NCBI RefSeq assembly: GCF_000321225.1
Contig: NW_004450331.1
Span: 752,635 to 816,634 of the forward strand
DNA length: 64,000 bases
Direction: 5' to 3'
DNA from: Odobenus rosmarus divergens
Lineage: Eukaryota; Chordata; Mammalia; Carnivora; Odobenidae
Every line of letters begins with the position of its first letter. Position 1 is the stretch's first letter. Positions 1 to 64,000 of the stretch are shown here, piece after piece. A program made the position numbers and the translations under genes. Under the pieces are notes generated by a model. It saw only the letters and a list, made by a program, of their open reading frames with translations. It made no database searches and was not told the DNA's origin.

Positions 1-104
1 ACATCAAAAACTAATGAAGTACTGTATGGTGACTAATAAAAAAAAAAAGAAACTTTAAAAACACAAAAATAAAGCCAAAAATGACTAACAAAAAAAAAAA
101 AAAA
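1..104 (+). repeat. 3' end of a carnivore L1, sense, with A-rich tail
   Basis: acatcaaaaactaatgaagt and actgtatggtgactaataaa are the complement of the 3' end seen in the antisense L1 at 8256-8330 (catacattacatcattag). The tail is A-rich and interrupted. The element continues off the left edge; 105-422 shows nothing else. Confidence 0.75.
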
Positions 105-422
105 TGGAAGAACACAGGAATCACTCAGTCTTGAATTTATTGTTAGCACCTCATAATTGAATTAGTCAAAGCCCTTCTAGGGGCACTTCAATATTTGAGT
201 CAGTTTGAGTTGGGATTTGTGAGTGTATTTTGTGCATATACGAAGCTTTGTGTGTACACGGTGCCTGAGAGAAATTCATCCTCAGGACAGACTCCTCAAC
301 TTTTGAAAGTAGAGGTGAAGGAATGATTGAGCAGTGCATCTGAGTCAGCCTGCATCGTTCAGTAGCGATATCCAAGGTGATGGTGTGCGTTTGCAGGTTT
401 GTGCGCTTTCCTCTCTTATTAG

Positions 423-536
423 GTGACAGCCATTCAGACTGAAGTGTCCCAGAAACAGAGAGAGTGTGAGGTTGACGTACTCAAGGCTGAGCCTGCGCTC
501 GTGGCTGCAACAGCTGCGCTCAACACGCTCAACAGG
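423..536 (+). CDS. DNAH9: DNAH9 exon: stalk helix CC1
   Basis: 38 codons, phase 0 at both ends, preceded by cttattag and followed by gtaaag. The peptide opens [16 protein letters not shown] and ends in the ALNTLNR motif typical of the outgoing coiled-coil helix of the dynein stalk. This helix transmits nucleotide state from the AAA ring to the microtubule-binding tip. The first codon is not a translation start; upstream exons are outside the window. Confidence 0.9.
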
Positions 537-3500
537 GTAAAGACGATTACCTGGCTCGTGGGATTCCTCCACATAGTATTTAAAGGTTCTCAGAGTTTGA
601 GTAAGTGAACTCAGAGTGGATTCCGTGCAACCAAAGAGACAGGAAATATTAAAGTGGGAACAAGCATTTGAGGTCATCATTAATCATGTGACTTCCTTTC
701 CCATCTGGGAGTCTGCCCTTCCACACCCCAACAAGCAGTCTCCTTTTGAATACTTCCAATACCGTGGGATTTATACTTTCTTGAGAGGCAGCTCTGTTGT
801 TAGCTGCTGGATTTGGCCCAAATCCGGTTGTTCGTATTATGTGTTGCTTTAGGAACTAAATGCGGACTCTTTATTTCCTCTGGATATAAAAAGGGGCATT
901 AATGAGAGATCCTCATGAAAAGAACAATGCACTAGGAACACGTCTACCTAGGTTTGGCCCACATCATTTTCCCTAGCCTCAGCTTATTAGCAAAACCTCA
1001 TTGACCATTCAGATTCCCCTAAGAGAAAATAATGTGTGATAGTCAGAAGGGTGTTGTAAGGAAAAAGGGAATTGTGCGCACTGTATTTGAGGAGTCTGCA
1101 GCTAGTTTTGTACTCGGGTTCCACTAGGCCTCTGGGGAGAATCCCGGGAAATAACCAGGCCTGAGGTTCTTAAGATTCAACCTCGAAGGTTGATCCAGAC
1201 TTCAACTGCCCTTCGAAGAAATAATTCACGTCCTTTTTCTTTTTCTTTCCTTATTTTTTAAAGATTTTATTTGAGAGACAGAAAGCGAGAAACAGAGCAT
1301 GAGCAGAGGGTGAGGGACAGAGGGAGAAGCGCCCAGGTTGAACACGTGATAGGGTTTTATAAGCAAGAGTATATTAGGTAGCTCATGAAATAGTCACAGG
1401 AAGTCCTTGGTTTTGTAAATCCTGTATCATGAACTTACATATACTGCTCATAGACAGTAATTCCTGCCTCAAAGTATTTGCCTTAATACTTGTAGGTCAT
1501 ACAAACATTAATACCATCTGTGGGGTAAATCAAGATTTTGACCAGAGGAGATTAGGGAGTTGTGCAGAGAATAGGTTCAGCCTATACGGGCATGTTCCCA
1601 GTTGAGAGTCATCGTAGAGTAATCGAAGAGGTTTCTTGTGCAGAATAAACCAAGAGACTCTCCACCAAGGGATGATGTTTCTGGGAGGGCCTGGTTAAAA
1701 TGCAGATCCATTACATAGGTAAGGTAGAACCCATGAACACGTTAAAGACTTGGTATATAAAATTCCCTGGGCTCGGTGAGCTAGGCTCCGCAGGACTGGT
1801 ATATCAGATGGAGAATTTTGGGGAAGCGAAAAAGACCAGTGCTGCTTCCAGAGTATCAGGAAAGTGTCCGGTGAGAACTGAACCTCCTGGGGTCCCAAGA
1901 TGGAGTCACTGGGGGGAGCAAAAACTGCCAAACCGAGACTGGTGGGACAGGGAGAGGGAGGAGGCCCCTGACGACCAGCTTGCCAACTTCACAGCTCTTC
2001 TCCAGACCTACCCTGCCCTTCAGTGTGGCTGTGCTTTTCTTCAGGTCAATCTCACTGAGCTGAAAGCCTTTCCCAACCCACCGAATGCCGTTACCAATGT
2101 TACCGCGGCCGTGATGGTCCTCCTGGCTCCCCGGGGCAGAGTGCCCAAAGACCGGAGTTGGAAAGCAGCTAGAGTCTTCATGGGAAAGGTATCAGACAGC
2201 CTGGCAGGATGAAAATCCCCACAGTTGCTCTTCCTCATACCATGGTCCTACTTGACAGCAAAAGGTGTTCAAACCAAAGGAAATCATCTTTGCATTCATC
2301 GAGTGTAATCTGCCGCGTGTGCTATAGACCTAGAATTTTTGTTTGCCAAGTTGGAGGTTAGCTTGGTGTTATAGCATACCTAAGTCAACACTAGCAGCAC
2401 TCAGAAGGTTGCTAATTATTTGCAAAATTATGAAAGTGGTTAAGTGTAGGAGGCAGAAAATTACATGGATTTCTTATTCTGGAAAAATGTTACTAATGCA
2501 CAAGAAGGTGAGGCAGAGGGGCTTTTTGGTAGGTGTTTTTCTTTTTCTGTTCTGTCTTTTCTTCAAAATGTGAATGCCTCCTGTGTGGGGACTGAATATT
2601 TTACCCTGGGATAGAAGAGGTTTTAAAAGTGTCCGTTGCTAATTCTTACTTCATATGGTAAAGACTGAACAAGTCAAACAGTAGGATAAATGCAGCTTGC
2701 CAATTTTGCCTTTGTAATGTGAGTCCTAAAAGCTGGTTTTAACTTTTGATCTTGGAATTTTCTCTGCAGCCAAAATGGGTTCATTGCAATCAGCCTTTTT
2801 GCTTTACAGGTTGATGATTTTTTGCAAGCGTTAATTAACTATGACAAAGAGCACATTCCAGAGAACTGTCTAAAAGTAGTAAATGAGCAGTATTTGAAAG
2901 ACCCAGAGTTCAATCCAAGCCTGATTCGGACCAAATCCTTTGCAGCAGCTGGTCTGTGTGCCTGGGTCATCAACATCATGAAGTTCTATGAGGTATCAGT
3001 CTTACTCCGCTGGGTATAGCTGTTACTCACAAGGACCATCAGGATACTAATTTCTGTAGTGGCAAAAAAAAAAGTAAAATAGTTTGAAGTTTAATTACCT
3101 GAATAAGATGAAGTTCTAAGAATGAGATCTGAAAGTGTCGGACTAACCAGAGTTCTACTCAGGAGGATATTTGAAATGTTTGAAACTATCTTTTAGGGTA
3201 GAGTGACCAGCTACTATAGATCAAATAGCAGTTAATTTGATTTGATTAGATAAAAACTTGCTGGTAGATTAATTATATTTCTTTTACGTTAAAATACTAA
3301 TTTTGTGGGGCGCGGGGGTGGCTCAGTCAAGCGTGTGCCTTAGGCTCGGGTCATGATCTCCAGGTCCTGGGATCGAGCCCCTCATCGGGCTCCCTGCTCA
3401 GCGGGGAGTCTGCTTCTCCCTCTCTCCCTCTGTGCGCTCTCACACACACACAGACTCTCTCTCTCTCAAATAAAATCTTTTTAAAATTTTAATAAATATT

Positions 3501-6500
3501 AATTTTGCATTGACTCAAAGCAACTGCAGGTCTCAATTCATGTTTCAACTCAATCCCTGCTGTCAATGTAGAAATTGACACTATCTATTGTAGACTTAAT
3601 GAGATGAGGAAATAGTCCCACCCACCCCCCCCCTTTTTTTTTTTTTGCTTTAGTATTTTAACAACAAATACCCTTCTGACCGTATTACGGTCTAATCTAA
3701 AGTTTGTATTTTCAAGCAGCATAGAGATGATTATTTCATTTAGTCATTTATTTATCAGGTACTCACTGCCTGCCACCTGTCTTGCCAGCACTTTGCAGAT
3801 GGCTGGATGTAAAAAGGGAACAATGGATGGCCCTTAACTTGGAAGAACCATCTCATTTTTTTTTCTTGGAAGGTTCTATGTTATATTCAAAAACAGAATT
3901 ACTGAGGAAATACCAAGTATAATCACTGGCAGTCCCAAAGTGATTTTTGTAAAACCAGGTTGTAGACTTTATATTGGGGCCCCCATGGGAGTGGGACCCT
4001 ATGGATCTATCTCTTCAGTGGAAGCCTGTATAGAGCAAGCGTTTGGACAGGTGGCAGTTGACGTATGGCCTCTCTCCCTAAGAACATGTCTGACCCCTGT
4101 GCTCTCTTTGCACCATAGGTAGAAAGATAAGCATGGAGCTAGATGGTGGCTATGTTCTGTGTGATTTTGCTGTAAAAGAGAAAATGTCATTTCCTTCCTC
4201 TCTCGCCAACAGGGAAGAAAGTGGGTGCCCCACATTTTCAAACCACCCATTCAGATAACATACCCTGAAAGTTGGCAGGAGTTTGGAAAGTGCAAACACG
4301 GTTAATACTGTGAGGCTATCTCCTACGGTCCTTTCTGGGTTCAGAGAATTTCTCCACATTTAGTTTTGCTTTAAAGTCAAGACTTGGTCCCCACTTGAGC
4401 TGTATAGTTCCTGCCCACTGCAATTTCTAATGATAGGAAGATTATCTCCAAATTTTAGGACAGACTTACTGTAGCATCTTAATGTTGTTTGATGTTTATA
4501 GCACTTTAAGCAAGGATTTACAACTCTCCTGTCCGGAATCAATGACTCAGTCGTGAACAACCAGACAGAACTTGGAAGGCTGTGTAGATTTTGGCTCTGC
4601 CATTGGGTAGTGCCATTGCTAAGAAATAAAACCCAAGTTGCCGGGTGAGATAGAAATCTTTTTTTTTTTTTTTAAAGATTTTATTTATTCATCTGACAGA
4701 GAGAGAGAGCATGAGCAGGGGGAGAGGCAGAGGGAGAGGGAGAAGCAGGCTCCTCGCTGAGCCAGGAGCCAGACGTGGGGCTCGATCCCAGGACCCTGGG
4801 ATCATGACCTGAGCCGAAGGCAGACGCTTAACCATCTGAGCCACCCAGGCATCCCAAGATAGAAATCTTAATGACAAAGCTTCCCTCAAATGTAGGATTG
4901 AATGATTATGTGTCCTCTTTGCCTCTCATTACCCCATGAGTTAAACTCCATATGGATTTTCAGGTGTACTGTGACGTGGAGCCCAAACGGCAAGCGTTAG
5001 CCCAAGCCAACTTCGAATTGGCTGCAGCTACTGAAAAACTCGAGGCTATCAGGAAGAAGCTTGAGGTGAGTGCAAAATGTAACACTAAAAATGGTACCTC
5101 CCCCCTTAGACAGGGTCACGTCTGAGTCCAAACAAGCAGAAAGGAGCTTGAGCTTTCATCAATACACTCATTTATGTACTCGTTCAGTAGATGTCTTTTG
5201 TCTGCTGTATGCTAGACCCTGACCTGAAAAAGTAGAAACGTTGATGGTTTCTGCACTTAAAAGTCTTTCCTGGTCTGATAGTAGAAAGAGGAGCATAGCA
5301 CATGGTGGTTAAAGGCAAGGATTCTGGAGCCAGACTGCCTGGGTTGATATCCTGGCTGCATCGTGTACTATTTCACCCTGCATGAGTTAGTTCCCCTCTC
5401 TGAGCCTCTGTTTGCTCATCTGTGTAATAGGCATTATAATAGCGTGCACTTCTTAGATAGGGTTATAAGGATTAAATGAGAGTAATTAATATTAAGAATT
5501 TAGCAGGGAGGGGTGCTTGGGTGGCTCAGTCAGTTAAGCATCTGCTTTCAGCTCAGGTCATGGTCTCAGGGTCCTGGGATCAAGCCCCGCATCGGGCTCC
5601 CTGCTCAGCCGGGAGCCTGCTTCTCTCTCTCCCTCTGCTGCTCCCTCTGCTTGTGCTCTCTCTGTCTCTCTCAGTCTGTCAAATAAATAAATAAAATCTT
5701 AAAAAAAAAGAATTTAGCATGGAACTGGGCACATGGTAAGTGCTTAGAGAATATCAGCTACAAATATTGTCATCGTTACTATTTTTACAACTATGTATCT
5801 ATCCAGTCGTTCCAGCCCAGGGTTATAAGTACATTTGTGGCTATGTGTATCTGTGAGGGGGCAACAAAAAAGGATTCTTCCTGGAGAAATTAGAGAACAT
5901 TTCATAAGGAAGCTGTACTTGACATGGGCTTCCAAAGTTTCCTAGGAATGCCGGGGTTAAGTAGGTTGGGAAAGGTATTCCTAGCAAAGACTAAAGACAA
6001 AGAAGGAAGAAGCAGTTGGTGCACTTGAGGAAACTCAACGGGCCAGAGCCCTGAGGAAGATGAGCCTTCGGGGGAGGGTCGGGAGTAGCAGAGTGATGAG
6101 GAATGAACTGGCAAAGGTGAGCAAAGGCCTTCTTTGACTTTTATGCTACAGAATTTAAATTTTATCTGACGAGTGAAATTGGAAATTTTGAAAGATTTTA
6201 ATAGGCTGATGGAGTGATTAAACTAACTTTTAAACAACTTGAGTAGAGGCAGGAGGGAGGAAAGCATCCTGATGCAGGCAGACAAGTCCGAGGCCTTGCG
6301 GTGGGTCCCTGTAGGGCCTCCACTAAGGAGCAGCTGTGATGGAGAGAGCAAAGTGGGGGCCAGGCTGGCTTATGGCAGGTGGGGAGGGGGCACGAACCGG
6401 AAGAAGGATATTGAGCCCACTGTGCCTGGCCCGGCGGAGCGCAGTCAGAGTGCTGAGGCTGTCCGTCACCGGCAACTTAGGGAATGCCTAAGTGAGCTTT

Positions 6501-9500
6501 GGTTCTGTTTCTGTAACACAGTGATTGTAACAGCTGCCTTTCAAGGTGGGCGTTTGTGATTTATGGCTCCCAAGGATCCAGTCTACCTTCTCGGGGTGAT
6601 AACAGCCTGATGTATCTTGGGGAAATGATCCCTCCTCATTGGATACACTCAGGTAGGGCTTTTCCCAGAGATGCCCTGGCCTTCTCCAGCTGAGGGCTGG
6701 GTATACGATCCATGCTTTGCCACTTTGGGCCTCATCCTCTAGAATTTGAGCCATGAGCACAAGAATAAAGACGACTGACAAGAGTTCCTGCATTCTAGAG
6801 ATAGGGTCCATTTTACTCTTCAATCATGAAGAGATGCCTGCTTTCTGATAGCTATTTTGATAAAATGGTTAATAACCCCAAAATTTTTCTTAAGGTATGG
6901 AACATTTCAGCATTCACACACATTTCCTATTATAGCACCGTATATGCTCTTCAATAAATACCTGGTGACTATCGAAAGAAAAACAGGCAAACTGTTGATT
7001 TAGATAAACGTAGAGCAAGCATACTCATTTTAGAAAAATTACCTTCATTGGTCAAAACTCTGTCAACTTGACCAGAGCCTTTTAAAAAAGTTGCCATCTA
7101 CTCTGAATGGCTTCATCTCCATTGTAAGCAATTTAATGTTTATAGAAAGAGGGATGAGGGTGCCAGCCTCATGTGACCCTAAACATAAGAATTTCTGTGG
7201 TTGTAGAATTAGTAATCCTTTGGACACTGCCCGCAACTAGCTGAATAGAATTGTTCATGTCGGTTGTTTTCAGAGACCCACAATGTAAGCAGAGGTTCAT
7301 GTTATCAGTAAGCCTCAGAGCTAAGTTTGCAGACACAGAGAAAAGAAGACAGAGTAATAATTGAAATGTCTTGATGAAGAATGGGTTCCCTCTATCCCCC
7401 TACCACAAATGGATTTCCGAAGAGTAGTTACTAATGCAACAGAGTCTCTGCCGTCCCACCAAGGTTCCGTTTGCTGTGAAGACACCACGCTGGTGGCGGC
7501 AAGGACAAAGTACCTCTGAGTTGTTGCTGTGTGTTGGCACAGGTTAGATGAATGTTGGAGCCCAAGTGAAATTACAGTTTTTGCTAGCTTTGCCTTCGTT
7601 TCCTGCTGCCTCTGAGTTTCCCTCCCTCCTGGGTTTTCCTCCCGATTTTACATCTCCTGTTGCTTTCCTGTCTCGCGCAGGACGGGTGTGTCTGATACGG
7701 GCATCCGCGCCCTGATGGCACTTCATTCATGCCAGCGCCAGTCTGTGTGTTTTTGTTCCTTTCACTCTTGATCTCTAGTTTAAGACTAAAAGGTGGCCTT
7801 TTAGTGACGGTTGAACGGAAAAGAACTGGCTGAGTTGGAGTGGAAGAAAGGTTGCGCGTCTCTCAAATCTACAGGAGCTAAGGGTGGGCATAAAGAAAAC
7901 CTGAAGTCATTCTCTGTGGGGCCCTGGTTCTCCAGGTGTGTTCCCTAGACCAGCAGCAGCAGGGCCCCCGGGAGACTCGTTAGAAGTACAGATTCTCAGA
8001 CCCCACCCCAGACCGACAGAATGAGACATTGTGGTGGCAGACCCCTGGATCTGGGTTTTATCAAGCCCCCCCAGGTGGTTCTGATACACACTCAAGTGTG
8101 CCAAGCCCTGGTTTTAGGGTAGCTGATGGGCTGGGTCCCTTCCTTTCTCATTCCATTTACTTCTCGAACCTGAGAGGCCAGGGCCCGTCAAGAACTGTGA
8201 AGGAACCAAGATTTGACGCTACTTGCAAGCTAACAAGTTAGCCTGCCTTAGTTTTTTTTTTTTAATTTTTTTATTGTTATGTTAATCACCATACATTACA
8301 TCATTAGTGTTTGATGTAGTGTTCCATGTTTCATTGTTTGTGCATAACACCCAGTGCTCCACGCAGAACGTGCCCTCTTTAATACCCATCACGGGACTAA
8401 CCCATCCCCCTACCCCTCTCCCCTCTAGAAACCTCAGTTTGTTTTTCAGAGTCCATCATCTCTCATGGTTCGTCTCCCCCTCCGACTTACTCCCCTTCAT
8501 TCTTCCCCTCCTGCTGTCTTCTTCTTCTTTTTTTTTTCTTAACATATATTGCATTATTTGTTTCAGAAGTACAGATCTGTGATTCAACAGTCTTGCACAA
8601 TTCACAGCGCTGACCATAGCACATACCCTCCCCAATGTCTATCATCCAGCCACCCCATCCCTCCCACCCCCCCAACCACTCCAACAACCCTCAGTTTGTT
8701 TCCTGAGGTTAAAAATTCCTCATATCACTGAGGTCATATGATACATGTCTTTCTCTGATTGACTTATTTCACTCAGCATAACACCCTCCAGTTCCATCCA
8801 CGTCGTTGCAAATGGCAAGATCTCATTCCTTTTGATGGCTGCATAATATTCCATTGTGTGTATATACCACATCTTCTTTATCCATTCGTCTGTCGATGGA
8901 CATCTTGGCTCTTTCCACAGTTTGGCTATTGTGGACATTGCTGCTATAAACATCGGGGTGCACGTACCCCTTTGGATCCCTACATTTGTATCTTTGGGGT
9001 AAATACCCAGTAGTGCAATTGCTGGATCGTATGGTAGCTCTATTTTCAACTGTTTGAGGAACCTCCATACTGTTTTCCAGAGTGGTTGCACCAGCTTGCA
9101 TTCCCACCAACAGTATAGGAGGGTTCCCCTTTCTCCACATCCCCGCCAACATCTGTCGTTTCCTGACTTGTTAAGTTGAGCACTTTTTCATGTGTCTGTT
9201 GGCCATTTGGATGTCTTCTTTCGAAAAATGTCTGTTCATATCTTCTGCCCATTTCTTGATTGGATTATTTATTCTTTGGGTGTGGAGTTTGATAAGCTCT
9301 TTATAGATTTTGGATACTAGCCCTTTATCTGATATGTCATTCTGTCGGTTGTCTTTTGGTTTTGTGGACTGTTTCTTTTGCTGTGCAAAAGCTTTTTATC
9401 TTGATGAATGTCATTCTGTCGGTTGTCTTTTGGTTTTGTGGACTGTTTCTTTTGCTGTGCAAAAGCTTTTTATCTTGATGAAATCCCAGTAGTTCATTTT

Positions 9501-12500
9501 TGCCCTTGCTTCCCTTGCCTTTGGCGATGTTTCTAGGAAGAAGTTGCCGCAGCTGAGGTCGAAGAGGTTGCAACCTGTGTTCTCCCTTAGGATTTTGATG
9601 GACTCCTGTCTCACGTTTAGGTCTTTCAACCATTAGCCTGCCTTAGTTTTAGGGAGGCGGGTGGAAGACCTGACCCTTGGGGGAGAGAGGCCAGGGGACC
9701 CCGTGATGCATAGTGCAGCCAGCAGCACGGATGTCGTGCATCGCTTCTCTAGGCCCCCAGCCCCCGTGGGACTGATGCACTGGGGAAGAGTTGATGCTGT
9801 CCTCCCCTGTGAGTGTCGCAGCTGAGACATGCCAGGCACACGAGCCCAGTGTAGAGAGCACAGCAACTAGACTTGCTTAGCCTTTCCCCCGGAAAGAAAC
9901 CTATCGTTATTCTTCTTCCCAGGAGGCCATTCTCTCTTCTGCCCAGAGAGGAATACTGTCTCTGTCTTCCTGATTTGCTATGTAGATATCTTAGGAAAGA
10001 GCATCCAGAACAAAAGCTCTCCGTGCTTCTTCACTAGAGACCCAGAAACCAGTGCAAGAGACTGTGGTGTCCCAACATCCAGCTCCCCTTCCCAACTTTA
10101 TGCAGGGAATGAATATAAACCATTTTATACCTTAGTTCTGTGTATATTTAGGTCAGTGCTATGAATTGGGTAATGTTATTTCCATTTTGCAGATGATGAA
10201 ACTGAGGCACAGAGAGGTCAAGTAAGCAGTCCACTTTGATGCCCCTTCGCTGGTAGCGGAGTCTCAGTATGAACGTGGGTGTTGGATGCCACAGTTCACA
10301 TATGCTCCTCTATTTTAGGGAACCACGAGTACTTTGAATGACCTAACACAAATACTTAAATATTATTTATTTTAATCTGATTTCGAACTGATAATGTGTG
10401 ATGATCTTCTCCCATTCTCATATATTTGATCTTATTTTGCATCTTAATCTTAAGTAGGACCCTTACACCTTTTTCTTTAGAGGTGCTGCATTAATGACTG
10501 TGATGTGGTAATTGGGTCATTGGAATATAAGCAATCTCTAAATGATGAATAGTGTATGTTCTACAGGTTTGCTTATTAAAGTCTCTTAGAAGTTGGCACT
10601 CACAAAAGCAGTGTTATAAATCTTATTTAGGATTGTTAGAATTTGACAGATAGCAAGATGTTGTAGTAAGGAGTCTCCCTAGTACTGTTATCTTAGTTGA
10701 GGGTTTTTGTTTGTTTGTTTTTTGTTTTTTTGGCTATCAGTAACAGAAACCTACTTAGAAAACCTTAAGCCAAAAAGGAGATGAGGATGAGTGACAGAGC
10801 TCTGAGGGAAAGAAGTGTGACTTGGTCTCAGGAGGAAAGAGATCCAGAAAGGAGGAAGCTGCTGTGAATGTCTGTTAGTGTCTCTCCAGAGCCTTGTGAC
10901 GTCTCCTATTGCTGCCCTTTCTTTCTCTTTCTCCAGCATGGTTTTCCCCTGCTTTCCTGTGCCCCTGAACATGGTCCCTCTCCATATGAAGCCCTCCAAA
11001 ATGTACACCTCTTTCCCAGTCTTTTGATGCTAAAAGCAATGACATACCTCTGAGTTTCAGTGGCCCGTTTCCAGAAGATACAATCTGGCCCAGGCTGGGT
11101 CAGGTTGCTGAGGTCTGGAGGGGCTCAGTCATCAATACCACTCTTCATTGCCTGAGTTACTGATCATTGAGAAATAAGAAAAGAGTCAGGAGGCGGAGAA
11201 CCAAAAGATGACCGTTATTATGAATAAAGATGGTACCAGAGGATGAGGCTTAGGTACAAGGGAGAGGGGACAGTGTACCCAGGGTGTGTATAAGTCTGGA
11301 GGGTTCGTCCACTGCCCCCCCCACCCCACCCAGTGGCTATGTACACTCTGCTTAGTGCAGAAGGCAGGTGAAATACGTATGCTTACCAGGGGCAAAGGTG
11401 AAGGAGGCAGGGAGGTTGGTTTGATGGACCTGAAGGTAATAGATGATTTAAGATGATTATAGTATTTCCATTTTACCTAACAGTGGCTCACAAGCTAATT
11501 TTCACTCTTACCTAGGATCTGGATCGACATCTGAGCAGACTCACAGCTTCATTTGAAAAAGCAATAGCCAAGAAAGTCCAATGTCAAGAAGAGGTGAACC
11601 AAACCAACAAAACTATTGAACTAGCCAATAGGCTTGTCAAGGAACTTGAGGCAAGTTGACCTTTTCTTCCAAAATTCTAACTAAAATATTCAGATCACCC
11701 TTTTTTTTTATTTTATCTTTATTTGCTGTCAATAATAACTAAATAGACATGGAATCAATAGTGAAAGGAAATAATCAGCCTTCACACTGTAGTTGCAGCT
11801 GGCTGAAAGGAAGAAGTGATGGATTCTTTGCATTTTTTAGTATAGAGCCACAAGCTCAGGGGCTTTCTAGGCTATGTTAGAAACTGAGGACAGGTGTTGG
11901 ATAACTGTGGGGTTGAACTGTTGTCTGATCCTTTTAATATACATTTGCCACTGAGTTGTATCATCAGAACATTTTTTAAAGCTAAGCCTGCTTGGTTGGC
12001 TGGTTTGTTCTTCCTGTGACATCTTTTGACAAGTGACTGACATACTAATGTTAATGGTTATTCTATTAAATAAAGATTTCTTTAAAGATTTTTATTATTT
12101 TAGAGGGTGCAGGGTGGGAGGGGCAGAGGGGGAAGGAGAAAGACCAGCAGGCTCTGTGCCCAGCACATGCAGGACATGGGGCTCGATCTCACAACTCTGA
12201 GATCATGACCTGAGCCAAAATCAAGAGACACTCAACCAACTGAGCCACCCAGGTGCCCCGATTAAATAAATGCTTTCAAAACAATTCTTAATAAATTTCT
12301 CCTGTTTGAACACGAGCATTAGAAGAATATACAGCCTTTGTCCTCAGGAAGTCCCAGGTTTTATTTGCTCTCCAATGTATAATATATTCATACAATAGAT
12401 TATTATTTGACCATAAAAAGGATTGAAGTCTTGGTACATATTACAACATGGAGGAACCTTGAAAATATAAAATAAATGGAAATCGGTGAAAAAAGACACA

Positions 12501-15500
12501 AAATGCCACATGTTGCATGATTCCATGTATACGAAATGTCCAGAATGGGCAAGGCTACAGAGACAGCAGATTAGCAGTTGCCAGGGTCTGGACAAGGGGG
12601 CAGTCTGGAGTAACTGCTAATAGGTATAGAATTTGTCCATTGTGTGATAGAAACATGCTCAAATTAGAGGGAAGGATCATACACATCTGTGAATATGCTA
12701 AAAACCACTCAGTGACGTACTTTACAGGGTGAATATCACAATATGTGAATTAAGTCTCAGTAAAGCTGTTATTTTTGTTTAAGTGCTACCAGAAGTATAT
12801 AACTGAACTATTCGAAATACATTTAACCAAAGATGATAGGAAAGTTGATTTACAGTGGCTTGAACAGATGGGAATTTATTTTTCACATAACCGTCTACCT
12901 GGGCAATTTTTTTTTTTTTTTTTTTGCAGTTATCATTGTTGATTCGGGGAATTGGTGGTCAGACACTGAATCTCTTTGTACCCTTCTGCTTCTCCATACT
13001 TAGCCCGTGGTCCTTCACCCTCATGCATTCTGCAGCCTCCTCCCAGACAGCTGCTACACCTCCAGATTCCGGGGGAGAGAAAATAATCTGTAGCGGCTGG
13101 TTTCTTCTCCTTTTACGTGAAAAACTGAAGTTTTCCTGGAAACCTGTCTAGCAGACAGCCACTTAATGCTTCTTTAGCCAGAACTCGATTGACCCCATCT
13201 AGCTTCAAAGAAGGCCAGGAAGATGGCAGATGGGGTTATCATCCTTGGCTTAGCCAATAACAGTTCATCTCGTGCGGCTGCACACATCACCCCTCTTGAA
13301 AATCCGGTTTCTCTTAGCAACAGAGGAGGGGAGGGTGTGTGTCAGGACCGGTTGGCCTGGGCGACAGCCTAACTTTGAAAGTCGACTTCAAAAAAAAAAA
13401 TTCTAGTTAAAATTTACTACAAATTTGAACTCAATTCCTCTCTGACACTCATGGTTCATTGTACGTAAACTCAAGGTCCGTCCTGCAAAATCCACTCATT
13501 GCATTCCATCGCAGTTGGTACAAGTCTGTTCTTCCAGTGGTTACAGCCAAAAGCTGTGGACTCACTCTTGAGTGTTTGTGCTCTTTCTCTTGACCCATAC
13601 CTGGTCCATCAGCATATTGTTTTGGCTCTGCCTTTGAAGTCCATTCCTCGTCCCAGCCTTCTCCCCCACACTGGTCCAGGCCACCCACTCCTCAGCTCTG
13701 GAGTATTGCCCCCCTTGCTGCACCTGAGTAATTTAAAAAATTACGTTCATTCATGTCTTCCCTCTCCCAGAAGTCTCCAATAATTAATTGTCTAAATCAA
13801 GATACAGTCCAAAGGCTTTCACTGGCCTGCATGATCTGGCTCCCAGATGCCTCTCTGTCCCCACGTCTGTCACCTTCCCTCTGGCTCCGCCTTCGCTGGC
13901 CTCCATGCTCTTCCTCATACTGTCAGTCACTCTTATACCTGTGGCCCCTGCCTCTTTCCTTCACATGGCTTACACATTTCCAAATCATGATATCACTAGC
14001 TCCCTCACTTTCTTCAGGCGGCTGCTGAAAGTTCTCCTTATCACATGGTTTCACTCTGCCCATACACCCCCCCACGCCGTAGCTCTCTTTGCCCTTAGTC
14101 GGCTTTGTTTTCTTCACAGCATCTACCACCACATGACACACTTACATATGTACGTACGTGAATGCGTATACTCTGGGGGAGGTCTTCTCCCCTAACTAGA
14201 ATATAAGCTCCTCAGGAACAGGAGCTACATCTGTTGTCTGCACCGCTTAATCCCCAAGTGGAGAGGATAATCCTCGGCCCATCATAGGCACCCATAGATA
14301 CTTGTTGAATGAGTGAGTGGTTGAGTTTGGGGAGCCTCCTGGGTTCAAAAACAAAAAATTTCTGTAGCCCTCTGAAGACTGACTCTTTCTTCTTAGCTCA
14401 CTTGAGAAATTCCGTAGCCGTTAGTGGAGTTTATACCAGTTCCCATCAAAAGGGATGTGACTTAAGTAGTTTGAAGTGTTCACCACTTGCGAGGTACCTA
14501 CGAAAATAAAAAAAGTGCCATTTAATGGACTGTTTCCTTGTAGTAGGTTTGGGATAGCCAAAACTTCCATGAAGTGTAAAGAGCAGGCTCTACCGTGTGT
14601 CTGTGACACATGGCAATGTCTTCCAAAGGCTTTGCTTACTCATGATGATTTAGACGAGGAAAGAAGGTGAAAGCATGTTAACTAGCCAAAAAACAAATTA
14701 CACATATATTTGTATACACATACACACATTTTTAAGGATTAATTGAAAACGTCAGACCTTTTCCTTTGAGAATAAATTCTTTCTGACTAGAACAGGAGAC
14801 AGTTAACTTCTGAAAAGCATCAAGACTGATGATTTTGTCTATATAGCATTGACCTGGAAGCTATAGTCTCAACCATTCAGACTAATAAATCAGGTAATTT
14901 ATATTTAATCATTAACTAACTCCTGAGCTGAACAGCTGTTCAAAATTAGAAATGGGTCACCCCAGCCAGGATGACATTACAGGCAATCTATAATGCATTA
15001 GAATAAAATTATAGTGATTTTTAACTGTCTAGAAATTTATTATAGGACATGTTCCAACTCTTAAACCCTTGTTAGCCAATGTCAGTAATGATTTATGTTG
15101 CGTGGGTGGTATAGTGAAATTATTGACGATTTCAATAGCCGATAAGTCTGTGTTTAGTAAATCTTCAAATTTCAAAGCTGTTTTGGAGAATGAGGTGGGT
15201 GCACTTTATTGTTTATCATTTACTATCCAAAGACAACAAAGATGGAGGAAAGGCAAATGAGAAATTTCTCTTCAAAATTAATGGATATATGGTTGGTAGC
15301 TGAGGAGGGAGAGTAATGAATTCTCTAACGAGGGCTAAAGAGTTGTGAAGTTCCTTAGTGTTTGTATGGCTAACTTGGGGTGATCTTTATCAAGCAAAGC
15401 AAAGAGACAATCTTAAAATAGCTTTGATAACCATTCTCACTTGCTAATTTCACAACCTCCGTGTTGGCGGTTATTATGGTTATTATGGTGGCTTGCAGGG

Positions 15501-18500
15501 AACTGGCATTCCAGTCTCTTATGACATACATCATTTTTGCTTTCTGTGCTGTCTCTTCTTTCACAAGCAGAGCTAAATTCCACAGGGTTCTTCCTTGTTT
15601 GGACTATCAGATTGCTGATTTTTTTCAGTACCTATTAATTTGCATGTTCTTAGAATGTGATAACTAATTTTAGCATGCATCAAAACGGTGAGTTAGTGAG
15701 TTGTCCTTCAGACAATCCATAGACATTTATTGCAGTTTTATTTAAATCCATTATTAAGGCCTCCACATACTTAACCTGGAAATCAGATTTTATTTTTTTT
15801 TTAAAGATTTTACTTATTCATTTGAGACACAGATACACAGAGAGAGGGCATGAGCAGGGGGAGAGGCAGAGGGAGAGGGAGAAGCCGACTCACTCCCTGC
15901 TGAGACAGGAGCCCGATGCGGGGCTCGATCTCAGGACCCTGGGATCATGACCTGAGCCGAAGGCAGATGCTCAACCATCTGAGCCACCCAGGTGTCCTGG
16001 AAATCAGATTTTAAATGGCCATCCAACTAGATAGAAGGACTTCAACAGCATTCTTTGAGTGTATTGTCTTCAAGACTAGTGAAACCATCCTGATTTCTAT
16101 TTTTTTTTTTTTTTTTTTTTTTTTTACATAGGCTTCCACTGATAGAGTGAGTTTAGTAACTACCAGCGTTATTCTTTAATAGCATCCAGGATAGGTAGCT
16201 CTTAAAGCTTTGCATTTTAATTAAGTGATGTGAGTGGTGTTGGTCATTTTTCCTTTGTCTCTAATCAGCTGATAGCCAGTATGTTTAAAACGACATTTGT
16301 CTAGGGTGGTACAGTACCATTGCTGCAAAGTGGGAGGAAGGCAGAGCCGCCAAGCTGCCATTAAAAATTCTAATATCATTCAGGCTTGGCTGAAGCTCTT
16401 GGTCCTCCACTCTCAGAGGGACGGGAAAGTGACTGTCAGCTTTTGAAGAAAGAGTTAGGGCATCCAACAAGGAGATGTGAAAGATCTAATGCCATACTGC
16501 AGTAAACTGCACTTCCTAATGATGGGTTTCAAACGTAAGAAAGATGATGATAGTCATGCAGTCCAGTTCTGTTCCTTCTAAAGGCTTTGCAGAAGGATGT
16601 ACACTAAGACGGAGCTGTAAGGTGGTCATATTTATTAAGCATTTCTTTAGTTGGTGTTCACCCTGCAATTACATTTGAGTAATTTTGCCTTTCAGTCAGA
16701 GAAGATTCGCTGGGGTCAGTCTATTAAATCGTTTGAAGCTCAAGAGAAGACCCTCTGTGGAGATGTTCTCCTTACGGCAGCCTTTGTGTCTTATGTTGGA
16801 TCCTTTACAAGACCGTATCGCCAGGAACTGGTAGACTGCAAGTGGGTTCCCTTTCTCCAGCACAAGGTAAGCTCACTTCCTTACCTTGGCAGCATTTGGA
16901 AACATCATCTTGGCATTTCAGTAGAAAAAAAACAGTCTGTATGCCAGGCTCTTTGGTACCTCTACCATGACTCTCTGACTGGAAATTCTCATATGACAAA
17001 GACATTTCTTGTGTGTCACGGTGTTTCTTGTTTAAATGATGGTTTCACCAGAGAGATGAAAAATAATAAATTATTTTTTATACACTGTAGTGATACAGTT
17101 GCAAAACTGCTTTTAACAAAACTGATAACTGAAATCAAATTGGGGTTGTTATTGTTATTGTTATATTGTTATGGTATAACATGAAGTTTTGTTTTCTTCC
17201 TGACATGATGGGTTATTTGTTAAAGACTTTTTTTTTTTCACACCTACTTTCGGATAAAAAGTGAGCATTTTGTATGCAAGTATAAAAATAACTCCTCCTA
17301 AATCTAAAAATCCAAACCCATGAGCGAAGTGAAATCACAGATTTGGAAGATATAAAATCATCTAGTTCATGATCATCCTTGTACAAAAGAGAAAACTGAG
17401 TCATGGAGGTCTAAGTGACTAAGGTCCTATAGAGGAGGAAGTCTGACCTCCTGATTTCCATGCCCCTGTTTGCTCTGCGACACTGTGTGAGCTCAGTTGA
17501 CAAAAGCCCTTAAGATATCGTTACATCTCTGGGTATATTAACGTTCTGCGTTGGTAATAATGCCTCGATTTTCACAATAGTTGTTTTCATGACATAAATA
17601 CATGTCCGTGCGCTCGTGCAGATGAAATGAAATGATGGAAAATTCACTATTAAAGGCATTCCATAATTGATAATTTTAAAAGAACAATCTTTTTGTAATG
17701 ATTTAACATACCTTTGGTATCAAACATTTGTAATATCGAGGATTTTTAAAAGGTGGTTATCTCTCTTACTCCCCAAAAGTGCAAGGCTTCTCTTTAAGTA
17801 TTTCTGCCCTAACGTAGCTTTTGCATAAGAAGATAAAGCATTCTGCTGATACCATCCAACTCTGACTGTGTCGTGAGCTTCGGGGTATCAGCTGCCTGAC
17901 TCTCCTCAGGCCCTTTTGCTTGGTTTCGCCTTCACCAGACTTCGATCCTCTGTATGGGTATCTTTGCCTGGGTCACCTCGTGACTACTTTAGATTGACAT
18001 TTGTCCTCTTGCATGGTCCCCTCTGCATTCTCCATCATCCACAAAGCTTTCTCATTGTTTCCAAAATTATGGGGAAATTCACCTTCTTCTTGATCTGTCC
18101 AAACTTTTGAACTTCACCTTGTCTTCTCATTGCTCCAGTTCCTCTTCACTTTCAGGCATGTCATAGTCCTGACAGTGGGAACTTCAGGTACTAGTCATTT
18201 TACAGTGTTTAAGTTTAAAACGTGCCTTCTCAAATTTAATTTTAAAATCGGTCTTGAATTGCTGATAGAGCATTATTTAGTGTGTGTGTTTCTAGGAAGT
18301 TTCCTGTCAACCCATGTATATTTTCCCACTAACTTAAAAGCCCAAACATTAAATAAAATCTTGTTTTGAAGAAGTCGTACAAATAAAACAATAGAATTGA
18401 TTGACTTATCCAAAATGTCTGAACATGCTAAACTTATCCCCAGAGCAAAATAGCACCTCTCTGATGCTATATGCTGAACACATAGTCATTTTAACCGTGG

Positions 18501-21500
18501 GCCTGGCATGCCTGTGGCCCTGCAGCTGTCCTCAGGGAGCCTCACGCCTGTTTCCCGTAATCCCCGTGCTCTCTCCCGCCCTCTTGAGCGCACAGGCACT
18601 GTGCAAACTGAGAAGCAGGCCCTAAGACGGGAGCAGCTTACTCTTCGGCTTCTGTCTGGGCATACCTATGCTAAAGGAAGAAGAGGGTCCCAAGTTATAT
18701 GAATGACGTTCCTTTGGAAGAGTCTTCTCGGTCTCTAAGACACCGGGCAGGACGTACCCCATAAGACCTAACAAATGCCTGGCCTTATGGAAAGAGGGTT
18801 CCAGTTTCTGAGCTAGTTAACCTTGCCTACTTCTAGATCCAGTCACAGCGAAGTGGGAAGATGATCACATCTGTGTGAAACCTGTGCCAGGGGCCAAGAG
18901 GAGCTAAAATCACTTAAAGGTGTTAATTTTTAAATTAATTTTCCTCCAGAGGTGTTTCTTTGTCCTGTCCTCTCAAGAAGCCACTGTTGTTATTTCTCCC
19001 CATTATATTAGGGTGTTTTCTAGAGCTCCACTTGCCTATAAGTGCCCTAAGTGTCTCTGGCTTGTCAATTTGGCTCAGGTATCCCAGGGATTCAGATGGT
19101 TTGTGAGTTAACTGGTCAGCAAGTGACTATGGTTGTTGTGATTTTTAAAACCTGCAAACCAAGCATGTCATTTATTAATGACCTGTTGACATAGGTAAGG
19201 TGACCTTGGAAGGAACCTTTTTATAAAGCAAGTCAGCCATCCTTACTACTTCCTAGAAATGAAGACTTCATATTCTAAATGATTGATTCTTCCCAATTTA
19301 GTAAATAAATTTAGCTCAGTTCAAGTCAAAACTCCAGTGAGAAGTTATATTTTTACTTGACCGAGTGATTCTGAAGTTTGTTGGAAGAGTATGTTTTTGA
19401 GAACACCAAGATAATTTTGGAATAGAACACTAAGAAAGCACTTGTCCTTCAAGATAGTAAAATGTGTTCTAAAACTACAATAATTACAACAAGGTGGTTC
19501 TGCAGGGGAAAGAGAAAACTAGAATCAAGTTCAGAAGCCATCAAGGGTGTTGAGAGAGATTCGGTCTATTTAATATGTAATAGTGTATAAACTCCCACAA
19601 ACGTATGTCCCCTACAATATCTATGCTCATACCGTGTCTTCCCTCCTGATGCTGTAAGAGGAACAGCTGATGCTTGTATCTGAGGGTGATCTTCTGGGTT
19701 TATACTAGTTCCCATCCCCTTTCCCTTCCTCAGGGATAATTCCAGAGCAGTTCTCCCCTCTCACTAATTTTTCCCTCCCTACTAATTCATTACTAGATCA
19801 TTGCCACCAGCATTCACATACGTAGTTACTTCTCCCATTAAACCAAATACACCCAACAAATTTCTCTTGAACCTTCCCGGCCTTTCGAGCTACTCTTCCA
19901 TTTCACTGCTCATCTACAGCAAACACTTCAGAAGAGTCATCCATAGTCCCTGTCTCCACATCCTCCCTCCATTTTCTGAGTCACTCTGGACAGGCTTTTG
20001 TCCCCACCACTCCACCAAGACCCCTCTGCGGCGATTTTGCTTCCATGTTGCTAAGTCTAGCGGTTTGTTTTCCATTCTCATCAAGCTTGACTCTTGGCTG
20101 CATCTGATGCAATCGATCACTCCGTCTTTGCATCAGTACCTTCTTTACTTGATTCTAAGACCTCCCCTTTCCCCATCTTCCTCCCGCCTCACTGACCAAT
20201 CCTTCTTGGACTTCGTTACATTTTTCCTCTTCTCCCCAACCTTAATGGTGAAATGCCCGGCCTTTAATCTTTGAGCTGCTTTTCATCAGGTTCGTGGCTT
20301 TAAATGTCACCTGCACATCAGTAATTTATAAAAGTATATCAGTGGCCCAGACCTGGCATCTTCACTCCTGTGTCTGAAAGATGTCTCACATACAGCACAT
20401 CCAAACCGAAATCCTGACCTTCCCCACAAAACTCCTTCTACCCAGGTATTCCCAACTTGTGGAATGGCAGCTCGATCCTTCTGTTGGGCCAAAAACCTTG
20501 GAGTCACCTTGATGTGACTCTTCTCTCTGACACTCATATCCAGTCCATCTAGGAAATTCTGTAGGCTACACCTTCAAAATCTATTCAGAATCTGACCAGT
20601 TTTCACCACCTTCACTGCTCCCATCCTGGGCCAAGCTATCATCCCTCTCTTGAATAACTGCAGAAATATCCTAACCGGTTTCCCTGTTGCTGCATTTGTT
20701 GCTTCTCTCCAAAATCTGATCTCAAGTGCAGGTCAGGTAAACTGAATTTTCTTTGAAAATCCCTCTGATGACTCCCCACTGCACTCCAAGCAAAAGCTAG
20801 CAATCCTACAAAGTCTTACAAAACCCTCTGTGATTTTGCCCCTTACTCTTTTTATCTCACTTCCTATTACTCTTTCCTCACTGCTCTGCTGCAGTCACAT
20901 GGGCCACCTTTCTTGAATATACCAGGTACGTTCTGACCGCAGGCCCTCTGCACAAGTTGTTATCTCTGTCTTAAAGTCTTCTCTCAGGACATAAAAGTAC
21001 CTCATTCCCATCGATCAGGTCTTTGTTCAAATAACATCTTCGTACCTCTAGATAGGATTTTAAGCTCCACCCCTCAGCATGCTTCATCCCACTCCATTTT
21101 TTTCACCATAATGTTTATCACTTTCTAATATGTTATTTCATTTATTCATTTGCTGTGGTTAATAGCTTTCCCGTCCCTCAGCTACGGTGTAAGATCCATG
21201 GAGCAGGGATTTTGTATGTTAACTACTCTGTCCTGGAATGGCACCTGGAACATTGTAGATGCTCAGTATATCTTTTCATTGAGGTGTGAGTTACATACCA
21301 TGCAATTCACCCACTTAAAGTATCCATTTCAGTAGTGTTTAGTGTACTCAGAGAGTTGTACAACCATCATCACAGTCCATTGTAGAACATTTTCATCACC
21401 CCATGTCCATTAGCTCCAATCACCCCATCCTCTTCAGGCTTAGACAATCACCGTCTAATTTATGTCTCTAGAGATTTGCCTGTTGTGAACACTTCCTACA

Positions 21501-24500
21501 AATGAACTCGCACAATGTGCGGCGTTTGATGCCTGACTTTTTACTTGGCATGTTTTCCAGGTTCATCCATGACGCGTAACCTGTATCAGGATTTCGTTAC
21601 TTGTTAAGTCTCAATTATATTCTATTACATGAATGTGCCACATTTTATTTACACATTCATCAGTTGATGGGCATTTGGGTTGCTTCTCCTTTTTGGTTAT
21701 TATGAAAAACACTGCTGTGAACATTAGAATTTTTTGTAGAGAGGTTTTTGCGTGGACATATTTGATTTCCCTTTGGTATATACACAGGAGTGAGTTTTTT
21801 TTTTTAGGCTGCATGGTAACTCTATGTTTAATCCTTTGAAGAACTACCAGACTATCACTATATATTCTAAAATAAAGGAATATATGCTTAAATATACATT
21901 GCACATCAGTGGGGGAAGTAATGGATTTTTCAATGAAAGGTGATTGAACTGCTAACCAACCTTTTGGGCAAAACAACAGCCCTCTCCTTCTCAGCTTCAT
22001 AGCAAACAAAAAGAGTTCCAAGTGATTTAAGTATTAGAATGTTAAGTAAGCTTTAAAAAATGTAAATACTCTGGTATATCATTATAGACTGGAAAATACA
22101 GATAAACATGACAGAATTAGTAAGGAGCCGCATTATAGCCCCCATATTATAAACTGAGAAACAGAGTTTGAAATTTATCATAAGCATCGGGAGTCATTGA
22201 AGGATTTTAGGTAGGTCTGTGGTCAGAATTACACATTCAAAAGCTGACAGCGGGCACAGAAGAAACAGTGACTTGACAGGGAAAAGACCACTGTTACTGA
22301 GGCCACGTGTTATGATGGCAGTTTGGAAGATGGTGAGCTGAACAAAGTGATGGCAGCGGACCCGGCCAGCCGGGGAGTGATACCAGAGGAGGCCAGGAGG
22401 AAGCACTGGTAAAACAAAGTTTTGGCTTGCACATGGGAGTGATGAGGAGATAGTAAGTAGGTGCAGGTGCCATTCCCGGAGATGAAAATTGGTTTGGGAG
22501 AAAAGATGAAGATAACAGAAAGATGATTGCACAGTGTCTCGGAAGCATTCAAGTGTCCATGACCAGTAGGGAGCTGGATAAGAGCGTTATTGGGTGGAGA
22601 GTCAGATCTGGGATTCACTGATGTGTAGGGAGTTGTTAGAACTGCCCTTGGATGAGATCACATCAGAGGAACTTTAGAGTAAAGGGAAATGACTCAGCGC
22701 TGGGAAGTAGAGAAAGATGAAGAAGGAGCGAAGATTGGAGACCACCTCTAGCAAATGTGGTGACATGGGAGACCAGAGTATAAACATGAGAATGGTCAGA
22801 GCCCCAGAGACTCAGAGAGAAGAGCTGAGAACTGAGAGTGTCCTCACATAGGGAAATGTGAAGGTCTTCTGTGACCACGAAGGTGTGACAAGCCAGAAAC
22901 CAGATTGCACGGAGTTACACAGTAAGTGGGAGGTGAGGAAGTAGAAGGAAAAGGCAGATTATTCTTGGAGGAATTTGCCTGTGATGGGAAGGAGGTAAGC
23001 CGAGTGCCTAGTTAGACATGGAGCTACGTGCAGTGTTGGTTTTTCAGTGTGAAGGAGACAGGAGCATGTTTCTTTGCTTCAAGAGGAGAAGACAAGGAAA
23101 AGGAATTGTGGAGGATAAAAGGGTGAAGAGGGATGAGCCACCAGAAATGGGAAGGGCATGGGCTCCAGAATAGAGGTAGTAGCGTGACCGTCAGATAGGA
23201 GAAGTAAGTCTCTTTGAACTTAGGTGGGAGGGAAGGAGACAAAGGTGGTCAGAGGGTGTGCCCGGTAGGGGCTCAAACAGTTCAAACTGTCGAATTCGGA
23301 CACAAGATCTACATGTATACTGTCTCTTACTCCTTTTTGCATCAGAAATTAAAGTTATTTCAAGCCTCCGGTTCTTCCAAGGTGTTTGCATTAAGTAGAA
23401 GGTAAGAAGTTAAAGCCACAGATCCCTTGCTAAAAGGAGGATGCATATTCTAAAAGATACCAGTTTTCTTGTGTCTTTAAGAAAACTGTGTGTTAATACC
23501 AAGGCTCGCTGCTCATATCAGTAGGTGATAGAGTGTATTTCTAAGATAACGTTGTGGTCAGAGACAATGGGACTATTATGCTACTTTCCCTAGATTTATT
23601 GATAGCAAATTGCATCGCAGCCCTCCTGTAAGAATTCTTCCAGCATTTTCTTTGCTGAAGATCCCTGGCCAACCCCTAAGTCTTGACTCCAGCTGCTGCT
23701 ACATCCCCCTGGCCCACACTAAGTAGGGCTCTTACTGTCTTATAGAGGCATGTTTCCATGTCAGCCCCCACCCAGCTGCCAGACGGTGTTTATTACATAG
23801 GAGGTGCTCCATAAATATTGGGTGATGGATGACCAAATGAATAAATTCCTTAATAAATTCCTTGCTATAATCTCATGTATTTTTTGTAAAGTCCACTTTT
23901 GTAAAGAATGCTCCTTACTCTTTAAAACGGGTTTTGGGGGCACCTGGGTGGCTCAGTCAGTTCTGAGCATCTGACTTCTAATTTCAGCTCAGGTCACGAT
24001 TTCAGGGTTGTGAGATCAAGCCCCCTGCATAGGGCTCTGCACTGAGCGGGGAGTTTGCTTCTCTCCCTCTCCCTCTGCTCTCTGCCCCTCCCTCCCCACC
24101 CCACCCCCACTCCTGCTCATGCTCAGGCACACGAGGCTGCAGTCTGTTCCTGGGCACAGCCAGCGAGCTGATGGAGTTGTCGCTGGCTGAATACATTCCA
24201 TTAACCTATCCACAGAAGAAAAGTCCTCTCTTCATAGTGTTGGCCTGTACTACAGGATGAATTGCCTGAGCAAGATATTGCGCTTGAGCATTGCTCATGT
24301 GGGGTGATGACCCCCTGCAGCAAGTACCTTTCTGTTGTCCTGTGGTCCTTCCTGGTGTCTTAAGTCCTCCCCGCCCCCCCATTGGGGGAGCAGCCGTCGA
24401 TGTCTGCACAGGGCCCTGTCTCTTTCACTTGAAGTCAGATGCAATAATAAACCAGATGTGGGCGCCTGGGTGGCTCAGTCGGTTAAGCGTCTGCCTTTGG

Positions 24501-27500
24501 CTCAGGTCAAGATCCTGGGATCCTGGGATCGAGCCCCACATCGGGCTCCTTGCTCTGCGGGGAGCCTGCTTCTCCCTCTCCTCCCCACTTTTGCTCTCTC
24601 TCACTATCTCTGTCTGTCTCTCTCAAATAAAATCTAAAAAAAAAATAATAAACCAGATGTTGAATACTGCATTTGACAGAATTTGGAGAGGTAAATACCC
24701 CGCTTATCGGGTCAAATTGTACCTCACGATGAGAGTTTCATTTTGGCTTCTGAGAGCGTGGAGAGAGTCGGCATGTGTTGTCTTGGCTTTGGTCTCTTGT
24801 TTTCTGGTCTGTCATGTGGAGTCTTTTGCTCTGCCATGCTGACAGCTGACTGCATTCAACTCTGATTTTCAAGGTTTCCATCCCAATAACCGAAGGCCTG
24901 GACTCGATTGCCATGTTGACGGATGATGCTACCATTGCCACCTGGAATAATGAGGGGCTGCCCAGTGACAGAATGTCCACCGAAAATGCCACTATCCTGA
25001 CACACTGTGAGCGCTGGCCCCTGATGATAGATCCCCAACAGCAGGGAATTAAGTGGATCAAGAATAAGTACGGAACAGACCTGAAGGTCACACATTTGGG
25101 CCAGAAAGGGTATGTGAAATCGGAAGGATTGACTTTCTATTGAGCTGCTGTGAACTGGGTCTGATTTTTACAAGGCCCCGGCGTTTGCTAGCCCTCTCTG
25201 TTACACGCGACACTCTGGCGCTCCTCGTCTATCTGCTTGCTCAGGTTTCACATAAAATATTTTTTGAAAGGGCGTTTCTGTTAGGTGGCATCCACTTACC
25301 TGAAGATGAAAGGAGGTTGAAGATGAGAACAAACACTGCCCCTGAGTGGAAAAATCGGTGGGTTTCCTAAGGCCAAAGATGGAATAGGAGGGACTGTAAT
25401 CCTTTAGGGCATTTGGCATATGGCAACCCAAGAATGGTCAGCAGATTAGAATCCTATTCCTGAATATGTACCTGGCCTATTTTAGGATTTTAGCACGGCT
25501 GCAAGCCCCAACACTGAATGCCTGAAGATAATTTCTTAGTTGAGTTTTATATATCACCTTTGAGAACTCAGTCTCTTCTGAGACTTTGTGTCATTGGGTC
25601 CTCATGACAATACTGTCTGATAAATAAAGTTGTCTTGGACGTAGCTGGTCTTCAGTTAATATTGAATAATTTTAGACTTACTGGTATTTGATTTGATCCT
25701 TTCATTATCTTTTCACATAAAAAATGAAATAAAGAATTCCTGCCACTGCACAGATAAATGTACTCCTTGCTTATCTGAATACTTGGGGAAAATTATTTTT
25801 GAGGGGAAGAGCCTATTTTTGGAGAGGGAGAATGAAATATAGTGATAATATGCCACTTGTCATGACTGAACTTAAAGGTTTAAAAAAAATGAATGTTTGA
25901 CAAAACCACAAGACTTTTCATATATTTTGAATTTTTTTTTAATCAAAAAAAGGACCTGTTAAATGAATTTAAATTTATGATGTTTGGGTAAGTTACATTT
26001 GTCTCAACCATGGTTATTGTCAAAAGACCTAATTTACACATGGACTTATTCATACTCTTGAATTTCACTTGGAAAATATCACTGTGTAATTCATCTCAAA
26101 ATCTTATGAATTTCTATGTAATCTAGGTGAATACTTTATGAAACAGTTTTCTCTAAGTTAGTCTGTCTCGTTAAAAAAATATATTAAATCAAATATAATT
26201 TAATGTAAATAATTTTGAACATTTTTGCTGTGCTTATTTATCTTAATTCTGATTGAATTTTAAGGTTTTTGAATGCCATTGAAACCGCTTTGGCCTTTGG
26301 AGATGTCATCTTAGTTGAAAATCTGGAGGAAACAATAGATCCAGTCCTTGATCCACTGCTTGGCAGAAACACAATTAAAAAAGGAAAGTAAGTATTCTTG
26401 ATTTTTTCACCTATATTTTGTGCTGCTTATGAATGTGATCAGCAGCTCCTGTTAGCCTCGAAATCAGCGCAGTCCATTGGAATCTTCTTGATGAGGTTTC
26501 TGAGTTTCCATTCCGTGGCACCTCCATTCCAAGAGAGAAGCAACCTCAACATGATCCAGACTTATAGACTATTTCTTTGGTAGATTTAGACTCATGTTAT
26601 CCAGTCCCTGATTTATAAACCAGAAAATGCATTGTCACAAATGTGCGAGTAGCTGCTCCTTTATCAGTTCATACCAAAGAAGTTTAAGACTTCGCAAAAC
26701 AGCTTTAGTGTGTTTACCTGTACTGTGTATCTTTTGTATCCTTATTTACTTCATATTTTTCTTTAGAACACTTCTAAGTCCACTAATGTTTTTGGTTTAA
26801 CTCAACTTCATCCAGAGTAATGGCATCCACAAAATGAGGGGTTTACTGTGCTAGTTCTCTTTTTTCTAATACACTTACAATATGTAGATAGCATATTTTT
26901 TAGAACTTCATTAGCGGACCCCTAAAATCATTCCCATACCAGCAGCGGTACCACCAACAAGAAAGAACGGGCCCCGTGAGCTCTGTGTGATGTTCCAGAT
27001 AGCTGCCATTCCCCTGGACACCAGACTCTCCAGGGCATTCTCCCAGAGGCAGGGAAGCCATTTCCAAGGAGTCCTCCTAGCCCTTTCTATAGATGTGTGA
27101 AAGGTTACAAGCAGCAAGTATGTCTCTGACCAAGCCTCTGCAGGCTCACAGGGGTTGTGGCATATGCTGTACACTCTCTGTGCCCCTTCACTCGCGAAAC
27201 CAACACTTGCTAGACTTAATTCACTGGGTTTCCTTCTCCTCTTGTGTGGGTTTTTTCCTTCAAAGAGATACGATTTCAAAATTTCTCCAGCACCCTTATT
27301 TGACACCCAGTCTCTGCCTCAGAGCAAACGGTCTCTTTTCTCACCACCAGTTCATTCCTGTCAATTTTTAATGGAAATAGGTCTACATAAGGATACCTAA
27401 CTTCTGGTTTTTAAAGAGTCCCTAACAGCTTAGTATAATATTTATTATACAAGGAAATCCATTTACAGTGACTGACAACTTATAATTGTTTAATAAGCCA

Positions 27501-30500
27501 AAATTTACCCAGCCATGCATTTAGAAAAATTTAATAAGCTACTTACAAACTGCAACTCTGACATGAATATAATTGTAGCTGCGTCTGATGCGTTAAAAAT
27601 ATAGTGTAAAATCGTGAATGTCACTGAAGTGAAATCTTTGTTATTAAGGTTTTGACTCTATTAGAAAGACCTAAAATTTTTTGTCCGTGAAATACACATT
27701 CTCTAGCTTTAACTTGGACCTTTACTAACACAATTTAGGTGTAAGAAATTTGGTGATTCTCTCTCTCTCTCTCTTTCTCTCACTCTATCGCTCTTTCTCT
27801 CTCTATTTATATCATTTAAAAATATTATAAACATAAACATATTTTATTTTTATTTATATTTTGTATACATGTATTTAGATATATAACTAATATATAATAA
27901 AAACAAAATAAAATATATAAATATGTAATATAATTATAAATATGATTATAAATGATTTTATATATAGTTATATTTTATATATTATATATGTATTTAAATA
28001 TATAAGTAATACATAATATAAATATAAAATAAATACATAATTTTATATTACATATGTTTATATAATACGAATAATATATAATGAATATAAATAAAATAAT
28101 TATAAGTATACTTGTGCATATATATATATATAAATTTAAAATTTCCAGAGACTAATAAATTTGAGTCATGATTTTTCTTCAGGATGGCTATAGTTACATA
28201 TTATTGTGAATCCCAGAAGTCTTATACTTCAGAAACAAATTATTTTACGTAGAGCATCAAGGCTTTATCACAGTCTAAAACAGCTTATTCCAAATTATAT
28301 TATTTCCTGAATAGGTACTCTCTATTAGACTTTATAGTACTGATCTTATCATTCCAGCATTTTTTTTAACGACCAAGAGAATTTAAAACGATATGTAAGT
28401 ACATAACAAGTGGTGTTTATCACATGCAGTTATTACGTTACCAATCCTAGTTCCTAAACTCATACATGTGGGAACAATGACTTACATGAGTGTAAAATCA
28501 TATCTGTATCTCCAGTTTTTCCCACTTCCCTCTCTCTTGCACATATTTTTAGTATCTTTTTCCAGAGAATCTGAGTGCTGGTGGACTCCTTACATACTGT
28601 ATCAGTCACTTATTAATAAAACTTCTCTGAGCTCTGTGTTTACCAGGCACTGTACTGGGGGCTGCAGATCCAAAGTATGATAAGGTAGAGAGCCTGCCTT
28701 TAAGGAAGCTCCATTTCCTTAGGGGAAAGGCAGACCTGTAAACAGAAGAAATACCGTGCCGTTAGTGTGACGATAGAAGTATACATGGCAGGGATTCATC
28801 ATTGCCAGAGTGGAGACTTGGAAAGACGTTGTGGAAAAAATTACATACGGTTATATTGACATTTAATATGAGTCTGGAAAGATGAGTGGGCATTTGTCAG
28901 ACAAGTGGGAGAAGAGAATTTTGGAATGAGAAAACTAATAACAAATAGCAAAACACAAAACAGCCCGACAGCTTTGGGCAGGACTGTGAATGGGATCCAC
29001 ATCAATGGAGAGTCCTGTGTTGGAGGGAATAAAGGACAGTAAGGCTTGGGTGAGGTGAGACCTGAGAGATGGGCAGGAACCCCAGAGTGGATGTCCTGGG
29101 TACCCATAGATGACTTCTAAGTTGGCTTTTTCCTATAGGTTGATAATTATCTTTCTTTTCACTACTAAACACAGTAAACACACTAAAGGGGCCTGTTCCT
29201 ATCAGTAACATTAGTTGACAATAGCAGCAGTGGTTCTTAACCAAAAGACCTCGCCTTCCTGGAGTAACAAATCTGGAGTCTCCGTATTTTCACTTGAGAA
29301 TCATGAGCATGTCAATGGGGAAGCTAGTGAAGACACTTAAGCCTGCTAGGAGTAATGTAATCAGATTTGTTTCTGAAGGGACATGCTGTTGGCATTGTAA
29401 AGTATTGATTGAAGGGACATGGACCATGGTCCATGGGGCCAGGATCTAATTAGCAAACAGTTGGAGTCATCCAGTTGAGACATGATATGACCCTAAACTA
29501 AGGCAGTGATACTAGAAAGACAGGAGAGGACAAACGAAAGAATTCTCAAGGAGTTAACTTCTTTTTTTTTTTTTTTTTAAGACTTTATTTATTTATTTGC
29601 CAGAGAGAGTGAGAGAGCGCACAAGCAGGGGGTGTGGCAGGCAGAGGCAGAAGGAGACTCCCTGCCAAGAAAGAAGCCCAATGTGGGACTCCATCCCAGG
29701 ACAGGGATCATGACCTGAGCTGAAGGCAGACACTCAGCAGACTGAGCCACCCAGGCACCCCTCAAGGAGTTAATTTCATCAGTTCATGGTCATTAATGGA
29801 ATTTTGTAGGTAGGGGAAAAAAGGAAGTTTCAAGGGTTATTTCCACTCTTCTGCCAGGTTAAATGATGGTGTGATTTATGGAGAGTTGTGGTATAGCAAC
29901 TGGAGTATGTGTAGGGAAAGAGGTAATGATTTCACTTATTAGACTTTCCAAGATGAAGGTGCTACTTTAAGATTCTCAGGAAGTCTAAGAAGCCAGTGGA
30001 CATGTGAGTATGGAGCTTCACAAGGAGATCTTGGCTGACTGTGTAGATCGGGGAATATCTACATGAAGAGGTAGTTAAACCAGCATGGTAGATGTGATTT
30101 TCTTTTTTTTTAAAGATTTATTTATTTTTGAGAGAGCACACACACCTGTGTGTGAACAGGGGGAGGGGGAGGGGGAGAGAATCTTCAAGCAGACTCTCCC
30201 CTGAGTGGGGAGCCTGATGTGATGTGGGCTCGATCCCAAGACCATGAGATCAAGACCTGAGCTGAAACCAAGAGTTGGACACTTAACCAACTGAGCCACC
30301 CAGGTGCCCCTGTAGATGTGATTATTTAGGGACATGTTCTACAATGTAATCAGAGGTCACAATCACTTCACAATCACTTCACACATGAGAAAAATGGGGA
30401 CTAAACGAGCAACTAAATGTCCTCTTGAAAGCCCTTTGACCATATGAAGTTTCATACATATGTGGAATCATAATTTCTTAAGTTTTTCCAAATAAATAGG

Positions 30501-33500
30501 CACTACCCCCTTTCAGTAGAATTCCTATGAATGCTACTTGGCCATCGTAACTCTCCCTACTCTTTTTTTTTCCCTAAACCTTGTTTATTTTCTCATCAAT
30601 GTTTTGGAATCCGTGTTTCATTTTTTTTTTAATCTATATCTTCCGATGAGTTCAGACCTTTCATTTCTTATTGCTGGATGGAGTAATGTCTTTACATTCT
30701 CTCTCTGCTCACTCCTTTCCAGCCCAGAGAGTGGTTAAAATAATCTTTCCCTAATACTGCTTCTATTGCTGGCCTGTTGAAGAACCCATTAAGAATTCTC
30801 TGTTGCCTGTTACATTAAATTGAAATGAAGCTCTGCTCTGAGGCCTACGAAATGCTTTACCTGTTTGATGCTTCTTATTCCCTTCATTCACACAGATTAC
30901 TTGCCCCCTCCTATGATGTGCTATATTACCTACCTTGTCTTTCTACAAATCCAATATTCACTTAATTCAGAATTCAACTGCCATTTAACTAAATTAAATG
31001 GGAATTTTAAGTTTCCACTTTCTTTGCCTTCCACCCACAGTCCATTCTGTACTGGGCCACTGTGACATTCTGCCCTTATCTGTCCCTCTTATGATATGTT
31101 CATTTTTTTTCAGTCCTATATCTGTATTAGATGGTAGGTTCTCTTAGATGGATAAGAAACATCTGTCTTTAAAAAGATGGTTAACCAAAGTAAAATAGTA
31201 AAAATACTCAAAACATAGACTTTTATTTCTGGCATTATGGGGCAGATTAGATGTGTGGATGCTGAAAAACAACTAAATATGTTAAAATATTCATACCTTC
31301 TGGCACTTGGTTGGCAAAGTGCAACCGAAGAGCGGGAATTGGATAGACCAGGAACACCAAAGCTGGTTTTCTTCTCAAGGGCACCTGCTAAAACCTGATG
31401 ACCATGGGTTTCTGTTTGGATGGATGCCTAGAGCCTGGACCAAGCCAGCTGAGGGTGTGAAGTCTGCCTAGAGTTTGCTGTATAAAGCTAGAGACTCAAG
31501 GGGCCATGCCTTCATTTTAAGGGTAAATTTGTCAAAAATTAAACAAAACCCAGCCCTGCAGAAAAGAGTGCTTGCCTTTTCTGTACCTTGGCACTGAGAA
31601 GAGGTGGGAAAATGTGCCCTGAGAGTTCAGAAACTGTCTCTCTTATAAATGTTTAAGACAAATTTTTACTTAGATGACCTAAAAACCTCAAACCTATAAC
31701 TTACTTTAAGTGGTGCTGGCTTGGTCACACCCTGAAGTACTTGGCAGACACAAACAAAAATCCTGTCTGTAATTATGTACCCAGACTTCAGAGGACGTAC
31801 AGGATATAATTCTAGGGTATATGAGTTCACGGGCAAAAATCACAGAACATAGGAAATAAGGCATCATGAACGAGAGCCAGTAGGTACATCAGATAACAGA
31901 ATCCTTACCTCATTGCTGCTTTGTTTCATATTTCCTTGATTGTTAATGAGGATATGTTTATTAACTTTCCAGGGATTGCTTATTGTTAACTTTTGCTAAT
32001 GTTTTCCATGAGATGTTCATCAATTTCTTTCATTCCTCATTTTTTTTGCTTCCACTCATTGTTGTCTTTCCAACATGATTTTGAATTTATTCTTTCTTTC
32101 AACATATATTTTTCCATCCTTTCCATAGGACTTGGCATAGGAGGGAAAGTAAATACCATGATCAATCCATGGTCTTGAACTAGCTGCGTGAGCATTTTCA
32201 AGAGAGACTTTAAGGCTCTGAGTTGGGGCTTACGTGCTACCATGTGGTTGTTAGAAATTAGCATTGGGGTAGAAGAAGGAAGATGAAATTTGGTTCAGAT
32301 CTTGGTCCGCTACCCTCTAGTTTGGTGATTTGGGGTAAGTCGTTCAGGCCATTTTTCTGCTTTTACGTTTTCTTACCTGGTGATGAGGAAAAGAATACAA
32401 CATAGCACAAATAGGGAGTCAAAGTATATTATTTCCTTTGAATCTTGAACCAGTGATAAGTACAGTATGTGGGTGATTGGGAGCTTGAATCAGATGCTAA
32501 GCCAGAGATCCTGACGTAAGACATTGTTTTTTTGGATGTAGGATGCGTGAACAAGGAATCAGTCATAGCTTTTGGTGTTTTAAGTTGACTCCTAAGAACA
32601 AGAGAGACTTTTAGTCACTTAAGTTGTATTAGTTAGTGCTGGTACATATAAAATACATAATATATAAAAGTTAGAAAGCATAATAATAAATTAGATATAT
32701 AAATTCCATTCAAACTATGAATCGAAAGGTTACCAATATTCTTTAAGCCACATTTGTGCTCCTCTCATTCCCCATTGGGCCTTCTCTCCCAAAGCTAGTA
32801 TCCTAAATTTTGTTCTCATTTCAAAACTTATTTAAAATACTTTATTTTTGTTTGAGTTGGGCCTTTACAAAAGTGTCATCATTGTGTATATAAAGGGACT
32901 CAGATTTTGTACTGTTACGTATCTAAGACTTACCCGAATTCTTGTTTTTAGCTCTAATTGTTTCATCATCATAATATTCAGTGGTGTAACTGTTCCTCAG
33001 TTTACTTAATATTGTTATTGAAGGACATTTTGGTTATTACAAGCCATGCTGCTATGCATATTAATACACTGAACATCCATATATGCATCTACAGGTGTAC
33101 ACAGCAGGAGGTCCTCAGAGTTTATATGCTGGGGTAGAAGAGTTAGGTTGTAGAGTGTGTGCACAAATAGCTTTAAAACATAATGCCAAATTGTTTTCCA
33201 AAGTGTTAGTACAAACTCACATGCTCACCACTAGTGTGTAAGAACTATGGAGGCTTTCAGAGAGCCAAGGTAGGACTTGTGCCCTTCTGGTGTTTTCTTG
33301 AATACAGACAAGTTATGTATTCAGTCCTATTAGCTGCCTCTTCCTAGGAGGAACTATTCTACATCCTATTTTTTTTTTTTTGCCACCTCTTATTTTTGAA
33401 TGGAAAAAGTTGAGGACACTCTACATTTTGATACTAGTTTTGTTTAGTTAGAGCTTTAAAAGTACTTTGGAATAGTGTTTGATATTTTAGTGAGAGTATT

Positions 33501-36500
33501 ATTTCCACCTGACAAAATTTCTGTTTAAACAAAGCAAATGCTTCCTTGTGACTTCATGTAACTCTAAAAAAAAGAAAACTTTGAAAAATATACACATATG
33601 CAAACCAGAAGGGGATATGCAAAATTAAAATAAATTGGTTGATGTAAGAAGTATTTTTCTTCTGATGAAGTAAATAAAAAGAAAACAATGGAAAAGAAAA
33701 CTGATGGAAGAAGGTCAATTGGGCTTTAAAAATAGAGATACCCATTTGCAATATCAGAACAGGAACAGGAAAATTTTGACTTTACCTTGATCACGTCCCA
33801 GACTGACCTACATGGTTGTAAATTGTCTAATGGACATCCTGTTCTCATGTCCACCAATGAACATTTCACTTTTTTCCTATTCCCTTCTGTCTTTACACTT
33901 CTGTGTTCTGTCCGTGCCATTACTTTTGTGACTGCAAATGGTTCCCTTCCTGTTGTAAAGTCACAGTAGCATTGAAAACAGGGAAGAGAGGGGGACACAA
34001 CCCACAAGGGTTGCAATGCCAGTGTATTCACCCAGCGTGTCCTCACCACATTCTATTCCTCCCACGCAGGTGGGATAACATTTGCATCCTCTTGAAAGTC
34101 ACATCCCTCGCAAAGTTTTCCAGCGTCAATAGCGTTTTTGTTCATTTTAGTTCTGTTGTTTTAGAGGCCTTTTTTTTTTTTTTTAACCAATATTAGTTTA
34201 TTCTTCCTGATAATGAATGTCTGGGAAGACGCTTGTGATAGATACAGCATAGTCCAAAAGTTGAAGTTCATTAATAATTGGAATGTTGTGGAGTATGAAG
34301 TAATGAATACTAATTACTCCTTTCATGTCTGACAGGTCCCTGTGGACCAATCCATCAGCCCAGACTTTAATTTGGTTCTAGTAATGGTTTCATCAATAGC
34401 ACATTAAATCTGTGTTTGAGAAGATATACAGTTGAACCTGACCCACATAGTAGATACCACTGTCATAAAATGGCCACAGGCTGACAACAGCTGGGTAATT
34501 ACAAATAATTAAATCCACCAAATTCCAGACAATCCTAATTTTAACTAAAATACATCTTATCATATCAATCGACAGAAAACATATCTGGGAAGATTTATCA
34601 ACATGTACTTTTTCCAAAGCAAATTTACTGGCTTACATATTAGAGAAGTTGCTGATCTGTGAAGCATCTTCATAAAATTATATCTCTTTAATCTTTCAAA
34701 TCCCCCCGAATATTATTGAAGTAATTTTTTAACTTTAATCTTAGAGTAACCTTACTGTAAGATGTATTTCAGATCGTTTCTAAGCATATAAATATTTTCT
34801 AAAAGACATTTTATACTTTTCCTATATTTTTCATGTAATTGTCCTTTTAATTATAGTCCTTAAGTAGCATGTCATATAAAGAAACTTAAAACTGAAATAT
34901 TAACTGTATGATTATAAATTTTACAGAAATAATACAATGAAAGATATTTTACAGACATATACCATGACTGTGTTTCCTAAAAGTGCTACTAAGATTAATC
35001 GGGGGACTTGCTTACAGTTAGCCAGTTTTCAGTTTATTCGGTATGTTTATGTCATTACCCTTGGAGTTGATGCTACATGATTGTATTACAGTTGATGTTA
35101 GATCTGTTTAAATGTATGAGGTCTTCGGTCAGACTTAAGATAGAGAACCATGATAAATTAAATCCCACACTGTAATAAAATGTGTTCTCTTGAGCTGGGA
35201 GCTTCTGGTTTTTAAATAAACTCAGGAGGTATGTAGTTCTCTCATTATCACCCTTGCCAATAGGAATTGCTTTATTTTCAAGTTAATTCATGTCCTCATG
35301 TAGTAAAATTCAGCATTCTAGTCTCTCCTAATTTCTAAATTCAACATAAAGTTTAATTATGGAAAAGGCATTTCTGTTCCTAAATTCAGTCAAGTTTTTT
35401 TTTTTCTTTTTTAAGAATAACATCGCAGGTCTGTAGATGGTGCGTAGATAGTGTAGATACACAACTCATATTTATCTTGGGTAGTAGTTATCTTCATGTG
35501 ATTCCAAACAGACCACAGATAAAGAATCTTTACATTACTTTCTTTAGAAAAGCAAATGCAAAGAGAACCAGAATTTCTTTTTCATGCTACATTATAATAT
35601 TTTAATATGGATATATTGAAAAATGAAAGAGATATCGAGATACATATGTATGTCATCATATTGAACATAATATATGTAAAATGTGTACATATTCTGTTTC
35701 TCAGAAGGGAAATAATCTGCTAGGATTTTCTTGTTTAGCTTCCTTTTTTCTTTCTGTGCAAGGGTACCTGGAGTCCCTGCAACACCAGTCTTTTTTTTTT
35801 TTTTTTTTTTAATTGAAGTTTGCTTTTATCTGAGAAGGACGTGTTGGTTATATTAACTGTATGAAGCAGCAAGACAATTAACTCATTTCTATTCAGGATT
35901 TATTTCCTCCTTTTCCTGGGCCCATCTTGCTGGCTGTGTGGCTTTCAGCCCAGACCTTTCCCCAGGAAAGGGGGGGGAGGTGACCAGCTCTGCAGGGGGG
36001 CCCCCCGATGGGATTGCTAAGTTGCTAAGTAACATGGCCACCGCCACGCGGGCCTGGAGCCTGCCACCATGTTCCTGGCCAGAGCCATGGGAGCTCCCAA
36101 GCCTCACGAAGAAGCATTTAATTTTAAGCAGCAGGACATGCAGTAAGGCTTTTAGATGTCCATTGAAAAGTTTGTTTTTTTCCTTTTCCTTTCCTGTGTG
36201 TGTTTTTTCCCCCGATGAGTGTGACTATATTATTATCTCAAAAACCACCTGCCATTTCTTTACCTTGACAAGCAGGCCCTGGTGAGAGGCCTGGAGAATT
36301 CCTCCAGTCCAGGGAACTTGGGAGCTCTCTGAATTGCCCATCTTAGAGTAAGGGCCTCCAGTGTGCCAACACGGTGTCCTAGGAAATTGCTGTCTCCACG
36401 GCATTGTGAGAAAGGTTTTGCAAATCTTTTTTAAAACAGTCCTCCTGCAGCGGGTCCTTGTTCTAAACTGAATATGCTGTTTTTCCAAGCTTTGTTTTAG

Positions 36501-39500
36501 ATGGCAATAAAAATTAATGATAGTGTTGGTTCATGTACTCAGAATATCTAATCACTACAGAAAGTCGTTTGGGTTTTTATGATCCAGGACTGATGGCATT
36601 TTCAGCAGGAGCTACACTTAATCTTGAGAACAGTTCCAACAAAAGTGAAAGATACTTCCTCAGTTTCTACATAGGTATCTTAGATACAAGATATCCAGGT
36701 TATAATCCCCAACTTGAGATTCTCATCTTGATTATGTTGAGATAATGGTGTCTCGACTCACAGAGATTCTGGTTTTCAGGTAAATTTGATAGCTGGGAGA
36801 AATGTTTCCCCGTTCTGTCCCAGAAGTGCTGTGAATATTAGCCACGAATTCATTTCACACGTATTTATATCAGTCCATAGAGTGGTAATGACCTTCTATG
36901 ACTGGACGAAGTTAGGAATCTTTTCATCCCAAAACACATTTCAGCTAGATTTTGAATAAACTCTGAAAGAATTTTGAAATTCCCAATGTACCTGATTTTT
37001 ATGTAAACCTGACCTATGGAAAACTGAATTAATAGTTAATTTGTAGATGATGTTCTTTTATACAGTAATTTATTCACTAACGAGTGAGCATTTTGGCATA
37101 TTTAAAAGACTTTTTTTCCCCTTAAAGCCAGAAGACAGAAAATTTTTCTGTACATTGACTGTTTTTTTTTTAAGATTTTATAAATTAATTAATTTAATGA
37201 AAATATCTACCAGAAATTCAACTCTTTGGTTAGACCTGGGCACCTCGATAATCAGTGCTATTCTCCTTCATAAACAAGGACAGAATTTCGAAGCGAAGAT
37301 CAGGGCATGTTCTCTGGGCTCTATATTATTTTCTCAAGTGGCCATAGATTGTACTGAGTCAGTCATATTCTCTCAGGACCCTCTTGTGATCGACGGTCAG
37401 GTCAACGGAGGCTGGGGTTTCAAGCTGTCACCATCAAACAGAGCAAATTAACCTACAGTGTGATGCAGTGAAATGAACTTTATACTAGGAGTCTAGAGAC
37501 CCAGGTTCTAGTCCCAGCTCTGCCACTGAGCTCTGTGACCTTGGACAAGTCATAAACTCTTCGGGTCCAAGAAAGGGAATCAGTTGAATGATCTCTAGGG
37601 GCCCTTCTTGCTCTAAAGCTGCAGGACTGCCAGGTGAAACAATGTTTTTGATTCACCCTATGTCCTATCCAGTAAAACCATAGTGTTTGTACTGGGGAAA
37701 ATAATTTTATTTCTGATCTGAGGTCATATAATCCATCTCTAACCTCCACACCAGGCGTTGAGAAAAAGGGGCAGGAGTTGGTCACTCCCTTGGAGAGATG
37801 AAAAAAACCCTCTGGGAGCAACTCCACCCTACCTTCAGAGATTCCTGCGCCACTTGATTCTCACTGGGATACAGTGAAAGGGGCAAGTCCTGCTCATGGG
37901 GTGAATAGGGCCGGAAAATGGGTTAAGACCTATGGCTTTAAGATAATAGCCACACTTGGAAGTTTGATGTTGTTCTTCACACCTGCTATTGCTTCTCATT
38001 GGAGTTCAAGTTCAAGAGCTTGTAGCTGCCTGCTGTATTCTAGAAGTCATAACCTCTGGACCCATGTCTTTCACAGAGACAACAAAGTGATTGTTTGATT
38101 TTCCCACCCCTCTGGTTAACTCCGTTGTTTTTTGGATCCTTCAAATCATGAGAGAGCACTAGGAGTCTGTTTAATTTTCCCAGATAGGAGATTAACCAAA
38201 AATTAACCTAGCAGCAATGATGAAATCCACTGAGTCTTTATGCAGTTTTTGCCTTTCATAGATCATAAACACCCCAATTGAGGATAATTTACTATCCCTG
38301 GGAAATTTGAACCTATGAAATAATGTTTCCAAGCAAAATGTAAAACCCAGTTTTATAGGCAGACATCCTTCTCTTTTCCTCTGATTAACTGTCTCTTTCC
38401 GAGAAAATCAGACCTGTCCCTCAAGCAGACAGATTTCCGACTCTCAAACTAGGGTATGTGAACACTTCAGGGTACATGTAGGTATAGAAGGGAGGTGTGC
38501 AAGGGAAATTGGGAGCCGCAGAGTCGTCTCTGAGGCCTTTTATGGAGCATTGCCTTAGCTTGGGTATTTGTTAATTATTTAACCCATTGAAAGCGTTTGT
38601 CACCTACACCCAGAAGCAAAGTTGTTCAAACCTCATGCTTCATATTGGTTGGTCTCACACTTTTTTTTTCTTGAAAGCCGAGGGAAGGGAGCAATGTTAT
38701 GTGTAGTAGCTGCTTGGAAAAATTATAGCTTAGTGGTACTAGGAGATTGAGTGTGATTAGCTGCTGTTTTCTTGCAAGATTACATTCATACCACTCACCG
38801 CATGATCTTCTAGAGTGGTGATATGCGAACAACCTGTCTCAATGCAAACCGTGAGCTAAGAATGGTTTTTAAAAGGTTGTCAACAAAGAAGAATATTTGG
38901 GAAAGACATATGCGGCCACAAAACCTGAAGTATTGATTCTCTGATCCTTTATAGAAATAGTTCTCCAACCCCCCCTCGAGAGAGATTTCTCCCTGAGGCC
39001 TGGACAGCTAGGACTTCCAGAAGTAAGTTAGTCGTCTTGTGGGGCTTGTTCTGATTCTCACGTGTACACACACACACACATGCAGACCTCGAAATTAAAC
39101 TTCTTACCTCAGTTCCTCAGCCAGCCACACTGAGCTGCCCCAGTGGACAACAATGAAGAAAATTGTGAAGTTAGTTCATTCAGTGTTCTTCATTAAAATG
39201 CACATTTTTAAGTGGTAAAAATATTTACATTTTCTTTTCATCTGGAGATATAGTTTGGTGATTAAAACTGGAAGTTTATGAGGTATGAACTCAAATCCAG
39301 TAAAAATTCATAAGCAAATTAGGGAAAATTAAATCTGAAGTCATGAAAGGTGGTGACAGACTTAGCATTTCTGAGATACTGCTCTGAGAGGGAAAGAATT
39401 CAAACCAAGATGGAGCAGTATCACAAAATCATAAAACATACCAGAGGTTTATTTTAAGTTTGGGTTTTATCACTGTGGTGATAGAAATGAGTATCAGCTT

Positions 39501-42500
39501 TGGTATCACTTATGTGTGGGAACCCCAGGCACGGTAATGAAACCTTCACTCTTGAAAGTTCCTTTAAAGGCCAGTCAGTAAATAGGGCTAGCAAAGAAAG
39601 ATCTTTCTCAAAGCTACCTTTGAAATTAATTTTGGAAACCCTTGGAAAGAGAAGCTCAAGTAGTGGGAGAAATTTTTTATCATGCTCCAAATGGAGGTGT
39701 GGTTGAATATGTCTTCATCAAAAAGAATTGGGTTAACCATGACATAGGATGGTCTTATACAACAAGGGTATGTTTCTTTGGGGTATATAGCTAGGAGTAG
39801 AATATTTAGGTTAAATGATAGCTGTGTATATAAGACTGTGAGAAACTCCAATTGCTTTCTAAAGGAGTACCATTGGACATTCCCACCAGCAGTGTATGGG
39901 GAGTTCTGATTTCTCTATCTCCTTGTCAACACTTGTTACTATAGTCTGTGGGGTTTTGTTTGTTTCATTCTAGCCATCTAGTGGGTGAAGTGGCACCTTG
40001 CTGGGGCTTTTATTTGCATTTCCCTGATGACTAATGTTGTCGAACATCTATTCAGATGCTTATTGGCCATTTGTATATATTCTTTGGAGAGATGTCTATT
40101 CATATTCTTTGCCTATCTTTTAATAGAGGCAGATCTTTGATCTTGATATGGCTGTCATGTTGTAGGTAGTTAAGGTGTTTTCATTTATTGAACGGACTAA
40201 ACAGAAGAGTGGCTGCATCAGTATTGTAAGATCTTATAGTCATAATGCCTATGATGAGAGAGTTGGGTAGTAATGTTGGTGAGAGCAGAGACTGTGCCTG
40301 TTATATGCCCAGTGCCTACAAGACTCTCTAACAGCCTGGCATGGTGTAGGTGTTCAGTCACTGCTTTTTGGGTGAATGAATGTTTGGTTGTAACATGTTT
40401 TTCTATAAAAACAAAGAATTGAAGAAATTATCAATAAGGTACATGATGATTTTAATGAGCATGATATCAGCTGGAAACTATTTGCAAACATGTGAACAGA
40501 TGGGGTCATTTCCATGACTTGTGAAACAAGGGCTCAGGGCCCCTCTGCTCATTGGATTCACCACCAGCTGCTCTCGGGTTCATTTATAACATATGGCCTG
40601 TGGTTCATTCATCTCTTTTTTTTTTTTCTCAATGTTTCTCTTTAACAGTAATGTGAATACTCTTTAATTTTTTTTTTATTTTTTTAAGATTTTATTTATT
40701 CGAGAGAGAGAGAGCGAGCGAGCATGAGCGGAGGGAGGGGCAGAGGGAGAGGGAGAAGCAGACTCCCTGCTGAGCAGGGAGCCCAACAAGGGGGCTCCAT
40801 CCCAGGACCCTGAGGTCATGACCTGAGCTGAACGCAGATGCTTAACCAACTGAGCCACTCAGGTGCCCCTAGTTTTTATTTTTTTAAAGGGAAGCATATT
40901 ATACAAATACATACTGGCTTAGAAGAAAGTTGCTAACTAAATTGCTCTTTGTCCTTCTAGGAAAAAACTATTAAAGAGTAGGAAGTCTTGACACAGTAAA
41001 AACAGCCCAAAGCTAGATAACATGAATGGATTGACCATTCAACTTAATAAAGAATGTCTCCAACAGTGGTTTCACAGATCTTTTTCAAGCTTAGACCGTT
41101 AATCAAAACCTGTGAAAGTTTTTGTTGAAAATATAAGATTATTACAATGCAAACAAAATTTGAGAGTTGGATGAAGAGGTAATGAGTCTTACCTGTCTTT
41201 CGAGATTCTTAGCTGTAAAGACTAAATCTTTAGTGATTAAGAGGGATTCTGTGATGAGCTTTAGTGATTTAAGAAAACTGACTTTTTAAACAATCATTAC
41301 ACACTACAACTGTCTTTACAAAATTCTTCCTACTCAGATAAAATGGCCAGTGGTTCAGAAGCCCTTTCCTCACCATGTGGTGCAAGAGAATAACCTCAGA
41401 GCAAGATAAAATTAGGAAACATCCACCAGCAGCAACCTAAAATATTGCCACATCACAAATTTGGGGCGTCTCTCCTCAAGTTTAAAAAAGGTTGTTGCAA
41501 GTATTGTGACATTTTAATAAAGAGGAATATTGCCTGAGTGCTGAACTTGTTATTCAAATTGATAAATTTAGTGAAATAACATTTTGCCTGTAAGTCAGTG
41601 AGATAAGTAGTCTTTTTTTAAATACTGTATTTACAGTAAAAATAAATAATATGGCCTTTGGATAACATTCTGTCTATAACTAAAATACTTTATACATGGT
41701 CTATGGAAGAATGCAGAAGTTTTATATTTAATATAAAATAGGAGACTGAGAAGATACTCTTTTCAGGCTCACTCTTAGGCTTTTTACATCTGTTTTTCCT
41801 CTTGTGCAGTTCAGAACTCTTTGATGGAAGAGTTTGAAAAATTTCAGTGTTTGTCACTTGTCTGTTGTGTGAATTTAAAAACCCCTCTACAGAATCCTCA
41901 TAGCGGGTTCCTGGCAGAAAAACAAGACCACGAAATAGGCTGGAGATTCTTTTAATAGAATTAACAGAGTGACTGTTGACAGAAAGAATGTTCCAAGGGC
42001 AGCATAAAGGAACCCAGGAGAAGAGTGCAGGCAACCCGGGGTTTACAACATCAGGAAGCCATTACCCCTGCTAGGCCCGAAGGTGCGACTTGGTCCTGTG
42101 AGTGGAGCTGTGGGAAGGGGAACATCCCAAACCTGGAATATGGTCATGGGAGGACGGAGCCCCCACTAGACCACGGCACTGAGGCAGGGAAAATCTGCCT
42201 TGAACCCCCTCGCCTGTACTGCCGTCTTGCTCCTGCTTCCGTTGGCCAAAGCCCTTCCAGAACCCAGAGGGCAACAGAGCCTGAGGGATGAGGTCCTTAC
42301 AAGGTAGACCCCAGTATCTGAGGTAGAACAGAAATCAGGCCCTCCCCCCAGGGCGAGGCTGCGTTCATTCAGAGCTTCTTGCAGTTACAGAAACCACCTC
42401 CATCTAGCCGAAGCCAAACAAAGACCGTGTCACAAGGCTGCAGGCCTCATGGTAACTGTGGTAAAAAGGCAGCCAGGCTTCAAGGAACGTGGAACCTGGA

Positions 42501-44182
42501 AGCCCATAGAATCCAGAACCTGCTCCCTTTGTATGACTCTTCAACTTGAATATTGGTTGAATCATCCCTGGGGAAACCAGGAATGTCTTTCTCTGCTGTG
42601 TGGTTTACCAGGAAGAAAGGGTGACGTCAACATGAGCCTAAAGCTTCCACCGCTCCCTTCTCTTTGTTCCAATCCCAAGCCCCAGGAAAGCTCACTCTGA
42701 TTGGAGTATTTTTGAAGTGCCCGCTTCTGGTCCCTGTGACCGAGGGAATCGGGATATGGGACAGAAGCGTGGTTGTTGAGATCCCATCCCCATGCATTCC
42801 GCACAGGAGGCTGCTTAAATTTTGCTCGTGAGCCAGTACTAAAAATACTGAAATAGTAATTTAAAGTGTATGTGTACTTTTAACATGTATATAAATTTTA
42901 AATATTTATGCACTTAATACACGCAGATATATGCAAATACATACTCATCCTTTCAGAATAGCAATATTTAGGGACTTCTAGGGTGGCTCAATCGGTTAAG
43001 CGTCTGCCTTCGGCTCAGGTCATGGTCCCAGGTGCTGGGATCGAGTTCCACATCAGGCTCCTTGCTCAGTGAAAGGTCTGCTTCCCCCTCTGCCGGCCGC
43101 TCCCCCCTGCTTGTGCACGCTCTCTGTCTCTCTCAGAAAAAAATAAATAAAATTTAAAAAAAAAGAACAATGTTTAATAGAAGGTTAATCACAGAAGTAT
43201 AATAGAAGCTAATGTTTGTTGTTATACGACCTTCATATGAAGTACTGCATTTTCTTGTTATGGTGACGTTACGAGATGAGTACTGTTATCACTGTTTTGC
43301 ATGTAAACAATCTTGTAGAAGTTCAGTGGGTAATTCCTTTTTCTTCTGTACTTAAGGGAGACAGAGTAGCTGAAAAATCCTGAATTACCTGGTCTTACAG
43401 CCTAGATACATTATCAGAATAGAGGAAATGGAATACCACCTAAATATCAGTTATGGTTCGTGGGAATCTCCTGAATGTTTGTCTTGTGCCCTTTTAGATA
43501 CATCAGGATTGGAGACAAAGAATGTGAATTTAACAAGAACTTTCGCCTCATCCTTCACACAAAACTGGCAAATCCTCACTATAAGCCAGAATTGCAAGCT
43601 CAAACAACCCTCCTCAATTTCACAGTCACAGAAGATGGTCTAGAAGCCCAGCTCCTGGCAGAGGTGGTCAGTCTTGAAAGACCAGATCTGGAGAAACTTA
43701 AGGTAAAAATTACAAAATCATCAACGCTTACTCAGTATCTGCTTTGCCCAAGTTAGAGTGCTTAGACCTAGGAGTCTAAGATAGGATTCTTGTCCACCAG
43801 GGATTTACAGTCTCATTGAGAAAAATGAGGATGTATTTGAACAGTTAACAATTCAAGGGAACTCCTGTTAAAGCAGGTAGTTAGCATTGTGCCCCCAGTA
43901 GGAGATGGGCTCGCTCTAGGTGTGTTTTGATGCAGGTGACAGGGACAAGCAAGGAGACATAGGAGTCATGGACAACAAGCAGGAACATGTCCTGGTAGGT
44001 TCAGTGATAATAGTCTAAGTCAGCCAGGGCAAAAGAACAAAAAAGAGGCATAATGGAATAAGGCTGGACAAATTCAGGGGCTCATAGCTGATGATGACTA
44101 GCATTTAAAGGAAAATGTATGGCTTTAAGTACAGTGATTAAGAAAAATTAATAAAAATAATTAAAATGAGGATTGATTTAAA

Positions 44183-44213
<31 letters not shown>

Positions 44214-47200
44214 GACCCCAAAACAACAGAGGAAGCCTGAAAATGTAGAAGGAAGTCAATGGCAGAGGTGAGTCATTGCAGCAAAGATTATATGGCCTAC
44301 AAAACCAAAAATACCTTCTCACCTTTTATGGAAAGTGTTCGCCATTCCTGATATAAATTAGTGGTTCTCAAATGGTGGTTCCTAGAACATCAGGATCAGC
44401 TGGGAACCTTAAATGCAAAATCTCGGGCCACAGACCAGATCCCACTAAAAGTGACCTTCTGGGGGCAGGATCAGCAGTCTGTGTTACCAGGCCCTACAAG
44501 GGACTCTCACGCATGTTCAAGAGTCCATTGGAAGCGGCTTTCAGTTGGATTTACTTCTACACCAGTCCACAAACAGGGCAGAGACAGCCCTGGGATGGAG
44601 GCTGAGTGAGTGGGCACAGTTCCCTCCGGTCTCCTCGCGGGCATGCTCCCATGCGGTGAAATCGCAACCTGCTGGCGATGAGTGATCCAAGGCCAGGGTT
44701 TCGAGGACCACAGGCTGCTTGGTGCATCACTGCCAAATTGGACAGGGAACATGTCTGCATTCGAAACACCATATGACCATATAAGAAAGTCGTCTTGTCG
44801 TGGTAATTTATGTATACATGTTTTTCTTTTTTCCAAAAGCGTTGACAGTTAATTTCTTTATTTGCTTTTATTTTTGATAGTGAAATATTTCAAACATAGG
44901 AACAACAAAAACAGTTCTAAGTTTCCATGTGATCATCATTTAGCTTCAGTAATTAGCAACATTTTGCCTCTCTCCCCTATTTTTTTTTTTTTTTATCAGA
45001 AGCAAGATTTTAAAATAAATGTTAACTTACTCTGGAATAATTTTAGATTTATTTACGGAAAAGTTGCAAGATACTACAGAGTTCCTCTACATCACTAGCC
45101 CAACTTCACTTTCTCCTAATGTTATCCTTCCTTTTTGCAATATAAAAATAAAATTTATTTAAAATACTGTTCAGCTTCAGTAAAACCTATCCATTCCTTG
45201 TTGTTCATTAAGACATAGTAATATTTCTCCCTGTTTTTTATAAGTTTGGGATATCATTCACGTACCCTTTTTAATTGTATAATTCAGTGGTTTTTTAGGT
45301 CATTCACAGAGTATCAATTTTACAACATTTTCAGCACCTCAAAAACAAAATCCATGCTTCTTGGCTGTTGCTTACCCCAGCGTCCCCACCCACCTAGCTC
45401 CTAGCAGTCATTAATCTACTTTCTATCCCTATAGATTTGCCTGTTCTGGACATATCATATAAATCGAATCTTAAAATATCTGGCCTTTGTACCTGGCTTC
45501 TCTCACTTAGCATAATGTTTTTCAGGTGCATCCATATTATAATATCTATCAATTCTTCATTTTTTTATGGCTGAATAAGATTCTTTTGTAGATATTATAT
45601 ACCATATTTTATTTATGCCCTCATCATTTGAAGGACATTCAGGTTGTTCCCACTGTTGGGCAGTGATGTTCAGTGCTTCTGTGAATGTTCACTGTAAGTT
45701 GTGTGGACATATATTTTTCACTTCTCTTCGGTATGTACCTAGGAGCAGAATTGCTGGGTCATATAGTAATTCTATGTTTAGTATTTGAGGAACTGCCAGA
45801 CTGTTTTCAAGGCGACTGCACCATTTTACATTTCTACGAACTATGTAGAAAGGACCCGATTTCTTCACATCTTCACCAATACTTGCCTCTCTTCTTGGTA
45901 ATAGCCATAGTAGTGGGTATGAAACAGTATCTCACTGGTTTTGACTTTCTTTTCCCTACGAACTAATGAGGTTAACATCTTTCCGTATATTTATTGGCCT
46001 TTTATATGTCGTCTTTGGAGAAACATCTCTTTAAATCCTTTGCCCATTTTAAAAATTGGGTTATTTTTATTGTGTCATAGTTCTTTATATATTTTGAGTA
46101 TTATGCTCTTATTGGACATATAATATACACATATTTTCTCCCATTCTGTGGTCTGTCTTCACTTTCTTGATGGTGTGTTCTGATGTACAAAAGTTTTTAA
46201 TTATGATGAAATCCAGTCTTTTTTTCCTTTTTTGCTTGTGCTTTTGATGTCATATCTAAGAGACCATTGCCTCACACAGATTCATGAAGACTTACTCCTG
46301 TGTTTTCTTCTAGGAGTTTTATAGTTTTAGTTCTTACATTTAGGTCTATGATCCATTTTGAGTTAATTTTTGTATATAGTATAAGGTAGGGATCCAGCTT
46401 CATTCTTTTGCATGTGGATACCCAGTTGTCCGGCACCATTTGTTGAAAAGACTGTCCTTTCTCCATTGCCTTTGCTACTTGTCAAAGATCAATTGATATT
46501 TCTGTGGATCTGCTGTCTACTTTGTGAAAACCATACCTTCCTTATTAGTGGTACCTTTATAGCAAGCCTTTAAGTTGGGTATTGTCAACCTTTCAACTTC
46601 TTCCTCTGTACACTGACTATTGGCTCTTCTGGATCTTAAGCCTTTCCATGTATCAGGTTGTCAATATTTGCAAGATAATGTGCTGGAATTTTGATTGATA
46701 TTATGTTGAATCACAGAAGGGAAGACATGATACCTTAACAATGTTGAGTTTTCCTATCATGAATATGGATTCTGTCTACATTTTAACATCTTTGATTCTT
46801 TTATCAGAATATGGTAGATTCTTCATATATATCTTCAATATAATTTCTTAGATTTATACGTAAGCATTTCAGTTTTTTGGTGTTAATGCAAATGGGTTGC
46901 ATTATAAATTTCAGATTCCATTTGTTCATTGCTAGTGTATAGAAAAGCAATTGACTGTTGTATATTAACCTTGTATCTTGCAGCTTTGTTATAATCTCTT
47001 ATTAGGAGTCCTTTTGTTGATGCTTGAGGAATTTCTACAAAGACGACCATGCCATATGTGAACAAAGACTGTTTTGATTTCTGCCTTCCCATTCTGTATA
47101 CCTTTTATTTATTTTTCTTGTCTTGCAGCGTTCATTAAGACTTTCAGTACAATGTTGAATAGAAGTGGTGAAAGGAAATATTAGTGGTCATGTTTCCAGT

Positions 47201-50200
47201 TTGGGGGGGAAAGCATATAGTTTCTGACCATTAAGTGGACTATTAGCTAGAGGTTTCATTTTTAGATGTTTTTTATCAAGTTGAAGTCCTATATTTCTAG
47301 TTTGCTGAGAGTTTTTATCATAAATGAATGTTGGATTTTTCAAATGTTTTTCCTTCGTCTATTGGTATATCATATGCTTTTTCTTCAGCCTTTTGATGAG
47401 ATGAATTACATTACTTCTCAATGTTGAATCAGACTTGCATACCTGGAATAAATCCTACGTAGTATGGTATATAGTTCTTTTCACACATGTGTTTGATTTG
47501 ATTTGCTCATATTTTGTTAAGGATTTTTATATCTATGCTCATGAAAAATAGAGGTATATAGTTTTGGGGTTTTTCTGTAATGGCTTTATCTGATTTTGAT
47601 ATTAGGCTAATGCTGTCCTCATAAAATTGGTTAGGAAGTAATCCCTTTGCTTCTATTTTCTGAAAGAAACTGTAAAGAATTGATAGCATTTCTTCTTTAA
47701 ATCTTCAGTAAACTCATCAGAAAAATCATCTGGGCCAGGTGCTTTCTTTTTTAGAAGATTATTGTCAATTCAATTTTTTAATTAGACATAGGCCTATTCA
47801 GATTATATAGTTTTCCTTGTATGAGTTTTTGGTAGATGTGTCTTTCAAGGAATTGGTCTACTGCATCTAAATTATCAAATTTATGGGCATACCATTGTTT
47901 ATCATAATCTTTTATTGTCCTTTAACCCGTAGAATCAATAGTGATGGGCCTTCTTTAATTACTAACGTTGTAATTTTTGCTTTCTCCCCCACTTTTTTTT
48001 TTTTTTTTGATTGGCCTGGCTACAGGGTTATAAATTTTACTGATTTTTGTATAGAAACAATGTTTGGTTGATGATTTTTTTCCCATTGGTTTCCTGTTTT
48101 ATATTTTATTGATTTCTGCTCTAATTTTTATTGTTTATTTTCATTTCCTTGCTTTTTGTTTATGTTGCTCTTCTTTCACTAGTTTCTTAGGGTAAAAGCT
48201 TAGGTAATTAATTTTAGAATCTTCCTCCTTTTCTAATATGTGTTCAGTGCTATAAATTTTCCTCCAACCACTGCTTTTGCTACATCTCACACATTTCGTT
48301 AAGTTGTACTTTCATTTTTATTTATTTCAGTGTATTTTTCATTTCTCTTGAGATTTCTTCTTTCACCTATATGTTACTTAGAAGTGTGCTGTTAAACCTC
48401 CAAATATTTTGGGATTTTTCCAGCTGTCTTTCCATTAGTGATTCCTTCTTTAATTTCATTGTGGTTTGAGAGCATACTTCATATTTCTGGGGTTTTTTAA
48501 ACTCTTTATATGTGTTTTCTGGCCCACAGTTTGGTTTATCTTTGAATATCCTACCTAAGCCTGAAAAAAAGGCATAGTCTGCTCTTAGTTGAGAAGGTAT
48601 GCCGTAAATGTCGGTTACGTCCAGTGATGGTCCTGTTTGGTTCGACCGTGTCGTTCCTGAATCTCTGCCCACTAGGTGTATTAACTATAAATATCTAAGA
48701 GTTTTCCATTTTCCAGCAATGTGTCTTTGTCTGCTTCTTGCAGTTTTATCGGTCTCTGCCTCATGTATTTTGACACTCTGCTGTCAGAGACATGCTCATT
48801 ATGGACTCTTACATTTTCTTAGAGAATTGACCCCTTTATGATTATGTAAGTCCCCTTTTTGCTTTGATAATTTTCCTTGTTTTCGTGTCTTTTTTGTCTG
48901 AAATTAATATAGTTGCTTCAGCTTTCTTTTGTTTAGTGTTACATGCTGTATCTTTCTCCATCCCTTTGCCGTTGAGCAAAGTAGATTTCCTGTACACAGC
49001 AGACAGTTGGGTCTTGGTTTTCATTGTTTTTTGTTTCTGTTTTTGTATCCACTGTGTCAGTGTCTGTCTTTTAATTGATGTATTTAGAAAATTCACAAAG
49101 AGATTTTTGTTGACGCAGTTGGATTAAAATCTACCATATTTGTCTTTTGTTTGTTTGTTTACTGCACTCTTCCTTACCCTTTTTTTTTCTTTTCTTTCTT
49201 TCTGCCTCCTCTGATTTTAACTGAGCATTTTATAGGATTCTATTGCCTGTCCTATCTCAGCATATAAGTTATACTTCTTTTTAAAAACATATAGTGGTTT
49301 CTTTAGCATTTACTCTATACGTTTTACAAGAAACCTAAGTTCAGGGACGCCTGGGTGGCTCAGGCATTAAGCATCTGCCTTCAGCTCAGGTCATGATCTC
49401 GGGGTCCTGGGATCGAGCCCCGCATCAGGCTCCCTGCTCGGCGGGAGGCCTGCTTCTCCCTCTCCCACTCCCCCTGCTTGTGTTCCCTCTCTCACTGTGT
49501 CTCTCTCTGTCAAATAAATAAATACAATCTTAAAAAAACAAGTAACCTAAGTCCACTTTCAAATCACATTATTATACTGCCTCCTGGGACATGCAGGTTA
49601 TCTTTTACAAGCCGTTTCATTTCCTCCCTCCAGTCTCTTATAACATTGTTGTCGTTCATTTCATTTACCATAAGTTATAATCACTGAATACATTGTTGTC
49701 TGTACTATTTTGAACAGTTCTGTCAAGAGTAAGAAAAAAATTTTTACCTCCATTTATTCTTTCTCTGACATTCTTCCTTTCTTTATGGAGATCTGAGTTT
49801 CTGACCTATATCATTTTTTTCTCTGTGACAAAAAATTTTAACATTTCTTGTAAGACATGTCTCCTGGTGACAGAATCCTTTAGGTTTTGTGTGTCTGAAA
49901 AAGTCTTTATTTGTCCTTCATTTTTGAGGAGTGATTTGGCAAGATATAGAATTCTAGACTGATAGTTTGTTTCTTCAATTTTTTTAAATATTTACTCTTT
50001 CTTTGCATTGTTTCTCAACAGTTCTGTGTAATTCTTGTCGTCTTCTATGGGTGAGGTGGGTTGTTGTTCTCTTTTTCTTGTAGCTTTTTCTAAGATTTTT
50101 TCCTTGTATTTGATTTTCTGCAGTTTGAATTTGATCCGTTTGTTGGTTTCTTACTCTGCTTAGTATGCTGTGCGCTTCCTGGATCTGTGGTTTGGTGAAT

Positions 50201-51442
50201 GTCATTAATTTTGCAAAAGTCTTAGCCAGTATTACCTCCAATATTTCTTCTCCTTTTTCTCCTTCAGGTTTTCCCATGATGTGTATGTTAAACTTTTTGT
50301 CATACATTTATTGGATATTCTTTTCCTTTTTTTTTTCATTCCTTTTCTCTTTTCACTTTGAAAAGTTTCTTTTGAGTTATCTTCAAGGTGGCTGATGATT
50401 CCCTTGATTGTGTCCAGCCTACTGAGGAGTCCATCAAAGACATACTTCATTTCTGTCATAGTGTTTATTTCTAGCATTTCCTTTCTTAGAATTTCTCTCT
50501 ACTTAAATTGTCCATATAGTCTTGCATGTTTTCCACTCAGGCATTAAGCATCTGCCTTCAGCTCAGGTCATGATCTCAGGGTCCTGGGATCGAGCCCCGC
50601 ATTGGGCTCCCNNNNNNNNNNNNNNNNNNNNNNNNNNNNNNNNNNNNNNNNNNNNNNNNNNNNNNNNNNNNNNNNNNNGACCTGAGCCGAAGGCTTTTTT
50701 TTTTTTTCTGATTTTTTTAGGCACCCCAAGCATAGTTATTTTTTTTTTTTTTTTTGATTTTTTTTAAATCTCTGCCATTCCTGAGTCTTTTTTTTTTTTT
50801 TGCTTTTTTTTTTCAGACTGTGTTGTCTTTCAGTGTTTTTTTTTTTTTTTTGTTTTTTTCCAGATACGATGTATCAGATAATTTTTTTTTTTTTTAGTAT
50901 TTTTTTAGTGTTAGGTTTTGTTTATGTGATTTTTTTTTTTTTTCCATTTTTTTTTTGCTGGAGCTTTTAGTGTTACTTTTTTTTTTTTTCTTCTTTTTTT
51001 CCTGTTTTTTTCTGTCTGTGTCCTTTTTTTTTTTTTGAAGTTTTTTTTTAAATAGAGTCAGTACCTTGCATTTTTTTTTTTTTTCCATTTTTTTACTGGA
51101 GTCTGTTGATGTGGTATTTTTTTTTTTTTTTTTGTTTTTTTAGTTTTCTATAATCCTATCATTATTTTTTTTTTTTTTCTGTTTTTTTCACTGGGGTTTG
51201 AACTTCAAAAGAGTTTGTCATTTATTTTTGTCTTCCTTATGCGAGAAAGGACATCTGGTTTTTTTTTTTTTGTCCTTTTTTTCTCCCACCTAAGGTCAGG
51301 TAAGGTTTTTTTTTTTTTATTTTTTTTTTGGGCAGGCATTTGTTAAGAGAACTTTTTTTTTTTTTATATTTTTTTTGGTTGCTTTCCTCTGGCCATATTT
51401 TTTTTTTTTTTTTTTTTTTTTTTCCACTGACAAAGCAGGAGT

Positions 51443-51476
<34 letters not shown>

Positions 51477-54400
51477 ATGAGAACCTGGTAAGTTTTTTTT
51501 TTTTTTATTCTTTTTTTTATGAAGGGCTTCCTAAGACTGGTTTTTTTTTTTTTTTTATTTTTTTAGCTCTGCCTCCAGCAATTAGCCTTTTTTTTTTTTT
51601 AATTTTTTTTTAGCTGTGATGGTCTGTATTCACCTTTTTTTTTTTTTTTGATTTTTTTAGTAGTCCTATGACCTCATTTCTTTTTTTTTTTTTTGAAGTT
51701 TTTTTGATTCACTTTTTTCCTGTTGTGATTTTTTTTTTTTTGACTTTTTTTTCTATAGATATGAAGCAGAAACCATTTTTTTTTTTTTATAGTTTTTTTT
51801 CTTCCTGTAGGTTCCCAATGTTTTTTTTTTTTTTTAAATTTTTTTTCTCTGGACCCTGGAGTGCAACCATTTTTTTTTTTTTTTTCTTTTTTTTTTTAAA
51901 ATAAATTTTTAAAGATTTTTTTTTTTTTTTTTTTTTTTTTAAGTGTGATATGATTCCATGAAATTTTTTTTTTTTTAAACTTTTTTTAAACATGAATTGT
52001 ATCACCATTTTTTTTTTTTTTTTTGGTTTTTTTTAGTTGGTTTTGACAAAGCACCAATTTTTTTTTTTTTTCGATTTTTTTTATCTGGAGGATGACCTCC
52101 TTCTGCGCCTTTCTGCGGCAGAGGGGAGCTTTCTAGATGACACCGAGCTGGTTTTTTTTTTTTTGATGTTTTTTTCAACCGTGGCTGAGATAGAACGCTT
52201 TTTTTTTTTTTGCCCTTTTTTTCCGGAGGGTCACAGTGCTCCTTTTTTTTTTTTTTTTTGGCTTTTTTTTGTGATCCAACTTGACAGCATCTTTTTTTTT
52301 TTTTTCTTGTTTTTTTTTTCAGGTCCTTTAATAAACTACTTTTTTTTTTTTTAGGGTTTTTTTTGGAGACGGAGGTGGTTGAACTTGTGCTTATCCTAAT
52401 TCAGCAGAGATCCAGTCATTCACATGAGACTCTTTTTTTTTTTTTTTTTTTTTTTTTGGCCAAATCAGAAGAAAATTGGAGCCTGCTGGCTTATATGGTC
52501 TAAAATCTAAGAAGGCTTAGCGTCCAGTTTTTTTTTTTTTACACTTTTTTTTGCCACCACAGGCTTCCCAGTCTTTTTTTTTTTTTTGGAATTTTTTTGA
52601 GCTGACGTTTTGTTTACAGGCTTTTTTTTTTTTTAGGCTTTTTTTGGGACAGTCACTTGCTGTGCTCATTTTTTTTTTTTTCCCTTTTTTTTAATGACAT
52701 TTCCTGAATGCCAGTTTTTTTTTTTTTTGAGTTTTTTTTCTGCTGAATGTCCAGCCTATGTCTTTTTTTTTTTTTCGCATTTTTTTCACTTTGGACTCAC
52801 ACAAGTGGCCATGAACTTTAAAATTCCATTGTTTCGGAATGAGAGGAACCTTATTTTTTTTTTTTTTTTTCCTTTTTTTTAAGTAATCTATTAATTCCCC
52901 AGTTTTTTTTTTTTTTCCACTTTTTTTATATGTTTGTCTTAATTTAAGCTTTTTTTTTTTTTTCCAATTTTTTTTATCCTTTTAAGTGACTTCTAGGTTT
53001 TTTTTTTTTTGGTATTTTTTTAGGCAATTAAGTAAATTAGGTCTTAGCTTTGAAGTTAGCTTCTAGTTGTCTCTTAAAATATCTCTTCCTATCTTCTTAG
53101 TATATTGCTATGTAGGGATTCCCCTCTCTGCTCTATGTTTTATTTCCTTTTATACACAAGTATGAAGAATCAACTTTATTTTAAAAAAAACTATCTTAAA
53201 AAGCTGTAGGACCAGCAATAATCCTAAATTTATTTTTTTTTTTTTTATTTTTTTTTTGAGTAAAAATGAATATGTTGGTTGATGGGTGGTGGTGGTATTA
53301 TTGTTGTTTTAATTATCTCTCTCAATTTTTTTTTTTTTTAATATTTTTTTTAAATGGAAAAACGTGAGCATATTTTTTTTTTTTTTCAAATTTTTTTAGT
53401 CATGAGAGTCTTCATATAAATTTTTTTTTTTTTGCCTTTTTTTTGGATATATTATTGCCCTTGGCTGTTTTTTTTTTTTTTGTTTTTTTTTAAAGTTATC
53501 GGCATTGAATTGACTTTTTTTTTTTTTAAGATTTTTTTCTGGGAGGTGATATAGCTGGGTTATTAAACCTGAAAAAGAGAGACGAGGCAGGGGAAGGTGA
53601 CATTACTCTTTTTTTTTTTTTAAAATTTTTTTCCAATCAGGTTTGTTTAATCTGTTTTTTTTTTTTTTCTAGTTTTTTTTCCATTCTTGCTGAAAACTCA
53701 ATTTTTTTTTTTTTTGGTTTTTTTTTTGAATCTAATCATTTTAGAAAAATTTTTTTTTTTTTATGCTTTTTTTGTTCTCTATTTAATGCAAATAATTTTT
53801 TTTTTTTTTTACATTTTTTTCATCAATTGGGTAAGTATAAAGATTTTTTTTTTTTTGTTATTTTTTTCTTACCTTGTTTGATCTCACCATTTTTTTTTTT
53901 TTTTAAATTTTTTTAAAGAAAAATCAATGAGGCCCGAGAAGGTTACAGACCAGTGGCAGCAAGAGCATCTCTTCTTTATTTTGTTATTAATGATCTCAGA
54001 AAAATTAACCCCATCTATCAGTTCTCTTTGATTTTTTTTTTTTTTAAATTTTTTTAAATTTTTAATTTCATGAGTTCTACCTGTTTCTGGAAGTTTAGAA
54101 TTTATTTTTAAGCAATCGGGTATATTTTTTTTTTTTTTCTGATTTTTTTGTGAGGGAAAAAAAAAAAACCCTTTTTTTTTTTTTTACTTTTTTTTTTGAT
54201 TTGCATTAAGGCTCTAAGATTTTTTTTTTTTTTGGCTTTTTTTTACATTTGTTTTTGTTCTTAAACTTTTTTTTTTTTTTATTTTTTTTTAGGGAATTCT
54301 TGTGATTCCTTTATTTTTTTTTTTTTTAGGTTTTTTTTATAAAGATTTCTCATATTATTTTTTTTTTTTTTTTGAAATTTTTTTAACAACTATTCATTAA

Positions 54401-57400
54401 GTCACTCTTTTTTTTTTTTTACATTTTTTTTCTTTGGTTCATTCTTATGCATGGTTTTTTTTTTTTTATTATTTTTTTCCTATTTAAAAAAAAAAAAAAG
54501 GTTTTTTTTTTTTTCAGATTTTTTTTAAATTGCCCAAGAATTCATATTTTTTTTTTTTTTTGTAGTTTTTTTACTCATGGTTGTTGTGATCCCAATTTTT
54601 TTTTTTTTTACTTTTTTTTATTGTTCCTCTGGGCAGTATTCATTCATTCTGTCAGGCAGTTTTTAAACAAATAGCCGTTGAGATCAATCTTTTTTTTTTT
54701 TTTTGTTTTTTTTGTACAATTTCAAAAAAAAAAAAATTTTTTTTTTTTTAGATTTTTTTTGGTGTGTGTGTGTGTGTAAAAGTTTTTTTTTTTTTTAGAG
54801 TTTTTTTTAAGGTTGGGAGGGACTGTTTCATTTTTTTTTTTTTGAACTTTTTTTGGAGGAAGTGACATTGTAGTTGATTTTTTTTTTTTTTAGTTTTTTT
54901 TGGAGTGTTTAGAGAAAACAAGGATTTTTTTTTTTTTAAAGTTTTTTTGATTCCAGGTGGTAAATGAATCTTTTTTTTTTTTTTGTAATTTTTTTGGGAG
55001 AAGATGACAAGACAGGAGTTTTTTTTTTTTTGAAATTTTTTTTCATGGGAGACCTCATTGCCAGGTTTTTTTTTTTTTATTATTTTTTTTCTGCAAAAAG
55101 GAGCCATTGAACTTTTTTTTTTTTTTGACTTTTTTTAAAAGACTCAAAAGTGAATAGACTTTTTTTTTTTTTTGAATTTTTTTTAATCAGCCCTTGGAAA
55201 TGGATTTTTTTTTTTTTTTAATGTTTTTTTTCGAGAATAACTAGCAGGTTTCTTTTTTTTTTTTTTTAGGTTTTTTTATTCTGAGAAGCACAGAGTGGTT
55301 GGATTTTGGAACAACCACATTGCGTAAAGAGTAATAAAATTAAATCATTTTTTTTTTTTTAACATTTTTTTAATAGGAAAACCAGACTATTACATTTTTT
55401 TTTTTTTACAGTTTTTTTCTCTTCATGAACACTGTTGCCAATTTTTTTTTTTTTAGATTTTTTTTTTGAATCCAGCCACATATAAAAATTTTTTTTTTTT
55501 TTGTCTTTTTTTAATTTATGCCAGGAATGCAAGCTGGTTAAACATTTAAAAATAACACAAGTCTTCATATGAATAGAACAAATTTTTTTTTTTTTATGAT
55601 TTTTTTATTGGATGCAGAAAAAGAATCTGTTTTTTTTTTTTTCCTGTTTTTTTAAAGAAAAAAAACTGAGCAAACTTTTTTTTTTTTTTAACTTTTTTTT
55701 GTGAAAAAGGTCATCTACAGAAATTTTTTTTTTTTTTTATTTTTTTTGTTGAAAAATTGAATGCTTTCCTTTTTTTTTTTTTTAATGTTTTTTTACAACA
55801 CTTCTATTCAGAACTGCCCTGCAGGTTATTGCCAGTACAATAATAAAATAAAAGGCACAGACATTTTTTTTTTTTTTGAAATTTTTTTTTTTTTTTTTTT
55901 TTTTTCCCCACTTTTTTTTTTTTTATGTTTTTTTTAAATCTTAAGAAATCTACCAAAATTTTTTTTTTTTTAAGATTTTTTTTTTCAGCAAGATGGCAGG
56001 ATATATTTTTTTTTTTTTAAATTTTTTTTTTTTATATATGAGGTACAAACAATTTTTTTTTTTTTCTAATTTTTTTGTCTATTTACAGTAGCTTCCAAAT
56101 TTTTTTTTTTTTTTAGTTTTTTTTTTAACAAAACAAGATCCATGTGTTTTTTTTTTTTTAACATTTTTTTGACAGACCATGGAGAGGTATACCTTTTTTT
56201 TTTTTTAGAATTTTTTTTATTACTGAGATGCCAGTTCTTTTTTTTTTTTTTTTTAGATTTTTTTCCATCTCAATCAAATCTCTGAAGGCTTTTTTAGTAG
56301 AAATCGGCAAGGTGATTCTAAAATTTGTGTAGAATTTTTTTTTTTTTAAAATTTTTTTAATTTTGAAGAAGAATAAGTAATTTAGAAAACTTACAGCACA
56401 TGATTTCAGCACTTATTAGAAACCTATGTTTTTTTTTTTTTAGAATTTTTTTTAGATAACAAGAGTCCAGGGGTATTTTTTTTTTTTTATGATTTTTTTA
56501 TTTTTGGCAGTGATACCAAGACAATGAAGAAGGGATAGTTTTTACAACAAATGGTGCTGAGAAAACAGGTTTTTTTTTTTTTATAATTTTTTTCTTAACC
56601 GTTACATCACACTTTATTTTTTTTTTTTTCAAATTTTTTTAGCAAAGCTATAAAATTTCTAGGTTTTTTTTTTTTTAGAGTTTTTTTGGGCTTCAGGTTA
56701 GGCAAAGTTTTTTTTTTTTTTTTTAGATTTTTTTAAATTGAATCTTATCAAATTAAATTTTTTTTTTTTTCAAATTTTTTTAAGAAAATGAAAAGACAAG
56801 CCATTTTTTTTTTTTTTTTCCTTTTTTTACGTGTATCTAATAATGCACTTATTTTTTTTTTTTTAAAGTTTTTTTACAACTCAGACAACTCAAACAATTT
56901 TTTTTTTTTTTAGACTTTTTTTATGCTAAGTTATGTGTACTGCCCTTTTTTTTTTTTTTAAATTTTTTTTATTCATCAGAAAAATGCAAAGTTTTTTTTT
57001 TTTTTAGTATTTTTTTAGACCAAAAAGAATAGCCACGCTTGTCCAAGACCGGCGGTAACAAGTACCGCACAGGCACCGTCCCACAATTTTTTTTTTTTTC
57101 TGATTTTTTTACAAGGCAGTGAAACCATTTTGGTTTTTTTTTTTTTGGTTTTTTTTTAAGTTAAACGTAAACGCGTTCAATTTTTTTTTTTTTGTTTTTT
57201 TTTTGTCTGGGGCTAGCTAGACATCAGGCCTTGGTTTCCAGCCTTTACCAGTCACTTTAAATTCCCCAGGCTTTCAACATGCTGTTCCTCAGAGCAATTG
57301 AGCAGGCTGACAAGGTAGAGGTTTTTTTTTTTTTTGTCTTTTTTTTCATGGAGAGCATCACCTACGCTTTTTTTTTTTTTTCCAGTTTTTTTCTGTTTGA

Positions 57401-60400
57401 GAGGGACAAGCTCACTTTTTTTTTTTTTATGGTTTTTTTGGTAAGGAAATCCGTCACTTGAATTTTTTTTTTTTTCCCCTTTTTTTTGTTTATTATAAGC
57501 TTTACTTACTTTTTTTTTTTTTCTGATTTTTTTCTTGGAAGCCCTTGGTAGCCTAATTTTTTTTTTTTTTTCCTTTTTTTAACTTGGACGTATGACCGCC
57601 TTTTTTTTTTTTTTTTGGTGTTTTTTTGGGTGGGTATGCACTTGAGCTGGTTTTTTTTTTTTTCACCTTTTTTTGCAGATCAGTGAGACCTCCGCTTTTT
57701 TTTTTTTTTTCTGTTTTTTTTCTCCCGGGTACTACCAGGGAGATTTTTTTTTTTTTTAATGTTTTTTTCAGATCTAGATGGTCCTAGGAGTTTTTTTTTT
57801 TTTTTAAATTTTTTTGACTGCGTAAAAGAGCTCCAGGTTTTTTTTTTTTTTCTTTTTTTTTTTCTATTTTTTCATTCTTTTCTCTTTTTTTTTTTTTTAC
57901 TGTTTTTTTAGATTTTAAGATTTTATTTATTCTTTTTTTTTTTTTCGAGTTTTTTTGGAGGGGAAGAAGGAGAGGGAGATTTTTTTTTTTTTAGACTTTT
58001 TTTACTGAGCAGGAAGCCCAACGCAGGGCTCAGTCTCACAGCCCTGATCATCCCCCGAATCAAAATCGAGAGTTTTTTTTTTTTTTGACTTTTTTTTCCA
58101 GGTGCCCCAGCAAAAGATTGTTTTTTTTTTTTTATGCTTTTTTTAAGAAGAAAACATTGAGGACTGAATGCCTAGATGAAATAAGCATGTTGTCCTTCCA
58201 TTAGTTTGTTTGCTTTTTTTTTTTTTTTGTCTTTTTTTATCTAGATGGAAGATCAATGCCTTTTTTTTTTTTTTCCCATTTTTTTCATTTTATAAATACC
58301 TGCTGTTATTTTTTTTTTTTTATGATTTTTTTTACTTTCGGTGTTTGTAGATTCCTTTTTTTTTTTTTGGAATTTTTTTGTGTAGGTGCTTCATGATGTA
58401 TGTTTTTTTTTTTTTCAAGTTTTTTTAAAATGAAATGGTTTTTATACGTTTTTTTTTTTTTTAGTATTTTTTTAGGATTGAGAATATGTGACATGCTTTT
58501 TTTTTTTTTCACATTTTTTTTTTAAAACAGTCTCCTTGGGGCACCTGGGTGATGCAGCCTGTTAGGCATCCAGCTCTAGATTTCGGCTCATTTTTTTTTT
58601 TTTCTGCTTTTTTTTTGAGCCCCAAGTCGGACTCTGTTTTTTTTTTTTTTTCTGTTTTTTTGTCTCTCTCTCTCTTCCCCTCCCTTTTTTTTTTTTTCCC
58701 CTTTTTTTCCCCCACCACTCACTCTCTTTCTTTTTTTTTTTTTTATTTTTTTTTTAAAGCCAGAGATAAATTATAGCTCATCTCAAATCCTGACAATTTT
58801 TGTAAATCAAAGCTTCATATATATATATGTGGCAATTATTTGTTGAAATAAATTGAATTAAGAAAAAAATCATTTTTTTTTTTTTTCCTTTTTTTTTGTT
58901 ACTACCTATAATACATTTTTTTTTTTTTTTTTGTTTTTTTTTTGCATAAAACTCAAACATTTTACCTTTTTTTTTTTTTTTATTTTTTTTATGTGAAAGT
59001 TAGGAATATTTTATTTTTTTTTTTTTACCCTTTTTTTTGTTCTGTGGACCTACCAGTTTTTTTTTTTTTTTTTCTAATTTTTTTTTCCATTTATACTGTT
59101 TGTTTAGTTTTTTTTTTTTTACAATTTTTTTCTATTTTCTTAATATAATCTCACTTTTTTTTTTTTTCGTTTTTTTTTCCTGGGTGGCTCAGTCATTTAA
59201 GTTTTTTTTTTTTTATTTTTTTTTTGGTCATGATCTCAGGGTTGTGATTTTTTTTTTTTTTCCCTTTTTTTTCTCCACATGGAGCCTGCTTAAGATTTTT
59301 TTTTTTTTCCTCTTTTTTTGCCCGTCCCCCACCTCTCTTAAATTTTTTTTTTTTTATATTTTTTTTTTTATTAGATGTAATTTCTGTATTTTTTTTTTTT
59401 TTCAATTTTTTTTCTACCTTTTGTTTAGTAATTTGGTTTTTTTTTTTTTGAGGTTTTTTTAATTTGTGCAGCAAGTTTTAAGATTTTTTTTTTTTTACAG
59501 TTTTTTTCTAAGTATGAATGTATATTTCAATTTTTTTTTTTTTAGGCTTTTTTTAAAATTGGGGGAAAAAAGCAGTCTTTTTTTTTTTTTGTTATTTTTT
59601 TTTTCAGTCAAGGTTTTGAGATCATTTTTTTTTTTTTAGATTTTTTTTTTCAGCTTTAGAACAGAGAGGTATTTTTTTTTTTTTTCAGTTTTTTTGGTCC
59701 TGCCTATTCAATCCTGTTAAATCGTGACTGCTTCCTGGGTCCTGATTTTGATGTAAACTAAATGACCCTTTTTAATTTATGTATCCTCAAGATTTTATTG
59801 AGAAAGAAAGAGATAAACCCTCTGGAATTGGATTTCCTGCTTCGATTCACAGTTGAACACATTTACTTGAGTCCTGTTGACTTCCTCACTACTCAGTCAT
59901 GGAGTACTCTCAAGGTAGGTGAAGAAGACAGTATTTCACTTTCTAAAACTTACTTCAGTAGATATATTCTGCAGGACCTTTGCTAAAAGTCAAGGAACAG
60001 AAATGAGCATTGTTGTCAATTTACCTAAATCAGGTTTGTTTTCTTTTTTTTTTATAATATTTGTCCACTTTTTCCAAATACTTTTGTTAATCATTTTTTT
60101 TTTTTTTAGTTTTTTTTCAGTATAACTTGTTTAAGCAGAATTTTTTTTTTTTTAGAATTTTTTTATTCGTCAACCCCAGGTACCGATTCTTACCTCATTT
60201 TTTGGTCAGAAGATCCTACTGTTAAAAGAGTTTATTTTTTTTTTTTTTGGGTTTTTTTGTTGGTGAAGCAGCTGCCTTCGGCTCAGGTCGTGATCCCAGG
60301 GTCCTGGGATCGAGCCCCGCATCGGGCTTTTTTTTTTTTTTGGAGTTTTTTTCTCCCTCTCCCACTCCCCCTACTTTTTTTTTTTTTTTCGCTTTTTTTC

Positions 60401-63400
60401 TCTGTCAGATAAATAAATAAAATTTTTTTTTTTTTAAAATTTTTTTTTGACATTATAAAAAAAAAGAGTTTTTTTTTTTTTTCTTTTTTTTTTCTTAAAG
60501 ATGTTTGTTGTATGCTTTTTTTTTTTTTTTATTTTTTTTTTTCTTTTTCTAAGAAGGAAAATTTTTTTTTTTTTTTAATATTTTTTTTCCCTTATTTTTA
60601 GAGTATATTTTTTTTTTTTTTTTATAGTTTTTTTTATTAGGTTATGTAGAATTATAATTTTTTTTTTTTTTGTTTTTTTTTCAGGGTCTCAGCAGAAAAC
60701 AGATTTTTTTTTTTTTTGGGTTTTTTTTAAAAGTTTAAGAAAGAGTGTATTTTTTTTTTTTTTTAAGATTTTTTTGGGAATCAGCCAGGAATGGGGATTT
60801 TTTTTTTTTTTAAAGTTTTTTTTACTGCAGCTGTAGAGAAGTGAATTTTTTTTTTTTTGCCATTTTTTTGGAGCTGTGACCTCCCGTAGACGTTTTTTTT
60901 TTTTTCCAATTTTTTTCACCAGAGGGACGGCGCTGAGGAAGGGATACCCTTGCATCTCTCTCCTCCAGCCCTCCAGTCTCTGGCCATTTTTTTTTTTTTG
61001 CCATTTTTTTCTAGGCCAGAGAACCAGGGAGCTTTTTTTTTTTTTTCCTCTTTTTTTACCCTCTTAGCAGGGCAGGAAAGTTTTTTTTTTTTTCCAGTTT
61101 TTTTACCAAGACTCTCTGGGCCAGCGCTTTTTTTTTTTTTTCGATTTTTTTACTAGTCTCTTTCTCAGACTCTATTTTTTTTTTTTTCGTCTTTTTTTTG
61201 CCCCGTTGTATGACAGGCACTCGCCGTCCTGGAAGAGTTTCGAGGCATAGACCGAGATGTGGAAGGATTTTTTTTTTTTTTGAGGTTTTTTTCGGAATCC
61301 GCGTGCCCGGAGAAATTTTTTTTTTTTTAAGATTTTTTTAAGAAAAGTTTGATACAGAAGCTTTTTTTTTTTTTTGCAGTTTTTTTTGACAGAATGACAT
61401 ATGCTCTCATTTTTTTTTTTTTGCATTTTTTTTGACCTAGGGGAGACTTAGTCCTAGGGGGCGAGGAGCATCTGGTGGAGGCATGTGTGGTCCCTGTTGA
61501 TGATTTTTTTTTTTTTTTGATTTTTTTATCGTGTCATCATTACTATTGTTTTTTTTTTTTTTTCGCTTTTTTTTGTGCAGGTCTGTCGTCAGGCTGATTT
61601 TTTTTTTTTTGAAATTTTTTTTTCTGACATCAGGAGAGGAGATGTTTTTTTTTTTTTAATATTTTTTTCCGAGAGATGGGTGTCAGCAGAGTTTTTTTTT
61701 TTTTAGCATTTTTTTTCCCAGTGCAATTTCCACTGTCTTTTTTTTTTTTTTGCATTTTTTTTCCGACGATTTTGCACATCAAACATTTTTTTTTTTTTTT
61801 CATTTTTTTACTAATAGTCCTATAACTTTACATTTTTTTTTTTTTAAAGTTTTTTTCCCTGTCTATGTCTTGGTCCGTGTTTTTTTTTTTTTTGCCTTTT
61901 TTTCTTCTAAATGGTAACTTGCGGCTTTTTTTTTTTTTTTCGTTTTTTTTTTTGAATTCACCGACCAAAGAGTTTTTTTTTTTTTTCCTTTTTTTTTCCT
62001 TGTTCAACAGCAGTGACACATTTTTTTTTTTTTCCTCTTTTTTTTCCAACTAATTTCCCCTTTGCAGTTTTTTTTTTTTTTCCTTTTTTTTAAGTTAATT
62101 CTGCTTAGTAGTACTTTTTTTTTTTTTAATCTTTTTTTGCGGGAAAATAATCCCTGCTTAATTTTTTTTTTTTTTATTTTTTTTTCCCCAAAAAGCATTT
62201 GTATATTCTTTTTTTTTTTTTCAGGTTTTTTTATTGCACTGTGGCAAATCTAATGTTTTTTTTTTTTTTAATTTTTTTTCTGGCAGGAGATTTGGGGGAT
62301 ACTTTTTTTTTTTTTGGCATTTTTTTGTACGCAAGGGGGGGGGGTCTCATTTTTTTTTTTTTTGGATTTTTTTCCTCTGATTTTCAGAGCTTCTAATTTT
62401 TTTTTTTTTTTCATTTTTTTCGATGCATAAATCTAGCTGGATTTTTTTTTTTTTTTGAAATTTTTTTATGTAATGAACGTAGTTTGCTTCTTTTTTTTTT
62501 TTTTGATTTTTTTTGATCCAAGTTGTGGCACTTTTCATTTTTTTTTTTTTTGATTTTTTTTTTGACATTATCCTCTTTTATAGGTTTTTTTTTTTTTAAA
62601 ATTTTTTTGCCAAGTATGTGGGGAGGACCAGTTTTTTTTTTTTTAAAGTTTTTTTAGAAAGCAGCCCGGCCACGCCCATTTTTTTTTTTTTGTCTTTTTT
62701 TTTGGACGCCCTTAAAGACCTAGAGTTTTTTTTTTTTTGGCCTTTTTTTTTGCCTTCCCACCCTCCCTCTCGTTTTTTTTTTTTTCAACTTTTTTTTCAG
62801 TTCACAGCTAGTTACTTTCTTTTTTTTTTTTTCTCTTTTTTTTTCTCTCTCTCTCCTCTCTTTTTCTTTTTTTTTTTTTGGAGTTTTTTTAAAATGTAAG
62901 GCTAATAACACTGTTTTTTTTTTTTTTGTTTTTTTTTAACATTCCTCCGGTTGGCATAATTTTTTTTTTTTTTGTGCTTTTTTTCGCCTTCTGACTATAT
63001 AGGGGCCTTTTTTTTTTTTTCTGCTTTTTTTTGTAATCTTGTGCCCCCTGTGACTTTTTTTTTTTTTTTAGTTTTTTTCTATTCGATTGTGCAGGGCACT
63101 GTTTTTTTTTTTTTCTGGTTTTTTTTTCTGCGCAGCCTGCACCGAGAATTTTTTTTTTTTTGAGCTTTTTTTTGCCTGTGCTCGATTCAAGCATGTTTTT
63201 TTTTTTTTAGGCTTTTTTTCTTACCCAGTGAGCCAATTTGTTTTTTTTTTTTTTTGATATTTTTTTCATGTTGCTCGTTTTTATGAGGGTTTTTTTTTTT
63301 TTCTCCTTTTTTTGTTAAGAAAGCTAAATAACAATATTTTTTTTTTTTTAAAATTTTTTTAGCTCCATTACCATAAAACCAGATTTTTTTTTTTTTACAG

Positions 63401-63731
63401 TTTTTTTTAATGCTCCGGAGGAGGCCGTAGTTTTTTTTTTTTTATGCTTTTTTTTGAAACAACAGAAGTTGAGTTTGTTTTTTTTTTTTTAGTGTTTTTT
63501 TAGGTGGCAGCAGTAACCACAGATGGACATGAGACACGGGATTCCAGACTGCTCACCTCTCCTTGATTCACTTTTTTTTTTTTTATGTTTTTTTTTCCCA
63601 CAGGCAAAAGACTGGGGTTTTTTTTTTTTTTGGGATTTTTTTACAATGTGTCTTTAGGACAAGGTCAGGAGGTGGTGGCAGAAAAGGCCCTGGAGAAAGC
63701 TTCCAAAGGAGGTTTTTTTTTTTTTCTCCTT
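423..63731 (+). CDS. DNAH9: Axonemal dynein heavy chain, internal part of gene (16 exons, spliced)
   Basis: Sixteen + strand exons join into about 828 codons of a dynein heavy chain (full proteins are about 4,500 residues), covering the stalk, the microtubule-binding domain, AAA5 and most of AAA6. Outer-arm heavy chains are the ATP-driven motors on ciliary doublet microtubules; DNAH9 is the beta-type chain that partners DNAH5 in distal respiratory cilia. Seen directly: exon ORFs flanked by AG acceptors and GT (once GC) donors, with codon phases agreeing at every junction. The protein matches my memory of DNAH9 nearly residue for residue, for example [15 protein letters not shown] and LTKHQ followed by [21 protein letters not shown]17 and DNAH11 are close relatives, so family assignment is near certain but the paralogue is less so. 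Start and end of the gene lie outside the window. The last seven exons lie in the T-overprinted region or between its tracts. Confidence 0.85.
537..2044 (+). other. Intron with one CanSINE fragment
   Basis: GT-AG intron of about 1.5 kb (donor gtaaag, acceptor cttcag). Apart from a short antisense CanSINE fragment at 1250-1331 I recognise no repeat or gene in it. The open frames across it are short and have no family resemblance. Confidence 0.8.
1250..1331 (-). repeat. CanSINE fragment, antisense
   Basis: T-rich start then aaagattttattt and agagcatgagcagagggtgagg, which is the complement of the 3' half of a carnivore tRNA-Lys SINE. The tRNA-like head is missing, so it is a truncated copy. Confidence 0.7.
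2045..2188 (+). CDS. DNAH9: DNAH9 exon: end of CC1 and start of microtubule-binding domain
   Basis: 48 codons, phase 0, acceptor cttcag, donor gtatca. It contains the [11 protein letters not shown] segment; the conserved proline pair marks the junction between stalk helix CC1 and the globular microtubule-binding domain in dyneins. It continues through [20 protein letters not shown] and ends FMGK. A longer open frame runs through this exon from 1700, but only the segment between the splice sites has family resemblance. Confidence 0.9.
2810..2992 (+). CDS. DNAH9: DNAH9 exon: core of microtubule-binding domain
   Basis: 61 codons, phase 0, acceptor gctttacag, donor gtatca. It opens [20 protein letters not shown] and ends [12 protein letters not shown]. 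The [15 protein letters not shown] segment is the hallmark last helix of the microtubule-binding domain before the return helix CC2. Introns on either side are short (621 and 1,971 bases). Confidence 0.9.
3307..3490 (+). repeat. CanSINE, sense
   Basis: tRNA-Lys-like head (ggtggctcagtcaagcgtg), body (gggtcatgatctccaggtcc), CT-rich tail and AATAAAATCTTTTT end. It is one of the older-looking copies: the head is mutated and I see no clear target-site duplication. Confidence 0.85.
4661..4856 (-). mobile_element. CanSINE, antisense, with 13-bp target-site duplication
   Basis: Poly-T start, aaagattttatttattcat, then the complement of the SINE body ending gagccacccaggcatccc. It is flanked by the direct repeat agatagaaatctt at 4648-4660 and 4857-4869, showing insertion by L1-type target-primed retrotransposition. 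The intact duplication suggests a fairly recent insertion. Open frames within it are not host genes. Confidence 0.95.
4964..5065 (+). CDS. DNAH9: DNAH9 exon: start of return stalk helix CC2
   Basis: 34 codons, phase 0, acceptor ttttcag, donor gtgagt (perfect consensus). The peptide [20 protein letters not shown] then [13 protein letters not shown] is strongly helical and begins CC2, the antiparallel partner of CC1 in the stalk. Confidence 0.9.
5290..5765 (+). repeat. MIR element split by a younger CanSINE
   Basis: 5290-5493 reads as a tRNA-derived MIR (ggattctggagccagactgc, ctctgagcctctgtttgctc, ggattaaatgag). Its 3' end resumes at 5720-5765 (gggcacatggtaagtgctta) after the CanSINE at 5506-5707. 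The order of nesting gives the relative ages: the MIR is ancient and the CanSINE is carnivore-specific. Confidence 0.75.
5506..5707 (+). mobile_element. CanSINE, sense, with 12-bp target-site duplication
   Basis: Head gcttgggtggctcagtcagt, body cagctcaggtcatggtctca, CT-rich stretch, then AATAAATAAATAAAATCTT and an A tail. The direct repeat aagaatttagca occurs at 5494-5505 and 5708-5719. It is inserted inside a MIR. Confidence 0.95.
7921..8116. mobile_element. hAT-Charlie MITE-like element (MER5/MER20 type)
   Basis: Contains ctggttctccaggtgtgttc, then acagattctcagaccccacc and ccccaggtggttctgataca, ending ccaagccctggtttt. This near-palindromic arrangement with ctggtt at one end and its complement logic at the other is typical of the small non-autonomous hAT elements of placental mammals. 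The exact subfamily cannot be settled by eye. Confidence 0.6.
8256..9632 (-). mobile_element. 5'-truncated L1 (antisense), ORF2 C-terminal part and 3' UTR
   Basis: The minus strand encodes the C-terminal part of L1 ORF2p (for example [18 protein letters not shown] and [18 protein letters not shown] at 8720-9091), followed by the carnivore L1 3' end and an A tail (T run at 8256). An 18-bp direct repeat, ttagcctgccttagtttt, flanks it at 8238-8255 and 9633-9650, proving a target-primed insertion. ORF2 is broken by internal deletions (near 9172 and near 9340, judged from memory of the consensus) and by a 74-bp tandem duplication, so it is dead. Confidence 0.92.
9335..9482. repeat. 74-bp tandem duplication inside the L1
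   Basis: The block beginning tgtcattctgtcggttgtct and ending cttttatcttgatga occurs twice head to tail (9335-9408 and 9409-9482) with no difference I can see. The L1 consensus has one copy, so this is a local duplication. Confidence 0.9.
10130..10320 (-). repeat. MIR remnant, antisense
   Basis: The stretch ttatttccattttgcagatg, aaactgaggcacagagaggt and caagtaagca is the complement-strand core of MIR. Ends are approximate. Confidence 0.6.
11516..11650 (+). CDS. DNAH9: DNAH9 exon: stalk helix CC2 (followed by a GC donor)
   Basis: 45 codons, phase 0, acceptor ttacctag. The peptide runs [20 protein letters not shown] to [14 protein letters not shown] and is a clear heptad coiled coil, the remainder of CC2 before AAA5. 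The donor reads GAG|gcaagt, a GC donor matching the strong consensus AG|GCAAGT. Using the nearest GT, four bases further on, would shift the frame, so the GC site is the likely true donor. Confidence 0.9.
12075..12260 (-). mobile_element. CanSINE, antisense, with 10-bp target-site duplication
   Basis: Starts gatttctttaaagattttta and ends gagccacccaggtgccccg. The repeat attaaataaa flanks it at 12065-12074 and 12261-12270. The body is more diverged than the other copies. Confidence 0.85.
12355..12780 (+). repeat. Old L1 3' UTR fragment, sense
   Basis: Characteristic L1M-type 3' end phrases: acaaaatgccacatgttgca, tgattccatgtatacgaaat, ctaaaaaccactcagtgacg, and a final ctcagtaaagctgttattttt. No coding potential remains. 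Confidence 0.7.
13440..14320 (+). repeat. L2-like LINE fragment, sense
   Basis: Phrases such as ttcactggcctgcatgatct, actagaatataagctcctca and catagatacttgttgaatga follow the order and spacing of the 3' part of L2. Open frames of up to 135 codons here are LINE relics or chance frames, not genes. Confidence 0.65.
15793..15995 (-). mobile_element. CanSINE, antisense, with 18-bp target-site duplication
   Basis: Poly-T start, aaagattttacttattcatt, agcagggggagaggcagagg, ending gagccacccaggtgt. The 18-base repeat cctggaaatcagatttta occurs at 15775-15792 and 15996-16013. Confidence 0.95.
16696..16866 (+). CDS. DNAH9: DNAH9 exon: start of AAA5
   Basis: 57 codons, phase 0, acceptor tttcag, donor gtaagc. 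The peptide starts [20 protein letters not shown] and continues [15 protein letters not shown], the conserved entry into AAA5 of axonemal heavy chains. The CGDVLL...AFVSYVG block packs the base of the stalk onto the ring. A longer open frame extends past the donor but loses similarity there. Confidence 0.9.
17335..17485 (-). repeat. Possible MIR remnant, antisense
   Basis: Sequence such as agagaaaactgagtcatgga and tctgacctcctgatttccat resembles the complement of MIR. It is heavily decayed, so the call is tentative. Confidence 0.4.
19800..21262 (+). repeat. L2/CR1-like LINE fragment, sense
   Basis: A broken frame encodes relics like [15 protein letters not shown] and [14 protein letters not shown], matching the order of the C-terminal reverse-transcriptase part of CR1/L2 LINEs. 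It ends with ccatggagcagggattttgt and gtagatgctcagtatat, like the L2 3' end. The open frame at 19801-20274 lies at its 5' part and is not a host gene. Confidence 0.55.
21265..21860 (-). repeat. Old L1 3' part, antisense
   Basis: On the + strand it reads tttcatcaccccatgtccat, ttcatcagttgatgggcatt and catggtaactctatgttta, the complement of the L1 ORF2 end and 3' UTR of ancient L1M families. All frames are broken. Confidence 0.7.
22150..23260 (-). repeat. L2-like LINE fragment, antisense (probable)
   Basis: Phrases such as gggagtcattgaaggatttt, gagatagtaagtaggtgcag and agggagctggataagagcg look like the complement of the LINE family seen in sense at 19800-21262. Assignment rests on recall of the consensus and is uncertain. 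Confidence 0.4.
23936..24128 (+). repeat. CanSINE, sense, lacking its tail
   Basis: Head gggggcacctgggtggctca, body tttcagctcaggtcacgatt and a CT/C-rich 3' half, but it stops near ctcatgctcaggcac without the AATAAA-rich tail. Confidence 0.85.
24460..24643 (+). mobile_element. CanSINE, sense, with 17-bp target-site duplication
   Basis: Head gggcgcctgggtggctcagt, body ggctcaggtcaagatcctgg, tail ctcaaataaaatct followed by A. The direct repeat aataataaaccagatgt is at 24443-24459 and 24644-24660. The copy is close to consensus and probably young. Confidence 0.95.
24874..25109 (+). CDS. DNAH9: DNAH9 exon: AAA5 core
   Basis: 236 bases beginning in phase 0 and ending after two bases of a glycine codon (GG|gtatgt). 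The peptide [20 protein letters not shown] continues through [34 protein letters not shown] residues (here [18 protein letters not shown]) and IKWIKNKYG. The NEGLPSD and [11 protein letters not shown] blocks are signature AAA5 motifs of axonemal dyneins. Confidence 0.92.
25110..26264 (+). other. Intron without recognisable repeats
   Basis: GT-AG intron (gtatgt / ttttaag), AT-rich, about 1.2 kb. I see no SINE, LINE or RNA gene in it. Confidence 0.75.
26265..26387 (+). CDS. DNAH9: DNAH9 exon: AAA5
   Basis: 123 bases; it completes the split glycine codon, then reads [20 protein letters not shown] and ends GRNTIKKG plus two bases of lysine (AA|gtaagt). [10 protein letters not shown](E)E is the Walker-B-like strand of AAA5, followed by the IDPVLDPLL segment conserved in all dyneins. 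Confidence 0.92.
27755..28140. repeat. CT microsatellite followed by AT-rich low-complexity tract
   Basis: 27758-27805 is (CT)n-like. From about 27820 to 28135 the sequence is nearly all A and T with repeated tatata/ataaat units, ending in a (TA)n run near 28115-28130. Confidence 0.9.
29557..29760 (-). mobile_element. CanSINE, antisense, with 13-bp target-site duplication
   Basis: Long T run, aagactttatttatttattt, ending gagccacccaggcacccc. Flanked by ctcaaggagttaa at 29544-29556 and 29761-29773. Confidence 0.95.
30100..30311 (-). mobile_element. CanSINE, antisense, with 12-bp target-site duplication
   Basis: T run, aaagatttatttatttttga, ending gagccacccaggtgcccct. Repeat gtagatgtgatt at 30088-30099 and 30312-30323. 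The body differs from its neighbours (cacacacctgtgtgtgaaca), so it is another subfamily. Confidence 0.92.
32820..33250 (-). repeat. Decayed L1 3' part, antisense (tentative)
   Basis: Pieces such as ggttattacaagccatgctg, aaattgttttccaaagtgtt and acatgctcaccactagtgtg follow the order seen on the complement of an L1 ORF2 end. Heavily diverged. Confidence 0.45.
37460..37625 (+). repeat. MIR remnant, sense
   Basis: Reads agacccaggttctagtccca, gctctgccactgagctctgt and gaccttggacaagtcataaa, the core of MIR. Confidence 0.65.
39690..40135 (-). repeat. Old L1 ORF2 end, antisense
   Basis: Complement-strand phrases gacattcccaccagcagtgt, catttccctgatgactaatg and gcttattggccatttgtata are standard for the 3' end of L1 ORF2. 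Frames are broken. Confidence 0.7.
40257..40385 (+). repeat. L2 3' end, sense (tentative)
   Basis: Reads gagcagagactgtgcctgtt, acagcctggcatggtgtagg and ttgggtgaatgaatg, like the last 120 bases of L2. Confidence 0.5.
40665..40869 (-). repeat. CanSINE, antisense
   Basis: T run, aagattttatttattcgaga, agcatgagcggagggagggg, ending gagccactcaggtgcccc. Full length; flanking duplications are obscured by T runs on both sides. Confidence 0.9.
42971..43164 (+). repeat. CanSINE, sense
   Basis: Mutated head gggacttctagggtggctca, body cttcggctcaggtcatggtc, tail aataaataaaatttaaaaaa. It lies about 330 bases upstream of the next exon's acceptor. Confidence 0.9.
43498..43702 (+). CDS. DNAH9: DNAH9 exon: AAA5 C-terminal part
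   Basis: 205 bases; the first base completes the split lysine codon, then [40 protein letters not shown] and [17 protein letters not shown] follow, ending ERPDLEKLK|gtaaaa in phase 0. [12 protein letters not shown] is nearly invariant in dynein heavy chains and [12 protein letters not shown] is the link to the strut helices. This is the last exon before the N gap. Confidence 0.93.
44184..44208. repeat. (CA)n microsatellite
   Basis: About twelve uninterrupted CA units. Confidence 0.9.
44368..44530. mobile_element. hAT-Charlie MITE-like element
   Basis: Begins gtggttctcaaatggtggtt, then gaacatcaggatcagctggg and gggccacagaccagatccca. The opening and body resemble MER5/MER20-type elements; the 3' end is poorly conserved. 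Confidence 0.55.
44984..50530 (-). mobile_element. Old, nearly full-length L1, antisense, inactive
   Basis: Read on the minus strand from about 50.5 kb down: an ORF1p-like segment ([19 protein letters not shown] at 49984-50307), an ORF2 endonuclease relic ([17 protein letters not shown] and [13 protein letters not shown] at 48842-49096), a reverse-transcriptase relic ([20 protein letters not shown] and [18 protein letters not shown] at 47507-47689), a downstream piece ([18 protein letters not shown] at 46883-47092), then 3' UTR-like sequence and an A tail (T run near 44984). Stops and frameshifts abound. A younger CanSINE has inserted at 49341-49538. The 5' end is near the N gap and may be incomplete. 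Confidence 0.8.
49341..49538 (+). mobile_element. CanSINE, sense, inserted in the old L1
   Basis: Head ggacgcctgggtggctcagg, body cagctcaggtcatgatctcg, tail aaataaataaatacaatctt. Near-identical flanking repeats caagaaacctaagt (49327-49340) and caagtaacctaagt (49539-49552) mark the target site. Confidence 0.92.
50535..50611 (+). repeat. CanSINE fragment ending at the N gap
   Basis: ctcaggcattaagcatctgc, then the body to gcattgggctccc where the Ns begin. It lacks the first bases of the head and shares the unusual gcattaagcatctgcc variant with the copy at 49341. Confidence 0.85.
50612..50678. other. Assembly gap (67 N)
   Basis: Sixty-seven undetermined bases. Left flank is a sense CanSINE; right flank is an antisense CanSINE end. 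The T lattice starts 16 bases after it. Confidence 1.
50679..50727 (-). repeat. CanSINE end, antisense, overprinted
   Basis: gacctgagccgaaggc is the complement of a SINE body and aggcacccc its head. The 24 bases between have been replaced by T13-ctga-T7, and the spared ctga is exactly what the consensus has there (ctgagccaccc). Confidence 0.85.
52037..52201 (+). CDS. DNAH9: DNAH9 exon: strut helices after AAA5 (partly overprinted)
   Basis: Begins after ttttag with LVLTKHQ, which joins in phase to ERPDLEKLK of the previous exon. Then come 24 overprinted bases (52058-52081), [20 protein letters not shown] and TELV, a second overprinted block (52152-52175), then TVAEIER. The overprinted blocks replace exactly eight codons each. 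The donor lies inside the block at 52199-52222, so the end at 52201 (one lysine codon later) is inferred from the family. The segment forms part of the long helices that buttress the stalk. Confidence 0.8.
52202..53892 (+). other. Intron, overprinted
   Basis: Both splice sites fall within overprinted blocks. The only long clear stretch is 53022-53232, ordinary AT-rich intronic sequence with nothing recognisable. Confidence 0.6.
53893..54034 (+). CDS. DNAH9: DNAH9 exon: strut helix end, with a one-base insertion
   Basis: Clear sequence from 53915 encodes [27 protein letters not shown] and, after a frame shift, NPIYQFSL. The run at 53999-54005 has one A too many for the expected Arg-Lys-Ile (AGA AAA ATT), so the exon as given is 142 bases instead of 141. 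Start and end lie in overprinted blocks and are inferred; the spared bases taaa (53904-53907) fit the expected Ala-Lys codons. The [17 protein letters not shown] block is a family signature. The insertion is more likely an error than a real mutation, given the surrounding damage. Confidence 0.75.
54035..57269 (+). other. Intron, overprinted, nothing recognisable
   Basis: About 3.2 kb of lattice sequence. The 23-base windows read as AT-rich intronic DNA, but too little is left to name repeats. The acceptor attccccag at 57261-57269 is intact. Confidence 0.6.
57270..57440 (+). CDS. DNAH9: DNAH9 exon: AAA5-AAA6 linker region (partly overprinted)
   Basis: 171 bases, phase 0. It starts [17 protein letters not shown], then a block replacing codons of the MQGRVSI type (spared bases TGTC fit), MESITYA, a second block with spared CCAG fitting Thr-Ser, LFERDKLTF, and a third block with spared ATGG fitting the Met-Ala of a QMAFQ motif. 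The donor gtaagg at 57441 is intact. All three blocks preserve length exactly, so the family alignment has no gap. Confidence 0.85.
57899..58108 (-). repeat. CanSINE, antisense, overprinted
   Basis: Fragments gattttaagattttatttat, gaagaaggagagggaga, actgagcaggaagcccaacg and ccaggtgccccagcaaaag appear in SINE order between T blocks. Confidence 0.7.
58540..58760 (+). repeat. CanSINE, sense, overprinted
   Basis: ttggggcacctgggtgatgc, atccagctctagatttcggc, gagccccaagtcggactctg and a CT-rich piece appear in order between T blocks. Confidence 0.75.
59176..59350 (+). repeat. CanSINE, sense, overprinted
   Basis: cctgggtggctcagtcattt, ggtcatgatctcagggttgt and ctccacatggagcctgctta appear in order between T blocks. 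Confidence 0.75.
59792..59914 (+). CDS. DNAH9: DNAH9 exon: AAA6 lead-in (clean, not overprinted)
   Basis: 41 codons, phase 0, acceptor cctcaag, donor gtaggt. The peptide [20 protein letters not shown] then [20 protein letters not shown] matches the family without interruption. It lies in the longest run of skipped lattice sites (about 59696-60093), so it is an internal control showing the underlying sequence is a normal functional exon. Confidence 0.93.
59915..61216 (+). other. Intron, mostly overprinted, with one CanSINE
   Basis: Donor gtaggt, acceptor tatgacag. Clean until 60093. A sense CanSINE sits at about 60235-60440. The lattice resumes one base out of register at 60094. Confidence 0.65.
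60235..60440 (+). repeat. CanSINE, sense, overprinted
   Basis: gcagctgccttcggctcagg, tcgtgatcccagggtcctgg, gatcgagccccgcatcgggc and the tail agataaataaataaaa are readable between T blocks. Confidence 0.85.
61217..61410 (+). CDS. DNAH9: DNAH9 exon: AAA6 (partly overprinted)
   Basis: Opens [17 protein letters not shown], then a block whose spared bases GAGG fit the expected Trp-Arg, ESACPEK, a block whose spared AAGA fits Gln-Glu, KKSLIQK, another block, and DRMTYAL. The end at 61410 is inferred: the arginine codon is split, with A at 61409 visible and its last base opening the next exon. PDRMTYALR-type sequence is a family landmark at the start of AAA6. Confidence 0.82.
61411..62583 (+). other. 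Intron, overprinted
   Basis: The donor is inside a block; the acceptor at 62582-62583 (ttatag) is visible. The clear piece at 61434-61503 shows ordinary intronic sequence. No repeat identified. Confidence 0.6.
62584..62732 (+). CDS. DNAH9: DNAH9 exon: AAA6 P-loop-like region (partly overprinted)
   Basis: Starts with the last base of the split arginine codon. A block follows whose spared AAAA fits Glu-Lys of the expected VEEKLG, then AKYVGRTS, a block, ESSPATP, a block over the FFILSPG-type P-loop remnant, and DALKDLE. The donor is overprinted; the end at 62732 is inferred from the glycine codon split with the next exon. Confidence 0.78.
62733..63603 (+). other. Intron, overprinted
   Basis: The donor is hidden, the acceptor cacag at 63599-63603 is visible. 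The CT-rich piece at 62835-62866 is simple sequence. Nothing else can be identified. Confidence 0.6.
63604..63731 (+). CDS. DNAH9: DNAH9 exon: AAA6 (partly overprinted), last exon in window
   Basis: Completes the split glycine (G|GC), reads KRLGF, then a block whose spared GGGA fits Ser-Gly, [20 protein letters not shown] and SKGG. The final block spares CTCC, fitting Leu-Gln of the expected HWVILQ, so the end is inferred at 63731. With the two exons before it the length sums to 157 whole codons. Downstream exons are outside the window. Confidence 0.82.
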
Positions 63732-64000
63732 TTTTTTATTTCATCTTCTTGGAAAAAACTTTTTTTTTTTTTAAGGTTTTTTTGGTGCAGAGTCGTCCAG
63801 GCCAATTTTTTTTTTTTTTCCTCTTTTTTTATGGTGATTTGCAGAGTCCTCGGTTTTTTTTTTTTTCTGGTTTTTTTTCCACAGGTGTTAGGAGACTCAG
63901 TTTTTTTTTTTTTCCATTTTTTTTTGAGGGATTTTCTAGCCATTGTGTTTTTTTTTTTTTAATATTTTTTTGAACCCTCTTACTCTCCTGACTTTTTTTT

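Follow-up and report, generated by a model that had tools for sequence, protein, structure and literature searches.

A dynein gene and a lattice of T blocks

The window, that is, the whole stretch of 64,000 bases analysed here (G000:C68:752635-816634), belongs to a parent assembly of 2.38 Gb in 2085 contigs. To judge from the protein matches of its exons, the gene at this locus belongs to the DNAH9/11/17 group of axonemal dynein heavy chains and is perhaps the ortholog of DNAH11. From window position 50695 onward, the sequence carries every 47 bases a block in which 13 T and 7 T flank four other bases (T13-N4-T7), and at least three exons of the gene lie in the affected stretch, two of which bear T blocks (Table 1). 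The order of the exons along the plus strand is that of DNAH9 (window position/DNAH9 residue: 2807/3218, 52085/3619, 59783/3761 and 76192/4106), which indicates that the damaged contig is in its right place and adds weight to the two weak alignments that run through blocks. For the exon at 52085, the next match after dynein is the unrelated azurin at E 0.92. For the far-end exon, all six hits are dyneins; 23 of its residues align ungapped with 23 residues of DNAH9 and DNAH17, the damaged codons match in number, and a spared ATC encodes the isoleucine expected there.

Table 1. Features of the dynein locus and of the lattice, in window coordinates (positions above 64000 were read in the parent assembly)
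Feature	Position	Strand	Remarks
Clean exon, outer-arm-type dynein heavy chain	2807..3007	+	DNAH9 (8j07_n9) 3218-3278, best match, E 1.2e-22
N67 assembly gap	50612..50678		Lattice contig begins at 50679
Lattice segment A, sites k=0..191	50695..59695	+	T13-N4-T7 starts at 50695+47k
Dynein heavy chain exon with T block	52085..52198	+	38 residues ungapped to DNAH9 (8j07_n9) 3619-3656, E 0.44
Clean 398-base stretch	59696..60093	+	Eight consecutive untouched sites; phase moves by -1
Dynein exon in the clean stretch	within 59783-59911	+	DNAH17 5.3e-08, DNAH9 2.6e-05
Lattice segment B	60094..64000, on to 76473 (C68:829107)	+	Starts at 50694+47k
Far-end exon with T block	76192	+	DNAH9 residue 4106, E 0.13

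Shape and periodicity of the lattice

Counting a site of the grid 50695+47k as changed when all 18 core positions are T, we find the exact block at 239 of the 283 sites in the window, with the other 44 untouched. Read on past the window in the parent assembly, the whole lattice comprises 549 sites, namely 475 blocks and 74 untouched sites, and none of the 549 is half-changed. The preliminary description of this DNA, which had reported a 47-base lattice of such blocks with some sites skipped and had proposed to compute the autocorrelation of T and the phases of the blocks, is thus borne out in the shape of the pattern. T autocorrelation at multiples of 47 lies above that at all other lags except lag 1, and a scan of periods 20-129 for T and A gives a score of 188 at period 47 inside the lattice, against best scores of at most 1.7 in each of four flanking stretches. 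The chance level is set by 3 block matches in 73,366 bases of clean flank, with overlapping starts at 16100-16102, and the T fraction at block positions of the untouched sites (n=74) is 0.30. Apart from edge positions that are blurred by the phase slip described below, spacer and spared positions of the 239 window blocks have background composition. A natural tandem repeat was rejected because the units of these blocks, slip-blurred edges aside, have no common sequence beyond the T blocks.

Extent and ends

Rather than ending at 64000, as the preliminary description had it, the lattice covers window coordinates 50695-76473 (25.8 kb) and is cut by the window end. On the left, its first block begins 16 bases past the N67 gap and hence less than one period from the contig start. 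On the right, the final block (k=548) meets no N gap, and the lattice stops 23 bases ahead of a SINE poly-T tail. The next site, at 76497, does have 13 T, but its 7-base part reads AGATTTT, and this T run is likely natural, resembling the poly-T tail of a reverse SINE. With its left end at a contig start and its right end next to a SINE tail, the lattice seems to reflect damage to an intermediate contig. The present contig is gap-free as far as 96375; since the lattice ends inside it, one whole contig as the damaged object would need a later join near 76474-76511.

The N67 gap itself has the end of a forward SINE-like element on one side and the start of a reverse one on the other, in T-rich sequence (50540-50700) that looks like a single L1 running on across both sides. 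Gaps nearby measure 238, 209, 164, 67, 65 and 70 bases (139,366 bases examined), which suggests a scaffolded assembly with estimated gaps. We noticed post hoc that the first block, at C68:803329, has the 0-based start 803328 = 512 x 1569, as about 1 in 512 would by chance; a start at a multiple of 512 is hard to square with the later slip.

A single phase slip and the untouched tiles

The absence of drift over at least 190 periods that had been claimed for the lattice holds for k=0..191 and fails afterwards, with one slip of -1 by k=200. According to their edge letters, 143 of the 239 window blocks are compatible with phase 0 alone, 73 with phase -1 alone and 23 with either; the first group is confined to k<=191 and the second to k>=200, and every informative block beyond the window keeps phase -1. 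The blocks therefore have two phases, with the switch between k=191 and k=200. The slip interval is also the longest clean run of the lattice (eight sites, 398 bases instead of the 399 expected), and 20,000 shuffles of 74 untouched sites among 549 never produced a run of eight. Within this clean stretch, the sole A or T run of at least 6 is the T10 at 60044-60053. A genome-wide search for a second clean copy, with a 401-base query over the stretch and skipping common words, returned only the stretch itself. We infer that the slip reflects either a later local rewrite from clean data that differed by one base or a restart of the tiling.

Without this run of eight, the sparing of tiles fits random placement (66 of 541 sites; lag-1 p=0.07 and P(max run >=4)=0.09 in 5,000 shuffles). 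No sequence feature clearly predicts the untouched tiles, the smallest of 104 uncorrected position tests giving p=0.006, and neither does any spacing rule, where the smallest of 128 modulus tests also gives p=0.006. We also discarded polishing as a source of single untouched tiles, on the argument that any short read restoring one tile would span its neighbours 23 bases off as well.

Letters overwritten, not inserted

Judged by alignment, the letters of the blocks are overwritten rather than inserted, because the alignments of two dynein exons and of the best SINE hit (165 bases) run through the blocks without gaps. Agreement with the SINE model was counted for 13 hits with E<=1e-4, out of 19 at E<=10, to what looks to us like a carnivoran CAN-SINE; it holds at 60 of 74 cells for the spared four bases, which look native, at 746 of 904 for the spacers and at 227 of 279 for untouched sites. 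The SINE hits besides the best contain 61 insert and 18 delete columns within masked blocks, and 23 insert and 70 delete columns in the spacers too; as masked positions were read as N, gaps at them carry a low cost and are poor evidence in both directions. Native sequence is recognisable under the blocks and in register, both in the dynein alignments (weak, with E 0.44 and 0.13) and in the SINE cells. Dynein exons and SINEs thereby support the earlier view that each block turned 20 of 24 bases to T and spared the middle four. They also share one phase throughout with introns, barring the -1 slip, just as the preliminary description had said of a phase that ignores all three.

Search for other lattices

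In the whole assembly, the pattern V-T13-VVVV-T7-V occurs 124 times forward, 74 of them inside the lattice, and 55 times in reverse, with 23 forward and 23 reverse matches to a control pattern read backward. The 50 remaining forward matches about equal the 55 reverse ones, which makes a second lattice of comparable size unlikely, so that the assembly likely holds no other such T or A lattice; a short one could hide in the background. A two-block pattern was found at one locus in viral_contigs and at least 115 in genome_contigs. Among the matches listed, none of these 116 viral and prokaryotic loci has a lattice, for which we required two blocks at a distance of 47, spared bases other than TTTT and at most 12 T in the spacer. 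A literature search by title found no description of such a lattice.

Public records do hold other A or T runs that appear non-biological, namely homopolymer junk contigs (L031 and L072), but these are nearly pure homopolymer over kilobases and have no lattice with native sequence in between. L031 (Flavobacterium paronense) is a deposited contig of 0.999 A over kilobases, and L072, which lies with L079 on one contig of Algibacter miyuki, is 0.995 T over kilobases. For L079 the N fraction is 0.625, perhaps through masking by the collection itself.

Origin of the lattice

The lattice pattern is real, and it is a data artefact, not biology. An overwrite in a single phase that ignores gene structure, with native bases in register, points to a computational artefact, and we consider it very probable that fixed 13- and 7-base fields of 47-base tiles read T through assembly or data handling. 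The blocks are T on the plus strand, 74 of the 549 tiles are spared whole, and the remaining sequence looks native and in register. The earlier impression of a machine-made pattern accords with this: the block is exact at 475 of the 549 sites and half-changed at none, and its phase is blind to gene structure. Single untouched tiles amid changed neighbours count against the artefact explanation, which does not account for them.

Mechanistically, some software that stored or rewrote a single contig in records of 47 bases may have lost two fields of 13 and 7 bases, and decoding would then have filled these with a default letter. Afterwards, polishing, gap closing or another local rewrite would have exchanged about 398 bases for clean sequence with one base fewer. 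Given the slip, the overwriting by software or data handling probably came before the final edits. T is 00 in the UCSC 2-bit format and 11 in A0C1G2T3 codes, with A = 00 on the other strand. Zeroing of bytes in the final 2-bit file was rejected, as it had been in the preliminary description: such zeroing would require a constant phase and a period and block edges in multiples of 4, whereas the period is 47 and the fields are 13 and 7. The -1 slip also speaks against corruption of a final file, since it implies an edit of the sequence or a new start of the tiling while the fault was at work or later. A derivation by hand of the 13/4/7 mask from 2-bit word layouts was without success.

We know of no program that produces a T13-N4-T7 mask, and of no step in Pilon or in K=48 graph assemblers that would yield it. 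The K=48 graph assembler that the preliminary description had offered as a speculative source finds no support. In such assemblers (the DISCOVAR/Supernova line), edges overlap by K-1 = 47 bases, the step of the lattice, but edge lengths vary and should not give a constant 47-base step; "K 48" has zero occurrences among the literature matches listed. Pilon's local reassembly has a default K of 47, equal to the stride, and it exchanges local sequence in the way that the 398-base clean patch would call for, but the passages considered mention no writing of T at set offsets (PMC4237348). A K=47 program fits the number as well as a K=48 assembler does, and the match of Pilon's K with the stride is so far only a coincidence of numbers.

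The exact uniformity of the blocks and their restriction to a single locus in 2.38 Gb, so far as can be told from the pattern counts, would also suit a deliberate position-keyed mark or test corruption put in by someone, such as a watermark or planted control. We regard this as improbable, since it would be odd for a designer to leave 74 of the 549 tiles untouched in a random-looking way or to let the phase slip by -1 just once, within the longest clean run, and the left end lies at a contig start, as expected of a fault at the assembler stage. Sequencing reads with failed cycles could, by reasoning only, give fixed T-run lengths around a fixed spared gap, but they are contradicted by one phase over 9 kb and another over 16 kb; with random read starts, failed cycles cannot give such long constant phases, and we give this source very little credence. 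That the animal itself carries such a tandem or inserted structure has nothing in its favour beyond the presence of the pattern in the assembly and is next to inconceivable, because coding and repeat sequence lie in register under the blocks, which would require a change to T, in step, of 20 bases in every 47.

Consequences for the gene and for genome data

It seems rather unlikely that deposited vertebrate assemblies more generally suffer from an undescribed fault, or a deliberate mark, by which individual contigs are overwritten one tile after another. If they did, other public genomes with hidden lattices and broken gene models would pass ordinary quality control, and a scan for 47-base T autocorrelation would reveal such damage elsewhere. 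The lattice matters for data quality only and has no biological interest of its own. At this locus, the dynein gene model is unreliable, and any protein, alignment or selection test that draws on the T-blocked exons would carry phenylalanine runs and false changes.
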